Origin: Gracilimonas sp. | GTDB lineage: Bacteria; Bacteroidota; Rhodothermia; Balneolales; Balneolaceae | NCBI RefSeq assembly: GCF_040218225.1 | Contig: NZ_JAVJQO010000006.1 | Location: forward strand, 62,001-126,000 | Length of the DNA stretch: 64,000 bases | Reading direction: 5' to 3' | In this document: piece after piece, positions 1-64,000 of the stretch | Layout of the letters: each line of letters starts with the position of its first letter | How positions within the stretch are numbered: the first letter of the stretch is position 1 | Made by a program: the position numbers and the translations under genes | Notes under the pieces: model-generated | Database searches by the model: none | Told to the model about the DNA's origin: nothing | The model's input: the letters and a program-made list of their open reading frames with translations, nothing else

Positions 1-2
1 AA

Positions 3-726
3 AATGACCATATAGAACAGCAGGCCGTTCGTCTTGAGGAGATGAACGATATAAAAATGCATCTTTTCTCTATTATTGCACACGACCTGAGAGGTCCGCT
101 GAGTTCGTTATATGGGTTTATCACTTTGAACCAAATGAATGAGCTTTCAAAAGAAAAGATACAGGAACTAATTCCTGAGCTGTCTGATAAATTCCGCTAT
201 ACCTCCAATCTGCTGAATAATTTATTGAACTGGGCTAAAAGTCAGCTGGAAGGTTACAGAGTAATTCCTGAAGAGTTTAATTTGAGACAGTTGCTGGTGG
301 AAAATCAGAAGCTTCTGGATTATCAGGCAAAAGAGAAGAACATCACGGTTAAAAATAACACTGATGATGAGACTGTATATGCGGATAAGAATATGATCAG
401 CCTGGTACTGCTGAATCTTCTTTCAAACGCCATAAAATTTACTCCGGAAAATGGAAGCATCGCTCTTTGGACTGAGACGAAAGAACACCATATCCAATTT
501 AGCATAAGAGATACGGGTGTCGGAATTCCTGAAGATAAGCTTACACTCTTATTTGAAGAATCCAGTTTTTACACAACTGATGGAACCAATAATGAAAAAG
601 GTACCGGCCTTGGCTTGATGCTTTGCAAAGATTTTATCAAGAAAAACCATGGAAAGTTTTGGGCAGTCAGTGAAGTTGGAAAAGGAAGTACATTTAATTT
701 TACGGTTCCAAAAACTAAAACTGCCT

Positions 727-737
<11 letters not shown>
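3..737 (+). CDS. Sensor histidine kinase, C-terminal part (5' end outside window)
   Basis: This is the catalytic end of a two-component sensor kinase. It autophosphorylates on His and passes phosphate to a response regulator. The frame is already open at base 3 (residues NDHIEQQAVRLEEMND), so the gene starts upstream of the window and the ATG at 42 is internal. The HisKA H-box IIAHDLRGPL puts the phospho-acceptor His near nt 81. The N-box LLNLLSNAIKFT, G1 box RDTGVGIPE and G2 box GTGLGLMLC follow in the normal HATPase_c order. The short charged stretch before the H-box resembles the coiled linker seen after PAS, TPR or receiver domains, but the sensor part is not visible. The stop overlaps the convergent nudix gene by 11 bp. 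Family call is secure; stimulus and partner are unknown. Confidence 0.93.
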
Positions 738-2867
<2,130 letters not shown>

Positions 2868-2900
2868 CTATCCCCATTCAATGCAGATTGGCAAGAAAAC

Positions 2901-3764
2901 CTACTTTGTTTTCCACATGTTATCCACAACTTGCTTCAACAGATCCGGCTTATCGGAAAAAATCCCGCTTGCACCCCGCTTAATTACTTTCTCCATGTGC
3001 CTCTTATTATTCACGGTATATATAAAAACCGGAATATTATGCCTCTGTGTATCTTCTGCCCATCTTTTTGAGAACTGACGCCGGCTACAGTTAAAGGCGT
3101 CGGCTTCGTAATTCTCTATTAATTCAGATGGAATACGGCCTGCAGATTGGCTTTTTTCGTACAGCAGAGCAGCAGAGATGTCCACATCCAGCTGTTTGAG
3201 GTGGGATATAGCCCGATAGTCAAAACTGGAGAATAATACATGGGCTTCCATTCCGTGTTTTTTTACCAAGTTCAGTGCCTTCTCTTCTATACCGCCAGAG
3301 GGCTCATCGGCAACCGCTTCGGTTTTAATTTCGATATTCAGGGCTATTTTACCCTTGGCAAATTCGAGGACCTCTTCCAGCGTAGGAATTTGTTCGCCAG
3401 CATGTTCTTCACCAAACCAAAGTCCGGCATCCAATTTCCTGAGCTCCTCTAAAGAATAGTTTGCAACCAATCCTTTTCCATTGGTTGTGCGGTCAAGAGT
3501 TTCATCATGAATAACTACAGGAATCCCGTCTTTACTCAGCAGAATATCCAGCTCTATCATTTCGGCTCCCATCTCGTAGGCAGCCCGGAAAGCAGACATG
3601 GTATTCTCTGGATAGTAAGCACTGGCTCCTCTGTGTCCTATAACAATGAAGTTATCTTCGGAACCGGAATATAGCTGGATTGGTAAGTCCAAAGTTCTGG
3701 GTTGGGATATGATCGTTTGGTTTACCACCAATAATAAGGGGAATAGACAAAAAAGTAATTTCAA
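2901..3764 (-). CDS. Secreted glycerophosphodiester phosphodiesterase
   Basis: GDPD-family enzyme (287 residues) that would release glycerol-3-phosphate and an alcohol from phospholipid headgroup diesters. An N-terminal signal peptide (KLLFCLFPLLLVVNQTIISQ) points to export to the periplasm. Family residues are present: GHRGASAYYPENT with the first catalytic His and the metal Glu, IELDILLSKDG with the metal Glu/Asp, and IHDETLDRTTNG with the second His. The TIM-barrel end IFSDKPDLL is also typical. The start is TTG at 3764, because the frame is closed by a stop a few codons upstream and the signal peptide begins there. Only 78 bp separate it from pyrG, with which it is co-directional. Confidence 0.92.
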   Translation of the reverse strand: MKLLFCLFPLLLVVNQTIISQPRTLDLPIQLYSGSEDNFIVIGHRGASAYYPENTMSAFRAAYEMGAEMIELDILLSKDGIPVVIHDETLDRTTNGKGLVANYSLEELRKLDAGLWFGEEHAGEQIPTLEEVLEFAKGKIALNIEIKTEAVADEPSGGIEEKALNLVKKHGMEAHVLFSSFDYRAISHLKQLDVDISAALLYEKSQSAGRIPSELIENYEADAFNCSRRQFSKRWAEDTQRHNIPVFIYTVNNKRHMEKVIKRGASGIFSDKPDLLKQVVDNMWKTK

Positions 3765-3852
3765 ATTATCGAAAGAATTTTATGAAACGCATAACTATCC
3801 CAACGATAGTAAATTAAATTGCCGATACTATAAATTAATTATTAACAATGAA

Positions 3853-4203
3853 TTAATTTTGCGAGCTTATTACACGCTTAATGGCTTTATGCAAAAGGGA
3901 ATCGAATGCACCTGAGTGAGTAATAATACTATACATAAAATATAATCCTACCATAGTTGTGATACTGCCGAACACCGTCATAATAGTAGCTAACCAAAAA
4001 GGTTGTATACTATTAATTAATGAAAGCGCTACCACAGACGTCCCTAAAAAAATCTGAGTTATGGCCGACACAAAATGCAATCCATTTATTGAATGCACTC
4101 GATCCATAAAATCAGAGATGCCTGTAGCTTTACGGTTGGTTATATTTAACTGCTTTAAACCATCGCTAACTAATGGGTTTTTATGTTTCTCTTCTTCAAA
4201 CAT
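3853..4203 (-). CDS. Small hypothetical membrane protein
   Basis: A 116-residue protein I do not recognise. It has a charged N-terminus of about 40 residues and then two hydrophobic segments (about 44-64 and 69-93) joined by a short loop, ending in a basic tail (HKAIKRVI). This suggests a two-pass inner membrane protein. The start is ATG at 4203. It is co-directional with the upstream-lying GDPD and pyrG genes but separated from them by 88 bp. The region is A/T rich. No function is proposed. Confidence 0.65.
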   Translation of the reverse strand: MFEEEKHKNPLVSDGLKQLNITNRKATGISDFMDRVHSINGLHFVSAITQIFLGTSVVALSLINSIQPFWLATIMTVFGSITTMVGLYFMYSIITHSGAFDSLLHKAIKRVISSQN

Positions 4204-4279
4204 GTCCTTTATTTTTTAGCTAACCTGTCTTCTGACACTCATTTATTATAATGAAACTAAAACGACTTTAAAATTATTT

Positions 4280-5023
4280 ATGACAAATTCTGAAAATTTT
4301 TTCATCTATGGTCGCAATCCGGTAGAGGAAGCTCTCCAAAATCAGCCTGATGAAATTGACAAAATTTTTGTAAAGAATAATATCAAGCCTTCTTCCTATC
4401 AAAATATATCAGAGCTTGCAAAAAACAACGACGTCCCCCTCGTCAAGGTTCCAGGACCAAAGATATTCAGCCTTGTAGGCAAAGTGAACGACCAGGGCTT
4501 CGTAGCACAAAGAAGTGCTGTTAAATACACCCCTTTCTTTGACTGGGTTGAGACCCTGATCATGTCAAAAAATCCTGCAGTACTTCTATTACACGGAATT
4601 GAAGACCCACATAACTTTGGAGCTATTCTCCGGTCTGCAGCTGCCTCTGGAATGGATGCGGTTATCATTCCCATGCAAAACCAAGCTCCGGTTAATGCTA
4701 CTGTTTTTAAAACCTCGGCTGGTACTGCAGGCAGAATTCCGGTCATCAGAATTCACGATATTAACCAGGGAATTAAAGACCTGACTGCTACCGGATTTTC
4801 TATCATTGGGTTAGACGGCTCAGGTAAGAAAACGTTATGGGAAACCGATTTAAACAAACCCGTAGCTTTTTTAATTGGGAGTGAAGGCGACGGAATTCAT
4901 ACAGAAAATCTCAAACGTTGCAACGAAGTAATTCACATTCCGATGCAAAATGATGTTGAGTCATTGAACGCTTCAGTTAGCGCAGCTCTTGTCAGCTATG
5001 AGTGGATGCGCCAAAAAAAATGA
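4280..5023 (+). CDS. rlmB: 23S rRNA (guanosine-2'-O-)-methyltransferase RlmB
   Basis: SpoU/TrmH-family enzyme (247 residues) that methylates the 2'-OH of a guanosine in the 23S rRNA peptidyl-transferase region using SAM. The N-terminal substrate-binding domain starts with FIYGRNPVEEAL. The C-terminal SPOUT knot carries motif 1 (HNFGAILRSAAASG), motif 2 (LIGSEGDGI) and motif 3 (IPMQNDVESLNASVSAAL) with the conserved Arg, Glu and Asn. The start is ATG at 4280, 76 bp from the divergent small membrane protein. The exact target G is taken from family knowledge; a TrmH-like tRNA activity is the alternative. Confidence 0.92.
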   Translation: MTNSENFFIYGRNPVEEALQNQPDEIDKIFVKNNIKPSSYQNISELAKNNDVPLVKVPGPKIFSLVGKVNDQGFVAQRSAVKYTPFFDWVETLIMSKNPAVLLLHGIEDPHNFGAILRSAAASGMDAVIIPMQNQAPVNATVFKTSAGTAGRIPVIRIHDINQGIKDLTATGFSIIGLDGSGKKTLWETDLNKPVAFLIGSEGDGIHTENLKRCNEVIHIPMQNDVESLNASVSAALVSYEWMRQKK

Positions 5024-5037
5024 GTGAGATGTTATCG

Positions 5038-6258
5038 CTAGTATAAAAGGTATTTCACTCTTTGCTCTTTGAACGCTTCTACATCCGATTGCCACGAAGG
5101 AATGTCCTCATCATTTTCGATGATGGACTTCAGGTCTATTCCATAGAGTTTATTCGCAAAAGACTTGATCTCAAAATCAGCAGTGTTGGCTTGTGCTAAT
5201 TTTAACAGATCCAATCCTAATTTAACAGGGTCCGTTTTTGTATAATCGCCACCGAATGTAATTCGAATCCCCTTACATTTTTGCCCTTCGAGCTTTGGGT
5301 TTGGCGCTTTACCGGGTATTGATTGAGGGGTAAAAGTAATAGCTTCCAGCTCTACCGAATGTTTGTTCTCTAACTCTGTCAGGTCGGATTCTTGAACTTT
5401 AAACTCCGGAGCACCGATTGTTAAAAAGGGATCAGGTGTGCCCCGGCCTTCTGACAAGTTTGTCCCTTCAAAAATTACCGTTCCGGGGTAAGCGAATACA
5501 TGTTCGAATGTAGGCAAGTTCGGCGAAGGAGCGATCCAGGGCAAACCCGTTTCCGGCCAAAGCATATCCCTATCCCAGCCCGAAGTTTTGATGACTCTGA
5601 AATTTGGTTCTGTTTCTAAATTGAGCCATCCTTCTCCAACAGCCATTTGGGCAATCTCTCCCATCGTCATCCCATAAGCTATGGGCATTGGATAAGAACC
5701 CACAAACGACTTGTACTCTTCTTCCAGAATCCACCCGGATACATAATTACCCCCCAGCGGATTTGGACGATCCAGTATCCACATTTCCTTATCATTTTCT
5801 GCCACCGCTTCCATCACTAATCCCATGGTGGAATTGTAGGTGTAAAATCGGACACCCATGTCTGGCAGGTCAAATAAGATCAGATCTATGTTTTCCAGCA
5901 TTTCTGCCGTTGGCTTTTTTGTTGAACCATAAAGAGAAAAGACTGGCAGGCCTGTTTCCTGATCTTCTCCATCTGTAATTTCCTCTCCGGCTCCTGCTTC
6001 CCCCCGAAATCCATGTTCAGCGGCGAACAAGGCGGTCACATTCACACCCAGGCTCATCAGCGTATCCACCATATGTACACCATCTACCCGGGAAGTTGGA
6101 TTCATTACCAGCCCAATCCTCTTCCCTTGCAATTCAGATAAGTGCTCGTCTAATAAAATTTCAGCCCCAGTTTTTACCAGGTCATCTTTGTGATCCTGTT
6201 GTATTGAGCAACTCATGAGAAACAAACTTAGCAGAACCAGGGAAAATGTAACTTTCAT
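5038..6258 (-). CDS. NamZ-type exo-beta-N-acetylmuramidase lipoprotein (DUF1343)
   Basis: A 406-residue DUF1343/GH171 protein. Characterised members (NamZ) cleave terminal N-acetylmuramic acid from peptidoglycan fragments. The N-terminus is a lipoprotein signal with lipobox LMSC, giving a lipidated Cys near residue 17. The core shows IGLVMNPTSRVDG, FAAEHGFRG, ILDRPNPLGG and EGTNLSEGRGT, all hallmarks of this family. It lies downstream of ndk on the same strand, with a terminator between them, and ends 15 bp from the convergent rlmB stop. Anchoring in the outer membrane or periplasm for muropeptide recovery is inferred. A GH20 hexosaminidase at the far end of the window would act on the partner sugar. 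Confidence 0.88.
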   Translation of the reverse strand: MKVTFSLVLLSLFLMSCSIQQDHKDDLVKTGAEILLDEHLSELQGKRIGLVMNPTSRVDGVHMVDTLMSLGVNVTALFAAEHGFRGEAGAGEEITDGEDQETGLPVFSLYGSTKKPTAEMLENIDLILFDLPDMGVRFYTYNSTMGLVMEAVAENDKEMWILDRPNPLGGNYVSGWILEEEYKSFVGSYPMPIAYGMTMGEIAQMAVGEGWLNLETEPNFRVIKTSGWDRDMLWPETGLPWIAPSPNLPTFEHVFAYPGTVIFEGTNLSEGRGTPDPFLTIGAPEFKVQESDLTELENKHSVELEAITFTPQSIPGKAPNPKLEGQKCKGIRITFGGDYTKTDPVKLGLDLLKLAQANTADFEIKSFANKLYGIDLKSIIENDEDIPSWQSDVEAFKEQRVKYLLY

Positions 6259-6287
6259 AGCTAGGATTTAAGTGATGAAATAAAAAA

Positions 6288-6312
6288 AGCCTCGCAGTAA
6301 AACCACGAGACC
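6288..6312 (-). terminator. Rho-independent terminator after ndk
   Basis: On the minus strand GGTCTCG and CGAGGCT pair around an 11-nt loop with one G-T wobble, followed by a run of seven T. It sits 28 bp past the ndk stop and before the muramidase start. Confidence 0.7.
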
Positions 6313-6339
6313 TAAATGTAGTACGAATGCAGGAATTAA

Positions 6340-6771
6340 TTAAGCCTGATTTGCAACCACTTCTGATTCAGCAAAGAAGTAAGCCGCTTCAATTTTTCCA
6401 TTTTCAACAGAGTCGGAACCGTGAATGATGTTCTCCCCCACACTGTCAGCAAAGTCAGCACGGATTGTTCCTTTGTCAGCTTCAGCTGGATTGGTAGCTC
6501 CGATCAATTCTCTGAAATCTGCAATTGCATTCTCTTTTTCCAGAATCATAGGCACACAGGCTCCGCTGCTCATAAATTCGCAAAGCTCGCCGTAAAAAGG
6601 ACGCTCTTTGTGAACCGCATAGAATCCACCAGCCGTGTCTTTAGTGAGTCGGGTCATCTTCATTGCAAGGATAGAAAACCCAGCATCTTGAATTCGTTTT
6701 GTTACTTCTCCGATCAGTCCTTTTCGTACACAATCGGGTTTGAGAATAGTCAGTGTTCGTTCTTTTGCCAT
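6340..6771 (-). CDS. ndk: Nucleoside diphosphate kinase
   Basis: Transfers the gamma-phosphate of ATP to NDPs through a phosphohistidine, keeping NTP and dNTP pools balanced. Its 143 residues match the family. The active-site block NIIHGSDS places the catalytic His at residue 117, the same number as in many bacterial Ndk proteins. The N-terminal [10 protein letters not shown] and the Kpn-loop region ([16 protein letters not shown]) are present. The start is ATG at 6771, divergent from the cyclase gene. It forms its own transcription unit, given the terminator at its 3' side. It complements pyrG in nucleotide supply, though the two are not in one operon. Confidence 0.97.
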
Positions 6772-6896
6772 TATTATTGTCTATTAAAATTTTGTAACAT
6801 TTATCTTTACAGAAACTCTATTTAGTGACGATAAAGATACGGGTTCATTCATCAAGATTCGAACCTTTCTGTTATAGAGTTATTCGGTTAGTAAAA

Positions 6897-8744
6897 ATGA
6901 AAGAAGGACAAAAGCAATTTTATCACTGGCATTTTAGCCTCTCGGCCTCCCCGGCAAAGCTATGGCCTTATGTGTCTGATACGAACCGGATATTTCGAAT
7001 CCTGGGAGCCACTCCTGTGAGTGAAACATCCCTTTCACGCAGTACTCCAAAAGGATTTTTAGAGCTTAGCCATAGCAAACTAAAATCGTATGTTACATGG
7101 CAGGAAACCCCTTATATCTGGGAATATCCCTATCGCTTTGGGGTAACACGCCACTATAAGCTGGGCATGCTCAAAGAACTCAAGTTTCGCACTGAATTTA
7201 TTTCTTTGGATGACGAAACCCGGGTCAGTATTAAAATCTGGGTGCAGCCCTCAAATATATTTTTCTCTTTTCTGATAAAGGCCTATGTCGAATATGTAAT
7301 CAAGCGCCGGCTTACCAAATACCTGCAACAGGTTGATGAGAGTGTTTCCAAAAACCTGAAACCTTATGAAATTTCGAAACCAAAGAAGCTGGTTCGTGGT
7401 GCTGAACGAAAAATCAATACCCTGAAGACGCAGCTTATTGAAAACAGTAAGCGGAAGCGAATTGTAAACCGGCTTTTTGATCTCATCCGGTTTGCTGATG
7501 ACGAAGATCTGACACGTATTCACCCCTATTCCCTGGCAGAGTATTGGGGAGAGAAGAAATACTCGGTTTTAAATGTATTCCTTCACGCCTCCAAGCTGGA
7601 CATACTGGATTTCAGCTGGGATGTATGTTGCCCCAAATGTAAGTCGCCCAAGCATACCTTCCGCAAGATGAGAGAAGCCCGTGTTCATCTTTTTTGTGAT
7701 GATTGCGAGTCTGATTATATGATGGACTTCAACCGGAATACCCATTTGGTATTCACCCCTCATCCGCTGATAAGAAAAATCAATGATAAGAAATTCTGCC
7801 TGGGTGGCCCGAGTTCAAAACCACACCGTGTGACTCAGCAAACCCTGGATATTGGCGATGCAAAATATCCCCAAATACGGTTAGAAGAAGGAACCTATCT
7901 TTTCCGGACTCATAACCATGATGGTCATTTGATTTTACATGTGAGAGAAGAAGGCGCAGATAATATTACCGTATATATTACGGATGAAGAACTGGATGGA
8001 CAGGAGATCACGATTTCTACCAATCCAAACCTGATCATCAGCAACCGTTCTTCAAAAAAATCGGTTTGCTTTATCGACAAGTTAAACTGGAAAGAAGAAG
8101 CTATTTATGCCAGTGAAGTAAGTTCGTCGCATGATTTCAGAGAACTATTCTCCCGCGAGACACTGAAGGAAACCAGCAAAGTAAAAGCATCTGAAGTTAC
8201 CATGCTATTCACCGACCTGATGAACTCTACGGAATTATATGTTCAGGAAGGGGACGAATCGGCTATTGGTCGCGTGATGGGACATTTCAAGATTATACAG
8301 CAGATTGTAGCTGAGGAACGCGGCGGAATCGTGAAAACCATCGGGGATTCTGTAATGGCTGTTTTCTGGGAGCCGGTTTCTGCTCTAAAAGCCGTACAGC
8401 GTATTCAGCAAATCTTCACGACTTCTACTTCGATGGGTGATTCCTTTAAGATTAAAGCCGGGGTCCATTTTGGGGATTGCACGGCCGTGAACCTGAACGG
8501 GCGCATCGACTATTTCGGAACCACGGTTAATATTGCATCCCGCCTGGTTGATATTGCCTCTGAAAAAGAAATTATGGTTTCCGAAGCGGTATTCAATCAC
8601 CCCGATGTGCAGCTGTATCTCGACAAACACTCCGATACTTTTTTCGTGAAAGAAAGCATGAAAGAGCTCAAAGGCTTTGACGACGAAGAATTCAAGGTGA
8701 AGCAAATCCGCTTAGAACGCCCACCAATGCGATTGGTAATATAG
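6897..8744 (+). CDS. Adenylate/guanylate cyclase with START-like and DUF5939-type regulatory domains
   Basis: A class III nucleotide cyclase of about 615 residues. The N-terminus (about residues 1-170) resembles an SRPBCC/START ligand-binding fold (FYHWHFSLSASPAKLWPYVSD). A middle region contains two CxxC pairs (CCPKCKSPKH and FCDDCESDY), suggesting a zinc ribbon as in DUF5939 cyclases. The C-terminal catalytic domain shows the metal Asp in LFTDLMNST, KTIGDSVMAVF with the second Asp, and FGTTVNIASR with the transition-state Asn and Arg. Lys before GD and Asp in IDYFG favour ATP, so cAMP is the likely product. I chose ATG at 6897; a GTG at 6825 would add 24 residues with no family resemblance. 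It is soluble, with no membrane segments. The ligand is unknown. Confidence 0.88.
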   Translation: MKEGQKQFYHWHFSLSASPAKLWPYVSDTNRIFRILGATPVSETSLSRSTPKGFLELSHSKLKSYVTWQETPYIWEYPYRFGVTRHYKLGMLKELKFRTEFISLDDETRVSIKIWVQPSNIFFSFLIKAYVEYVIKRRLTKYLQQVDESVSKNLKPYEISKPKKLVRGAERKINTLKTQLIENSKRKRIVNRLFDLIRFADDEDLTRIHPYSLAEYWGEKKYSVLNVFLHASKLDILDFSWDVCCPKCKSPKHTFRKMREARVHLFCDDCESDYMMDFNRNTHLVFTPHPLIRKINDKKFCLGGPSSKPHRVTQQTLDIGDAKYPQIRLEEGTYLFRTHNHDGHLILHVREEGADNITVYITDEELDGQEITISTNPNLIISNRSSKKSVCFIDKLNWKEEAIYASEVSSSHDFRELFSRETLKETSKVKASEVTMLFTDLMNSTELYVQEGDESAIGRVMGHFKIIQQIVAEERGGIVKTIGDSVMAVFWEPVSALKAVQRIQQIFTTSTSMGDSFKIKAGVHFGDCTAVNLNGRIDYFGTTVNIASRLVDIASEKEIMVSEAVFNHPDVQLYLDKHSDTFFVKESMKELKGFDDEEFKVKQIRLERPPMRLVI

Positions 8745-9038
8745 TTCGAGGCAGAGCTTCGGTGAAGATTTTTTTTGCGCCACTAAATCACGAAAGCTCT
8801 AAATTTTTGATGATTAGCATTCTTCTGAGGCCTCTCACTTTACTATTTCAACCTGAGTTCGATATAAACAGTCAACTGTGGAAGCTTATAATCCATTTAG
8901 ATTCTGGGCCATCCCCCTATTTTGATCATTACTCTCTAAAACCATTTCCGGCCCAGAATCCCGCCTAAATCGTTTTTATAATTGCCCGTCACTTCGCATC
9001 TTTGAGTAATTATTACTCACTCAATTCAACATCTTTTT

Positions 9039-9530
9039 ATGTCTGCAAAACAATTACATCCATCCATTGCGGATAGTGTTCAACCCATGAAACCCAAAAA
9101 GAATATTGCACTGATTGCCCACGATCATCGCAAAGCAGATTTACTGGACTGGGCCGAATACAACCGCGAACACCTTTCAGAACACAACCTGTTTGGTACC
9201 GGAACTACCGGATCGTTAGTATCTGACAAGTTAGATCTTCCTGTGTTTACCTTCAAAAGTGGTCCGCTTGGCGGCGACTTACAAATTGGTACTGCCATCG
9301 TCCAGAATGAAATTGATGTAATGATCTTTTTCTGGGATCCGTTGCAAGCCCAGCCGCATGATGTGGATGTAAAGGCTCTCCAGCGTATCAGTATTGTGTA
9401 CAACATCCCGATGGCCTGTAACCGCTCATCTGCTGATTTCCTGATTACATCACCCCTAATGAAAACAAAATACGATCGATTTATCGTTGACTACAGTCAG
9501 CGTTTCAAAAAAGATTACAATGCCGAATAA
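9039..9530 (+). CDS. mgsA: Methylglyoxal synthase
   Basis: Converts dihydroxyacetone phosphate to methylglyoxal and phosphate, a glycolytic bypass that relieves phosphate limitation. The 163-residue protein shows [45 protein letters not shown] and [14 protein letters not shown], which hold the family's catalytic Asp and phosphate-binding residues. The N-terminus carries about 20 extra residues before the core compared with E. coli MgsA. Its 3' end overlaps the next gene by 11 bp, so the two are probably translationally coupled. The start is ATG at 9039. Confidence 0.96.
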
Positions 9531-11550
9531 ACTCAAAGACGAGAAAAGCCCTTATCTAAAACAACACGCCGACAATCCTGTGGATTGGTATCCCTGGGGC
9601 AAGGAGGCCTTCGAAAAGGCCAAAAAAGAGAATAAGCCGGTGTTCCTCTCCATTGGATACGCCACATGTCACTGGTGCCACGTGATGGCGCACGAGAGTT
9701 TTGAAGATCCTGAAATTGCTAAGCTGATGAATGAGGCTTTCATCAATGTGAAAGTAGACCGGGAAGAACGGCCGGATATCGACAGCACATATATGACGGT
9801 CTGCCAAATGCTTACCGGACAAGGCGGCTGGCCGCTGACGATCATCATGACGCCCGGAAAGGAACCATTTTTTGCGGGAACTTACATTCCTAAAGAGGCT
9901 AGGTTTAACCGAATTGGTTTGCGACAGCTGATTCCCGGAGTGAAAGGCATGTGGGAGAACGAGCCCAAACGGGTTGAAAAAGCTACAGCTAAAATCCGAG
10001 AAGGATTTACCAAATCCCAGGAATATGAAAGCGGGAATTTCCCCGGGACTGAAGCTACTGATTTTGCATCAGAACAACTCGCTCAGAGATATGACTCCGA
10101 ACATGGTGGATTTGGATCGGCCCCGAAATTCCCAAGTCCACACAACCTGATGTTTATGCTTCGCCAGTGGAAATTGACGGGAGAAGAACGATTTCTGGAG
10201 ATGGTGACTTCCACTCTCGAAAAAATGCGACTGGGCGGAATCTGGGATCATATTGGATTTGGCTTTCACCGCTACTCAACCGATCAGGAGTGGCTGCTTC
10301 CCCATTTTGAAAAAATGCTGTACGATCAAGCCCTGCTGATGATGGCTTATACGGAAGGCTGGCAGGCTACTGGAAATTCGCTTTTCAAGCAAACGGTTTA
10401 TGAAATTGGTGAATATATAGAACGAGATTTACTTCACCCGGAAGGTGGGTTTTATTCAGCTGAAGATGCTGACAGCGAAGGAGAAGAAGGAAAGTTCTAC
10501 ATATGGGAGAAAAATGAAATTGAATCGGTACTTTCAGATGATTCCCAGAAGTTTATCGACCATTTCAACATTACGGAAGAAGGTAATTTTGAGGATGAAG
10601 CCACCAAAGAACTCACCGGAAAGAACATTCCTCATCTCACTTCTGCCTTAAAGCCAGACCAATCTTCATGGTTCAAAGAAGTCAGAACTTCACTTTTCAA
10701 GAAGCGGGAAGAAAGAGTCCGCCCGTTACTTGATGATAAAATCCTGACCGACTGGAACGGACTTATGATTGCCGCCCTGGCAAAAGCGGGTTTTGCATTT
10801 GATGACGATCATCTAACTGAGCTTGCGGAAAAAGCGGCGCAATTCATTGAGGATCATCTTGTAGAGAAAGAAAAACTGATCCACCGGTACAATGATGGTG
10901 AAGCTGCGATCGATGCCATGGCCGATGATTATGCGTTCCTGATCTGGGGGTTGATTGAACTGTATGAATCTACCTTTGAGCCTCAATATCTCTCAAAAGC
11001 CCTGACACTGAATGAGCAGTTTATCGAATTGTTTTGGGATACAGAGAAAAGCGGGTTCTATTTCAGCATAGCCGACGAAGATCAGGTTTATGGGCGACAA
11101 AAGCAGATTTTTGACGGAGCCATGCCTTCCTCCAATTCTGTTGCCATGATGAACCTGATCAGGTTGAGCCGTTTATCCGGAAATACGGAGCTTGAAGGTT
11201 ATGCTGATAAAATCGGTGAGGCTTTTTCAGCTGATTTAATCCGATCCGGGGCCAGTATTTGTCACAGTATGCAATCCATTCAATTCCTGAATGCTGATGC
11301 CAGGGAGATCACTTTCAGGGCAAAATCAACCGAGCAGAAAGCATTGTTGGAGCTGGTTCGGAATCAATTCACCCCTTTTAAAGTGATGCATATGATTACT
11401 GAAAAGAATCATGAACTACTGACAGAAGTTGCCGGTTATACCTCCACACAAAAGAAACTAAACGACAAACCCACGCTTTATATATGCAGAGATTTTACCT
11501 GCGACCAGCCCATCAACGAAGTGAAAAAAATGAAGAAAGCTTTGGGTTAA
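9520..11550 (+). CDS. DUF255 thioredoxin-domain protein (YyaL/SSP411-like)
   Basis: A 676-residue protein of the YyaL/spermatogenesis-associated-20 family. The N-terminal thioredoxin-like domain starts [19 protein letters not shown] and holds a CHWC motif in [16 protein letters not shown]. The remaining ~500 residues match the six-hairpin glycosidase-like (alpha/alpha toroid) region: [48 protein letters not shown]. The biochemical function of the family is not settled. I chose ATG at 9520 because homology begins there; a TTG at 9487 lies deep inside mgsA. The 11-bp overlap with mgsA suggests linked expression, possibly for handling aldehyde or redox stress, which is inference. Confidence 0.9.
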
Positions 11551-11641
11551 TGACTAGTTTTTCCTTTTATTTACATCATAATTTTATCAGGATGTCAATC
11601 CATTGTTGAACGGCCTGCGTATATAACCACATCAGACATTT

Positions 11642-12259
11642 ATGCTTTTTTTCATTTTATCTACAATTGGGAAAGTCCTGACAAAGGATGAAGAAAGGGA
11701 TCGGGACATTATGGCCCGTATTAAAGCGCGTGACGCTTCTGCCCTCTCCGAATTGTATGATCAATATAACAGACTGCTTTTTGGACTGATTCTTTCTATC
11801 GTCAAAAAACGAGAGGAAGCTGAAGACACCTTGCAGGAAGTTTTTACACAGATTTGGGAGAAAGCCGAGCAGTTTGATTTAGAAAGAGGAACTGTTTATA
11901 CCTGGATTGTTTCTTTAACCCGAAATAAATCGATAGACCGTTTACGGTCCAAGGTTTATAAGGAACAGAAAAAGCAATCGACCAGCCTGGATGATGAAGA
12001 TGTTTTCTATCCGCTGTATTCAGATGAAGCAGATCCGTTGGAAAACACCATATTAACCGATCGCGCAAAAAAATTGCGGGACGCGTTGGACCAAATATCT
12101 GACAAACAAAGGAAGGTATTACAAGTGGCTTACTTTAACGGGATGAGCCAAAGTGAAATCGCAGACGAATACGACATCCCTCTCGGTACAGTTAAAACAA
12201 GGATGAGAGATGGCATGATAAAATTAAGAGAGCTTTTAGCGAAGGATATAGAATTATGA
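11642..12259 (+). CDS. ECF RNA polymerase sigma factor (SigK/RpoE type)
   Basis: A 205-residue ECF sigma factor. Region 2 is ALSELYDQYNRLLFGLILSIVKKREEAEDTLQEVFTQIW-like (about residues 35-70). Next comes the RGTVYTWIVSLTRNKSIDRLRS block typical of the group paired with RskA anti-sigmas. Region 4 (SDKQRKVLQVAYFNGMSQSEIA, then GTVKTRMRDG) is the -35-binding helix-turn-helix. The start is ATG at 11642; an internal ATG at 11711 would trim 23 residues not needed for the fold. The stop overlaps the next gene by ATGA, the usual sigma/anti-sigma coupling. The signal is unknown. Confidence 0.94.
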   Translation: MLFFILSTIGKVLTKDEERDRDIMARIKARDASALSELYDQYNRLLFGLILSIVKKREEAEDTLQEVFTQIWEKAEQFDLERGTVYTWIVSLTRNKSIDRLRSKVYKEQKKQSTSLDDEDVFYPLYSDEADPLENTILTDRAKKLRDALDQISDKQRKVLQVAYFNGMSQSEIADEYDIPLGTVKTRMRDGMIKLRELLAKDIEL

Positions 12260-13062
12260 GTAACGATAATAACAGATTTACAGAGCTTTGTACGGGGCAT
12301 GTGCTCAATGCGTTGAGTGCAAGCGAAGAAAAGGAGTTTCAGCAATTATTAGCTGAAGCAGATGAGGACCAGTTAGCACTTCATGATGAACTGAAAGCTG
12401 TTGCTGCCGAAATGGCTACGCTTGCACCAGCCCAGAAACCTTCCCTCTCCGTTAAAGAAAATATCATGAAAATGGCTACGGGTGTCGCAGCTAATCAAAC
12501 TTCGAAAACCAGAAATGCACCTGTAACCCGAATGAGATGGTATCGTGTGGCTGTGGCAGCATCATTTATTTTTATCTTCACTTCTATTGGCTTACTGTTT
12601 TATTCACAATCGCTGGAAGAAGATATGCGCGGGCAGTCACAGACTATAGCGCAGCAACAAACGACTATTGAGCAACTTGAAAGTGAAGTGCAACGAAAAG
12701 AAGAACTACTTACCATACTCGAAGCACGGGAAGTGGACCTCGTTATGATGGCTGGTACTGAAAACACAAATCCAAACGGATATGGAAAAGTTGTATGGGA
12801 TAAACAAGGCGGACGTGCCCTGCTCCAGGTTGCTAATATGCCTATTGTTCCAAGTGACAAAGACTACCAGCTATGGTTTATTGTAAATGGACAACCAATC
12901 AGTGCTGGTGTATTTGCAGTAGACGATCCACAGCGTGATAATTTCTTCAAGATTGAACAGCTGCAAAGTGATGCCCGTGAAGGTGCCTTTGCTATCACCA
13001 TGGAGCCAAAAGGTGGTGTTCCACAACCTACCGGAGACATGTATTTACTGGGTAATATGTAA
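12256..13062 (+). CDS. RskA-type anti-sigma factor, membrane anchored
   Basis: Partner of the sigma factor it overlaps by 4 bp. The 268-residue protein has a cytoplasmic N-terminal sigma-binding segment (FTELCTGHVLNALSASEEKEFQQLL) without the HxxxCxxC zinc motif. One transmembrane helix follows at about residues 95-115 (RVAVAASFIFIFTSIGLLFY), then a periplasmic coiled coil (about 118-155, rich in E, Q and L). The C-terminal anti-sigma-K domain has DYQLWFIVNGQPISAGVF and FAITMEPKGGVPQPTGD. This layout is standard for RskA. Release of the sigma factor probably needs regulated proteolysis; no protease lies nearby. Confidence 0.92.
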   Translation: MSNDNNRFTELCTGHVLNALSASEEKEFQQLLAEADEDQLALHDELKAVAAEMATLAPAQKPSLSVKENIMKMATGVAANQTSKTRNAPVTRMRWYRVAVAASFIFIFTSIGLLFYSQSLEEDMRGQSQTIAQQQTTIEQLESEVQRKEELLTILEAREVDLVMMAGTENTNPNGYGKVVWDKQGGRALLQVANMPIVPSDKDYQLWFIVNGQPISAGVFAVDDPQRDNFFKIEQLQSDAREGAFAITMEPKGGVPQPTGDMYLLGNM

Positions 13063-13104
13063 TCCATACATCGCCCTCCAGGTTGCATAAATTATTTCTG
13101 CAAA

Positions 13105-13139
13105 AAAAAGCCCGACACAAAATCTGTACCGGGCTTTTT
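13105..13139 (+). terminator. Bidirectional rho-independent terminator
   Basis: AAAAAGCCCG at 13105-13114 pairs perfectly with CGGGCTTTTT at 13130-13139, with a 15-nt loop. It lies between the anti-sigma gene and the convergent exported-protein gene. A-rich and T-rich flanks let it serve both strands. Confidence 0.9.
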
Positions 13140-13168
13140 CAATTTCTGTTACAATCAGGAAAGATTTG

Positions 13169-13927
13169 TTACTCCATCATCATGCTAAAGATGTATTCCT
13201 GAAGGCTTATCAACTTTACGCCGGCTGGCACTTCAACCATTGCCTTGGCAATACTGGAGCGATTCACATTCTTCACATCCATTACAATTTCTCGCTTACC
13301 CTCTTCCACAACTTCAATCATCAGCGGGAAGTTCTTGCCTTTAAAAATTACATCCTGTGACATTCCATTAAGCTCTTTGTCGATATCTTTAGGCATTCCT
13401 TTCCATGGCTCAGCCAGCATGCCCCAGTTGATGTCTATTCCCGGAGTTAACCAAACGGAAAGATGGCTCTCAGGATTTTCATTACTTTTTATGATCAGCT
13501 CCGTGGTTTCATATCCCAGAATGGTTTTAGTACGATCGGTATATTCATATTCGGTGTCTGGTGCTCCTGATGAAGAACTTTCGGAATCTCCTGACCAGCT
13601 GGTCAGCATTTCAACAAGAGACTCTATTCCCGACTTGGTAGCCTGCAGAGCTTTATCCTGATCCGTCATAATGATAAAATCCTTCATATCATTTCTGATC
13701 AATAAGCCGCCGGCACTAACTTTGCCCATTACCTCCAGGCTTTCTTCTCCCTTAATCATTATGCGGTCTGCAGTCGCATAGAGATTCAATTCACTAACTT
13801 CTCTTTGCCCATTATCATCACTGTAAAGGTTTATTTGTATATGACCTTCAAACTGAGCAAAGGCAGACGCCGAATAGAAAGTAGCCATTAAAAATAGCGC
13901 GGTACTGAATAGTCGTCTTGTTTTCAT
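13169..13927 (-). CDS. Exported protein, DUF4412-like
   Basis: A 252-residue protein with a classical signal peptide ending ASAFAQ. The mature part begins FEGHIQINLYSDD and reads as a beta-rich, LolA-like periplasmic protein of the DUF4412 kind. It has repeated strands such as DRIMIKGEESLEVM and GLLIRNDMKDFIIM, and TKTILGYETTELII, a motif common in DUF4412 proteins. A serine-rich low-complexity patch (about residues 113-121) interrupts it. The start is ATG at 13927. No function is known for this family. It shares a bidirectional terminator with the anti-sigma gene. Confidence 0.7.
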   Translation of the reverse strand: MKTRRLFSTALFLMATFYSASAFAQFEGHIQINLYSDDNGQREVSELNLYATADRIMIKGEESLEVMGKVSAGGLLIRNDMKDFIIMTDQDKALQATKSGIESLVEMLTSWSGDSESSSSGAPDTEYEYTDRTKTILGYETTELIIKSNENPESHLSVWLTPGIDINWGMLAEPWKGMPKDIDKELNGMSQDVIFKGKNFPLMIEVVEEGKREIVMDVKNVNRSSIAKAMVEVPAGVKLISLQEYIFSMMME

Positions 13928-13997
13928 AGTAATATTTTTAGGTTTGATAGACGAATTGTTAAACGCTCTAAGGTAAGAGTTGTTTCGTAAGAATATA

Positions 13998-15128
13998 TCA
14001 GGCAGGGATTAAATCATCCATGCCCACACTCACTTTCTTAATCCAGCCGCCAGCTACCACATCATCTCCTTCATAACAAACAATAGCCTGTCCCGGAGTG
14101 ATGGCTTCCCTGCCTGCCGGAAAGTGAACTTTCATTTCATCATCACTGATTTGAGTAAGCTGACCGATGGCTCCATCATCATTATAACGGATTGCTCCGG
14201 TGATCTCCATTTCCTTTTCAGGGATTCTGTCATACTTGATCAGATTCATTTCACCGGCAATTAAAGTAGAACTAACTAAATCCTCTTTTTCACCAATAGT
14301 GATGGTATTGGTAGCCGGGTTAATGTGAGTCACATACACAGGTTTGCCCATGGCAAGGTCCAATCCACGGCGCTGACCGATGGTATAGAATGGATAGCCT
14401 TCATGTTCTCCAACAATGTTTCCGTCCTTATCTACAAACTTACCACCGGAAACCCGCTCTTCAAGACCATCTACACGATCTCTGAGGAATCGCCGGTAAT
14501 CGTCATCAGGTACAAAGCAGATTTCATAGGAATCGGGTTTGTTGGCTACGTTGAGTAATCCATGATCTTCGGCAATTTGCCGGATTTCAGTTTTTGGATA
14601 ATTTCCCAACGGAAAGATCGTCCGGGCCAAATGTTTTTGAGCTACTCCCCACAGTGCGTATGACTGATCTTTTTTAGGATCATGTCCTCTTGAAATCACA
14701 TAACGTCCATTTTCTTCACGGACTTTAGCGTAATGGCCGGTTGCAATGAAATCACATCCCAGGTTGTCTGCTCTTTTGAGCAGTGCCGCCCACTTGATAT
14801 GAGTATTGCAAAGTACACATGGATTAGGCGTTCTTCCGCCCAGATAATCATCTACAAAGCGATCGATTACCCAATCTCCAAATTCTTCTCGGATATCAAC
14901 GATAAAATGTTTAAAACCATGATTCACGGCTATGTGACGTGCGTCATTCATAGACTCTACCGTACAGCAACCAGTCTCTTTGTCTGAATTCCCACCACTT
15001 CGGTGATAATCCCAGGTTTTCATGGTAATGCCAATCACTTCATAACCCTGTTCCTGCAGCATAACTGCAGCTACGGATGAATCGACACCGCCACTCATGG
15101 CTACTAATACTCTGCCTTTCTTACTCAT
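13998..15128 (-). CDS. mnmA: tRNA-specific 2-thiouridylase MnmA
   Basis: Adds sulfur at position 2 of the wobble uridine (U34) of tRNA Lys, Glu and Gln, using ATP and a persulfide relay. The 376-residue protein has the PP-loop AMSGGVDSSVAAVML. The two catalytic cysteines lie in TPNPCVLC (Cys104) and SYEICFVPD (Cys204). The central tRNA-binding region includes GHYAKVREENGRY and DQSYALWGV, and the C-terminal beta-barrel is present. The start is ATG at 15128. It is preceded, 83-117 bp upstream, by a palindromic repeat. Confidence 0.97.
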   Translation of the reverse strand: MSKKGRVLVAMSGGVDSSVAAVMLQEQGYEVIGITMKTWDYHRSGGNSDKETGCCTVESMNDARHIAVNHGFKHFIVDIREEFGDWVIDRFVDDYLGGRTPNPCVLCNTHIKWAALLKRADNLGCDFIATGHYAKVREENGRYVISRGHDPKKDQSYALWGVAQKHLARTIFPLGNYPKTEIRQIAEDHGLLNVANKPDSYEICFVPDDDYRRFLRDRVDGLEERVSGGKFVDKDGNIVGEHEGYPFYTIGQRRGLDLAMGKPVYVTHINPATNTITIGEKEDLVSSTLIAGEMNLIKYDRIPEKEMEITGAIRYNDDGAIGQLTQISDDEMKVHFPAGREAITPGQAIVCYEGDDVVAGGWIKKVSVGMDDLIPA

Positions 15129-15210
15129 AGATAGGAAGTTTAAAAATACTTCTTGACGTTAAATGAACCTCAAAGATAAGGCTTTTTAAGGACGGTTAAC
15201 AGAGGAGAAG

Positions 15211-15244
15211 AATATTGAATATTCAACATTGAATGTTCAATATT
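15211..15244. repeat. 34-bp imperfect palindrome
   Basis: AATATTGAA at the left end and TTCAATATT at the right end are exact inverted arms. The centre, built from overlapping TTGAA/TTCAA words, is also mostly self-complementary. It lies just past the HNH gene stop and before mnmA, so it may work as a stem-loop between the two co-directional genes. Confidence 0.7.
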
Positions 15245-15252
15245 GAGATTCC

Positions 15253-15753
15253 TTAAGTCATGTAGAGATAGGGTTTCCAGGGCTCTTGCACGCCTCCGTT
15301 TGAATCGCGGAAGAAAGTAATTGGAATCGGACGGTAAGGTTTTTTCTTAAGCGGCATTCGGGCTTCCTTAGGCGTTCGGTTTCCTTTGTGCACATTACAC
15401 TTGTCACAGGCTGTGGTCAGGTTTTCCCAGGTATCTTTTCCGCCCCGGCTTTTGGGGATAATATGGTCAATGGTTAAATCGGACTTCTTGCCACAATACT
15501 GGCAGGTGAAGTCATCACGCCGCATTACATTTCTGCGGGACAGTACAATTTTACTGTAAGGAACCCGGATGTAGCTCCTGAGCCGTATTACAGAAGGAAA
15601 CTGAAATGATTCCCTTGGAGTACGCACTTCTTTATCCGGATCATCGTGAAGCAACTCTGCTTTTTCAAGAAAAATCAGCTTCATAGACCGCTGTACTGAA
15701 CAAATACTCAGCGGCTGGTAGTCTTGATTTAAAACTAGCACATTAGCGTTCAT
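15253..15753 (-). CDS. HNH endonuclease family protein
   Basis: A 166-residue protein of a widespread chromosomal HNH family. The HNH core lies at about residues 80-120. It shows FTCQYCGKKSDLTIDHIIPKSRGG followed by WENLTTACDKCNVHKGNRTP, giving two CxxC zinc pairs and the DH-N-H catalytic pattern. The N-terminus VLVLNQDYQPLSICSVQRSMKL is typical of this family, which is found as a lone gene in many Bacteroidota. A DNA repair or nicking role is often supposed but is unproven. The start is ATG at 15753. Confidence 0.88.
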   Translation of the reverse strand: MNANVLVLNQDYQPLSICSVQRSMKLIFLEKAELLHDDPDKEVRTPRESFQFPSVIRLRSYIRVPYSKIVLSRRNVMRRDDFTCQYCGKKSDLTIDHIIPKSRGGKDTWENLTTACDKCNVHKGNRTPKEARMPLKKKPYRPIPITFFRDSNGGVQEPWKPYLYMT

Positions 15754-15830
15754 AGTGCATCCGGTTTAAATTCTGTTGATGATATTCTGGTTTTAATTTC
15801 CATGAAGAATGCAGAATATGAAACAAAAAA

Positions 15831-15860
15831 AAGGCGTGCTCACTGATGTAAGCACGCCTT
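15831..15860 (-). terminator. Rho-independent terminator after the PiT-like gene
   Basis: AAGGCGTGCT at 15831-15840 pairs perfectly with AGCACGCCTT at 15851-15860 around a 10-nt loop. On the minus strand it is followed by a T-rich tract. It sits 26 bp past the permease stop. Confidence 0.88.
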
Positions 15861-15885
15861 AGTATGAGGTATTTGCCTTTAAATA

Positions 15886-17013
15886 TCAATAGCCAATCAT
15901 GCCTAAGAGTTGGTCACGAACTTCATCATTGATTGAAATAGCCAACACTATCGACACTGCCAGACCAATTAAGGCGTAACTCAGATCTTTAAATGCCATA
16001 CCAAACACCTTACCCATCGGTCTGCCCTGCTCTTTACCATCCATGATGCTCATCCCGATTTCTCGTCCGGCCAACAGCCCAAGAAATACCCAGGTCGTAC
16101 TCATAGGCACCGTGCTTACAGTGAGCTTATAGACGAGCAGAATAGCATATACAAAATCAATAATGGTGGCCGATCGTACATCAGAAACGCGCGACTTCTC
16201 GGTAACAATTTCCTGTATTTTATCTCCCCTTAAATAGAACAGTAGTCCAAGTCCAAAGAAAATAAAGAGAGCAAAACCAAGGAACTGAGTGAAGTCAAGC
16301 GAACGTGGCAGGTATACGGCTATATTAGCTGCATCCTGCATGACCCAAACGGCCCAAAGCGTACCGGAAATAATCCACTGCAGAGGCATCCAGAATTTCT
16401 TAGGCTCACCATTAAATTTCTTTTCCACGGTATTTGTAACCACCAGCCAAACTACCAAACCTGTAATAAGAGCTAACCCATATCCCTGTAAACTCTTGCC
16501 GAGCACAGAGGTGATTCCCTCTGCAGAAGTGGCAAAACAGCTTAGCAACAGGAAGGTTGTTGAAACCGGCATCCGCATCCGGGTAAGGATCAACAAAAAT
16601 ACCGGAGCAGCTACCTGCAGAAATGAAAACTCAGTTGGTGCATCAGCAAAACCTTTCGAGGTAAGTCGCTGATACGTTACATCCCCGTCGAAGATATACC
16701 AGCTTACTGAAACAGTGACAAGGAAAATACCTCCGATCCAGAGCCAGAGCATCCACCATTTTTTATCCATGTTGGAAGCCAGAAAAGTCCCGATAGTTTG
16801 AATACTATCGTTGGCAATAGCTGAATAACCGGCGAATATAAAACCAACCCACATGGCCAGTTCTGCGTAAGGAAAAACAACACCGGAGATAAAAAAGAAC
16901 AGACCGATCAGGCCAATAAAAATTCGTTCCTGCTTAATTACATCGTAAAAGCCCGTCGGAATCAGGCGTTCTATCGGGCTTTGCTCACTTTCGTTAGACT
17001 GTGTATTAGACAT
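15886..17013 (-). CDS. PiT-like (PHO4 superfamily) permease, divergent
   Basis: A polytopic membrane protein of 375 residues with about nine to ten hydrophobic segments. Two internally related halves carry signatures like those of inorganic phosphate transporters. These are GYSAIANDSIQTIGTFLAS (compare GANDxANAxG) with MPVSTTF in the first half, and QDAANIAVYLPR with STVPMSTTWVFLG in the second. Phosphate or another anion is therefore a reasonable substrate, but the protein is divergent and lacks the exact GAND motif. The N-terminus is a ~30-residue cytoplasmic segment. The start is ATG at 17013. Confidence 0.72.
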   Translation of the reverse strand: MSNTQSNESEQSPIERLIPTGFYDVIKQERIFIGLIGLFFFISGVVFPYAELAMWVGFIFAGYSAIANDSIQTIGTFLASNMDKKWWMLWLWIGGIFLVTVSVSWYIFDGDVTYQRLTSKGFADAPTEFSFLQVAAPVFLLILTRMRMPVSTTFLLLSCFATSAEGITSVLGKSLQGYGLALITGLVVWLVVTNTVEKKFNGEPKKFWMPLQWIISGTLWAVWVMQDAANIAVYLPRSLDFTQFLGFALFIFFGLGLLFYLRGDKIQEIVTEKSRVSDVRSATIIDFVYAILLVYKLTVSTVPMSTTWVFLGLLAGREIGMSIMDGKEQGRPMGKVFGMAFKDLSYALIGLAVSIVLAISINDEVRDQLLGMIGY

Positions 17014-17395
17014 TGATAAAATTTAGTGTGCTGAAGATTTGCCCAAGGGTACTAAGCGCATGTTAAGACAGTGTTACGAGAAGCTAAATTCCCCAATACT
17101 TAACAATTTTATAACAATGGAAACTTTAGGAACTAAGAGCTTGAAAATCAGTATTCCTTGATACCAATCGCCGATGAATCTAAAGCGGGCTAGAATTTAT
17201 ATGCTGATTTTCTTTAATAAATTCATCAATAAATGTAATGATAGGAAGACGATAAAAACTCCCGAAGTTTCATTTCTGATTCTGCCAAAATTTCATCGTC
17301 TTTTTTCTATAAAGTTATACTTGTTTTCGATATTCCTTTTATATTTGGAACCGCTTTTTTGAGCGATTCAGCAACAAAAACATCAAATACAGACG
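17014..17395. other. Intergenic region between the divergent permease and gdhA
   Basis: A 382-bp A/T-rich stretch that must hold promoters for both divergent genes. A 62-codon open frame inside it (17174-17362) looks fortuitous, having biased A/T-driven composition and no recognisable motif. No RNA gene is visible. Confidence 0.6.
17321..17347 (+). promoter_or_regulatory. Putative Bacteroidota-type promoter of gdhA
   Basis: TATATTTG at 17340-17347 fits the TAnnTTTG -7 element used by Bacteroidota-type primary sigma factors. A TTG at 17321-17323 could serve as the upstream element, although the spacing is shorter than usual. It lies about 50 bp before the gdhA ATG. It is a motif match only. 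Confidence 0.35.
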
Positions 17396-18700
17396 ATGTC
17401 CACAAAAGACTCTATTACCAGCGGCTACTATAAAGAACCTGTTCCTCACATTGCTCACGACTCTCCCTTTGCTTCCATGATGGAGCGCTTTCGGTTTGCA
17501 GCTGAAATTCTCGATTTAGACGACGGCGTTTTTAAATATTTATCCAGTCCCGAAAAGGTGGTGGTGGTTTCCATTCCGGTAACCATGGACGATGGACGTA
17601 TTGAAGTATTTGAAGGTTATCGTGTAATTCACAACAGTATTTTAGGGCCTTCCAAAGGTGGAATTCGTTATTCCGAAGATGTCACCATCGACGAGGTAAA
17701 AGCTCTCGCAGCCTGGATGACCTGGAAGTGTGCCTGCGTAAATGTTCCCTTTGGTGGAGCAAAAGGTGGCGTTCGGGTAAACCCAAAGAACTTGTCACAG
17801 TCTGAACTTGAAAGACTAACCCGGCGGTATACCGCCAATATGCTGGATGTATTTGGCCCGGATCGTGATATCCCGGCTCCTGACATGAACACCAACGAAC
17901 AGGTGATGGCATGGATCATGGATACCTACAGCATGAAACAGAAGAAAACAGAAAATGCTGTTGTAACCGGAAAGCCTATTATTCTTGGTGGTTCCAAAGG
18001 ACGTAAGGAAGCCACTGGCCGTGGAGTAGTAACTTGTACGCTTGCGGCTTTAGGCAAACTTCGCATCTCCCCCAGCAATACCACCGTGGTAGTTCAAGGA
18101 TTTGGAAACGTAGGTTCTGTGTCTGCGCAGCTTATGTACGAGCAAGGTGCTGAAGTAATTGCTATCAGTGATATTAGCGGTGGCTACTACAATAAGAATG
18201 GAATTGATATTGAAGAAGCGATCCGGTATTCCCAAACCCACGGCAATTCTTTGGAGGGTTTTGAAGGCGCCGAACCCATTAGCAATCAGCAGTTATTGGA
18301 GCTCGAATGCGATGTACTGATTCCCGCAGCTAAAGAAGATCAAATCAATAAAGACAACGCCCCTAAAATAAACGCCAAAATTATAGCTGAAGGTGCCAAC
18401 GGTCCGGTTACTGCGAATGCCGATAAAATCCTGGAAGAGAAAGGAATTATGGTAATTCCGGATATTCTCGCAAATGCCGGTGGTGTTACCGTTTCCTATT
18501 TTGAATGGGTACAGGATCGTCACGGTTATTTCTGGACCGAAGAGCGTGTTAACCGACGCCTGAACAGAATGATGAGAGAATCATTTGACAACTTGTTTAT
18601 GGTGAGTGAAAAGTATAGTATTACGCTCCGTCAAGCGGCTTATGTGTATGCCATCGACCGGGTGGCAACAACGCTGAAACTGCGTGGTATTTATGCTTAG
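17396..18700 (+). CDS. gdhA: Glutamate dehydrogenase (Glu/Leu/Phe/Val family)
   Basis: Interconverts glutamate and 2-oxoglutarate plus ammonia with NAD(P)H. The 434-residue protein has the hexameric-type catalytic segment GGAKGGVRVNP with the active-site Lys. The substrate-binding stretch SKGGIRYSEDV and the DIPAPDMNTNEQVMAWIMD block follow. The C-terminal Rossmann domain shows VVQGFGNVGSVSAQL. The cofactor cannot be fixed from sequence. Only 3 bp separate its stop from the next gene, an RsbW-like ATPase, so the two are probably cotranscribed. The start is ATG at 17396. Confidence 0.95.
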   Translation: MSTKDSITSGYYKEPVPHIAHDSPFASMMERFRFAAEILDLDDGVFKYLSSPEKVVVVSIPVTMDDGRIEVFEGYRVIHNSILGPSKGGIRYSEDVTIDEVKALAAWMTWKCACVNVPFGGAKGGVRVNPKNLSQSELERLTRRYTANMLDVFGPDRDIPAPDMNTNEQVMAWIMDTYSMKQKKTENAVVTGKPIILGGSKGRKEATGRGVVTCTLAALGKLRISPSNTTVVVQGFGNVGSVSAQLMYEQGAEVIAISDISGGYYNKNGIDIEEAIRYSQTHGNSLEGFEGAEPISNQQLLELECDVLIPAAKEDQINKDNAPKINAKIIAEGANGPVTANADKILEEKGIMVIPDILANAGGVTVSYFEWVQDRHGYFWTEERVNRRLNRMMRESFDNLFMVSEKYSITLRQAAYVYAIDRVATTLKLRGIYA

Positions 18701-18703
18701 CGA

Positions 18704-19111
18704 ATGAAATTATTACAGACACTTACACTACAATCTACCTACGAAGAAGTTGAGAAAGTCGAGCACATGCTTTCGGCGCTTCAGGAAGAACTCGGCTTTA
18801 ACGATGAATTTTATGCCCGGCTAATGCTTACCGTTTCGGAGGCTGCCACCAATGGCATTGTTCATGGAAATAAGCTGGATGAATCCAAGACTGTGACCAT
18901 TAAAGCCTACACTGATAATGGTAAGCTTATCTTTGATTCTAAAGATCAGGGAAATGGTTTTGATCCTGAATCTATTCCGAATCCCCTTGCTGAAGAAAAT
19001 CTGCTAAAACCAAGTGGGCGCGGAGTTTTTCTGATGGAAGAATATGCCGATGAGGTTTCTTATTCTGAGAATGGAACCCGGTTAAAACTGGTCTTTACTT
19101 TACCTGGCTGA
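18704..19111 (+). CDS. RsbW/anti-sigma-type ATP-binding protein
   Basis: A 135-residue stand-alone HATPase_c_2 protein. Its N-box is TVSEAATNGIVHGN, G1 is SKDQGNGFDP and G2 is PSGRGVFLMEEYADEV. Such proteins act as serine kinases and anti-sigma factors in partner-switching systems, binding a sigma factor and phosphorylating a STAS antagonist. No STAS protein, PP2C phosphatase or matching sigma factor is adjacent. The gene follows gdhA after 3 bp. Whether it regulates gdhA-linked physiology is unknown. Confidence 0.88.
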   Translation: MKLLQTLTLQSTYEEVEKVEHMLSALQEELGFNDEFYARLMLTVSEAATNGIVHGNKLDESKTVTIKAYTDNGKLIFDSKDQGNGFDPESIPNPLAEENLLKPSGRGVFLMEEYADEVSYSENGTRLKLVFTLPG

Positions 19112-19146
19112 ATGTAGCTGTAGTGAACTTCCTGATTTATCCTCTC

Positions 19147-20475
19147 CTACTCGGATCTCGATAACAGTCTGCCACTAAGTCTGAGCAATTCTGTTTCCGC
19201 AGATTTCGCCTCAATTTGAGCCGCTATCAACCGATTCTCTGCATTTAGCAAGCTTTGCTGCGCCTCACGTAACTCTACCGAATTTATAGTTCCTAACCGA
19301 AAGCGCTCTAATGCTATCTCCTGGCTTTGTTGGGCATATTGAAGATTTTCTTCTTCCAACTCAATGAGTGATAAAGCATCACTATACTGTGCATAAATCT
19401 GCCGGATTTGTGAAGTTACCCGAAAGCGAACTTCCTCAAGTTGCAACTCCTGATTCTTTTTTGTGATCTGTGCATTTTGCCGGCGTCGACTTTTATTCAT
19501 TCCGTCGAACAGATTAATTCGTGCAGTCACTCCATAGTTAAATCCACTTGTTTCGGTGAAATCAGCAAACCCACTGCTGGCTTCCGTGCGCTGATAACCA
19601 TACCCACCATTCAGGCTAATCTGAGGGAAAAACTCTCCGGTTATTTCACGAACCTCAGCTTCAGCTGCATCCTGATTTAATCGTGCTATCTGCAGCTCAC
19701 TATTCTGTTGCAAAGCTTCTTCAATTAGTGGAGGCAGTCGTAGCTTTTCAGCTAATACAATATCATCGCTTACATCATAGCCAGACAAAGTTGTATCTGC
19801 CAGAACCTGAGTAAGTAAGATCTTGGCCTGCTTTAAACCAGTCCCGGAACGAATGAGTGCAGCCCGGTCGGCGTTTAAATCAGCACGAGACTGCAAAAGA
19901 TCATATTTCGATCCAGAGCCCAAGTCAAGCCTTGTTTCCGCAATCCGAATCCTTTCTTGTGATACTTCGACGGTATTTTCTAAAACATGATAAGCGTTCT
20001 GTTGCCCTACAATTTGGTAGTAGGTGCTGATGATATCAGCCAATACCTGCTCGAGCTGAAGACGTGCTTCGGTTTCACTGATTTCTTCTTCATAAGAAAG
20101 CCGGTCGGAAGTAGCGAACATTGACAAACCATCAAAAATAGTCCATGTCGCGTTCACCCCATAGTTATAGACTGTGGTTCTGGCGTTTTCGTCATTACGA
20201 TTGGGAATAGCATTTGTCGAATACTCCGCAACGTTGTCTTCTATGCTTTCATTGAAAGTACCATCTGCTGTTATTACAGGTAAGAAACCGGCATTCCCCG
20301 GTGAATTATTATTTGATGAAATCCGGACTTCATTTTCAGCTATCCGAATTGCAAAGTTTTTTTCCAGTCCGGTTCTAATCACCTTCTCGATACTCAATGT
20401 ATCCTGAGCGAGTAAAGAGGGAGTTGAGAATAAAGTGGCACCAATAATCAGTATAAATGCAGATAGTCTTTTCAT
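19147..20475 (-). CDS. TolC-family outer membrane efflux protein
   Basis: A 442-residue outer membrane channel subunit with a signal peptide ending LLAQ. The mature part has the internal duplication and long heptad-rich helices of TolC proteins (for example ALQQNSELQIARLNQDAAEAEVREI and LELEEENLQYAQQSQEIALERFRLG-like segments). GFNYGVTARINLFDGMNKSRR is the classic strand before the second helical pair. It is the last gene of an MFP-RND-TolC operon, 1 bp after the permease stop, so a complete tripartite pump is encoded here. Confidence 0.93.
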   Translation of the reverse strand: MKRLSAFILIIGATLFSTPSLLAQDTLSIEKVIRTGLEKNFAIRIAENEVRISSNNNSPGNAGFLPVITADGTFNESIEDNVAEYSTNAIPNRNDENARTTVYNYGVNATWTIFDGLSMFATSDRLSYEEEISETEARLQLEQVLADIISTYYQIVGQQNAYHVLENTVEVSQERIRIAETRLDLGSGSKYDLLQSRADLNADRAALIRSGTGLKQAKILLTQVLADTTLSGYDVSDDIVLAEKLRLPPLIEEALQQNSELQIARLNQDAAEAEVREITGEFFPQISLNGGYGYQRTEASSGFADFTETSGFNYGVTARINLFDGMNKSRRRQNAQITKKNQELQLEEVRFRVTSQIRQIYAQYSDALSLIELEEENLQYAQQSQEIALERFRLGTINSVELREAQQSLLNAENRLIAAQIEAKSAETELLRLSGRLLSRSE

Positions 20476-20476
20476 C

Positions 20477-23400
20477 TTAAACAGGGGCAGTCTCTAATTC
20501 TTTTTCAGCTTTTTTGATGGTTTCTTCATCAATTAAATCATCGTCTGATTTAACTGGCGACAGATATGAATACATGGCCGGAATCACATACAGGGTTAGC
20601 AAGCTTCCGATAATCAAACCGCCAATAACGGCAATACCCATAGAGGTTCGGCTTTCAGCGCCGGCTCCCAGTGCCAATGCAATCGGTAAAATCCCGAGCA
20701 CGGTTGAAATACTGGTCATCAGGATCGGACGGAATCGGGCTGCTGCAGCATCCAGGATCGCATCCATAATTGATAGCCCCTGCCGCTGACGCTGGTTGGC
20801 AAATTCAACAATCAAAATTCCATTTTTCGTTACCAAGCCAATCAGCATTATCATCCCGATCTGGCTGAAGATGTTTAGTGACTCATTGAAATACCACATA
20901 CTAAGTAACGCACCAGCCAAAGCCAGCGGTACTGTTAACATGATGGTAAATGGATCCCGGAAACTCTCGAACTGAGCCGACAATACCAGATAGACCAATG
21001 CCAGAGCCAGCAGGAATATAAAGCCAAGACTGGATGAACTCTCCACAAAATCACGGGAAGGTCCGGCAAGGCTTGTTACAAATGTATCATCCAGAACACC
21101 TTCTGCAATTTCATCCATTGCTTCAATTCCATCAGCAATGGTATTGCCCGGTGCTAAACTGGCAGAGATAGTCGCTGATGCATAGCGGTTAAATCGATAT
21201 AACTGTGGCGGACTGCTTTGCTCGGCTACAGTAACGAGGTTATCCAGCTGGATAAGCCGGCCAGCATTATTTCGAACGTAAAGACTTCTTAGGTCAACAG
21301 GTTCATTTCGATTGGCCCGACTTACCTGACCGATAACCTGGTATTGCTTTCCATTCATGATAAAGAAGTCGAATCGCTGGCCACTAAGTGAAAGCTGTAA
21401 AGTCTCCGCAATATCCCGAACTGAAACGCCTAAATCTTGTGCACGTTCTCTATCGATTGATACCTGCAATTCAGGTTTATTGAATTTCAGGTCCACATCC
21501 TGATAAGTAAACGTAGGGTTATTCCGAACTTCTTCCAGAAATCCAGGAATGACTTCCTTGAGTTTTTCGAAATTCTGATTCTGTAGAACGTACTGTACTG
21601 GCAAACCACCTCTGCTGCTTCCAATAGTTTGTTCCTGAGATACAAAGGTTTGTGCTCCACTAAGACTGGTAACCAATTCCGTAAGGTGATTGGCCACATC
21701 ATCCTGTGACCGCTCCCGATCTTCCGGGTCTTCCAAAATCGCAAATGCAAAACCGGAATTCACAGAACTGGATGCACCAAATCCTGGAGACGTCACCGAG
21801 ATCACCGACTTAGCCTCCGGAACACTATCCTGAACCAGATTAATCAGCCGGTCCATATAATTGTCCATGTATTCATAAGAGGCTCCTTCGGGTGCCTGTG
21901 CAAACATTCGTACCCGGCTTCGGTCTTCCAAAGGAGCAATTTCCTGGGGAAGAGTCATCATGAATAAGTAAATCAATCCTCCCGATGCTGCAATAACAAG
22001 AAAAGAAACCCATCGGTTGTTCATGAAGGTCTGCAACGAGTTTTTGTAAGCTTTATTCATAGCCAGAAAGAACGGCTCGGTCATCTCATAAAACTTATTA
22101 TGCCGCTCTCTCTTCTTGAGTAATTTTGTAGAAAGCATTGGGGTAAGTGTCAAAGCCACAAAAGATGAAATAATCACGGCTCCGGCAATTACAATCCCAA
22201 ACTCTCTAAACAACCGGCCTGTGATTCCACCCAAAAACAGGATGGGCATAAACACGGAAACCAATGCAGCTGAGGTTGCAATAACAGCAAAGAAAATTTC
22301 TTTTGAGCCCAGTATACCAGCTATTGTCGGCTCCAGACCCTGCTCAATTTTGGCATAGATATTCTCCAATACCACAATGGCATCATCCACTACCAAACCA
22401 ATCGCCAGCACGATAGCCAGCAGCGTAAGCACGTTGATGGAGAAGCCTGCCATATACATCACAAAGAAAGCTCCAATCAAAGCAATAGGAATCACTACAA
22501 CCGGAATAATGGTCGTGCGCCAGTCTCTCAGGAACAGAAAGATAATCGCGATTACCAATAAGAATGCAATGAATATAGTTTGCTGTACTTCATCGATGGA
22601 AGCCCGAACATATTCGGTCGTATCAAATCCAATGGCAGTTTCAATATCTGCCGGAAGATCTTGTTCTATTGCTTCTGCCCGGTTATAAAATTCATCGGCT
22701 ATATCAATCTGATTGGCTCCGGGCTGAGGAACCAAAACCACACCCACCATCGGCACGCCATCACGCTTCAGAATGGTTCTTTCATTTTGAGGTCCCAGTT
22801 CGGCATATCCTAAATCCCGAAGCTTGATATTGCTTCCATTTCTCTGGCTAATGATCAGATCATTGAATTCGTCAACGGTGGTCATCCGCCCCATAGTTCT
22901 GACGGTAAGTTCAGTCAGATTACCTTCAATTCGGCCAGATGGAAGTTCCACGTTTTCGCTCGCCAGGGAGTTTCGGACATCAAGTGGAGTCAGGTCGTAC
23001 GCAGCCAGCTTCATAGGATCTAACCAAAGGCGCATCGAGTAGGTTTTATCACCCCATATTTGAACGCTGCTTACACCGTCAATCGTTTGAACCCGCTCTT
23101 TAAAATAGTTGATCGCCACATCTGTCAGTTGCAACAGATTCCGTGAATCACTTTTGATATTAAAAAAGAGAATGGGGCGGGCATCAGCATCCGCTTTGGA
23201 AACAACAGGCGGATCTGCATCCGGAGGCAGATTTCCTACTGCTCTGGATACTCTGGCCCTCACATCGTTGGCAGCCGTTTCAAGGTCTACTTCCAGGTTA
23301 AATTCTACAGTAACCGTACTCCGGCCTTCACGGCTAACCGATGTCAGGTTTTTAATACCGGCAATCCCGTTTATTTCTTCTTCGAGCGGCTCTGTAATCT

Positions 23401-23584
23401 GGGACTCAATCACCTCAGCATTTGCCCCGATGTAAGATGTACTTACGGTAACAATGGGCGGATCTACAGCCGGATATTCGCGCACGGGCAGGTAGTTAAA
23501 GGATATTATCCCAAACAAAATAATGACAATCGAAAAAACGGTAGCCAATACCGGCCGGCGAATACTTAGTGATGATAAACTCAT
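20477..23584 (-). CDS. RND multidrug efflux permease (AcrB/MexB type)
   Basis: Inner-membrane proton/drug antiporter of 1035 residues with 12 expected transmembrane helices and two large periplasmic loops. Proton-relay residues are intact: GLVVDDAIVVLENI in TM4 (the two Asp) and LVTKNGILIVEFANQ in TM10 (the Lys). The N-terminus SLSIRRPVLATVFSIVIILFG and the sequence REYPAVDPPIVTVSTSY are typical of the HAE-1 group. It sits 1 bp from both neighbours and is transcribed after the MFP gene. Substrates cannot be predicted. The start is ATG at 23584. Confidence 0.95.
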   Translation of the reverse strand: MSLSSLSIRRPVLATVFSIVIILFGIISFNYLPVREYPAVDPPIVTVSTSYIGANAEVIESQITEPLEEEINGIAGIKNLTSVSREGRSTVTVEFNLEVDLETAANDVRARVSRAVGNLPPDADPPVVSKADADARPILFFNIKSDSRNLLQLTDVAINYFKERVQTIDGVSSVQIWGDKTYSMRLWLDPMKLAAYDLTPLDVRNSLASENVELPSGRIEGNLTELTVRTMGRMTTVDEFNDLIISQRNGSNIKLRDLGYAELGPQNERTILKRDGVPMVGVVLVPQPGANQIDIADEFYNRAEAIEQDLPADIETAIGFDTTEYVRASIDEVQQTIFIAFLLVIAIIFLFLRDWRTTIIPVVVIPIALIGAFFVMYMAGFSINVLTLLAIVLAIGLVVDDAIVVLENIYAKIEQGLEPTIAGILGSKEIFFAVIATSAALVSVFMPILFLGGITGRLFREFGIVIAGAVIISSFVALTLTPMLSTKLLKKRERHNKFYEMTEPFFLAMNKAYKNSLQTFMNNRWVSFLVIAASGGLIYLFMMTLPQEIAPLEDRSRVRMFAQAPEGASYEYMDNYMDRLINLVQDSVPEAKSVISVTSPGFGASSSVNSGFAFAILEDPEDRERSQDDVANHLTELVTSLSGAQTFVSQEQTIGSSRGGLPVQYVLQNQNFEKLKEVIPGFLEEVRNNPTFTYQDVDLKFNKPELQVSIDRERAQDLGVSVRDIAETLQLSLSGQRFDFFIMNGKQYQVIGQVSRANRNEPVDLRSLYVRNNAGRLIQLDNLVTVAEQSSPPQLYRFNRYASATISASLAPGNTIADGIEAMDEIAEGVLDDTFVTSLAGPSRDFVESSSSLGFIFLLALALVYLVLSAQFESFRDPFTIMLTVPLALAGALLSMWYFNESLNIFSQIGMIMLIGLVTKNGILIVEFANQRQRQGLSIMDAILDAAAARFRPILMTSISTVLGILPIALALGAGAESRTSMGIAVIGGLIIGSLLTLYVIPAMYSYLSPVKSDDDLIDEETIKKAEKELETAPV

Positions 23585-23585
23585 A

Positions 23586-24650
23586 TTACTCCGTTTCTAC
23601 GTTTCCGATGTTCACAGCCATACCCGGACGAACCTGGAGTAAGCCGGTTGTAAGTACCGTATCGCCTGCTGCTACACCTTCCGTGATTTGTACTTTGGTT
23701 TCATTCCTGAGTCCCGTTTGTACCGACTTTGGCTGAACAGTTCCATTTTCAACTACATACACTTTTTGTCCCTGCAGTTCAGGAACCAGCGAGATGGATG
23801 GAACCATCATGGCATTATTAATAGTAGAAAGCGTGAGTTCAAGATCTGCAAAAGCGCCCGGCAACAACTGACCTCCTGTATTCGGGCTTTTAGCTCTTAC
23901 CTGCAACGACCGGGTTTCTGTATCAATTCTGGGTTCTTTGGCATATACATTTGCCGTTAGCGTTTTCGGCATTCCCGATACCGTAAATTCTACTTTATTG
24001 CCCACTTCGACCATTGCAGCGTATCGTTCGGGAATAGAAAAATCAATTTTGATAGGATCAATATCCTGTAAAGTAGCAATTCGGGTGCTCGGGGTGATGT
24101 AGCTGCCATCACTCACATACTTCAGACCAATTTTCCCGGAGAAAGGAGCGCGGATTTCAGTCTTGGCAATCTGAGCTTCTATAAGCGCTACTTCTGCCCG
24201 AAGTACATTTACCTCGTTCAGCGTAGCATCGTACTCTTCCTGACTAATTCCTCCCTTTTCGAGTAGCTGAGTCTGCCTTTTTTCACGGTCTTCAGCCAGA
24301 TTGAGCCTGAAATCGGCACGATTCAACTGAGCTCTCAGCTCGCTATCATTTATTTTGATGAGTAACTCTCCTTTTTCAACCGACTGACCTTCTTTAAGGT
24401 AAATCTCTTCGATCAAACCTGAGCTTTCACTGGCCAGCTCTACTTCTTCATTGGCAAGAAGGGTACCGGTGGTAAAGATATTGTCTTCAATAGTATCGGG
24501 CTGAACAACATAGACATCAACAGATAGCGGGCTATTCCGGGAATTGTTTGATGCTGTATTATTTGAGGAGCCTGATATTCCCTCTAACTTTGGATAGGCC
24601 AATAAACCCAGGGCAATCAGTATGCCTGCTATGATAAGTATGCGTTTCAT
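23586..24650 (-). CDS. RND efflux membrane fusion protein
   Basis: A 354-residue periplasmic adaptor with an N-terminal membrane anchor (IAGILIALGLLAYP). The lipoyl half-motif regions ELASESSGLIEEIYLKEGQSVEKGELLIKIN and ETEIRAPFSGKIGLKYV-like segment flank a coiled-coil hairpin (about residues 105-165). Beta-barrel and membrane-proximal domains follow (SIPERYAAMVEVGNKVEF, GLRNETKVQITEGVAAGDTVLTTG). It is the first gene of the operon with the permease and TolC protein. No regulator gene is next to it. The start is ATG at 24650. Confidence 0.93.
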   Translation of the reverse strand: MKRILIIAGILIALGLLAYPKLEGISGSSNNTASNNSRNSPLSVDVYVVQPDTIEDNIFTTGTLLANEEVELASESSGLIEEIYLKEGQSVEKGELLIKINDSELRAQLNRADFRLNLAEDREKRQTQLLEKGGISQEEYDATLNEVNVLRAEVALIEAQIAKTEIRAPFSGKIGLKYVSDGSYITPSTRIATLQDIDPIKIDFSIPERYAAMVEVGNKVEFTVSGMPKTLTANVYAKEPRIDTETRSLQVRAKSPNTGGQLLPGAFADLELTLSTINNAMMVPSISLVPELQGQKVYVVENGTVQPKSVQTGLRNETKVQITEGVAAGDTVLTTGLLQVRPGMAVNIGNVETE

Positions 24651-24774
24651 TTATTCTGACTGAAAATTTAAAATGGGATGCTAAAGTTAACCTTTGTACA
24701 GGTTTTAGCATTCTGTTTTCTTGAAAAGCCTTGTAAAAAAATATACCAGGTTCCTACACTGAATTACATAAAAA

Positions 24775-24804
24775 AAGCGATGCAGGGATCTTCCCACATC
24801 GCTT
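24775..24804 (-). terminator. Rho-independent terminator after trxA
   Basis: AAGCGATG at 24775-24782 pairs with CATCGCTT at 24797-24804, and an inner GGGA/TCCC extends the stem. The plus strand has an A run just to its left, giving a T run on the minus strand. It lies 24 bp past the thioredoxin stop. Confidence 0.82.
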
Positions 24805-24827
24805 CCGATAATCAAATACAAATACGT

Positions 24828-25154
24828 TTAAGCTACCTGAGCTTCCAGCTGCTTGCTTAGGTGAGATTTAGGAACGGCTCCTACTATTTGATCCACAACT
24901 TCACCATCTTTGAAAATCAGCAAAGAAGGAATACTGCGGATACCATACTTCACGGAAACTTCCGGATTACTATCCACATCCACTTTTCCAATTTTAGCTT
25001 TTCCTTCATATTCACCGGCCAATTCTTCTACAATAGGACCTATCATTCGGCATGGTCCACACCATTCAGCCCAAAAATCAACCAAAACAGGTTTGTCTGA
25101 TTTCAGCACTTCTTCATCAAAATTGGAGTCGGTTAACTCGATTGGTTTTGACAT
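24828..25154 (-). CDS. trxA: Thioredoxin
   Basis: A 108-residue classical thioredoxin, a general cytoplasmic disulfide reductant. The active site is WCGPC (Cys32 and Cys35) after VDFWAE, with the cis-Pro in [11 protein letters not shown] and the closing GAVPKSHL. Length and residue numbers match E. coli thioredoxin 1. It forms a single-gene unit with its own terminator. The start is ATG at 25154. Confidence 0.97.
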
Positions 25155-25280
25155 AATATTTCTTTCTTTATTGAGTGTTCATCAATTTTCAACAAATATC
25201 GGAATAATTCATTCAACATTACACATTCTTTTAAATTATTGGGTTAATAGCGGGGGTTTATGAGTTGAGGGTTTTGTCTT

Positions 25281-25327
25281 ACTGGTTGCTGGTTACTGGT
25301 TACTGGTTACTGGTTACTGGTTACTGG
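25281..25327. repeat. Heptanucleotide tandem repeat (ACTGGTT)n
   Basis: About 6.7 copies of ACTGGTT in a row, the second copy differing by one base (GCTGGTT). It lies 8 bp past the dnaE stop on the trxA side, in non-coding DNA. It resembles short tandemly repeated repetitive (STRR) heptamers of other bacteria. Confidence 0.9.
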
Positions 25328-25334
25328 AAAGATA

Positions 25335-28300
25335 TCAGCTTCCATGCACCAGCTGCACTGCTTCTTCTCCCAACACATCGCGTAAACCCCGCAGTAAATC
25401 ATCATTTGGTTCCACTACAAAATTCCGGACGTTCATCTTAATCGGAGCAGTGGCTTCCTCACTGTGAACCGCAAGTTTAACCTGTGTGCTTCCCTTGTTA
25501 ATGGAGAACAATGTTTCAATTTGTTTGAGATGGTCTTTCTGTAAATCAGATGTCTTCAGGCTGATCCTTAAATTCAGCTGTTCCTGGAATTTCTCCCGCA
25601 GGTTCTCTACCCGTTCAAAAGAGTTGGCAATTACTTTCGGCTGACCGCTTCGCGTATCTACGGTTCCATCTATAAATAAGACATTATCCGTTTGAAGTAA
25701 TCCCATGTACTGATCATAGGTTGAACTGAAGGCAATCACTTCGGTGGAATTGTTCAGATCTTCTACCTGCAGAAAGGCAAAAGGACGGCCTTTTTTATCC
25801 GTGACTCTTTTCACACCGGTAATTATGGCGATGAACCGGATATCCTGCCGGTCTCTCATCTGACCAAAAACTTCATCGCTGAGATTTTGCTTACCAAATA
25901 ACCGGATTTCTTCTTTGAACCGGCTCAGCGGATGCCCACTCAGGTAAAACCCAATCAAATCTCTTTCTTTATTGAGCCGTTCGATTTGAGTCCATGGTTT
26001 CACTTCTTGCAGTTTGGGTTCCTGTAAAGCGGCGCTACCACTATCTCCGCCAAAAAGATTACCCTGGTTCAATCGAATTTCTTCCTGTTTGCGAACCGCA
26101 TATGCCAGGATATCTTCCAGTGAATGATGGAGTTGTGCCCGGTTGGGATTCAGCGTATCAAAAGCGCCGGCGATAATTAAACTCTCCAGAGTTTTACGGT
26201 TGCAGACTTTAAGGTCAACCCGGGTGGCAAAATCAAAAATGGAGGTAAAATCCTCGTTCTCTTCGCGTTCCTCTACAATATGCTGAATAGCGGAAGAGCC
26301 CACCCCTTTGATGGCTGACATTCCATATTGAACACGTCCTTCTTTAGGCCGGAATTTACCCCAGGCCGTATTGATATTCGGGGGATCAACCGGGATGTTC
26401 ATGCGTTGACATTCTTCAATAAAAGCAGACACCTTATCGATGTTGCTCATATTATGGGTCATCACCGCAGCCATGTATTCTGCCGGATAATTGGCTTTAA
26501 AATACATAGTGTGATAAGCCACTACCGAATAAGCCGCAGAGTGTGACTTGTTGAATCCGTAGCCCGCAAACATGGCCATCTTATCGAAAACCTGCTTGGC
26601 TGTTTGCTTATCATATCCTTTTTCAACAGCCTGATTTACAAATTTCTCTTCTTCAGGCGGCAGGAGTTCCGGTTTCTTCTTACCCATAATCCGGCGAAGT
26701 ACATCCGCTTCACCAAGCGAGTAGCCACCCATTCGCTGCGCTACCTTCATGATCTGCTCCTGGTAAATCATGATACCATAGGTCGGCTCCAGCAGCTCTA
26801 CTAAATCTTCATGATCGTATTCTACCTTCTCGCGACCATGTTTACGTTCGATATAATCCGGGATGAACTGCATGGGGCCCGGACGGTACAAGGCATTCAT
26901 GGCAATCAAATCATTGAGACTGGTCGGCTTCAGGTTCTTGAGGTGCTTCCGCATCCCGTCACTCTCAAACTGGAAAATACCGGCCGTTCCACCCTGCTGA
27001 AATACTTTATAGGTAGCTTCATCATCCAGTGGAATATCATCCAGATTGTATTCCTTACCATAATTCTCTTTCACATAACCGATGGCTGTTTTCAGAATGG
27101 ACAGGGTTTTCAGTCCCAGAAAGTCCATCTTCAGCATACCGGCATTTTCAATCACACTGCCGTCAAACTGAGTCACATACAGATCGGCATCTTTGGCCGT
27201 ACTGACTGGAATATATTCCGTCAATTTATCCGGAGCGATGATAACACCGGCGGCATGAATACCGGTATTACGTACTGAGCCTTCCAGAACATAGGCCATT
27301 CGCAGCGTTTCCGCTTCCAGTCCTTCGCCGTCGCGGATATCCCTGAGTTCTTTTACTTCAGAGAAAGCATCATCGAGAGAAGTGCCCGGTCGTTCCGGAA
27401 CCAATTTGGCAATCCGATCGGCATCAGCAAGTGGTAAATCAAGTACACGGGCTACATCCCGGACCGAAGAACGGGCTGCCATCGAACCAAAAGTGATAAT
27501 ATGCGCTACCTGATCTTTGCCGTACTTATTCACCACATATTCGATAACCCGCTGTCGGCCATCATCATCAAAATCAATATCAATATCAGGCATTGACACA
27601 CGTTCCGGGTTCAGGAAACGCTCAAAAAGCAGATCGTACTGCAGCGGATCGATATTGGTGATTCCCGTACAATAGGCTACCACCGAACCCGCAGCCGAAC
27701 CCCGGCCCGGACCTACATAAACACCCATGTCGCGGGCAGCAGCAATGAAATCCTGTACAATCAGGAAGTAGCCGGCAAAGCCCATTTCTTCAATAATACC
27801 CAGCTCAAGCTCAATACGTTCTTCCACCTCCTCGGTCATTTCTTCATAGCGAGGTTTGGCTCCTTCATAGGTGAGGTGACGCAGGTAAGCATCTTCGGTA
27901 TCGAAACCTTCCGGGAGCTCAAAGTTGGGCAAAATTACATCCCGCTCCAGCTTAATCGGCTCAATTTTATCGACAATTTCCTGGGTGCTCTCAATGGCAG
28001 ACGGCATATCCGCAAAGAGTTCCTTCATCTGGTCTTGCGTCTTGAAGTAGAACTCGTCGTTCGGGAACCCATAGCGGTAACCACGGCCTCTCCCTTTGGG
28101 TGTGCTCATCAGCTCGCCGTCATCAATACAAATCAACGCATCATGAGCTTTGGCGTCTTCCTCTTCCAGGTAAAACACGTTGTTCGTGGCAACCAGCTTC
28201 ACCCCATACTTCTCAGAGTAGGATTTAAAGACGTCATTCACCCTTTTCTCTTCTTCCAGGCCGTGATTCAGCACTTCCAGATAGAAATCATCCCCGAATG

Positions 28301-29549
28301 TTTCCATCCACCACTGCAATTCTTCCTCAGCAAACTCTTCTCCTTTATTCAGGATCAGGTCGGCCAGCCAGCCACGCACGCCCCCACTCAGGCAAATTAC
28401 ATCCTCGGCATATTTAGCAATGACCTCTTTATCAATTCGGGGATATTTGTAGTAATACCCTTCCGTAAAACCAATAGAACTTAGCTTGGACAGATTTTTA
28501 TACCCGTTTTTGTTTTTGGCAAACATCGGGATTTGATAGCGCCGGTCTTTGTTATCGCGGGTGAATTTTTTCTGAAGCCGGTCTTCCACCACATAAAATT
28601 CACAGCCAATGACAGGCTTAATATCTTCGGCGTGAGCTGCAGCTGCAAAAGCAAAAGCTCCGTACATATTTCCGAGATCGGCGAGTCCCACTGCCGACAT
28701 CCCCTCAGCCTTTGCTTTAGCCACCAATTCTTTGATGCCAGCCGTGGCCTGAAGCACCGAAAACTTGGAATGATTGTGAAGATGGGTGAAGGTAGCCTTC
28801 TCAATCAGCTCAGCGTCAACGCCGTCTTGATCTCCACTTTTTTTTTGAGCCGCTTTTTCTTCGTCGGTTTGCTTGGTCTTAAAGCGGGACGGGGAAACGA
28901 GATCAATGTATTCTTCCCGTTTTATATAACTCTGCGAAGACTCATACAGCTTCGCATCCATGGGGAAGTTGATTTTCGTAGCTCCAATCCTGACCATTTC
29001 CAGGAAACAACGGGCGGTAGCCTCTACATCTGCTGCTGCATCATGGGCGTCTTCAAAGCCTTTATCAAACAACGCATGGTGCAATTCCCCAAGCGAAGGC
29101 CATTTGTAATTTCCGCCTCGTCCGCCTTCAATTTTAGCTACATCCGTGCCGTCATCTTTGGTATCAATCTTGGGCTTGTCGATAATGGCAGAAGGTATCT
29201 TTTTACGAAGATATTCCGCTCCCATAATCTTCTCATCAAAGCTGACATTATGGCCAATCAGAAAATGCGCCCTGTTGATGTCCTTGGAAAATTCCTTCAG
29301 CACAAACTCAAGCTCCACCCCTTCCTCATTTGCACGTTCAGTGGAAATCCCGTGTATTTTTTCGGAGTTGAAAGGAATGGTAAATCCTTCCGGCTTTACA
29401 ATATGATTACCGCTGTTGATGAGCTTGCCAGTGTGGTCGTGAAGTTGCCATGCAAGCTGAACTAACCGGGGCCAGTTATCCAAATCAGTGATGGGCGCTG
29501 AAAAGTCGTTCGGTAAACCGGTGGTCTCGGTATCAAATATTAAATACAT
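25335..29549 (-). CDS. dnaE: DNA polymerase III alpha subunit with fused N-terminal DEDDh exonuclease
   Basis: Replicative polymerase of 1404 residues. Residues about 1-190 form a DnaQ-like 3'-5' exonuclease: FDTETTGL (Exo I), IGHNVSFDEKI (Exo II) and AHDAAADVEATARC (Exo III). The PHP domain starts near residue 250 with FTHLHNHSKFSVL. The family-C polymerase core has the catalytic PDIDIDFDDDGRQR near residue 655, followed by the finger and HhH regions and a C-terminal OB fold (IAIITGVKRVTDKKGRPFAFLQVED). Several PHP metal-ligand positions are altered, so that domain is probably inactive. Proofreading is thus built into the polymerase chain and a separate epsilon may be unneeded. The start is ATG at 29549. 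Confidence 0.95.
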   Translation of the reverse strand: MYLIFDTETTGLPNDFSAPITDLDNWPRLVQLAWQLHDHTGKLINSGNHIVKPEGFTIPFNSEKIHGISTERANEEGVELEFVLKEFSKDINRAHFLIGHNVSFDEKIMGAEYLRKKIPSAIIDKPKIDTKDDGTDVAKIEGGRGGNYKWPSLGELHHALFDKGFEDAHDAAADVEATARCFLEMVRIGATKINFPMDAKLYESSQSYIKREEYIDLVSPSRFKTKQTDEEKAAQKKSGDQDGVDAELIEKATFTHLHNHSKFSVLQATAGIKELVAKAKAEGMSAVGLADLGNMYGAFAFAAAAHAEDIKPVIGCEFYVVEDRLQKKFTRDNKDRRYQIPMFAKNKNGYKNLSKLSSIGFTEGYYYKYPRIDKEVIAKYAEDVICLSGGVRGWLADLILNKGEEFAEEELQWWMETFGDDFYLEVLNHGLEEEKRVNDVFKSYSEKYGVKLVATNNVFYLEEEDAKAHDALICIDDGELMSTPKGRGRGYRYGFPNDEFYFKTQDQMKELFADMPSAIESTQEIVDKIEPIKLERDVILPNFELPEGFDTEDAYLRHLTYEGAKPRYEEMTEEVEERIELELGIIEEMGFAGYFLIVQDFIAAARDMGVYVGPGRGSAAGSVVAYCTGITNIDPLQYDLLFERFLNPERVSMPDIDIDFDDDGRQRVIEYVVNKYGKDQVAHIITFGSMAARSSVRDVARVLDLPLADADRIAKLVPERPGTSLDDAFSEVKELRDIRDGEGLEAETLRMAYVLEGSVRNTGIHAAGVIIAPDKLTEYIPVSTAKDADLYVTQFDGSVIENAGMLKMDFLGLKTLSILKTAIGYVKENYGKEYNLDDIPLDDEATYKVFQQGGTAGIFQFESDGMRKHLKNLKPTSLNDLIAMNALYRPGPMQFIPDYIERKHGREKVEYDHEDLVELLEPTYGIMIYQEQIMKVAQRMGGYSLGEADVLRRIMGKKKPELLPPEEEKFVNQAVEKGYDKQTAKQVFDKMAMFAGYGFNKSHSAAYSVVAYHTMYFKANYPAEYMAAVMTHNMSNIDKVSAFIEECQRMNIPVDPPNINTAWGKFRPKEGRVQYGMSAIKGVGSSAIQHIVEEREENEDFTSIFDFATRVDLKVCNRKTLESLIIAGAFDTLNPNRAQLHHSLEDILAYAVRKQEEIRLNQGNLFGGDSGSAALQEPKLQEVKPWTQIERLNKERDLIGFYLSGHPLSRFKEEIRLFGKQNLSDEVFGQMRDRQDIRFIAIITGVKRVTDKKGRPFAFLQVEDLNNSTEVIAFSSTYDQYMGLLQTDNVLFIDGTVDTRSGQPKVIANSFERVENLREKFQEQLNLRISLKTSDLQKDHLKQIETLFSINKGSTQVKLAVHSEEATAPIKMNVRNFVVEPNDDLLRGLRDVLGEEAVQLVHGS

Positions 29550-29622
29550 CTACAAGATTTAAAGCTGTTAATCTCTTTCCTTAATACAATGAATATACTG
29601 TTCTGTTTAACCCTTCACATAT

Positions 29623-30439
29623 TTAATTTTCCACAGATTTTGAACAGTCAAAAAATGATTGATAAAGCTCCCCGAATACGACCTTAGGCTCTCCCTTTTT
29701 TATTTCATAAGTATAGAATCCCGGTTCTAATACTTCACTATCCGAATAGTAATAGTAATCCAGGTCATGATTCCAATTAAATACATGTTCTTCTTGTAAT
29801 TCAATGAACAATCCCCGGGGGGTATCAAAAGCAAAATGAGTTGTTATATAAGGTGTTGCCTCACCAGTTTCTACTGGTTCATCAAATAAGAAAACTTCTT
29901 TTTTTTACTGATAATCTGCTTAATAGATTGTTTGGGTCTTTAGGTCTCTCCTGGTCTAGCGTCATAGTAATACTATTCAGTTTAAGATCAGTATTATTTC
30001 TGATTCGAATCCGAATAGAATCAATTGTATTTCCAGATTCAGGTGTTACAGATTCAGAATATAAGTTCACTGAATTTTTCAGCGTAAGGCTATAGGTTCC
30101 CTCAGTCAATGGAGAATCAAATTCACCAAAACTAATATACTCATGAAGTGAAGAGTTACTTTTTTTGGGCCATTCTATAACAGCCTGCTTTGTTGTTTCT
30201 TCAATTTGAAAAAAGTCGGAAACAGAATTACTAGCTAAATATCCCAAATCATAATAAAGAGTATCCTCAGATCCATCATCTGCTTCTGAAATAAAACGAA
30301 GTGACTGAGCCTCTATGTCAACTGATCCACAATTTTTAATCTCTAACTTATATTCTTCTTTATTGGAATTGACTGAACACCCAACCATCAGTAAAGCAAC
30401 CAGTGTTATCACTACAAATGTATATGTATTATCGAACAT
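29623..30439 (-). pseudogene. Lipoprotein gene interrupted by a frameshift at an A8 tract
   Basis: The gene starts at ATG 30439 with a lipoprotein signal (lipobox MVGCS). It reads to a stop at 29882 (185 residues, ending SVKKRSFLI). Removing one A from the eight-A run (plus-strand T at 29899-29906) restores a continuous frame, SVKKEVFLFDEPVETGEA..., that runs without stop into the open frame ending at 29623. The total, 817 nt minus one, is exactly 272 codons including the stop. I recognise no family; the middle looks beta-rich. Alternatives are a true pseudogene, a phase-variable or slippage-expressed gene, or a one-base sequencing error. No function is assigned. Confidence 0.75.
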
Positions 30440-30610
30440 AATTTTTCTTTAATTGAACGAACATAAAATAAACAAAAATTGGTATTTAAACAGAGACCTT
30501 AACCAGCCACATTTACTTCAATCCGGGCAATATCTAAAGATTAATTTTTTGACTTTTTGAGGCTAATATTCGATATATATGTCTAACTGTTATTAAAATC
30601 CCGGTCAATT

Positions 30611-31342
30611 ATGAAATTACTTAAGAAAAATATCGTCTTTCTTCTGATGCTTTCAGGTTTCTTCTCTCTTAATACCACTGATGAACTTTTAGCTCAGACT
30701 GATGAAGCCAGCAAAGCTCAATATGCTATCTGGCGTGGAAATACCAGCGTAATGCAGACTAAGAATGATGAAGTACGTGGATCTCAGTTCTACAATGACG
30801 AGTGGAAATCAGGAAAAGTCATCTTCAGAGATAAAACTGTATCAGATGAACTCCCCCTTAAATACAACTCGTATGAGAACCTGCTCATCTTTAAAGATGG
30901 TGAACTCATGCGTGTATTTGAGCCTACGGATATTCAGGGATTCATTTTTTTGAATGAAAAAGGAGAGGTAACTGAACGATTTATGAATGGGATATATGAA
31001 AAAGAATATGACATTCAGCCTACCCAACTTTTACGCGTTATTTATAATGGAGACACCAAACTCCTTGCCAAACACAAAATTTTCTTCTCCAAAAATGCCG
31101 GCCGTGATCCTTTCAGTAACGTTTCTTACAGCGAGTTTAAAGAAAAGACTGATTATTTCATTCTCCAGCAAAACGGAGATGTGAAAGAAACCCGTATTCG
31201 GCAAAAGAATCTAATTCGTGATTTAGCTAATCATAAAAAAGAACTTAAAGAATTCGTCAAGTCTTCGGATATGAAGGTTAAATCAGAAAAAGAAGCTATA
31301 GCCCTTTTAAATTTCTATGACCAATTGGGAAGCGCTCAATAA
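30611..31342 (+). CDS. Exported hypothetical protein
   Basis: A 243-residue protein with a signal peptide (KKNIVFLLMLSGFFSLNTTDELLAQ). The mature part is charged, with many Lys, Glu and Asp. It includes [20 protein letters not shown] and a C-terminal helix-rich tail (LIRDLANHKKELKEFVKSS). I do not recognise a family. Its strands suggest a periplasmic beta-rich protein. The start is ATG at 30611. It converges on acyP with a 17-bp gap. Exported location is well supported; role unknown. Confidence 0.75.
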   Translation: MKLLKKNIVFLLMLSGFFSLNTTDELLAQTDEASKAQYAIWRGNTSVMQTKNDEVRGSQFYNDEWKSGKVIFRDKTVSDELPLKYNSYENLLIFKDGELMRVFEPTDIQGFIFLNEKGEVTERFMNGIYEKEYDIQPTQLLRVIYNGDTKLLAKHKIFFSKNAGRDPFSNVSYSEFKEKTDYFILQQNGDVKETRIRQKNLIRDLANHKKELKEFVKSSDMKVKSEKEAIALLNFYDQLGSAQ

Positions 31343-31359
31343 TAATCGCAAGAGCTGGT

Positions 31360-31629
31360 TCAAAACCTGACATCGAAAGTAGTGTATGATTCGCCGCTAT
31401 TCTCCTCTTTCACGTCCAGGTTTTGAACATAGGCTGAGCGTGGTCCTTTCTTACATTTTTCAATGAGCTGATTCACCAGTTTTTCATCTCCCTGCAAAAC
31501 AGCTTCAACCCTGCCATCCTGCAGATTCTTGACCCAGCCCTTAACCCCGAGCGACCGTGCGTTCGTTTTTGTGAAATGCCGGAATCCCACACCCTGAACA
31601 CGTCCAGATATGAAAATATGTTTCTTCAC
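31360..31629 (-). CDS. acyP: Acylphosphatase
   Basis: Hydrolyses acyl phosphates to carboxylate and phosphate. The 89-residue protein has the full signature GRVQGVGFRHF with the phosphate-binding Arg17, and GWVKNLQDGRVEAVLQG with the catalytic Asn35. Length is normal for the family. The start is GTG at 31629, supported by the position of the first beta strand (KHIFISG). It is a single gene, convergent with the exported protein. Confidence 0.95.
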   Translation of the reverse strand: MKKHIFISGRVQGVGFRHFTKTNARSLGVKGWVKNLQDGRVEAVLQGDEKLVNQLIEKCKKGPRSAYVQNLDVKEENSGESYTTFDVRF

Positions 31630-31721
31630 AAATCTACCTTTTTGTATTTAATGTTCTATTTTAAGCCTGTTAGTATTATAAAATGGTTTCTTTACCTTAG
31701 AGTTCAATTATTTTCAAGAAT

Positions 31722-32654
31722 ATGACATTAACCCAGCTTTCTTACATCGTTGCTGTTGATAAACACCGGCATTTTGCCACAGCAGCCCAAAAAATATACA
31801 TCACCCAGCCTACCCTTAGTATGCAGATTCAGAAGCTGGAGGATGAACTTGGTGTACTTATATTTGATCGTTCAAAGACGCCGGTTGTTCCCACTGCCAT
31901 GGGTGAAGAAATCATCGAGCAGGCCAAGCTTATTCTGAGCGGAGCCAAGCATATCGAAGATATGGTGGCCGTTCAGGGAGACAATCTCCGGGGCACCTTT
32001 CGTGTGGGGATCATCCCAACCATTGCCCCTTATTTAGTTCCTCTTTTCCTGAAATCTTTTGTAGACACCTATCCGGAGGTTGAACTCATTTTTGAAGAAG
32101 CCCTAACCGCAGAAGTGCTGAAAGGACTGAACGAAGACTATTTTGATGTCGGCATCATAGCTACACCCACCGACAAGCACATGTATGAAAAAGACCTGTT
32201 CCTGGAACCTTTCCTGGGATATGTAAGTGCCGATCATGAACTGGCCAAAAAAGACAAGCTTTGCATCGACGATCTCTACAAAGAAGATCTTTGGCTGCTG
32301 AATGAAGGCCACTGCTTCCGCGACCAAACCATCAAGATCTGCAAGCAGAATAACGAGAAGCTCAATAAAGCGCCGATCATTTTTGAAAGCGGCAACCTGG
32401 AAACGCTCAAGCGCCTGGTGGAACAGAACTTTGGTATCACCCTGATGCCCTACCTCGCGATGAATGATTACGACACCCGCTGTGCCAATGGGGTTGTAAA
32501 ACAGTTTGAGGACCCGATTCCATCCCGTAAAATCCGGCTTGTGTACAGCCGCGAGTTTTTGAAGAAAAACCTGATTGAAGCCTTTGCCGATATCATAAAA
32601 AGCTCCATACCTGAAGAGCTGGAATCACAAGACGAGGCCATGGTCATCGAGTAA
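31722..32654 (+). CDS. oxyR: Hydrogen peroxide-sensing transcription regulator OxyR (LysR family)
   Basis: LysR-type regulator of 310 residues. The N-terminal helix-turn-helix is FATAAQKIYITQPTLSMQIQKLEDELG. The sensor region GHCFRDQTIKIC holds Cys198 and Cys207, nine residues apart exactly as the E. coli OxyR Cys199/Cys208 pair that forms the peroxide-induced disulfide. ESGNLETLKRLVEQNFGITLMP is the matching effector-domain stretch. It should activate peroxide-defence genes. Its stop TAA overlaps the start of the terC-like gene by one base (TAATG), so the two are coupled. Target genes are not visible here. Confidence 0.93.
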   Translation: MTLTQLSYIVAVDKHRHFATAAQKIYITQPTLSMQIQKLEDELGVLIFDRSKTPVVPTAMGEEIIEQAKLILSGAKHIEDMVAVQGDNLRGTFRVGIIPTIAPYLVPLFLKSFVDTYPEVELIFEEALTAEVLKGLNEDYFDVGIIATPTDKHMYEKDLFLEPFLGYVSADHELAKKDKLCIDDLYKEDLWLLNEGHCFRDQTIKICKQNNEKLNKAPIIFESGNLETLKRLVEQNFGITLMPYLAMNDYDTRCANGVVKQFEDPIPSRKIRLVYSREFLKKNLIEAFADIIKSSIPEELESQDEAMVIE

Positions 32655-33598
32655 TGGAACACAGCCTCACGCTCTGGATTGTTTTCAACATTTTTATTGT
32701 AGCCATGCTGATTATAGACCTGATGGTCTTTAATCGCAATGAACATGAAATCAGCATCAAGGAATCATTGGTATGGACAGGGGTCTGGATTTTCCTTGCC
32801 TGTGTATTTGGTGTCGGGATTTACTTCTATATGGACCCGGCCAGCTCTCTCGATTACTTCACCGGCTACCTGATTGAGAAATCCCTCAGCGTAGATAACA
32901 TCTTCGTGTTTATCCTTGTGTTCTCCTATTTCGGCGTTCCGCCTAAGTACCAGCATAAAGTGCTTTTCTGGGGGATTTTCGGAGCACTCGTTCTTCGGTT
33001 CCTGTTCATCTTTTTAGGAGTGGCTCTCATCGAACGCTTTGAATGGATCGTCTACATCTTCGGAGCATTCCTGGTTTATACCGGATTGAAAATGGCTTTT
33101 GAGACGGAAAAGGAAGTCCACCCCGAGCGTAACCCGCTGCTCAAACTGACACGAAAATTTATCCCCGTCACTAACAAATTTGACGGACCGCATTTCCTCA
33201 CCCGCGTCAATGGAAAGCTGATGGCTACCCCGCTTTTTGTGGTACTTATTGTGATTGAAACAACCGATGTGGTATTTGCCATCGACTCCATTCCCGCCAT
33301 CCTCGCCATCACCACCGATGAGTTCCTGGTATACAGCTCCAACGCCTTCGCCATTTTAGGATTGCGCGCCCTGTACTTTGCGCTAAACGGGGTGATGAAA
33401 CTGTTCCACTACCTGCACTACGGCTTGGCGGCGATCCTTTCTTTTGTGGGAATCAAAATGCTGATTGCTGATTTTTATCACGTTCCCACTCCCTGGGCAC
33501 TTGGCTTTGTAGGATTTGCCTTGACTGCTTCTATTGTCGCTTCCATGCTATTTCCCAAAGAAGATGCTGAAATACCACAGGCCCCGGAAGAAGAGTAG
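32654..33598 (+). CDS. TerC/Alx-family membrane protein
   Basis: A 314-residue polytopic inner-membrane protein with about eight or nine hydrophobic helices. Family features are EKSLSVDNIFVFILVFSYF (with the conserved Asp-Asn) and VVLIVIETTDVVFAIDSIPAIL (with the conserved Glu and Asp residues). Characterised TerC/Alx/MeeY proteins export Mn2+ or support metalation of exported enzymes. The start overlaps the oxyR stop. A link between peroxide sensing and manganese handling is plausible and known in principle in other bacteria, but for this pair it is inference. Confidence 0.92.
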   Translation: MEHSLTLWIVFNIFIVAMLIIDLMVFNRNEHEISIKESLVWTGVWIFLACVFGVGIYFYMDPASSLDYFTGYLIEKSLSVDNIFVFILVFSYFGVPPKYQHKVLFWGIFGALVLRFLFIFLGVALIERFEWIVYIFGAFLVYTGLKMAFETEKEVHPERNPLLKLTRKFIPVTNKFDGPHFLTRVNGKLMATPLFVVLIVIETTDVVFAIDSIPAILAITTDEFLVYSSNAFAILGLRALYFALNGVMKLFHYLHYGLAAILSFVGIKMLIADFYHVPTPWALGFVGFALTASIVASMLFPKEDAEIPQAPEEE

Positions 33599-33622
33599 GC
33601 TGACCTTGCTTTCCACCTTCGC

Positions 33623-33683
33623 TGTCATCCTGAGCGAAGTGATTTATTTTTAGGACTCGCTGTAAAACGCGAAGGATCTCAAA
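33623..33683. repeat. Half-copy of palindromic intergenic repeat A
   Basis: TGTCATCCTGAG at 33623-33634 and GAAGGATCTCAAA at 33671-33683 are the same words, in the same order, as the left arm of the full element at 34086-34238. The right arm is missing. It lies between the convergent terC-like and DUF3185-like genes. Confidence 0.75.
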
Positions 33684-33713
33684 CTCAATTCTGGAAAACA
33701 GATCAAACTTTGG

Positions 33714-33911
33714 CTACTTTTTCTTAGCCAGCCTCGATCCACCTAAAATAACAGCTACAACTCCAACAACAAGCATCACGATAGCATCGGTAGAGCCCGA
33801 TCCGCCAAAGGCTTGATCAAGTTCTGAACCCAGCGAGTTGTATTCCTGGTAACCAAAATAAAGAAGGAGAGCGCCGGCGAGGAGGAGTGCAATAGCAACA
33901 ATGCGATTCAT
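33714..33911 (-). CDS. Small two-helix membrane protein (DUF3185-like)
   Basis: A 65-residue protein with two transmembrane helices (about residues 3-20 and 44-60), a glycine/serine loop between them and a basic C-terminal tail (RLAKKK). It resembles DUF3185 proteins in length and pattern. The start is ATG at 33911. Function is unknown. It lies between two repeat elements and is convergent with the terC-like gene. Confidence 0.68.
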   Translation of the reverse strand: MNRIVAIALLLAGALLLYFGYQEYNSLGSELDQAFGGSGSTDAIVMLVVGVVAVILGGSRLAKKK

Positions 33912-34486
33912 AGCAGAGGTTTTTTAGGGTTGTATTCTATCTAAGCATTCTGGCAAACAAGCGCAATATGCAAATCGGATGGCTGTATTCTGAGAGTCTT
34001 TTTTTTAATTTGTCTTCACTCTTCATTTCTAAACCCTGTCCTTTCTCTGGCGCTTGAGTAAAGGAAAACTTTATGAACTACTTAAGTTGTCATCCTGAGC
34101 GCCCCATTTTTTACCAGAGATTTCCAGGCATGAACGCGAAGGATCTCAAATTCAGACATGCCAAATAATTCAACCTTTGAGATCCTTCGTGTTAAACTAC
34201 GTGCCCCTCGCTTAGTACTACGCACTCAGGATGACAACATCTGGGTTTTGGCCAGGACAAGAGGCCAGCCATTACCGGAATCAAATAGATACTACTACGA
34301 ATCACAAAAGACATAAGCATCGATTGGAGAAGACATGCTTATGTTTTGAAATTTTCGTCTATATGTTCCTGAATTTCTGTCTAGACGAAATTATTTTTTC
34401 TTCTAAATGAAAGTTTGAGTTACTCCAGCGGTAAGTGGAAGAATGGTTTAGACTAGTGTTATTAGTATTAGAACAGCCGAACGAAA
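33912..34486. other. 575-bp intergenic region holding repeat A
   Basis: No open frame here has coding character. Most of its centre is the palindromic element at 34086-34238. The right part is A/T rich and includes a second short inverted pair around 34355-34390 built on TTCGTCTA and TAGACGAA. The boundary with the nuclease-like gene is at 34487. Confidence 0.6.
34086..34238. repeat. Palindromic intergenic repeat A (full copy)
   Basis: A 153-bp inverted repeat. GTTGTCATCCTGAG at 34086-34099 is the exact reverse complement of CTCAGGATGACAAC at 34225-34238. Inner arms GAAGGATCTCAAA (34138-34150) and TTTGAGATCCTTC (34176-34188) also match perfectly. It has no coding capacity. It looks like a mobilised, non-autonomous element or REP-like hairpin. 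Confidence 0.88.
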
Positions 34487-35635
34487 TTAGAAATTTGGAA
34501 TAAACCAATCCTCAGGTATACCAAGGACTTCGCTAACTTTTTTTCCAGGAAACTCTATTATCCTGTCAGTTTTTAATTCTATTCTTTTAAGATCAATCAT
34601 ATTCATATCTATTGATTTATTCGAAAAGGGATGCTTTACTAACCAATGTTCTGCAACATGTAAGTTTGAAGGAAAAATCCTGGTAAAAAACACACCGGAT
34701 AATCTTTTATAATTTGGATTTAAACCATCACCAAAAAACCCTTCTAACTCTCTTTGAATGCTCACAGGTTTTTTGTTCTCAAAAATGACTTTTTCTCTCC
34801 CAAATAAAGTATCGTAAATATTATGTTGGCTAAGTATATGATCACCAACATAGTTAATAAATACAATGAACGGTTTATTCAGTTTTCCATAGTAACCTGC
34901 CTTCTTTGATAAGGCGTTAGTTAAAACCTCAACTATATTATTCCATTTTACTCCATAATCTCCATATACGCCAATTGAACCCTTTCTATCTTTTCTCCCC
35001 CTAAATTCTTTTTTTATTGGTATTAAAGTTACTTCTAATTTTACTTTCTCATTTTCATAGATAATTTGTGGTCCAAACCTGTCTAAATATTTGTTCTTAT
35101 TTTCAATTACCTCATCCGGATCAAATTTTTTGATTTCATTCTCAATGTATACTGAGATTTTCTTTTCGCTGGGCGATTTTATCTTTTTTAAAACAAATTC
35201 ATTTATACTGAGATAGAAATTTGGAGTATTAATTCTATTAAGCCTATCCAATACTCTTGCTCTAATTTTATTATGTGCATTTTCAGTATCATCTTTTATG
35301 GCTTTAGCCTCTACATAAATCTCATCTACTCCCTTTTTCATTAAAAAATCTGGTGACTTCTTAGAATCTGGTAATGATGGGTGGATTTCGATTTCATAGC
35401 CCATTTTTTTGAATAATTGAAAAACTACTAACTCAAAAAAGCAACTCTCAAATTCATACTCCAACCTACTCTGTAAATTGTTTTTGTCTTCTTCAGGGTA
35501 GTTTTCAAACCATTTATTTAATAAAGTTCTCACTTTAACTGCTAATTCTGTAGCACTCCGATCATAATATTCAAACGTACTCTCTTGGTGTTTGGCCAAT
35601 GAAAAGTCATTTCTTTCTTTTTCTTCAAAAAGCAT
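34487..35635 (-). CDS. Putative PD-(D/E)XK-type nuclease, orphan
   Basis: A 382-residue protein with no close family that I recognise. The segment at about residues 65-115 has the PD-(D/E)XK pattern: an upstream Glu-rich helix (YEFESCFFELVVFQLFKKMGY), SPDFL with the motif Asp, then IYVEAKAI giving E-x-K on the next strand. The rest is mixed alpha/beta with many Lys, Ile and Asn. The gene is visibly richer in A/T than its neighbours and stands alone between palindromic repeats, which suggests acquisition by transfer. It could be a restriction-like or defence nuclease; no methylase or partner is adjacent. The start is ATG at 35635. Confidence 0.68.
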   Translation of the reverse strand: MLFEEKERNDFSLAKHQESTFEYYDRSATELAVKVRTLLNKWFENYPEEDKNNLQSRLEYEFESCFFELVVFQLFKKMGYEIEIHPSLPDSKKSPDFLMKKGVDEIYVEAKAIKDDTENAHNKIRARVLDRLNRINTPNFYLSINEFVLKKIKSPSEKKISVYIENEIKKFDPDEVIENKNKYLDRFGPQIIYENEKVKLEVTLIPIKKEFRGRKDRKGSIGVYGDYGVKWNNIVEVLTNALSKKAGYYGKLNKPFIVFINYVGDHILSQHNIYDTLFGREKVIFENKKPVSIQRELEGFFGDGLNPNYKRLSGVFFTRIFPSNLHVAEHWLVKHPFSNKSIDMNMIDLKRIELKTDRIIEFPGKKVSEVLGIPEDWFIPNF

Positions 35636-35964
35636 GTCCTAACTATTTTGTAAAACCTTATCGAAATTAATACAACCTAAAAATCATATGGAACAATTTC
35701 TTACAAAAAGTTAAACGAAATAACATGCCACGAACTGTCACCCGCTCTTCTTAGTTTAGGGTAGTGAATGAATTGAATAACAGATAAGACTGTCATTGCG
35801 AGGAGCCTACACAAGCTGTAAACAGGACTAAATAGTTAAACGACGAAGCAATCTCCCGGAAACGAATTCCTAAATAATTCTGGGAGATCGCCGCGTCGTA
35901 AACCCTACATTTCGAATTCAAACCTTGTTACCTCCTCGCAATGACAGCCCATATTTAAACACAC
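35636..35964. other. 329-bp intergenic region holding repeat B
   Basis: It separates the divergent nuclease-like and exonuclease genes. About half is the inverted repeat at 35791-35946, whose right end lies 18 bp before the exonuclease ATG. The left 150 bp are A/T rich and probably contain the nuclease promoter. No coding frame is convincing. Confidence 0.6.
35791..35946. repeat. Palindromic intergenic repeat B
   Basis: TGTCATTGCGAGGAG at 35791-35805 is the exact reverse complement of CTCCTCGCAATGACA at 35932-35946. Inner arms at 35841-35857 (CGACGAAGCAATCTCCC) and 35882-35898 match imperfectly. Length is 156 bp. The end words resemble a non-coding repeat seen in many bacteria. Confidence 0.88.
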
Positions 35965-36957
35965 ATGCTCAAAATCACCAAGGCCGGAAATCATGGAATA
36001 TTGCTGCCCCAGCTGGGCATTGGGCTGGACTATAGCGGAAAGCAGGCGAAACACGTGTTTGTCTCTCACGGTCATGCGGATCATATTCCCTGGAGCTCCA
36101 ATGCCAAAGCAGTGTATGCCACTCCACCTACCAAAAAATTCATGACTCTCCGGGGCGCCAAATACGAGGTGCGGGAACTCCCCTTTAAGCAATCTATAGA
36201 AACTGAGAACGCCAGAGTTACTTTCTATCCTGCCGGACATATTCTCGGCTCCGCCATGACGTTCGTGGAATCCGACTTCGGCAACCTGCTCTACACCGGT
36301 GATTACCGCACCCCTCCCTCTCCCGCCACCGAAGGTTTCGAACTCCCCGATGCTCAAATCGACAGTTTTATCACCGAAGCGACCTTTAGTCTGCCCGTGT
36401 ATAAATGGCAAAGCTATGATGAACTGAAAGCAGACATTTACGGCTTCGCGAAGTCCGCTTTGGATGAAGGATATACACCGGTTTTTCTGGCGTACAATCT
36501 CGGAAAGGCACAGGAGATCATGCATTTGGTAAAGGATTTAAATCACCCCGTGCAGATTCACGGAGCCGGCTTCAAGCTGTGTGATGTCTATGAAGAGAAA
36601 GGCATCGATCTCGGCCGTTATGAGACTTACGACCGGGAGACCTGCGAAGGCAAAATCCTGATTTGTCCAAGTTCGGCCGTCAATAATGGCTTTGCATCCA
36701 ACGTCCGTAAGAAGCGCATTGCCTACTGCAGCGGCTGGGCGGCTATGGAGTCGAGGCGAAGTCAGCTTACCGCCGATAAACTCATTCCCATTTCCGACCA
36801 CCTGGATTTCTTTGAACTGATTTCCCTCTGCGAACAACTTCAGCCCAAGATGACTTACATCACGCACACCCCAAATCCCAATGTGGTTAAGCATTATTTG
36901 GACCAGCGTAATATTCCATCTCAGTTTTTGGGTATGGAGGTGCAGGAGGATGATTGA
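35965..36957 (+). CDS. DNA ligase-associated exonuclease, metallo-beta-lactamase fold
   Basis: A 330-residue MBL-fold nuclease of the beta-CASP-like group annotated as ligase-associated exonuclease (TIGR04122-type). It has the metal motif VSHGHADHI (HxHxDH), PAGHILGSAM, YTGDYR and the late His of SDHLDFFEL. It would process DNA ends before sealing. The ATP-dependent ligase follows after an inverted repeat, matching the known pairing. The helicase and metallophosphoesterase that often complete this repair set are not in the window. The start is ATG at 35965. Confidence 0.88.
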   Translation: MLKITKAGNHGILLPQLGIGLDYSGKQAKHVFVSHGHADHIPWSSNAKAVYATPPTKKFMTLRGAKYEVRELPFKQSIETENARVTFYPAGHILGSAMTFVESDFGNLLYTGDYRTPPSPATEGFELPDAQIDSFITEATFSLPVYKWQSYDELKADIYGFAKSALDEGYTPVFLAYNLGKAQEIMHLVKDLNHPVQIHGAGFKLCDVYEEKGIDLGRYETYDRETCEGKILICPSSAVNNGFASNVRKKRIAYCSGWAAMESRRSQLTADKLIPISDHLDFFELISLCEQLQPKMTYITHTPNPNVVKHYLDQRNIPSQFLGMEVQEDD

Positions 36958-36960
36958 GGG

Positions 36961-37097
36961 AATTAAAAATTCAAAATTTAAAATTAAAGATGGGTCAACA
37001 CTTGAATTTATAAAACCACCTAAGCCTTCGGAAACTATTCCTTCCGCTTTAACTAAACCGAAACCAATTTTTAATCTTTAATTTTGAATTTTTAATT
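36961..37097. repeat. Inverted repeat between exonuclease and ligase genes
   Basis: AATTAAAAATTCAAAATT at 36961-36978 is the exact reverse complement of AATTTTGAATTTTTAATT at 37080-37097. The 101 bp between hold no gene. The 18-bp arms on a 137-bp unit look like a small mobile or hairpin element placed inside a likely operon. Confidence 0.82.
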
Positions 37098-37115
37098 GAA
37101 CAGGATCATAAACTC

Positions 37116-38843
37116 GTGACAACCTCAAACATTCATACCTTCCACACATTGGCTAAAACCGCGCAGGAGATTAACGAGACGCGGGGTAGCAATGCCAAGA
37201 TCAAAATTTGTGCACAGTATTTTAAGTCGCTGGAAAAGGATGAGGATTTGAGAAGAGCCGCTCAATTTTTAGGTGAGGGAGCTTTTTCTGATGTGTCCGG
37301 AAAACGGGCGTCAGTTGGGAGCCGAACCTATTCCACCCTGGCTGCCGAAATCTGTGAAATCAACTACGAGAAAGTATTCAAGCCTTCCAAAACAGCAACC
37401 GGAAGTTCCTCAGAAACCATCGAGAAGCTGTTCAATAATATCCTGGAGGCGAGAAAGAAATGGCTTCCCAAAGCATTGACACTGAAACAGGTAGAAGATC
37501 TTTTTAATCGGCTCTACGAGGTTTCTTCCCGAGCCGACAAGCAGGACATCCTGAAAGACGCGTGGTCGCAGATGACTCCACTTGAAGTCAAATACTTCCT
37601 GCGAATTATGGGACGGGGTTCACTGCGTATCGGATTTGAATCAAAGAGTATTGTTTCTGCAATCGCCAAAGCCTTCAAACACAAGGTAGAGGAAGTGCGC
37701 TATGTGCACATGATTACCGGGAGTATTGGAAAAACTGCGGTGCTGGCTAAAATCAATCAGCTTGATGAAGCCCGGTTTACCCTGTTTCAACCCATTTCCT
37801 TTATGCTGGCCTCCCCGATTGAAAGCCGGTCCGTAGAGGATTACAGCGTCTATGTAGCTGAAGAGAAATTTGACGGGATGCGCTGTCAGCTGCATGTTTC
37901 AGGTAAAAAAGTTCAGATCTATTCCCGGGATTTGAATGAAATCACCCATTCCTTCCCCGAGATTGTGGAATTCTTTGCAGAACGAGCGTTACCGGAGCTG
38001 GTGCTGGATGGAGAAATCTGTGTATTCAAAGACGATACCATCCTGCCCTTTCAGCTTCTTCAAAAACGTATGGGATTGAAGAAGCCGTCTAAAAAAATCC
38101 TTCAGAAATATCCCACCCTTCTGATTTCATATGATGTGCTCTTTCATGACGGTAAGCCCATTTTTGAACATACGTTATCGGAAAGGCGAAGTCTATTGAG
38201 TAAGCTTTCCGAAAAACATAATCTTCCGATTACCACCCAGCAGGAGATTCAATCCAAAGAGCAGATTGAAGAACTGTTTGATCTGGCCCTTGCTCATGGT
38301 AACGAAGGACTCATGCTGAAGCAGAAGAAATCAACGTATGAATACGGACAGCGGCGGAAGTCGTGGTTGAAAGTGAAAAAACCCAGCGGCTCCATCGATA
38401 CCATCATGATGTACGCCCACACCGGAAGCGGGAAACGAGGCGGTACCTATTCCGACTTTACCCTCGGTGTTTCGGTCAGGGATGATGAACGGTATGAGGA
38501 AGAATTTATCCCTATTGGGAAAGCCTATGGCGGCTACAGTGATGAAGAACTGAAAAAGATGAACGACCGCATCAAAGAAATTACCGCAGAGAAATATGGC
38601 CCTACCCTGGGTTTATATCCGGATATTGTGGTGGAACTGGAATTTGATGATATACAGGTGAACAAGAGAACCAAGGCTAATTACACGCTCCGGTTCCCGC
38701 GTTTCAAGGCCATCCGCTGGGATCTATCTCCCGATGATGTGGATACGCTTAAAGACGTGGAACGACTGTACCAGGAAAAAATAGATCAGGAGCGGCTCAA
38801 GCAGGATAAAAATCCTTCTTTCAAAATTAATCGACGAGACTAG
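37116..38843 (+). CDS. ATP-dependent DNA ligase
   Basis: A 575-residue ligase that seals DNA nicks through a lysyl-AMP intermediate. The N-terminal DNA-binding domain (about residues 1-200) precedes the nucleotidyltransferase core. Motif I is EEKFDGMRCQ with Lys251. Other blocks are ELVLDGEICVF (motif III), GNEGLMLKQ (motif IV) and SWLKVKK (motif V), then an OB domain. It is of the archaeal/LigB-like type, distinct from the NAD-dependent replicative LigA. The start is GTG at 37116, with homology beginning within about ten residues. It is paired with the upstream exonuclease for repair. Its stop abuts the convergent gene. Confidence 0.93.
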   Translation: MTTSNIHTFHTLAKTAQEINETRGSNAKIKICAQYFKSLEKDEDLRRAAQFLGEGAFSDVSGKRASVGSRTYSTLAAEICEINYEKVFKPSKTATGSSSETIEKLFNNILEARKKWLPKALTLKQVEDLFNRLYEVSSRADKQDILKDAWSQMTPLEVKYFLRIMGRGSLRIGFESKSIVSAIAKAFKHKVEEVRYVHMITGSIGKTAVLAKINQLDEARFTLFQPISFMLASPIESRSVEDYSVYVAEEKFDGMRCQLHVSGKKVQIYSRDLNEITHSFPEIVEFFAERALPELVLDGEICVFKDDTILPFQLLQKRMGLKKPSKKILQKYPTLLISYDVLFHDGKPIFEHTLSERRSLLSKLSEKHNLPITTQQEIQSKEQIEELFDLALAHGNEGLMLKQKKSTYEYGQRRKSWLKVKKPSGSIDTIMMYAHTGSGKRGGTYSDFTLGVSVRDDERYEEEFIPIGKAYGGYSDEELKKMNDRIKEITAEKYGPTLGLYPDIVVELEFDDIQVNKRTKANYTLRFPRFKAIRWDLSPDDVDTLKDVERLYQEKIDQERLKQDKNPSFKINRRD

Positions 38844-39596
38844 CTAATATTCAATAACGTCACTTTCCTTGACAGCGATGACGGTCAAAAAAGATTTGTG
38901 TGTGGTGTATCTCCTGACGTTGTAGATTCCGTTATAGATCAGGTTGGATTTGAAATAGGTGATTCCGCCCGATTGTGTGTAATCCCCTTCTTCCAGTTGT
39001 CGTTCTATGGATTGAACCGAAATACGGATTGCCTTGGTCAGGTCCTGAAGAGCGTTGTTTTTGGCTTTCATCCATGCCACACTTGGATTGTAGGAAGTGG
39101 CCCGGGTTTTACCGATTGCAAACCAGGTATCCCCAATTTTTTGTGGCCCTATGAATAACCGGGAAAGAGAAGGCATTTCAACATTGATGCCCGGGGATTT
39201 ATTTGCCAGAGCAGCAACACAAACGGCCTGTTCATTAATAATCACCGAGTCCTGCTTTATCACAGTATCACCAAAAGCAAGTACAGTATCTCTGACGCTT
39301 AACTCCGGAAAGTTGTAGGTGGTATAGTCATTGGTTTTGAATTCCTCAATGTATACCGACATAAACAAGTTGCTATTCAACTCATCGAGAGCCTTTTCAC
39401 AAGCATCTTCAAATTCTTCCTCCGCTGCATAGGAATAGACAGGTTCTACACCGAATCCATGAAGATATTCAGATTGATAGATCAGAACGGGTTGCTCATC
39501 TTCATCCAAAAAAAAAGTACTCTGCGAAAACAAGGTTCCACAGAGTACTAAATTTATAAGAAATGCCTGAATCAGGAATGTGAGACTAAATTTCAC
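38844..39596 (-). CDS. Exported LPP20-like protein
   Basis: A 250-residue protein with a signal peptide ending GTLFSQ. The repeated pattern of an alpha/beta domain with AEEEFEDACEKALDELNSNL and a C-terminal AWMKAKNNALQDLTKAIRISVQSI helix is what LPP20-like (Helicobacter-type) envelope proteins show. The family has no settled biochemical role. The start is GTG at 39596. It follows the next LPP20 lipoprotein gene by 18 bp, forming a two-gene unit. It is convergent and abutting with the ligase gene. Confidence 0.68.
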   Translation of the reverse strand: MKFSLTFLIQAFLINLVLCGTLFSQSTFFLDEDEQPVLIYQSEYLHGFGVEPVYSYAAEEEFEDACEKALDELNSNLFMSVYIEEFKTNDYTTYNFPELSVRDTVLAFGDTVIKQDSVIINEQAVCVAALANKSPGINVEMPSLSRLFIGPQKIGDTWFAIGKTRATSYNPSVAWMKAKNNALQDLTKAIRISVQSIERQLEEGDYTQSGGITYFKSNLIYNGIYNVRRYTTHKSFLTVIAVKESDVIEY

Positions 39597-39614
39597 AAAA
39601 ACAGTGTTTTGAAT

Positions 39615-40181
39615 TTAGTCTTCTAATTCATGAAGTTTGTTTTGCAGTTCTTCAAAAGCTTTAGAAGCCTTGAACTTGGTATACAGTTCTTCATCTTTAG
39701 AAAGTGCATTTTCAAGTACGGAACGAGCCTGACCTACCGGCATGCGTACCAATACGTAGCAACGCTGATTTACGTTACCACCGGTAACTTCAGGATTCAG
39801 TTGCTCACACTCGGCACGGTCGCGGGTAACACCATTCATAGTGTTGTTCACTAGCTGCTCACTGGCACTAGAGAAAGTTGCTGCGTAGTTGGCATTTGGG
39901 CCGCTTTGTACTTCTTCTTCAAAAGATTTTTGCAGAGCAGAAACTTTAACTTCAAGCTTTTGAGCCATTGCTGTGGTAGCATTGCTCTGAGCCATTCTTA
40001 GTGCAGTTCCCTGACGGCTGCTTTCAGCTTGTCCCGGTGCATAAAAGTATTCTTCAGTATCTGCCGGAGGAACCATTATCCAGTTCGGCATAGAACTTTG
40101 ACTGGTAACAGCTTTTTCGCCCCCGCAAGAAACCATAAAAGTAAATGCGAATAACGTTAATAGAATAGATTTCATTTTCAT
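39615..40181 (-). CDS. LPP20-family lipoprotein
   Basis: A 188-residue lipoprotein with lipobox FMVSCGG. The mature part has MPNWIMVPPADTEEYFYAPGQAESSRQGTALRMAQSNATTAMAQKL-type sequence, a clear LPP20 signature (a W-I-xxP motif, then an Ala-rich helix). It is followed by a region with CYVLVRMP. Members sit in the outer membrane or periplasm, and one is a surface antigen in Helicobacter. It is the first gene of the minus-strand pair, divergent from the transglutaminase-like gene 146 bp away. The start is ATG at 40181. Confidence 0.82.
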   Translation of the reverse strand: MKMKSILLTLFAFTFMVSCGGEKAVTSQSSMPNWIMVPPADTEEYFYAPGQAESSRQGTALRMAQSNATTAMAQKLEVKVSALQKSFEEEVQSGPNANYAATFSSASEQLVNNTMNGVTRDRAECEQLNPEVTGGNVNQRCYVLVRMPVGQARSVLENALSKDEELYTKFKASKAFEELQNKLHELED

Positions 40182-40327
40182 ATCGATTACCCCTTTGTGG
40201 TATTATTTGGTTTCAGGAATAATAAAATGATTTATCAACCAACACAAATCTTTTTAATTTGACTATCATGGTAAATTGTTGAATTTTTGCCGTATATATT
40301 ACTAAAAGTAACGTTGAGGTTTAAAAA

Positions 40328-41872
40328 ATGGGGTTTTTCGAAAACATTTATACGGAGAAAAAATATTTCTCTGTTTTTCTGAGTTTTTTCTTCTCTGTTA
40401 TACTTATTCCAACCTGTATTCTGGCTCAGGATACGGAGTATGAAAAATGGAAGAAGCAACAAGAAGCTGAATTCAAAGAGTATCAGGATAAATTCGACAA
40501 AGAGTTTATTGAGATGCTGGAAAAGACATGGGAAGAGGTAGGCATCAATCCGGGCTCTGATTTCTATAAAGAGAAAAAACCAGTTTCGATTCCGGAAGCT
40601 CCGCCAAAACCTGCCGTTGAAAATGAGGCTCCCAAAGATGATACCCCGATTCGTGAACGGGTAGATATCGATATTCCGGATGCACCAGAACCAGAGCCTA
40701 TTAAAATTGAGAAGCCTCCTAAAGAGTCGATGTTTGGCGATATCGAAACCCGGACGGCTAATATCAATTACTTTTCTTCTACTATTCCGTTTGAATATCC
40801 GGCTCAGTTGCGCTCTTTATATTCTCCGCAGGAATTTTCTATGAGGAAAACGGATAACAAAAGAATTGCGGAATTCTGGGATAAAGTCAGCCGCATAAAC
40901 CACGACCCTATCATCTCTTATTCCAATAAAGTACGTGAAGAGCTAAAATTGAACGACTGGGGTTATTTACTGCTGATCAACGATTTTGCCAATACCGTTT
41001 ATGAAGGGTATGACAAAAAGCTTGTCAACCTTTACAACTGGTTTTTGCTGACACGAGCCGGATATAAAGTGCGCATTGGATATGATCAAAATGATGTATA
41101 TATCTTGTTTGCGGTAGAGTACAACGTATTCAATACCAAATACTATACCCTGGACGGTGAGCAGTACTATGTTATTGACCTGAATGAAGACAAGCAGACT
41201 CCAAGCTCCATCTTCACTTACACCGGTTCGCACCAAAGCCAAAGCAAGAAGCTTGACCTGAGAATTAAAGAATTCCCAAATTTAGGCGATACTAAAAACA
41301 CTGAGTCGCGGACGCTAGAGTTTTCTTTCAATGATAAGGACTACATCATTCCGGTTTCAATCGATAAGAATTTGATTACCTACTTCGAATATTTCCCGCT
41401 TACGGAACTTCCTGTTTTCTTTACAGCTTCATTATCTGAATCGTCTAAAAAGTCAATTTATGAGAAGCTTGCGCCTGCTATTGCAGATATGAATGAGGAA
41501 GAAGCCGTTAACTTCTTGCTCAGATTTGTGCAAACGGCATTTGACTACAAAACAGATCAGGATCAATTTGACCGGGAAAAATATATGGTTCCCGAAGAAA
41601 CGTTGTTTTATCCCTATTCTGATTGTGATGACCGATCCATTTTATTTGCTAACTTAGTGCAGGAATTGGTGGGGTTAGATGTAGTCGGACTTCGATACAG
41701 CAAGCATTTAGCTACAGCCGTTGCCTTCTCCGGCAATAGCGTGCAGGGCGACAGCCATTATCATTCAGGGAAAAAGTATATCGTTGCAGATCCAACCTAT
41801 ATAAACGCTTCTGTTGGAATGACCATGACTCAATACAAAAATGAACAACCAGAAATTGTAAGCTTACAATAA
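40328..41872 (+). CDS. Exported protein with transglutaminase-like C-terminal domain
   Basis: A 514-residue protein with a signal sequence (VFLSFFFSVILIPTCILAQ). A charged coiled segment (EYEKWKKQQEAEFKEYQDKF) and a Pro/Glu-rich linker (about residues 75-145) come next. The last ~100 residues show a transglutaminase/cysteine-protease-like triad: Cys in YSDCDDRSILFANLV, His in SKHLATAVAF and Asp in YIVADPTY. Such domains may be peptidases or amidases, or may bind without catalysis. Five bp separate it from the next gene, so cotranscription is likely. Part of the envelope gene run; the substrate is unknown. Confidence 0.78.
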   Translation: MGFFENIYTEKKYFSVFLSFFFSVILIPTCILAQDTEYEKWKKQQEAEFKEYQDKFDKEFIEMLEKTWEEVGINPGSDFYKEKKPVSIPEAPPKPAVENEAPKDDTPIRERVDIDIPDAPEPEPIKIEKPPKESMFGDIETRTANINYFSSTIPFEYPAQLRSLYSPQEFSMRKTDNKRIAEFWDKVSRINHDPIISYSNKVREELKLNDWGYLLLINDFANTVYEGYDKKLVNLYNWFLLTRAGYKVRIGYDQNDVYILFAVEYNVFNTKYYTLDGEQYYVIDLNEDKQTPSSIFTYTGSHQSQSKKLDLRIKEFPNLGDTKNTESRTLEFSFNDKDYIIPVSIDKNLITYFEYFPLTELPVFFTASLSESSKKSIYEKLAPAIADMNEEEAVNFLLRFVQTAFDYKTDQDQFDREKYMVPEETLFYPYSDCDDRSILFANLVQELVGLDVVGLRYSKHLATAVAFSGNSVQGDSHYHSGKKYIVADPTYINASVGMTMTQYKNEQPEIVSLQ

Positions 41873-41877
41873 TTAAA

Positions 41878-43791
41878 ATGTACTATTCAAAGAAAAATTC
41901 TATCTGCAAACAGATATTATTGCTGCTCTTCGCTGTTTTATTATCATCGAATGCCTTTGCTCAAACTCCGGATATCGAAACCATTAAAGCCGGTGATGAC
42001 TATTACTGGGGTGAATTCTGCTCCCAAAACCAAAGCGAAAGTGAATCAGCTGCCATCGATCAGCTTCTGTCAAAAATTGCCGTAAATATTGAATCTTCAT
42101 TTACCAATAAAGTATCCGAGAGCATTACTGACAATCAGGGAGAGTATAAGCAGGAAGTTGAAGGGATTGTAAAGACCTACTCTTCAGCTCAACTTAAAAA
42201 CCTCAAAACATTTAAAGAGCCACGTGATTGCGGTATTTACGTGTTCAGATACATTATGAAATCTTCTGTTAATGAGATTTTTGAAAACCGGAAACAGCTG
42301 GTTAAAGACATTTTTGATAAAGCAGAGGAATTTGAAGAAGAAGGAAATTATGCCAACGCACTGAAGTATTATTATTTCAGTATTGTGCTTTTAAATTCCA
42401 TTCCGGAATCAACCTTAATGCACAACGGAAGTAACTTATATACAGAACCCGGCTTCCGTATTCCTGATATTATACAGTCGGTACGTTTTGAAATTCTTTC
42501 CGACGAGATGCTTACCAATAAAGAGCGTGAAATTACGGTTGCTGTTTTGGTGGATGGCGAAAAAGCCGAAACTCTCGATTTTAGTTTTTGGGACGGCAGT
42601 AACTCCGTATCAGCAAAATCTATTGACGGAACAGCTACCATCAACCTGTACGGTTCCAGCACACAATTTAATTCGTTGAGAATCAACGTTAAGTATTCTT
42701 ATTACGAAAATAAGGATGAGATTAAGGAAGTGGGCGATCTTTGGGAACTCGTACGACGCCCTCCTTTCAACTATCCGAAAGAACTGGACCTGGATCAGCC
42801 TATCACTCAAAAGCAAAAAGAGGAGATCAAACAAAAGGTTGCTCTGGAGCCTATGAATGAAAGCTTCACGCTGAATACATTCATGGAAGAATTTGCACAA
42901 ACTGATGCAGTCGAAGAAGTTCAGGCTGTGGACGTTGAGGAACTCAAAGAAATTGTACCAGACCATCTCAAAAACCTTCAGGCCTACTTTAATGAAGAAA
43001 AGGAAACCGAAGCTTGGAAAGAAGATGAGTTTCTGGATAATAAATTGGCCAGCCTTGAGAAGTTTAATAACCTGAGCATTTCAAACAATACCTCTAAATC
43101 TGACATCAATAAAACAATGGAAGGATGGGAATTCCGGCAGCTATCTTCTACCGCCCGCTACCCTTCTGTGAATATGCAAAGCAAGGAATACCTAGTACCC
43201 GATTTTGACAGCACCGGAACCATGACCGACATCAACTTTGGAATTATGGATGGCATGTATGAGGAATTTCGCAGGGCTTCAAAGTTTGGTAAAGATTGGG
43301 ATAAGCGTCAGGTAATGATCAAATTTGTTGAAAAATACAGAACGGCTTATATGACCCGCGATTTGAGTCAGCTTGGAACTATGTTTGCAGAACAAGCTGT
43401 GATTATCACAGGCCGTGTGCTTAAGGTTGATGAAAGTGCCAGCAATAATTTTGCGTATGAGCAAAATCAGCCTTCCCAGCCCAATGTTGAGTATCTCCGC
43501 CAAACAAAACAAGAGTTTTTAGAGCGCCAGAAAGTTCTGTTTGCGTCCAAGCCTGATATCCACCTTGGTTTTTCCACTTTTAATATTATCCGGAAAAACA
43601 ATCAGGAAGGAATCTATGGTATTAGTATGCGTCAGAGCTATACTTCCACTAACTACTCGGATGAAGGATATTTATTTCTTCTGATCGACTTTAACGATGA
43701 AGAGCCTAAAATTTATGTTCGAGCATGGCAACCAAAGGAATGGTCTGAAGAAGCTTTAGTGGAATTAGGTAATTTTAACGTGAATTTTTAA
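41878..43791 (+). CDS. Exported protein with LPP20-like N-terminus and NTF2-like C-terminus
   Basis: A 637-residue protein with a signal peptide ending SSNAFAQ. Residues about 25-130 resemble LPP20 (YYWGEFCSQNQSESESAAIDQLLSKIAVNI). A helical stretch follows (EEFEEEGNYANALKYYYFSIVLL, TPR-like), then beta-rich sequence. The last ~150 residues (VEKYRTAYMTRDLSQLGTMFAEQAVIITG to KIYVRAWQP) look like an NTF2/SnoaL-type fold. The two neighbouring LPP20-like genes support a shared envelope role. The start is ATG at 41878, 5 bp after the transglutaminase-like gene. Role unknown. Confidence 0.75.
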   Translation: MYYSKKNSICKQILLLLFAVLLSSNAFAQTPDIETIKAGDDYYWGEFCSQNQSESESAAIDQLLSKIAVNIESSFTNKVSESITDNQGEYKQEVEGIVKTYSSAQLKNLKTFKEPRDCGIYVFRYIMKSSVNEIFENRKQLVKDIFDKAEEFEEEGNYANALKYYYFSIVLLNSIPESTLMHNGSNLYTEPGFRIPDIIQSVRFEILSDEMLTNKEREITVAVLVDGEKAETLDFSFWDGSNSVSAKSIDGTATINLYGSSTQFNSLRINVKYSYYENKDEIKEVGDLWELVRRPPFNYPKELDLDQPITQKQKEEIKQKVALEPMNESFTLNTFMEEFAQTDAVEEVQAVDVEELKEIVPDHLKNLQAYFNEEKETEAWKEDEFLDNKLASLEKFNNLSISNNTSKSDINKTMEGWEFRQLSSTARYPSVNMQSKEYLVPDFDSTGTMTDINFGIMDGMYEEFRRASKFGKDWDKRQVMIKFVEKYRTAYMTRDLSQLGTMFAEQAVIITGRVLKVDESASNNFAYEQNQPSQPNVEYLRQTKQEFLERQKVLFASKPDIHLGFSTFNIIRKNNQEGIYGISMRQSYTSTNYSDEGYLFLLIDFNDEEPKIYVRAWQPKEWSEEALVELGNFNVNF

Positions 43792-44098
43792 CTTATTTAT
43801 TGGCGATTTAATCGTTTTTGGGGAGGGGAAACCAAGGGCATTGCAATGGTGCTTTAGGTAATTTCAAGATGCACAGGGATGTGGGGATTTCTGTACATCA
43901 TTCTTCTCTTATTAGTAAAGGTACTATGTACAGTAATATAGCTAATTCTCTATGTAGGCTAAGCTATGTTTATCCCAATACTACATATATATGTAGTTAT
44001 TGTTTTCATAATTGTTTGTAATCTCTTTGCCAAAGTTCCCCGGGGACTGCCATGCATGGGGCTTACCAGTGATTTTAATCTTAAGAAGTAGTAAAAAA
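43792..44098. other. 307-bp intergenic region with an 18-bp palindrome
   Basis: Contains the perfect palindrome ACTACATATATATGTAGT at 43980-43997. The rest shows no coding frame. A reading frame continuous with the PEGA gene opens at 44012, but its first 29 codons look non-coding. The promoter for the PEGA gene probably lies here. Confidence 0.55.
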
Positions 44099-46051
44099 GT
44101 GTATACACAAAGATTCAAACTGTTATTCGTTCCCATTTTTCTATCCCTGTTATTTGGGTCTACCTCATTCAACGACATACATGCCCAGGATGAGACGGAA
44201 GAAATGTCTTCACTGAGAATAGTTGGTGAAGCCAAACGTCTGCCCAGCGAAATAATAGCTGACAGGGATGATAACCGGGATATAAACGGTAATCTAACAG
44301 CCGGACTTCGTATTATATCAGACCTTACAGGTTTGACTTTCCGCTCCAACAATGGAATCCATAAAGTACAGCAGCTTCCGGGATACAATCTTCTTTACCT
44401 GTCTACCAATGAGCGGGTAGTAAGTATCTATAAAGATGGCTACCCTCCTTTTCAGTTGGTTTTAAATGATGAAGGTATCAGTCTTGAGGCTGGCCAGGTT
44501 TGGGAGATACAGGTAACAGGCGATCAGAAATCTACACTGGAACCTGTTCAGTTTAATATTAGTCCCGAAAATAGCACGCTCTTTATTGATGGTGAAGAGT
44601 ACCAGGTTGACGGAACCGTTTTCGATACTGAACTGACAACGGGTGACCACTTTCTTCAGATTCGAAAAGACCGGCATGAATTTATAGATGACTCCATTTC
44701 AGTTTCAGCTGATCGTGTTAACACCTTCAGATATACTCTCGATCAAATTAACCCGGTTACTGTATTAATCAACTCAACTCCAGCCGGTGCCTCCATTTAT
44801 TTAAATGATGAGCCCGGAGCCCGGGGTGTAACTCCGCTTAGAGTTAACATCTATCCCGGAAATCTTAAGATTCGGCTTACTTATCCCGGTTATTCCAATG
44901 TAGAGGACGAACTCGAATTTACAGGTGCCAACAGGGAACTAAGCTATAATCTTCAGCGATACATTGGTTACCTCACCGTCAATACTACCCCGGAGGATGC
45001 CACCATCCTGATTGATGATCAGCCTCAAAGTAACCGGGAAAATATTGAGCTTGTTCCCGGTGCTCATATACTTGAAGTTCGTTCTTCCGGTTTCGATCCG
45101 GTGAGACGAACAGTGGATATTACTCAGGGTGATTCTCTTGTTGAAAATGTAACGCTGGGCCAAATTACAGGTAATCTGTTTGTGATAGCGCAACAAGAAA
45201 ATGCGGAATTCACGCTTCGAAAAGATGGACAGGTAGAACAAGAATGGGTTGGCTCAAAAACATTCAGGGATCTGCCGGTTGGCAACTATGAGCTAACTGC
45301 TGAACTGCTGAATTTTGATACTCAAACCCGAAATTTTGAGCTGCAACGAAATGATGACAGAGAGATAAGCATAGATTTGACTCAGATACAAGGGCGTGGC
45401 AGTCTGACCATAAATAGTGTATTCCCTGACGCTGAAGTACAGCTTAAAGGTCCCGGATACTCCCGTTCTTTTGATAAAACACCCGTTCAGCTCCCCTCTC
45501 TCCGGTTTGGCAAGTATCAGATTTCTATTGAAAAAGATGGGTTTAATGATGTGAATAAAGAAATACAGGTCAACTCATTGAGTCAGGAGGTTACTTTTGT
45601 CGATGAATTTCAGCCCCGAAGTAAAGGAAGGGCGATATTGCGTTCTGTAATTCCCGGGGCAGCATTCCCCGGAGTGGGTCATGGCTATCTTGGAAAAGGT
45701 GGGCGTGGCTTTCTGTATTTCCTGGCCGGAGGTGGTGCTATTGCCTACAGTATTAAGTCATATTTAGATTACAACAATTCTTATAAGAAATACGAAACTG
45801 CACTAGAGCTTTATAATAATGCCTCTTCAGGTGCTGACTTTGAGCAGCTTCGCACAGATTACCGCGGACATTACGCCACTGCCAATGATGCTTTGGATCA
45901 GCTAAAAGTAGGTATAACCGCCTATTTTGCCGTTAAAGGTGTTGAAATTGTTGATCTGTTGCTGCAAAAGTCAAACAAGAAGAAGCTGGAAAACGCAAAA
46001 ATTGAATTTAATGCCAAGAACAACGGACTTAGCATGCGGGTAAATTTTTAA
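44099..46051 (+). CDS. PEGA-domain exported protein with C-terminal membrane domain
   Basis: A protein of 650 residues from GTG 44099. I chose this start because a good signal peptide (FKLLFVPIFLSLLFGSTSFNDIHAQ) begins there; an upstream extension to 44012 lacks it. The centre is a row of PEGA-type beta repeats, for example VLINSTPAGASIYLNDEPGARGVTPLRV and LTVNTTPEDATILIDDQPQ, which often bind or line surface layers. The C-terminus (RAILRSVIPGAAFPGVGHGYLGKGGRGFLYFLAGGGAI) matches the DUF5683 type of membrane segment, as in other Bacteroidota envelope proteins. Three bp separate its stop from the next gene's ATG frame. Function is inferred as envelope-structural only. Confidence 0.82.
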   Translation: MYTQRFKLLFVPIFLSLLFGSTSFNDIHAQDETEEMSSLRIVGEAKRLPSEIIADRDDNRDINGNLTAGLRIISDLTGLTFRSNNGIHKVQQLPGYNLLYLSTNERVVSIYKDGYPPFQLVLNDEGISLEAGQVWEIQVTGDQKSTLEPVQFNISPENSTLFIDGEEYQVDGTVFDTELTTGDHFLQIRKDRHEFIDDSISVSADRVNTFRYTLDQINPVTVLINSTPAGASIYLNDEPGARGVTPLRVNIYPGNLKIRLTYPGYSNVEDELEFTGANRELSYNLQRYIGYLTVNTTPEDATILIDDQPQSNRENIELVPGAHILEVRSSGFDPVRRTVDITQGDSLVENVTLGQITGNLFVIAQQENAEFTLRKDGQVEQEWVGSKTFRDLPVGNYELTAELLNFDTQTRNFELQRNDDREISIDLTQIQGRGSLTINSVFPDAEVQLKGPGYSRSFDKTPVQLPSLRFGKYQISIEKDGFNDVNKEIQVNSLSQEVTFVDEFQPRSKGRAILRSVIPGAAFPGVGHGYLGKGGRGFLYFLAGGGAIAYSIKSYLDYNNSYKKYETALELYNNASSGADFEQLRTDYRGHYATANDALDQLKVGITAYFAVKGVEIVDLLLQKSNKKKLENAKIEFNAKNNGLSMRVNF

Positions 46052-46055
46052 GATT

Positions 46056-47015
46056 ATGGAATACCTAACGATGAATACTTTTAAAAAGCATATCCTTTTC
46101 ATTCTTTTGCTACTTATATCAGGAAGTATGATTTCCTGTGATACTATCATAAGCCAAATAAATGAGCTGCCTGAAACCGAAGATGACGGAGCAAGCAATT
46201 CAAATGATCCTACAGATCCCGACTACAAGTTGCCAGGTATCCGTTTTATTAATGCTGGTTTTTCACTGGATAATCCTTTTGAAATAACTCAGCGGGAAAT
46301 CACCCTTGAGTGGGACGTAATTAACGAAGAAGGCTCCAGTATTGATTTCAACTTCCAATATAGTTACCGCTATGCCTCTCCGGAAGAAAATATTCAGAAC
46401 AAAGACTTTCAGTCAGTCGAAGAGTTTCAGTCGATTACTATTTCTAACCTGATCGAAACGTTTGGGGAAAATTATTATACGTTCGAAATCTATGCAGAAT
46501 ATACTCCACCCAATTCTACCGTATTAAAAGACACCACCTTTACCGGACAATTTTCGGTGAATGCATTCCAGAGTCGTGGGTTTCTGTTTAACCCTCAGGT
46601 AATAACCAGTAACAATGATGGTACCTATACGGCAAAAGTCTATTTGGACGAAATCCAGGAAAGTGACGACCTCACGGCCTTCTCTTTGGTTTTAAATTAT
46701 AATGCTGTTTTCCTGGCGGTTACCGATGTACAGGTATTTGGAGAAGCAGGAAGCTTCCTGAATCCGGATGGAAATAACACACTCATCTATGTAGAGCCGG
46801 AAATCACATCAAATTTTATAACTATTGAAGCCGGTATTGCCGGAAGCGGAGTAACCCTCTCCGGCGGTGGTGCCGTTTGTGAAGTAACCTTTACGCCAAC
46901 TGGCAGCTTCCCCGGAAGTACCGCCCTATATATACATAACACTTCTGTGCTAAAGTCTTCCGAAGGCTTTGACATAGATATTTTGTCCTATGATCAGGCT
47001 AATGTTGTCCAATAA
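46056..47015 (+). CDS. Lipoprotein with a cohesin-like domain
   Basis: A 319-residue protein with a lipoprotein signal and lipobox MISC (Cys near residue 28 from ATG 46056; ATG 46071 is an equally possible start). Residues about 190-315 resemble a cohesin domain. TYTAKVYLDEI is the first strand, AFSLVLNYNAVFLAVTDV has the typical hydrophobic strand with NYN, and SGGGAVCEVTFTPTG is the late G-G/C-V-F signature. The middle has an Ig-like beta pattern. It lies 14 bp before the dockerin-bearing giant protein, which has its own cohesin-like domain. It may anchor that protein at the surface, which is inference. Confidence 0.8.
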   Translation: MEYLTMNTFKKHILFILLLLISGSMISCDTIISQINELPETEDDGASNSNDPTDPDYKLPGIRFINAGFSLDNPFEITQREITLEWDVINEEGSSIDFNFQYSYRYASPEENIQNKDFQSVEEFQSITISNLIETFGENYYTFEIYAEYTPPNSTVLKDTTFTGQFSVNAFQSRGFLFNPQVITSNNDGTYTAKVYLDEIQESDDLTAFSLVLNYNAVFLAVTDVQVFGEAGSFLNPDGNNTLIYVEPEITSNFITIEAGIAGSGVTLSGGGAVCEVTFTPTGSFPGSTALYIHNTSVLKSSEGFDIDILSYDQANVVQ

Positions 47016-47089
47016 GATTCGGGAAAACTATGTATTCAAAAGAATTAACTAACTCTGCGTTTATCAACCGCGCTGTAACACGTTGTATT

Positions 47090-50000
47090 ATGAAAAAAGG
47101 CTTTATACTATTTGGGATATTTACATTCGGGTTTCTTACCTCTTCCTCTGCTCTTGCACAGGATAAAACAACTGATACGCAACCGGTTTCACCTTTACCT
47201 CTGAGTGGAAATTCGGAAATAATATCAGAGAGCCCGGTACAGCCAGTAACTTTTGACAGAAACGAACTTGCAGAAAGTGAGCTTTTCCCGGCTTCGGATA
47301 CAGTATACAGCTTTGCTGATGGGTTAATCCCGAACAATTTTGACCCTTTCACAGGTGGTACAAAGTTTGGGCGAACCACTTCTCCCAACTCGTGGATTAT
47401 AGAACAGTCGGCCAATACACTAAACAGTGGTTATAGCATCCGAAGTGGAGATATCGATCATTCCGAGAATAGTAACACCGGCATTTTTGTACATATTGCA
47501 GAAGGCGGTGGTGCGCTTCAATTTCAGTATCGAATTAGTTCTCAACAAAATTTCGACTTCTTTTACCTGGAAATTGCCGGAACGGTAGTTGATTCAGCCT
47601 CAGGCAACATTGCGTGGACCAACAGCCCGGTTTATGATCTGCCAGCTGGTGAATATTATATTGACTTCTGGTTTTCGAAAGATGAAACCGAAGATGATCC
47701 TAATGGTATTGATGCCGTATTCCTCGACGATATTTCCATTACCGGATTAGACACCACACCGGTTAAAATTACCGGAATACACCCCAATGCGGCCGCTCCT
47801 TTTTCACAGATCAGTATCTACGGAAATGGGTTCTCTCCAAGTGTAGTTCAATCGGTGAGTTTTGGTGGTACCTATGGTACTGTACAATCTGTTTCTGATA
47901 ATAAATTAGTCGTTCAGGTTCCCCAAGCCAATGTTGGCTTTAATGACGTTACCGTTGGTAACTATTACGGGAGTGATACCTATTCCGGATTTTCTGTATT
48001 GAATGCGGTAGATGCCAGTTTTGGTGCTCAGAATGTTATTTCTACATCTGTAAATGACCCCTATGAATTATCTTATGCTGATTTAGACAATGATGGAGAC
48101 TTAGATATCCTTTCAGCATCTTACAATGATGATAAAATCGCTTGGTATCCTAATAATGGAGACGGAACCTTTGCATCCCAACTTATTATTTCTACTCTTG
48201 CTGACGGAGCTTTATCAGTTTTTGCTTCGGATTTAGACAGTGATGGATATCTGGATGTTATTTCTGCATCAGACCTTGGTAATAAAATTGCGTGGTATAA
48301 GAATAATGGTGATGGAACATTCGGTTCTGAAACTATTATATCATCTCTTACAGATGGAGCTAATAGCGCTATATCATATGATCTGGACGGAGATGGGGAT
48401 ATGGATGTAATTTCAGCCTCTGAGAATGACAACAAAATTGCCTGGTATGCAAATAATGGAGATGGAACATTTGGTGCTCAAGATATAATTTCTACTTCTG
48501 TAGCTGGGGCCAAAGACTTATATGCTGGTGATTTAAATAATGATGGAATTCTGGATTTATATGTAGCATCATATAGCACAGATGAAATCGCATGGTTTGA
48601 AGGCAATGGTGATGGCACTTTTAATTCTAAGGTAACAATATCAAGTAGTGTAGATGAGGTAACAGAGTTAGCACATGCTGATTTTAACGGCGACGGATAT
48701 CAGGATATCGTAGCTGTTTCTTTTGGAGATCATAATCTTTCATGGTTTCCAAATAATGGTGATGGAACATTCGGAGCTCGAATTGTCCTATCAAATAATA
48801 CTGTGAGTGCTCTGAGTGTAAGTACTGGAGATATAAATGGAGATGGACATCAGGATATTATTTCATCTTCTGGAGGTACTTTCAGGTTAGAATATCATTT
48901 AGGAAATGGTGACGGCACTTTTGATACAGACAACCTTATTTTTCAAACCGCAAATGGGGCTAGAAGTGTTAGAAGTGCAGATTTTGATGGAGATGGTGAT
49001 CTGGATATCATATCCGGTGATTCTAATAATAACATCGCCTGGTATGAAAACACAGGGACCGAAATTGTTTCTTACGTAACCAAAGTAGCTCCTGAAGCTG
49101 CAGCTCCCGGATCTTCCATTCAGATTTACGGTTCCGGTTTTAACGGCTCCACAGAAGTTTATATCGGAGGTGTTCCTGCCACCGTCGAGTCTTTTCAATC
49201 CACCAAACTGACCGTCACCGTACCTTCTATCAATCCGGGCAACTATAACGTTCTTGCCCAAACGGATGGTGATATTGCTGAATACGCCGGGTTATTTACC
49301 GTTGTCAGCAATCAAGTTACATTTTTTGAGCAGACTGATACGCTTGAAACAGGATTAAATAGCTTTAGTTCTCTCCTCCAAACCACTGCTGACTTTGATA
49401 ATGACGGTGACCTGGATGTGCTTTCCAGTCATTTCAAATCACAATATGAGCTTTTCTGGTATGTTAATGATGGTTTTGGCGGACTTACTTCCAAGCAACT
49501 AATTGCTAATTCTTTAGCCAATCATGCAAACTCAACGGATTTTGACAATGATGGAGATGAGGACCTGGTTTATTGGACTACCCTTGGAACCGACTCCCTG
49601 CTGTATTTACAAAATAATGGAGACGGTACGTATCAAAATGCGGTACAAATCGCATATGCGGCCAGTGGGACCGGAGCAGCGGTTAGCGGTATAGAATCGG
49701 CCGACATCAACCATGATGGATATCCTGATTTAATTGTGTTTTTCGAAGCAATCAATGACATAGCTTTTTTCCTGAACAATGGGGATGGAACTTTTGCTGC
49801 AGAACAGTTTATTGACCAAAATGCCAACGATATTAATGATGTCCACTTTGCAGATTTAAACGGGAACGGATATCTCGACATGATTACGGCCCAGCGCTCC
49901 CCTTCCAACGTGATCCAATGGTACACCAACGATGGTATCGGAAATTTTTCTTTTGCGGGAGTTCTTTCAACCGGATTTAACTATTACCTGGTAGGTACTT

Positions 50001-53000
50001 CTGACATTAATGGAGATGGAAACCTGGATATTATTGGGGGACATACCACGGGGATTGGCTACCTTATTAATAACGGCAACTCTACCTTTGGCTCTCACAT
50101 TTCGATTACTTCAGCACAATCCGCCTATACTTTCCTCGCCATCCGGGATATGGATGGAGACGGAGATGAAGACTTTGCAGGGTATGGTACGGATTTGTTC
50201 TGGGTTGAGAAGGAAGGCACTTTCACTTTTGGAGAACCTCAGATTATAGAGAAAGAAAATGTCAATGTTAGCGGATTTGGAGACTTCAATTCCGATGGTG
50301 ATACAGATATCATCACTTATGACGCTACTAATAACTATGTCTATCAAATAGAAAATGTAGTTCCCAATCCTGCCATAACAGAGATCATACCAAAAGCAGC
50401 GGCTCCCGGATCGGAGATAGAAATTTGGGGTAAGGGTTTTTCCAAAAATCTTTCTGAAGTGACCGTGAGTTTTGACGGGGTGGATGCCACCATCGTTGAA
50501 TCAACCGGTTCGCTAAGTTACGGAAACCGATTGGTGGTTGAAGTTCCAAGCATGAGTGCAGGTCCTGCTGAGATCAGTGTGACAAGCCTGGGTAATACAA
50601 GTACGCTATCCGGACAGTTTACTGTGCTTAAGTCAGAAGGCGCATATTTCACATCCCAGAATGTTATTTATAACGCTCCGGAACAACCATTCATCAGCAT
50701 ATTTGCTGACATCAATGGAGACGGATATCAGGATGTAGTTGCCTGGTCAGAGACCAATGATAATCTGGACTGGTTTGAAAATAACCAGGCCGGAAGCTTT
50801 GGAAGCCGAACTCCGATTGCCAGCAATGTGAATGTGGAATTCATGGAACCAACCGATATTGACAACGACGGCGATATTGACTTGGTAGTTTTGGATGCCA
50901 CAAACAGATCTATAAAAGTTTATCCAAACTTGGGTACCGGTTTATTCAGCAGCCCATACGAACTATGGAACTACAATACCGAGAATGGTATCTCCCCCAC
51001 ATTCAGAGGCTTTGAGATTTCAGATGTGAATGGAGACGGATTAAAAGACTTTGTTGTAGGTATGAACTATATCACATTCAGTGGTTCTACCACCTACTAC
51101 TGGAGAGTTGTTTGGCACGAGAATAAAGGTAATGGAACACTTGGTGATATAAATAATATCTTTAATTATTCAACTTTCAGTAATCCCGGCACACAATTCA
51201 CAAACTTTGAAGTGTCTGACTATGACAGCGATGGTGATCAGGACGCACTGATTGCAATAAACGGGGGAAGTCAAATTCGTTTATATGAAAACGAAGGGTT
51301 TGGTACCTTCAGTGCTTCCGATTATCAATATATTTATAACCCTGATAACATCTTTGATTTTAAAGTCGCGGATTTGAATAAAGATGGTTTTAAGGATCTG
51401 ATTATTAGCCGGCAATATGTCGGAACCAGCTTCAGCAATAATATTTCTGTTACTCAAAGTAATGGTTCTCAATCCCCTCCTATAACTGTACTTAATGAAA
51501 GTCCCGGTTCTGCGAATGATATCAGAGTGTTAGATTTTAACGGAGACGGAAACCTTGATATCGTAGCTTCATATCTGGGTCTGGATCAAATTACGATTTA
51601 TACCACCGATGGCACATCCGTAACCGATACTATTACCGTAGCCACTTCAAGTGATATAGATACACCTCGCTTTATTGACGTTGGAGATGCCGACAATGAC
51701 GGCGACCTAGATATTGTTTCCGCCTCTTCTTCTGATGATAAAATCGCCTGGTATGAAAATGAAGCGCCACCAGTTGAACTTTCAACCATTGCAGAAGCCC
51801 GGCAAACAGCGAATGGAGAAACAGTTCGGGTTCAGGGAATCATCACCCGGAAACATGAAAATATATTTAAGATCCAGCAGAATAATGCCGGATTACATTT
51901 ATACGCTTCAGCAGATTTCAATACACCTCTCTTTAACGGAGGCATACAAATTGGTGATTTGGTAGAAATTACGGGCACAGTTTCTGAAGTAAATTCTATG
52001 AAGGAATTGATCAACATTTCATCGGTAAATGTCATCTCATCCGGAAACTCACTTCCCGCACCCGTCGATATTGTACTTTCTCAGGTTTCCGATTTTGAAC
52101 AGTATGAATCTGTACTGGTTACGGTAAATAACCTTTCCGTTACTGAAGCCGGACAAAACTTCGTTAATGAAACGGATTATGATATTTACGAAAACGATCA
52201 ATTAAGCAGTATTCGCCTTACAGTCGGCCCTGATTTCACTACAGAAATTGCAGGACAGCTTATACCGGATGATTTCGAATACACCGGCATTATATACCAA
52301 AGCTCATCCGGCGGAAGCGATGGCTATGCGTTATATCCAATCAATAACAGCGATGTTCGGTACTATACTCCTGACAACGAATTTATTTCTCTTGAAACCG
52401 CCAAAAACCAAATCGACAGTTCTTTTGTAAGAGTACGTGGAGTGGTAACTTCACCTAACTTCCAGGCATCAGCTAATAACACCGCTTTTTATATTCAGGA
52501 CGGTGATTTCGGGATTGTTGTATTTAATGATGATTTGGCTGTTTCCGGAGTTACCCCCGGGGATAGCGTGGAAGTGGAAGGCGAACTCGAAACCTTCAAT
52601 GGCCTTCGTGAAATTCTTGTTGGCGATATCAACAATAACATCTCGGTTCTCAACAGTGGGAACACCTTGCCGGATCCAAAGTCTGTAAGTTATAATGACT
52701 TTATTAATGCCGGTGATCCATCCACGGATCTGCAAAACCTTCAGGGCACCTTAGTCAGAATTAATGACCTGATTACCGACCCTGGTACATGGCCTGCCAA
52801 TGCATCAGCAACTAACACAAACGTAACTGCAGAAACATTTACTGGAAATTCAGTAACTATTCGGCTTTGGGCTCAAACGGAAGTTATTGGAGATACACCT
52901 CCTTCCTATCTGGACCTTGTGGGTGTGTTAGGCTCATTCAATGGTGCACAAATCGCTCCACGTTTCTCAAATGATATTATTCCTATTGAGACACCCGGCC

Positions 53001-56000
53001 CATTAAATATGACAGCTTCCGCAGGAACTTCTTCCATCGACCTTGACTGGGAACCAAGTCCGGCCCCTAACATCGGAGGTTATAATGTGTACCGTTCAAC
53101 ATCTTCTTTTATCGATTCAACGGCAGCAACCCGACTAAACACTACGGTAATAGATGACACCAGTTATACGGATACAACTCCGGTTGAAAATACGACCTAT
53201 TACTACCGTGCCGCAGCTTATGACTCTGTAACGGGCAACTTATCTCAGTTAAGTGATGAAGTAGCTGTGCCATTCAAAATTAAGAGCCTTTATGCACTGT
53301 CTGCAACCGCCGGTGTTACTGGCAGCACGCTAACCATTTATGGAGCTAATCTTACCAACAGTTCGCTCGAAGTTCAGATTGGCGGGCAGAATGCGACTAT
53401 TGCTTCATCTGACTCGATCAAGATTTCAGTAACAGTTCCTGCTTTATCACCCAGCACCTACGCTGTTACAATCAACATCAATGGAGATGTAAATCTCAGA
53501 GCCCCGGATATGTATACCGTTTTGGAAGATACACCTGATGAAAGCGGGTTTTTCCAGGATCCATCTACTCTGGCTACTTTGTCTGGCGTTCTTGAAATTC
53601 AAACCCCTAATCTGGATAACGATCAGGATCTCGATATTCTTACCGCTTCCTATAACGAAAATGCATTTAACAATGTAGGATATCTGGAAAACCTCGGTAA
53701 CCTGACTTTCTCTGGTCTGCAGGAAATTGGAGAAACCGGTGATGCCCGTGCACGCAGCGTCACCTATGCTGATTTTGATGGCGACGGAATTCTGGATGTA
53801 GTCGCTGCTTACAACAATCTTCTGGCCTGGTTCCGGAATGATGGCTCCAATACTTTCAACAGCGTTGAAGGTTCAGTGATTGAAACATTCCCGGTAATCA
53901 CAAACTACAATTCCCAGGATGTCATAGCTTTTGATGTGAACCTCGATGGTGATACCGATATCATTCATGTACATACCGTAACTGATGATATCTCATATTA
54001 TGAGAATGATGGAACCGGATCTTTCCAGCTTCAACAAGTAATAGATGGAAATGCTCCTTTAGCTAATGATGTAAAAGCCGCAGATTTTGATGGGGATGGA
54101 GATTTCGATCTAGTCGCCTCAATTGAAGCTTCAGGTGAAATTGTTCAGTATGTAAATAACGCCGGAACCTTTAATACGGCTTCTGTAATTACCTCTTCTG
54201 TGGATTCACCTAAAAATGTTGTAACTGCAGATTTGGATAATGACGGCTTTATTGATGTGCTTTCGGTTTCGCAAAATGATTCAAAGGTAGCATGGTACTC
54301 CAATGGTTCCGGAACCGGAGTATTCTCAGCACAGAATATTATTTCCAGTGACATGACTGATCCTTTTAATGCAACAGCTGCCGACTTAAATGGGGATGGC
54401 TTAAACGACGTTATTGTTTCTACCCTTAACGGGGACCTGGTGTGGTATCAAAACCTGGGTTCCGGAAGTTTTGATACCGCCGTTAGCCTGCTATCTGGTG
54501 CCGGAGAATTACGCTCGGTTGCTGCTGCTGACCTGACAGAAACAGGTTTGCTAGATTTAATTGCAGGAGACTACACAGCTAATCAATTGATTTTACTAAA
54601 AAATGTGGATACTCCTCCTGCACCTCCAACGGGTGTGGCGGTTTCCGGAAATATTGGTTCTGCTTCAATTAGCTGGAATCCCAATACTGAAACCGATCTT
54701 CTGGGATATGATGTAGTTCGCAGTACAAACCCTGACGCAGATGGTTTTACCTCCCTGCTTGGCTCACCACAAACCGGAACCACATACGAAGATACCGGCC
54801 TGAATAACGGTGTAACCTACTACTATCGAGTGGTTGCTATCGACTCCAGTAACACACGGGTAGCATCTGATACCGTGAGCATTAAAGCCGTATCAACACA
54901 GATTTCCGGTATTCATCCAGCAACAGGTATTGAAGCAACCCGTGTTAAAATCTCAGGAATTGGATTTTCTAATGTTCAATCTGAAAATCAGGTACAGTTC
55001 AATGGAACATCAGCAACCATTCTTAGTGCCGACTCCGCCTCCATCATTGTGGAAGCTCCGTCAGGATTATCCGGGTTTGTTGACATATCTGTAACAGCCA
55101 ATAGTATTGGATATACCTATCCGGGCAAATATCTTTACTTATCTGAAAGTGAAGGCACATTTGGCCAGTTCGAAACCCAAACAGGTTTTTCAGGCACCGG
55201 AAATATTACTTCTGCTGACATTGATGCTGATGGCTTTGAAGACCTGATCGCCACCCGCCCTAACGACAATCAAATATCATTGATTTTCTCCGATGGGGAT
55301 GATCCGTTCAACAGAGTAGTAAACCTGAACTTCTCGGGTTCTTTATCCCCAAGGATTATTCGGCCAATTAATATTTTTGGAAATGAATACCCTGATTTTG
55401 TATTCACATCGAATCTGAATAATGAATTCAAAGTATTGAAGAATAACGGAGGAAGCACCTCAGGCGGCAACTTCCTGGATCAAACTACAGTAACAGTTAA
55501 TCACGCAGGTATTACCGATATCTTCCCTGCTGATATGAATAATGATGGTTACACCGACGTTGTGATCTCTTCAGCCAATGATGGAAAAATAAGCTGGTAC
55601 GAAAATCAAAGTTTCCTTTCTGAGGTAGCTTTTGGCCCGGAAAACCAAATCGTTGATAACAGTAATTTAATGAACTCTATTTACGCGGCAGATTTCAATG
55701 GCGATAACCTTACTGATATTGTATCGGCTGAGAATATTGGAAACGAAGTGGCTTTATATCAGAATAATGGAGATGGTTCCTTTACCCGGTCAATTATCGC
55801 TTCAGGTATTAATCACCCGGAAAGAGTAACAGCTGCTGATCTTAATAATGATGGAAATCTGGATGTACTTTTTGCTTCTTCTGACGACGATAAGGTCGGA
55901 GCCTTCATCAACAACGGAGATGGCACTTTTGGTACTGAAAATGTGATTGCAACCGGAATCTTGGGAGCACTGGATGTTTCTGCTGCAGATCTCAACGGCG

Positions 56001-57700
56001 ATGGACTTGTCGATATCCTGGCCACATCATCCAATAATGGCGAAGGATACTGGTTCCAGAATAACGGAAGTAACACTTTCTCCACTGCTAATACACTCAC
56101 AAGTGCATTTAGTGGGGCAATCAGCATTCACGCTTATGACTCGGACGGAAATGGCAATCTTGATGTTGCCATCCGCGGACGAGACAGTGGTACACTTGGA
56201 GTTGGCAAAAACTTCCTGATTACCGCTCTTCAAATCGAGCAGTTTCTTTCAAACGATAGCATTGTAAGCCTTTCAGATGGACTTGAGTTTGTGTTCGACA
56301 CCGACCTGTCTACCCTCGATAATTTCGCCAATTATATGGACGGAACAATTACTATCTCGAATCATGATGGTGAAACATTCTCGGCTGGCGCCATAAATAT
56401 CGAAGGCAATAGTCTGATTGCTGATGACATTAACTTCTATTCGTTAGATACACTTTTTGTAGATATATCTTCTCAGGCTTTATATGATAATAGTGGTGGA
56501 AGGTATTTCATAGACATCGACGGCGATGGAATACGAACTTCTGAAGATGACCGCTATTTCTCAGAGGATGACTTCTACACAACCATGATTGGTGATTTTG
56601 ATAATGACCTGGATGTGGATTTTGATGACCTGAATTCCTTCAGCGATGGCTGGAGAAATGATGAGTTCGGTTATGAAACCGCTCCGCTTGATTTTGGAAC
56701 TACACTGAGTTTCCCCAATGCGCGTTTAAATGGAGATAACGATTTCAATATTGATGATATCGTTGCTTTTATCCGTTTCTGGAACCTTACACAGGAGCGA
56801 AGCAAAGTAGCTAAAGCTCAGGATATGGCTGCGAAAATAGCTTCTCTGGAAAGTGGCTCATCAATAGATGAGGTAGCTTCAGGCCAGAATATTCTAAAGG
56901 CGGGAACCAAAGATTTGAGTAACAATACTGATGCCGTTCAGAAGAATTCAAAACAAAAGCCTGAAATCTCTATCTCTGATTCTCTTCAATTCATCAGCTA
57001 CTCAAAGAATGAGCAGGTTCATGAATATGTGCATGATCAGAATGCAGCGCGTGAAGTAACCTATACTTTTGCTCTTTCCCACCCTGATAGTGTGATGGCG
57101 CTTTCTCTGATTATTGACTACGAAGAGGATAAACTGAGCATTTCGGATATTAAAAATCACGATCTGTTCAACATCCATAGCAGCAATGCTAATGTATTTC
57201 TATCTCATGTAGACAGCACCAATGGTATCATCACATTGAATGTGGCAAATTTTGGTACGTTGTCGAGTGTACAGGATAGAAAGATTGTTTCTCTAACATT
57301 CAATTCTCTTGACGATCAGGATTCAGAAATTATTATTTCATCTGATCTGAGAGCCAAAGGCCAGCCTGCCCTGCAGCAGATTGCAAGAAAAGCAATCAGG
57401 GTAGCCGAAGAACTGCCGGGAAGCTTTACCCTTTCACAAAACTATCCAAACCCGTTCAACCCAACTACTACAATTCATTACGAGCTGGCAGAACAGGCTA
57501 AAGTGAACATCTCCGTGTTTGATATCCTGGGCCGTAAGGTAGAAACACTGATCAGCGAGAATGGGGTTCGTCCCGGGTACTACAAGCTTAACTGGGATGC
57601 TTCCAGATATGCCTCAGGCATGTATATTTATGTTCTTAATGTGAAATCAACATCCGGGAAAGCATACTCCATGACTAAAAAGATGGTGCTGGTAAAGTAA
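47090..57700 (+). CDS. Giant T9SS-secreted protein: FG-GAP/VCBS repeats, IPT/TIG, dockerin-like, cohesin-like
   Basis: About 3,536 residues from ATG 47090, which opens a standard signal peptide ending SALAQ; an ATG at 47030 adds 20 residues. Five IPT/TIG domains lie near 47.76, 49.08, 50.37, 53.28 and 54.90 kb. Five blocks of FG-GAP/VCBS repeats (DxDxDG calcium loops plus NNGDGTF) lie between and after them. Two OB-like domains (51.8, 52.4 kb) and two FN3 domains (53.0, 54.6 kb) are present. A dockerin-like pair of loops (GDFDNDLDVDFDDL, LNGDNDFNIDDI) is at 56.59-56.79 kb and a cohesin-like domain at 56.98-57.37 kb. The end YPNPFNPTTTI ... ILGRKVETLI is a type A T9SS signal. Likely a surface adhesin or scaffold; the ligand is unknown. 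Confidence 0.93.
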   Translation: MKKGFILFGIFTFGFLTSSSALAQDKTTDTQPVSPLPLSGNSEIISESPVQPVTFDRNELAESELFPASDTVYSFADGLIPNNFDPFTGGTKFGRTTSPNSWIIEQSANTLNSGYSIRSGDIDHSENSNTGIFVHIAEGGGALQFQYRISSQQNFDFFYLEIAGTVVDSASGNIAWTNSPVYDLPAGEYYIDFWFSKDETEDDPNGIDAVFLDDISITGLDTTPVKITGIHPNAAAPFSQISIYGNGFSPSVVQSVSFGGTYGTVQSVSDNKLVVQVPQANVGFNDVTVGNYYGSDTYSGFSVLNAVDASFGAQNVISTSVNDPYELSYADLDNDGDLDILSASYNDDKIAWYPNNGDGTFASQLIISTLADGALSVFASDLDSDGYLDVISASDLGNKIAWYKNNGDGTFGSETIISSLTDGANSAISYDLDGDGDMDVISASENDNKIAWYANNGDGTFGAQDIISTSVAGAKDLYAGDLNNDGILDLYVASYSTDEIAWFEGNGDGTFNSKVTISSSVDEVTELAHADFNGDGYQDIVAVSFGDHNLSWFPNNGDGTFGARIVLSNNTVSALSVSTGDINGDGHQDIISSSGGTFRLEYHLGNGDGTFDTDNLIFQTANGARSVRSADFDGDGDLDIISGDSNNNIAWYENTGTEIVSYVTKVAPEAAAPGSSIQIYGSGFNGSTEVYIGGVPATVESFQSTKLTVTVPSINPGNYNVLAQTDGDIAEYAGLFTVVSNQVTFFEQTDTLETGLNSFSSLLQTTADFDNDGDLDVLSSHFKSQYELFWYVNDGFGGLTSKQLIANSLANHANSTDFDNDGDEDLVYWTTLGTDSLLYLQNNGDGTYQNAVQIAYAASGTGAAVSGIESADINHDGYPDLIVFFEAINDIAFFLNNGDGTFAAEQFIDQNANDINDVHFADLNGNGYLDMITAQRSPSNVIQWYTNDGIGNFSFAGVLSTGFNYYLVGTSDINGDGNLDIIGGHTTGIGYLINNGNSTFGSHISITSAQSAYTFLAIRDMDGDGDEDFAGYGTDLFWVEKEGTFTFGEPQIIEKENVNVSGFGDFNSDGDTDIITYDATNNYVYQIENVVPNPAITEIIPKAAAPGSEIEIWGKGFSKNLSEVTVSFDGVDATIVESTGSLSYGNRLVVEVPSMSAGPAEISVTSLGNTSTLSGQFTVLKSEGAYFTSQNVIYNAPEQPFISIFADINGDGYQDVVAWSETNDNLDWFENNQAGSFGSRTPIASNVNVEFMEPTDIDNDGDIDLVVLDATNRSIKVYPNLGTGLFSSPYELWNYNTENGISPTFRGFEISDVNGDGLKDFVVGMNYITFSGSTTYYWRVVWHENKGNGTLGDINNIFNYSTFSNPGTQFTNFEVSDYDSDGDQDALIAINGGSQIRLYENEGFGTFSASDYQYIYNPDNIFDFKVADLNKDGFKDLIISRQYVGTSFSNNISVTQSNGSQSPPITVLNESPGSANDIRVLDFNGDGNLDIVASYLGLDQITIYTTDGTSVTDTITVATSSDIDTPRFIDVGDADNDGDLDIVSASSSDDKIAWYENEAPPVELSTIAEARQTANGETVRVQGIITRKHENIFKIQQNNAGLHLYASADFNTPLFNGGIQIGDLVEITGTVSEVNSMKELINISSVNVISSGNSLPAPVDIVLSQVSDFEQYESVLVTVNNLSVTEAGQNFVNETDYDIYENDQLSSIRLTVGPDFTTEIAGQLIPDDFEYTGIIYQSSSGGSDGYALYPINNSDVRYYTPDNEFISLETAKNQIDSSFVRVRGVVTSPNFQASANNTAFYIQDGDFGIVVFNDDLAVSGVTPGDSVEVEGELETFNGLREILVGDINNNISVLNSGNTLPDPKSVSYNDFINAGDPSTDLQNLQGTLVRINDLITDPGTWPANASATNTNVTAETFTGNSVTIRLWAQTEVIGDTPPSYLDLVGVLGSFNGAQIAPRFSNDIIPIETPGPLNMTASAGTSSIDLDWEPSPAPNIGGYNVYRSTSSFIDSTAATRLNTTVIDDTSYTDTTPVENTTYYYRAAAYDSVTGNLSQLSDEVAVPFKIKSLYALSATAGVTGSTLTIYGANLTNSSLEVQIGGQNATIASSDSIKISVTVPALSPSTYAVTININGDVNLRAPDMYTVLEDTPDESGFFQDPSTLATLSGVLEIQTPNLDNDQDLDILTASYNENAFNNVGYLENLGNLTFSGLQEIGETGDARARSVTYADFDGDGILDVVAAYNNLLAWFRNDGSNTFNSVEGSVIETFPVITNYNSQDVIAFDVNLDGDTDIIHVHTVTDDISYYENDGTGSFQLQQVIDGNAPLANDVKAADFDGDGDFDLVASIEASGEIVQYVNNAGTFNTASVITSSVDSPKNVVTADLDNDGFIDVLSVSQNDSKVAWYSNGSGTGVFSAQNIISSDMTDPFNATAADLNGDGLNDVIVSTLNGDLVWYQNLGSGSFDTAVSLLSGAGELRSVAAADLTETGLLDLIAGDYTANQLILLKNVDTPPAPPTGVAVSGNIGSASISWNPNTETDLLGYDVVRSTNPDADGFTSLLGSPQTGTTYEDTGLNNGVTYYYRVVAIDSSNTRVASDTVSIKAVSTQISGIHPATGIEATRVKISGIGFSNVQSENQVQFNGTSATILSADSASIIVEAPSGLSGFVDISVTANSIGYTYPGKYLYLSESEGTFGQFETQTGFSGTGNITSADIDADGFEDLIATRPNDNQISLIFSDGDDPFNRVVNLNFSGSLSPRIIRPINIFGNEYPDFVFTSNLNNEFKVLKNNGGSTSGGNFLDQTTVTVNHAGITDIFPADMNNDGYTDVVISSANDGKISWYENQSFLSEVAFGPENQIVDNSNLMNSIYAADFNGDNLTDIVSAENIGNEVALYQNNGDGSFTRSIIASGINHPERVTAADLNNDGNLDVLFASSDDDKVGAFINNGDGTFGTENVIATGILGALDVSAADLNGDGLVDILATSSNNGEGYWFQNNGSNTFSTANTLTSAFSGAISIHAYDSDGNGNLDVAIRGRDSGTLGVGKNFLITALQIEQFLSNDSIVSLSDGLEFVFDTDLSTLDNFANYMDGTITISNHDGETFSAGAINIEGNSLIADDINFYSLDTLFVDISSQALYDNSGGRYFIDIDGDGIRTSEDDRYFSEDDFYTTMIGDFDNDLDVDFDDLNSFSDGWRNDEFGYETAPLDFGTTLSFPNARLNGDNDFNIDDIVAFIRFWNLTQERSKVAKAQDMAAKIASLESGSSIDEVASGQNILKAGTKDLSNNTDAVQKNSKQKPEISISDSLQFISYSKNEQVHEYVHDQNAAREVTYTFALSHPDSVMALSLIIDYEEDKLSISDIKNHDLFNIHSSNANVFLSHVDSTNGIITLNVANFGTLSSVQDRKIVSLTFNSLDDQDSEIIISSDLRAKGQPALQQIARKAIRVAEELPGSFTLSQNYPNPFNPTTTIHYELAEQAKVNISVFDILGRKVETLISENGVRPGYYKLNWDASRYASGMYIYVLNVKSTSGKAYSMTKKMVLVK
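48152..48910 (+). repeat. Exact 150-nt periodic repeat inside the giant gene
   Basis: The conserved codons NNGDGTF (or a close variant) begin at 48152, 48302, 48452, 48602, 48752 and 48902, an exact 150-nt spacing with no indel over six units. Each unit is a 50-residue FG-GAP repeat with a DxDxDG loop. Similar spacing (147 and 150 nt) recurs near 55763, 55910 and 56060. Confidence 0.92.
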
Positions 57701-57726
57701 TCCTGAGAATATATACTCACAATTCT

Positions 57727-57772
57727 AACCCTCTGGGAGCCTTTTAAAGGAGTTCCAGAGGGTTTTCTTTTT
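57727..57772 (+). terminator. Rho-independent terminator after the giant gene
   Basis: AACCCTCTGG at 57727-57736 pairs perfectly with CCAGAGGGTT at 57755-57764, followed by a T-rich tract (TTTTCTTTTTT). It lies 26 bp past the stop and separates the surface locus from the second efflux operon. Confidence 0.9.
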
Positions 57773-57819
57773 TATAGCATTTAACATTTGTGCAGGAGTG
57801 GTTTACGAAAAAATTGGGT

Positions 57820-57827
57820 TAACTTTG
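57820..57827 (+). promoter_or_regulatory. Putative -7 promoter element for the second efflux operon
   Basis: TAACTTTG fits the Bacteroidota TAnnTTTG -7 element and lies 20 bp before the MFP ATG at 57848. No well-spaced upstream TTTG partner is clear, so this is a weak motif match. Confidence 0.3.
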
Positions 57828-57847
57828 AACGAACTCAATAAAAGACC

Positions 57848-59173
57848 ATGAAACAGCTACTTCCGCTCTCAAAATTATTCTTTATTTCGGCGCTCTTAAT
57901 CTTCATGAATGCCTGTTCAGGCTCGGATGAGAATACCTCTCAAAATCAACAACCTGAAAATACCGTCATTCCTTCAGTCGAGGCCGTTCAGGCACGCTAT
58001 GGTTCTCTTCCCCTGGTAGAACGGTTCAGCGGTAACGTAAAGTCAGAAAATCAGGTGTCTCTCTACCCGGAAATCTCTGGTGTTGTAGAACAGGTTTTCG
58101 TGAAAAATGGAGACTATGTTGAGAAAGGTACCAAGCTGGTTCAGCTCAATACGGATGTACTGGAGAAACAGCTGCAACAAGCGGAAGCTGGCCTCAAAAT
58201 AAACAGCGCGCAGGTTAAGCAAGCTAAAGCACAATTAGCGGAAGTTCAGTCTGAATACAGAAGAACCAAACAGCTTGAAGAGAAAGATTTAACGAGTCAG
58301 CTTGAAGTAGAACAAATTGAAGCCCAGTTAATGTCGGCGGAGGCTGATGTAGAACTTGCGGAAGCTCAGCTTGAACAAGCCAAGTCATTGGTTGCAGAAC
58401 GAAAAGATGAATTGAATAAAGCTGTAATCAGAGCCCCAATATCAGGTACGGTAGGCCAGCGTAATGCAGAAATAGGTATGCAGGCATCCCAAAATTCACA
58501 ATTATTCCTGATTGGTGATTTATCCAAACTCAAAATTGAAATCGTTCTTACCGAGAACATGCTAAACCGAATACAGGTGGGACAGTCTGCCCGTATCCTG
58601 GTTGAAAACAGTGCCGGACAGCAGAGAGCTATTAATGCTAAACTCTCCCGCATATCTCCCTTCCTGAATGAAGTTTCCAGAAGTACTGAAGCTGAAATTG
58701 ATGTCGACAATGTTGATGGATTACTTAGACCCGGTATGTTTGTACCTGTGGATATATTTTTTGGCGAAAGTGAACAAGCCACACTCATCCCCGTGAGTGC
58801 TCTTTATACCGACCCTACTTCTGGTAAAGAAGGTGTTTTCATCGCAACATCTCTGGGTTCTGAAATTGAACCTGTTAGTGACTCAAGTGATAGCAACGGC
58901 ACCCCCCGCGCTATGACTCAACCTACACCCGTACAATTTAAACCTATTGATGTAATAGCTGAAGGTAGAATGGAACTCGGGGTGACCGGTCTGGAAAGCG
59001 GACAATGGGTGGTTACTGTTGGTCAGGATTTATTGTCTGAAGGCAGAACTCAGGCTCGCATTCGTACTATGAGCTGGGAGCGTATTTTCCAGCTGCAACA
59101 ACTTCAGCGAGAAGACCTGCTGAATGAAATCATGAATGAACGTGAGAACCAGCAAAATAACGTGACTCTTTAA
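57848..59173 (+). CDS. RND efflux membrane fusion lipoprotein
   Basis: A 441-residue periplasmic adaptor with a lipoprotein signal (lipobox MNAC, Cys near residue 23). It has the two lipoyl half-motifs (VSLYPEISGVVEQVFVKNGDYVEKG and AVIRAPISGTVGQRNAEIG), a long coiled-coil hairpin (about residues 95-185) and the beta-barrel (KIEIVLTENMLNRIQVGQ). It is paired with the downstream permease 11 bp away. No TolC gene is next to it, so it must use another outer membrane channel, perhaps the one at 19.1-20.5 kb. The start is ATG at 57848. Confidence 0.93.
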   Translation: MKQLLPLSKLFFISALLIFMNACSGSDENTSQNQQPENTVIPSVEAVQARYGSLPLVERFSGNVKSENQVSLYPEISGVVEQVFVKNGDYVEKGTKLVQLNTDVLEKQLQQAEAGLKINSAQVKQAKAQLAEVQSEYRRTKQLEEKDLTSQLEVEQIEAQLMSAEADVELAEAQLEQAKSLVAERKDELNKAVIRAPISGTVGQRNAEIGMQASQNSQLFLIGDLSKLKIEIVLTENMLNRIQVGQSARILVENSAGQQRAINAKLSRISPFLNEVSRSTEAEIDVDNVDGLLRPGMFVPVDIFFGESEQATLIPVSALYTDPTSGKEGVFIATSLGSEIEPVSDSSDSNGTPRAMTQPTPVQFKPIDVIAEGRMELGVTGLESGQWVVTVGQDLLSEGRTQARIRTMSWERIFQLQQLQREDLLNEIMNERENQQNNVTL

Positions 59174-59184
59174 AACTGACGATC

Positions 59185-62100
59185 ATGCCAATTACAGAAA
59201 CTTCGATTAAGCGTCCTATTGCAACTTCGATGGTCTTTTTGATCATTATCACCCTTGGTGTTATCGGGTTCAGGTTCCTCCCGGTAGATCTTTTGCCACC
59301 TATAGAATATCCTCAGCTAACCGTTGCCACTGAGTATTCCAATGTTGGACCGGAAGAAATGGAGCAAATCATAACTGAGCCTATTGAAAATGCACTGGCT
59401 GGTGTTCCTGGTGTTGAACGCGTTCGATCCAGTTCCAGTGAGGGGCGAAGCCGTGTTACCCTTGAATTTGCACAAAGTGTTGACGTGGATGTTGCGTCTA
59501 ATGATGTACGGGCCGCTTTAGACCGTGTCCGTGATAACATACCACCTGAAGCCGAACCTCCCCGTATCTGGAAATTCGATCCAAACAACTTCCCGATCGT
59601 TATTGTAGGTGCAAATTCAGACATGAATCTTGCCGAGTTGACAGTCCTTTTAGATCGTGAAGTCACCAAGCGTTTTGAGCAAATTAACGGCGTTGGTTCT
59701 ATTGATATTTGGGGTGGTATAAATCGAGAGGTAAAAGTTGACATTAAAAGAGACCGGCTAATTGCAAGCGGACTCTCAACAGCTGAAGTACAGCAGGCCA
59801 TTGCCAGGGAAAACGCTAATCTTCCGGGTGGAAATGTGAACTCAGGCTTACAACAGCTTTATGTTCGTACTTTGGGTGAGTATGAATCTATCGAGCAAAT
59901 TGCCAATACCGTTATCACCACCATCGATAATAAGCCGATACGCGTTAAAGATGTTGCGAATGTCTCCTTTGGCTATCAGGATCTGGACCGGGTGGTATCT
60001 ATTGATAAAAAACCTATGGTACGATTCGGTATTCGTAAGCAAACTGGTGCAAATACCGTGGCTGTTGCCGAAGAGATCAGAAAAGAAGTTGAGAAAATCA
60101 ACAATGAACGCAATGATCTGGACTTATTTATTACAACAGACCAAAGTGAATTTATTCAAAGTTCAATCGACAACGTTCAAAACTCTGCCATGTGGGGAGC
60201 CCTTTTAGCTGTTTTTGTACTTTATATATTTTTCCGCAACGGGTCTTCTACATTCATCATTGCTGTAGCTATCCCAATTTCTATTATTGCTACTTTCGCC
60301 CTCCTCTATTTTAATGACCTGACTCTGAACCAAATGAGTTTTGGTGGGCTGGCATTAGGCGTTGGGCTTATTGTAGATAATGGAATTGTTGTGCTGGAAA
60401 ATATCATCCGGCTGCGCGAAGAAGAAGGTGAAGACCTGGAAACAAGTGCACTTATAGGAACCAAACAGGTAGCCGGGGCAATTGTGGCTTCTACCTTAAC
60501 CACCTGCGTAATTTTCTTGCCCGTAGTATTCATGCAAACAGTTTCCGGGCTTCTTTTCCAGGAACTGGCCCTTGTTGTTGTGTTTGCACTCGTTTGTTCA
60601 CTTTTGGTAGCACTTACGCTGGTACCGATGCTTTCAAGCCGATTCTTAACTGTGAAAAAGGGTATGAATAATAAAAAAGGAGCTTTCCAGCGCTTTTTCC
60701 AAAAAATGGAAACCAAATATTCTCTTTTACTCGAAAAAACTCTTTCACATAAACCCGCTGTTTTTGGAATTACAGCTGTACTTGTAATCACCAGCTTCCT
60801 ATTGGTGCCAATCATTCCAGTGGAATTAGCTCCTCAAACGGATGCAGATGAAATTGATATCGACCTTGAGATGGCCGATGGAACCAATATCGCTGTGCAG
60901 AATCTATATCTGAAAGAACTGGAAGAAATCGTACGCGCTACCCTTCCTATGGAAGACGTTGAGTATTTCACCACAGAGGTGAGAGATGGTCGTGCTGAAG
61001 TCGAGATTGCCATGGTTCCTCAATCACAACGCAGCCAAAGCACTTCTGACCTGGCTGCAGAAATCAGGGAAAACCTTTCAGGCAAAGTCCCCGGAGCTGA
61101 TATTCGCGTGGATGCCCAATCCGGACTCTGGATTTTACGACGGGTATTTGGCGGAGGTGGAGGCGAAGACGTTCAGTTTGAACTTCGCGGATATGATATT
61201 GAAAAAGCTTATGAATTAGCTCAGGAAATCAAACTCAGAGTCGAAAAACTACCGGGTATCGTGGAAGTTCGTGCCGGCCGAAGTGAAGGTACTCCAGAAG
61301 AACGTATTCTCTTTGATCGCGATAAAATTGCTGATCTGGGACTTTCGGTTCGCGATGTGGCACAAGTTGTTCAAACCAACATTGGCGGAAGTCGTGCCGG
61401 TTCCTACCGTATTGGCGGCGATGAATACCCTATCACCGTTCGGCTTCGACCTGAAGATCGGCTTGGAACGCTGGATATTGATAACATTTCGATTCGAACT
61501 CCCGATGGTGGAGTACTACCGATTTCCTCGGTAATTAAGAAACAAAGTGGCCGTGGCCCGGAAGATATCAACCGAATTAACGGACAACGGGTAACCAACA
61601 TTACTGCAAATCTTGAAAGCGGAGTTGCATTGGGTGAAGCGGTAGAAAGAATTCAGGAAGAACTTGTCGATTTCCCATTACCTGATGGTTTTAACATCGT
61701 TTATGGCGGTGAGTACGAGGAACAGCAAAAAGCTGCAGCTGATTTCTCCATGTCTATCATCATGGCTCTCATTTTAATCTACATGGTAATGGCGGGACAA
61801 TTTGAACGGTTCCTCGACCCATTGGTTGTAATGTTCTCCGTACCATTAGCAATGATTGGTGTAATTCCGGCTCTGCTGTTAACCGGTACTACCCTTAATA
61901 TTCAAAGCCTGATGGGGATGATCATGCTCGTCGGAATTGTGGTTAATAACGCCATTGTACTGGTCGATTACATCAACCTGATGCGACGGGAGAAAAACAT
62001 GCCTGTATTTGAAGCAGTTGTTGAAGCTGGACGTTTACGATTGCGTCCTATTCTTATGACGACACTCACCACCGTATTAGGCTTGCTGCCTCTCTCCTTT

Positions 62101-62292
62101 GGCTTAGGCGCCGGAGCAGAAATCCAGGCTTCTCTTGCCCGTGTGGTAATTGGTGGTTTGACTGCCTCAACGCTGGTTACTCTGGTATTTATTCCTGTTG
62201 TTTATGTAACCACCGATCAGCTATTGGAAAAAGCCAAAGCCATAAGCTGGAATCCATTTTCTACATCTAAAGAAGTGGAATTAGCAAAATAG
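59185..62292 (+). CDS. RND efflux permease, atypical proton relay
   Basis: A 1035-residue inner membrane pump with 12 expected helices. TM4 reads [14 protein letters not shown], keeping the first Asp but with Asn for the second. TM10 reads [16 protein letters not shown], with Asn where AcrB-type pumps have Lys. The opening [23 protein letters not shown] and [15 protein letters not shown] are typical of a large Bacteroidota RND subgroup with unassigned substrates. It forms an operon with the upstream fusion protein. The start is ATG at 59185. It is clearly a different subgroup from the permease at 20.5-23.6 kb. Confidence 0.94.
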
Positions 62293-62350
62293 ACTGATTT
62301 GTTTAGGGTGCGAAAGCTTGTTCACCTAAAACGCTCGGCCAATTCTTAGG

Positions 62351-62392
62351 GTTGATAAAGTGACAATTAGATAATACTCTCACTTTATCAAC
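62351..62392 (+). terminator. Hairpin between efflux permease and glycosylase-like gene
   Basis: GTTGATAAAGTGA at 62351-62363 is the exact reverse complement of TCACTTTATCAAC at 62380-62392, with a 16-nt loop, followed by TTTCACTT. The stem is A/T-rich. It sits 20 bp before the next ATG, so it may be a weak terminator or a leader structure. Confidence 0.5.
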
Positions 62393-62411
62393 TTTCACTT
62401 AACAATTCCCT

Positions 62412-63359
62412 ATGAGCTCCTGGACACTCAAATCCATTCCTCCCCACGACTGGTTTCTCTGCCTCGATATTGAATCCTACTTTGACCACGAGCACGAACC
62501 CGAAAAGATCTTCGAAGAAGGATTTATCCGGCCTATCCCAATTGGAGACACGGACGCTATTGTAACTGTATTTTTTAATGGTGATCCGGAAAATCCTGAG
62601 TTTCATATTGAATCTCAGGAATCGCTCTCCAAAGATGAAATTGCCGAAGCCAACAAAAGCCTTACCAAGATTTTTGGAACAGATATGGATTTAAGGCCTT
62701 TATACGATCAGGCCAAAAATGACCCGGTTTTGGAAGATAAACTTACCAATCTCTATGGCTTAAAAAGAATGACCCGGGCTAATTTGTTTGAGGATATCTT
62801 ATATCGGATTGTGCAGATGCAGATGAATCACAAACCGACCGCTAAAAAGATGATGTATAAAATCCGGGAGACGTACGGCACAGCTCTGATGCTTGGCAAA
62901 AAATCACTCCCAGCCTGGCCTCGCCCCCATCAGCTGATGAAAGCAGATCCGGCTAATATCCGTAAACTTGGACCTACCCTTCGTAAAGGTCAGTACTTAG
63001 TCGGACTGGCAAATGATATTGTAGCAGGTGAAGTAGATATGGATCACCTGAGCACCTGTGATCCACAAGCATGCTATGATGAACTCACAAGCATAAAAGG
63101 CATCGGACCTACTTCCGGTCAGGATTTGATGATGATGCGCGGGCGGACTGATGCTGTCTTCCCATCAAACAAAAAAAGTGGAGAAGAAAAAGGCCTTCGT
63201 CGCTGGATTATATGGAGCTACGGAGAAGATCCTCACAATACTTCTGAAGAACGGTTTCAGGAACTCATCCAAAACTGGAAAGGCTATGAAGCAGCAGCTT
63301 TAGAGTTCCTTTATGCGAATTACATCCTTAAGGAAAAAGAAGAGCAGGCTAAGAAGTAG
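62412..63359 (+). CDS. HhH-GPD-type DNA glycosylase homologue (AlkA-like)
   Basis: A 315-residue protein of the AlkA/3-methyladenine glycosylase type. The N-terminal ~90 residues form a beta domain. The core has LFEDILYRIVQMQMNHKPTAKKMMYKI (helical entry) and the helix-hairpin-helix LTSIKGIGPTSGQDLMMMRG. The segment after it, DAVFPSNKKSGEEKGLRRW, lines up with the usual DVFPxxDxGLRR, but the catalytic Asp position is not preserved and a few residues are inserted. It may be a variant enzyme or may use another acid. The start is ATG at 62412. It stands as a single gene before the GH20 gene. Confidence 0.78.
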   Translation: MSSWTLKSIPPHDWFLCLDIESYFDHEHEPEKIFEEGFIRPIPIGDTDAIVTVFFNGDPENPEFHIESQESLSKDEIAEANKSLTKIFGTDMDLRPLYDQAKNDPVLEDKLTNLYGLKRMTRANLFEDILYRIVQMQMNHKPTAKKMMYKIRETYGTALMLGKKSLPAWPRPHQLMKADPANIRKLGPTLRKGQYLVGLANDIVAGEVDMDHLSTCDPQACYDELTSIKGIGPTSGQDLMMMRGRTDAVFPSNKKSGEEKGLRRWIIWSYGEDPHNTSEERFQELIQNWKGYEAAALEFLYANYILKEKEEQAKK

Positions 63360-63417
63360 AATAATTATTCAGAAAAGCTATATTAACAAGCCTTGAACTC
63401 TGAATTCACATCACACT

Positions 63418-64000
63418 ATGAAGTATCTTCTACTAACTTTAGCATCTCTTTTAGCAACCTCTTCCCTCTTTGCCTATCAGTCCAAGCCGGTTATATCCGT
63501 TATCCCAAAACCCGTTTCGGCAGAATATGAAGATGGTTTTTTTGAACTTGATTCCAGTACATCTATCCACCTTTCTGGTGATTCAGAAGAAATGCAGTTT
63601 CTTGGAGAATACCTGAACGACCTTATTTATTCTGCCACATGGGTGAATCATACCATTACTTTTGAAAAGACCCGAACAGATACCAATGCTGCGATATTCC
63701 TGGAGATTGATGCCAAAAGTGATATCAGTAACCCGGAAGGGTATATACTTTCTGTGACTGAGAAAGAAATCAGGATTTCAGCCCATAAGGCCGCTGGTTT
63801 GTTTTATGGAGTACAAACCCTCAGACAACTTTTTGATCCTGTCATTGAGCATAAGCTTCCGTCTCTGGCACCTAACAATCAGAAGTGGTTAGTACCTGCT
63901 GTAAACATCAAAGATTATCCTCGTTTCCGGTATCGCGGCATGCACCTTGATGTTGCCCGCCACTTTTTCCCTGTCGATTTTATAAAGAAATATATCGACC
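63418..64000 (+). CDS. GH20 beta-N-acetylhexosaminidase, N-terminal part (cut by window end)
   Basis: The frame runs open from ATG 63418 to the window end (194 complete codons). A signal peptide (KYLLLTLASLLATSSLFAYQ) is followed by the GH20b domain VIPKPVSAEYEDGFFELDSS, then GYILSVTEKEISAHKAAGLFYGVQTLRQL. The catalytic barrel starts with PRFRYRGMHLDVARHFFPVDFIKKYID, which is diagnostic for GH20. It would release terminal N-acetylhexosamine from chitin-oligosaccharides or peptidoglycan fragments in the periplasm. The catalytic Asp-Glu pair lies beyond the window. It complements the muramidase at 5.0-6.3 kb functionally, not by position. Confidence 0.93.
   Translation, partial: MKYLLLTLASLLATSSLFAYQSKPVISVIPKPVSAEYEDGFFELDSSTSIHLSGDSEEMQFLGEYLNDLIYSATWVNHTITFEKTRTDTNAAIFLEIDAKSDISNPEGYILSVTEKEIRISAHKAAGLFYGVQTLRQLFDPVIEHKLPSLAPNNQKWLVPAVNIKDYPRFRYRGMHLDVARHFFPVDFIKKYID

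Follow-up and report, generated by a model that had tools for sequence, protein, structure and literature searches.

A conserved, non-cellulosomal gene pair predicted to encode a cohesin-like lipoprotein and a dockerin-like giant type IX secretion protein in Gracilimonas sp.

Among the described systems that come closest to the locus reported here is the cellulosomal cohesin/dockerin pair (type I/II; anchoring scaffoldins), in which one partner is cell-anchored and the other resides on the docked protein. Non-cellulosomal archaeal cohesin/dockerin pairs have been discussed (PMC9012536), and a cohesin of this kind from Archaeoglobus fulgidus is available as PDB 2xdh. For Candidatus Stygibacter (Cloacimonadota) a cellulosome-like system was proposed in which cohesin/dockerin proteins are combined with a T9SS-type CTD for surface attachment, and in which dockerin-bearing GH and peptidase enzymes are placed on a 3,755-aa multi-cohesin scaffoldin (PMC8542988). 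As far as the relevant passages of the papers go, it is the one T9SS-linked system proposed among the open-access papers that contain 'cohesin', 'dockerin' and 'type IX secretion'. A different arrangement is known for the T9SS cargo proteins SprB and PG1035, which carry a type B tail and for which SprF/PorP-like beta-barrels, as dedicated outer-membrane partners usually clustered with the cargo gene, were proposed as anchors (PMC9143113, PMC10202324). In the pertinent sections of further reports, the genome of a T9SS-bearing cellulolytic Bacteroidetes was described as having no cohesins or dockerins (PMC5831590), Fibrobacter succinogenes as being without typical cellulosomal genes (PMC6851124), and some Bacteroidota single-cell genomes as having Pfam dockerin matches, with cohesin named only in a Firmicute (PMC10266427). 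The main text of a 2024 survey of cellulosome-displaying bacteria makes no mention of Bacteroidota, Bacteroidetes or lipoprotein (PMC11557425).

Here, a stretch of 64,000 nucleotides from Gracilimonas sp. (the window) was analysed, in which a gene for a lipoprotein with FN3-like and cohesin-like parts is followed by a gene for a giant T9SS protein (Table 1). The pair resembles the cellulosomal one in its family-level cohesin/dockerin homology and in the distribution of the partners over a predicted cell anchor and a protein to be docked. Unlike in the cellulosome, the predicted anchor is a lipoprotein, no multi-cohesin scaffoldin was found in the genome, the second dockerin loop is degenerate, the insert between the two loops is longer than in cellulosomal dockerins, and the docked protein would be a giant T9SS cargo in which no enzyme domain was recognised. 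The first-pass annotation of this DNA had already set the locus apart from a classical cellulosome for want of a glycosidase, and this was borne out: no glycosidase (GH) family was among the Pfam matches of lipoprotein or giant up to E 1, and Pfam Cohesin (E up to 1) matched a single domain genome-wide. In contrast to the multi-cohesin scaffoldin of Candidatus Stygibacter, one predicted lipid-anchored cohesin is here combined with a giant that has dockerin-like, cohesin-like and CTD parts. The Archaeoglobus fulgidus cohesin, which was matched by the profile of the lipoprotein domains (A7, see below) with an E value of 9.4e-4, is likewise non-cellulosomal but archaeal and without T9SS. With the SprF/PorP-like anchors the locus would share a dedicated partner encoded near the cargo gene, whereas an FN3-cohesin lipoprotein and a type A tail take the place of the beta-barrel and the type B tail. 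A lipoprotein-anchored cohesin was not found in the open-access PMC papers searched, and an earlier notice is possible in the survey of non-cellulosomal modules by Peer et al. 2009. The first-pass annotation had spoken of a new use of cohesin/dockerin pairing; due to the fact that non-cellulosomal pairs and a T9SS-tailed system had been proposed before (PMC9012536, PMC8542988, in the passages concerned), the claim is here narrowed to the lipoprotein-anchored form and to the literature searched.

Table 1. Features of the locus and of its surroundings, in positions of the window
Feature	Positions	Strand	Remarks
LPP20-type lipoprotein gene	39615..40181	-	divergent; LPP20 34.8 bits, cut-off 25.9
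PEGA-domain protein	44012..46051	+	directly upstream of the FN3-cohesin-like lipoprotein; PEGA 6.5e-35
FN3-cohesin-like lipoprotein gene	46056..47015	+	319 aa; lipobox-type MISC, Cys28 at 46137-46139
FN3-like domain, lipoprotein	46263..46505	+	approximately residues 70-150; profile A6 against PDB
Cohesin-like domain, lipoprotein	46569..47012	+	family profile A7 against PDB; Pfam on members
Giant T9SS protein gene	47030..57700	+	3556 aa from first ATG; likely start 47090
Dockerin-like module, giant	56582..56800	+	family profile A9; Ca loop 1 56594-56629, degenerate loop 2 56723-56758
Cohesin-like domain, giant	56972..57403	+	Pfam Cohesin 26.9 bits, cut-off 24.1
T9SS type A sorting tail	57443..57697	+	Por_Secre_tail 32.6 bits (cut-off 27); TIGR04183 31.1 bits (cut-off 23)

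The domain assignments were based on alignments of 15 lipoprotein domains (A7), 12 cohesin-like domains of giants (A8) and 14 dockerin-like modules (A9). A lipobox-type Cys was present in all 15 lipoprotein relatives (signal peptide and lipobox, by pattern), and no clear Bacteroidota lipoprotein export signal was seen by eye after Cys28. Profile A6, built for the lipoprotein, resembled FN3-type PDB chains around positions 59-161, with Pfam fn3 staying under cut-off in two of the relatives; apart from the FN3 and cohesin parts, the profiles revealed nothing barrel-like in the lipoprotein. For its C-terminal end, for which a cohesin-like domain had been noted earlier, the outcome differed between the single sequence and the family. 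No Pfam Cohesin match was obtained with the window's stretch 46590-47012 at E up to 10, and a six-frame search of the own genome with the same model (E up to 1) returned the domain of the giant and not that of the lipoprotein. In the comparison of profile A7 with PDB, however, all 21 rows up to E 1 were chains that go by the name of cohesin, scaffoldin or cellulosome anchoring (lowest E 3.2e-5), and Pfam Cohesin matched 10 of the 15 family members (best 1.5e-5), the window's own not among them. By these family-level matches, the lipoprotein domain is predicted to be cohesin-related.

Structure models of the lipoprotein domain and of the dockerin-like module were generated from single sequences and were of low confidence (pLDDT 51 and 48, the latter for the lipoprotein domain, which was modelled with nine strands). 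The first Foldseek row for this lipoprotein-domain model was cohesin 2vo8 with an E value of 5.0e-3, directly followed by a cellulose-binding domain with 5.3e-3, and a second structural comparison (VIA) placed cohesin 1aoh (Z score 7.8) level with AP2 mu2 and Gram-positive pilins. Because of this tie, these rows are taken as weak support for a jelly-roll cohesin fold. The model of the dockerin-like module, equally of low confidence, matched nothing in PDB by Foldseek.

As a single sequence, the window's dockerin-like module had no match to Dockerin_1, and weak Dockerin_1 matches were located elsewhere in the giant (54149-54259, E 3.6; 55691-55864, E 4.8). At the level of the family, Dockerin_1 matched 5 of the 14 modules (best 1e-6), without the window's own, and all 10 PDB rows of profile A9 up to E 1 were chains of cellulosomal proteins with 60-88 residues (best E 0.014). 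Three of these are named dockerin (6kgc, 6kge, 6kg9), further ones are so by entry title (2vn5, 2vn6, 1ohz), and the remaining rows we take to be dockerins as well. Moreover, the lists of A7 and A9 contain partners of the same solved complexes, namely 6kgc A and B and 2vn5 A and B. An assignment of its loops as mere FG-GAP calcium loops was considered and is not borne out by Pfam, which matched Dockerin_1 and families of the EF-hand type in the set of 14 modules, FG-GAP being absent. Three leucine-rich repeat (LRR) 'Rab family' chains that had stood above the dockerins in the PDB search with the alignment of 8 sequences (A5) were gone with that of 14 (A9). By family profile, the module of the giant is therefore predicted to be dockerin-related. 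Taken together, the search with Pfam Cohesin and Dockerin_1 that had been proposed in the first-pass annotation succeeded singly for the cohesin-like domain of the giant, failed singly for the window's lipoprotein domain and dockerin-like module, and succeeded for both of the latter at family level; NCBIfam, applied to the single sequences of the window, likewise gave no name to these two.

A canonical dockerin loop comprises 12 residues with ligands at positions 1, 3, 5, 9 and 12. Loop 1 of the window's module (DFDNDLDVDFDD) has D at all five of these positions; the ligand pattern is thus complete in the window, as it mostly is in the relatives, with D at position 12 in 14 and at position 1 in 13 of the 14 modules. 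In loop 2 all 14 modules have D or N at position 5 together with D at position 12, and none has D, N or E at position 1. Since position 1 of loop 2 lacks a ligand residue, the double calcium loop that had been described for 56.59-56.79 kb is read here as one full and one degenerate loop; the dockerin relation of that description held by family profile. As two full loops are not present, the module is named dockerin-like.

The lipoprotein and the giant are separated by 14 bp when the first ATG of the giant is used or by 74 bp with the ATG at 47090, which reproduces the spacing given before; the latter start is likelier because of the better-looking signal peptide. Pfam assigned 32 FG-GAP_3 stretches, 5 TIG and 2 fn3 domains to the giant, and an OB-fold-like part stayed under cut-off. 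Toward the C-terminus the order is dockerin-like module, a 57-residue linker, cohesin-like domain and T9SS tail; the module ends 214 residues before the tail. The Por_Secre_tail match covers residues 3472-3541 of the giant, and the CHU_C model stayed under cut-off on the tail (14.6 of 27). The machinery proteins SprA (1535 bits) and PorU (1084 bits) are encoded in the own genome. By the tail models and these two genes, the giant is predicted to be a type A T9SS cargo, and both the T9SS signal and the own cohesin-like domain that had been attributed to it before were confirmed by models over cut-off. A terminator-like hairpin at 57607-57623 was disregarded because it lies inside the coding region, and no terminator-like site was found within 43700-47200.

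The distribution of the two genes was followed first in the family, where the lipoprotein occurs in 7 of 92 genomes. In 6 of the 7, the C-terminal region of the giant was matched far above the general T9SS-tail matches that are common to all 92. For G035, the initial match was confined to residues 205-432 of this region and the whole tail was matched in a later search; in G029, the gene after the lipoprotein looks FG-GAP-like by eye and is truncated at the end of the contig. The own genome yielded at least 19 matches to the C-terminal region of the giant, nearly all to the sorting tail; a single one has the dockerin/cohesin tail, and it is exactly this one that the lipoprotein adjoins. Wider searches gave 15 lipoprotein loci. 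Nine of them, found in distant genomes, directly adjoin a large T9SS-tailed protein with a dockerin-like module, the lipoprotein gene coming first or second (G000, G023, G027, G024, G035, G010, G467:C46, G441 and G331); for the genomes covered, this is a favourable outcome of the synteny check that had been recommended for the pair. Of the other six, two have a truncated neighbouring gene (G029, G121) and one lies at the end of its contig (G467:C5). Lipoprotein and dockerin giant are 7.8 kb apart in G250 and on different contigs, with other neighbours at the lipoprotein, in G122; in G293, listed as 100% complete, the lipoprotein is present and no dockerin-like module was found. A dockerin-like module was also not found in G121 (67% complete) and G029, where the genes next to the lipoprotein are cut. 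Conversely, no lipoprotein was found in G526 and G110 (the latter with the narrower profile A1), which have the dockerin-like module and in both of which the giant lies at a contig end. In G467 both partners are present twice.

In 394 genomes of the phylum, searched for each of the two partners, the lipoprotein was counted in 10, the dockerin-type tail in 10 and both in 9 (Fisher 1.7e-16). After removal of the 7 genomes that served as profile sources, 2 genomes with both, 1 and 1 with a single partner and 383 with neither remained (p 1.2e-4). These p values are guides only, because related genomes are not independent and were treated as if they were. For the lipoprotein, 49 of the 394 genomes were listed by the search, of which the 10 with matches spanning the FN3-like and cohesin parts were taken and 39 partial ones dropped; in other searches, G205 was dropped, its match coming from a cohesin stretch within a frame of 2481 aa. 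The tail search listed 12 of the 394 genomes, of which 10 with the dockerin part were taken and G079 and G470, matched in the cohesin part only, were dropped. Were G470 included, the dockerin genomes that lack the lipoprotein would be two. Both searches were judged to cover the same draw by their matching genome lists. When the dockerin profile alone was run against 80 chosen genomes, E values below 1e-25 were obtained in G331, G441, G467, G526 and G250, all five of them profile sources; weak matches appeared in G470 (2.9e-5), G254 (4.9e-4) and G296 and G278 (0.006-0.01), and none in G121, G029 and G293. It had been argued beforehand that regular occurrence of either gene on its own would speak against a functional pair; in the 394-genome sample, 9 of the 10 lipoprotein genomes have both. 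The pair is thus real as a conserved, non-cellulosomal, cohesin/dockerin-like gene pair, as judged from sequence comparison.

Three observations concern the assemblies. Contig C5 of G467 (L088) ends just past the lipoprotein gene and contig C12 (L148) starts inside a dockerin giant, and the two may be genomic neighbours. In G024 the cassette is present twice (C6 and C13; L047, L048), with lipoproteins equal in length and match scores and giants of 3196 and 3259 residues, which is either an assembly duplication or variation in repeat number; the second copy (C13) was not taken as a locus. Contig C13 of G029 (L052) looks foreign to its genus by eye and contains approximately 5-10 kb without coherent genes, possibly rRNA; the genome is listed with 4% contamination, and the contig may be a contaminant, in which case the cassette would belong to another lineage.

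From the computed domain identities at family level, the gene pairing, the T9SS tail and the two T9SS machinery genes, we infer with a rough probability of 0.5 a two-part surface tether, in which the cohesin of the lipoprotein holds the dockerin-like module of the giant. The T9SS would export the giant through the outer membrane, after which the C-terminus of the giant would stay at the cell surface. Since type A cargo is retained through a processed C-terminus (PMC10202324), the dockerin-like module should sit near the membrane after secretion; if the lipoprotein faces outward, its cohesin would be placed near that module. The module would then dock, probably with calcium, into the cohesin of the lipoprotein, itself held by its lipid, and this docking would pin or organise the base of the giant. 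Its long variable front of FG-GAP, TIG and fn3 repeats might extend away from the cell like the arm of an adhesin. The giant has a cohesin-like domain too, which may accept a dockerin, be it from a neighbouring giant or from the same one. Against the tether it counts that the window's two modules miss Pfam singly while the giant's own cohesin passes, that loop 2 is degenerate and that the structure models are poor.

The main alternative, held to be less likely than the tether, is that the module binds the cohesin of the giant itself, folded back or head to tail, and that the cohesin of the lipoprotein caps the end of a chain or serves another partner. An alignable cohesin-like domain, picked by eye, follows the module in 12 of the 14 dockerin-tailed giants, including that of G526, in which no lipoprotein was found; the stretches of G122 and G110 were left out of A8. 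The linkage of module and cohesin within the giants is at least as tight as the pairing with the lipoprotein, and in the window the two are separated by the linker of 57 residues, with the giant's domain passing Pfam and that of the lipoprotein not. Pfam Cohesin matched 8 of the 12 members of A8, and of the 7 PDB rows of this profile 6 were cohesins (best E 0.011). Profiles A7 and A8 aligned with an hhalign probability of 95.9 over 88 columns and cross-matches occurred in G035, by which the cohesin-like domains of lipoprotein and giant are predicted to be homologous. Binding within or between giants does not account, however, for the presence of a dockerin giant in 9 of the 10 genomes that have the lipoprotein, nor for the usual adjacency of the two genes. 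In addition, the lipoprotein family matches solved cohesins better (3.2e-5 versus 0.011 as best E), although the Pfam shares of the two families, 10/15 and 8/12, are alike.

Even less probable is a purely structural role, in which the module would be a calcium-stiffened stalk and the cohesin-like domains Ig-like spacers without docking, the genes being together as those of co-expressed surface proteins. Such modules are described, in the passages concerned, from organisms without cellulose use and with no known role (PMC9012536), and the second loop, degenerate in 14 of 14 modules, speaks for such a role. A cohesin relative and a dockerin relative in neighbouring genes, across distant families, rather form the pattern of an interacting pair. 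The genome G470, which is without the lipoprotein, also speaks against a purely structural role, as a differently anchored cohesin is encoded there close to weak dockerin-like modules. The cohesin protein in question (G470:C1; L149 6627-7403, minus strand) is secreted, 258 aa long, scores 30 bits against a cut-off of 24.1 and carries a T9SS tail; its neighbours are T9SS-tailed proteins in which such modules were matched (E 2.9e-5 to 3.8e-5), and the two neighbours scanned gave no Pfam cohesin. This may be the same logic, with the T9SS tail replacing the lipid as anchor of the cohesin. That the lipoprotein serves specifically to help secrete or attach the giant, perhaps from the periplasmic side, as PorP/SprF do for type B cargo, is highly improbable, since despite the adjacency in 9 of 15 loci and the clustered cargo/helper genes and PorP-like anchoring known for type B cargo (PMC9143113, PMC10202324), the tail of the giant passes type A models, PorU is present, the lipoprotein has FN3 and cohesin parts by profile and nothing barrel-like, and the other T9SS-tail proteins of the genome have no such lipoprotein because it occurs once.

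Across the giants the fronts differ, with FG-GAP/TIG in the window, cadherin/Big in G467:C46, Reelin/Kre9-like parts in G441 and FG-GAP with WD40-like parts in G467:C12, whereas the dockerin-like module, the following cohesin-like stretch (12 of 14) and the T9SS tail are constant. As for the neighbouring genes, 10 of the 15 loci have a PEGA-kind gene, recognised by its place and its similarity, next to that of the lipoprotein; among these 10, Pfam PEGA was significant in 5, a sixth had DUF5683 only and four were outside the scan. Elsewhere the PEGA protein is fused to a caspase-like domain or carries DUF5683. Genes of the PEGA type (as at 44012-46051) and of the LPP20/DUF4384 type (the 39615-43791 side) recur beside the pair in several families, the latter near the cassette in L064, L051 and L147, where three of four LPP20 scores were under cut-off. 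Additionally, L053 2844-7514 (G000:C4) encodes a 1556-aa protein with a T9SS-like tail, in which a trypsin-like protease part and propeller-like repeats were recognised by eye.

The recurrence of both partners in distant bacteria suggests that a connector of the cellulosome has been reused to hold giant surface proteins. An extension of the tether to the whole phylum is put forward tentatively, as somewhat less than an even chance: lipid-anchored FN3-cohesin receptors would capture diverse dockerin-tailed T9SS giants in a non-cellulosomal docking system, providing plug-in anchoring beside A-LPS attachment, and the cohesins of the giants would chain or cross-link them into a surface layer. If the binding is true, cohesin-dockerin docking would be a general holder of giant surface proteins in T9SS bacteria, beyond cellulose breakdown, and T9SS cargo would have a second anchoring route. 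It would also explain a conserved gene cassette without a name in the family libraries and supply new cohesin-dockerin pairs.
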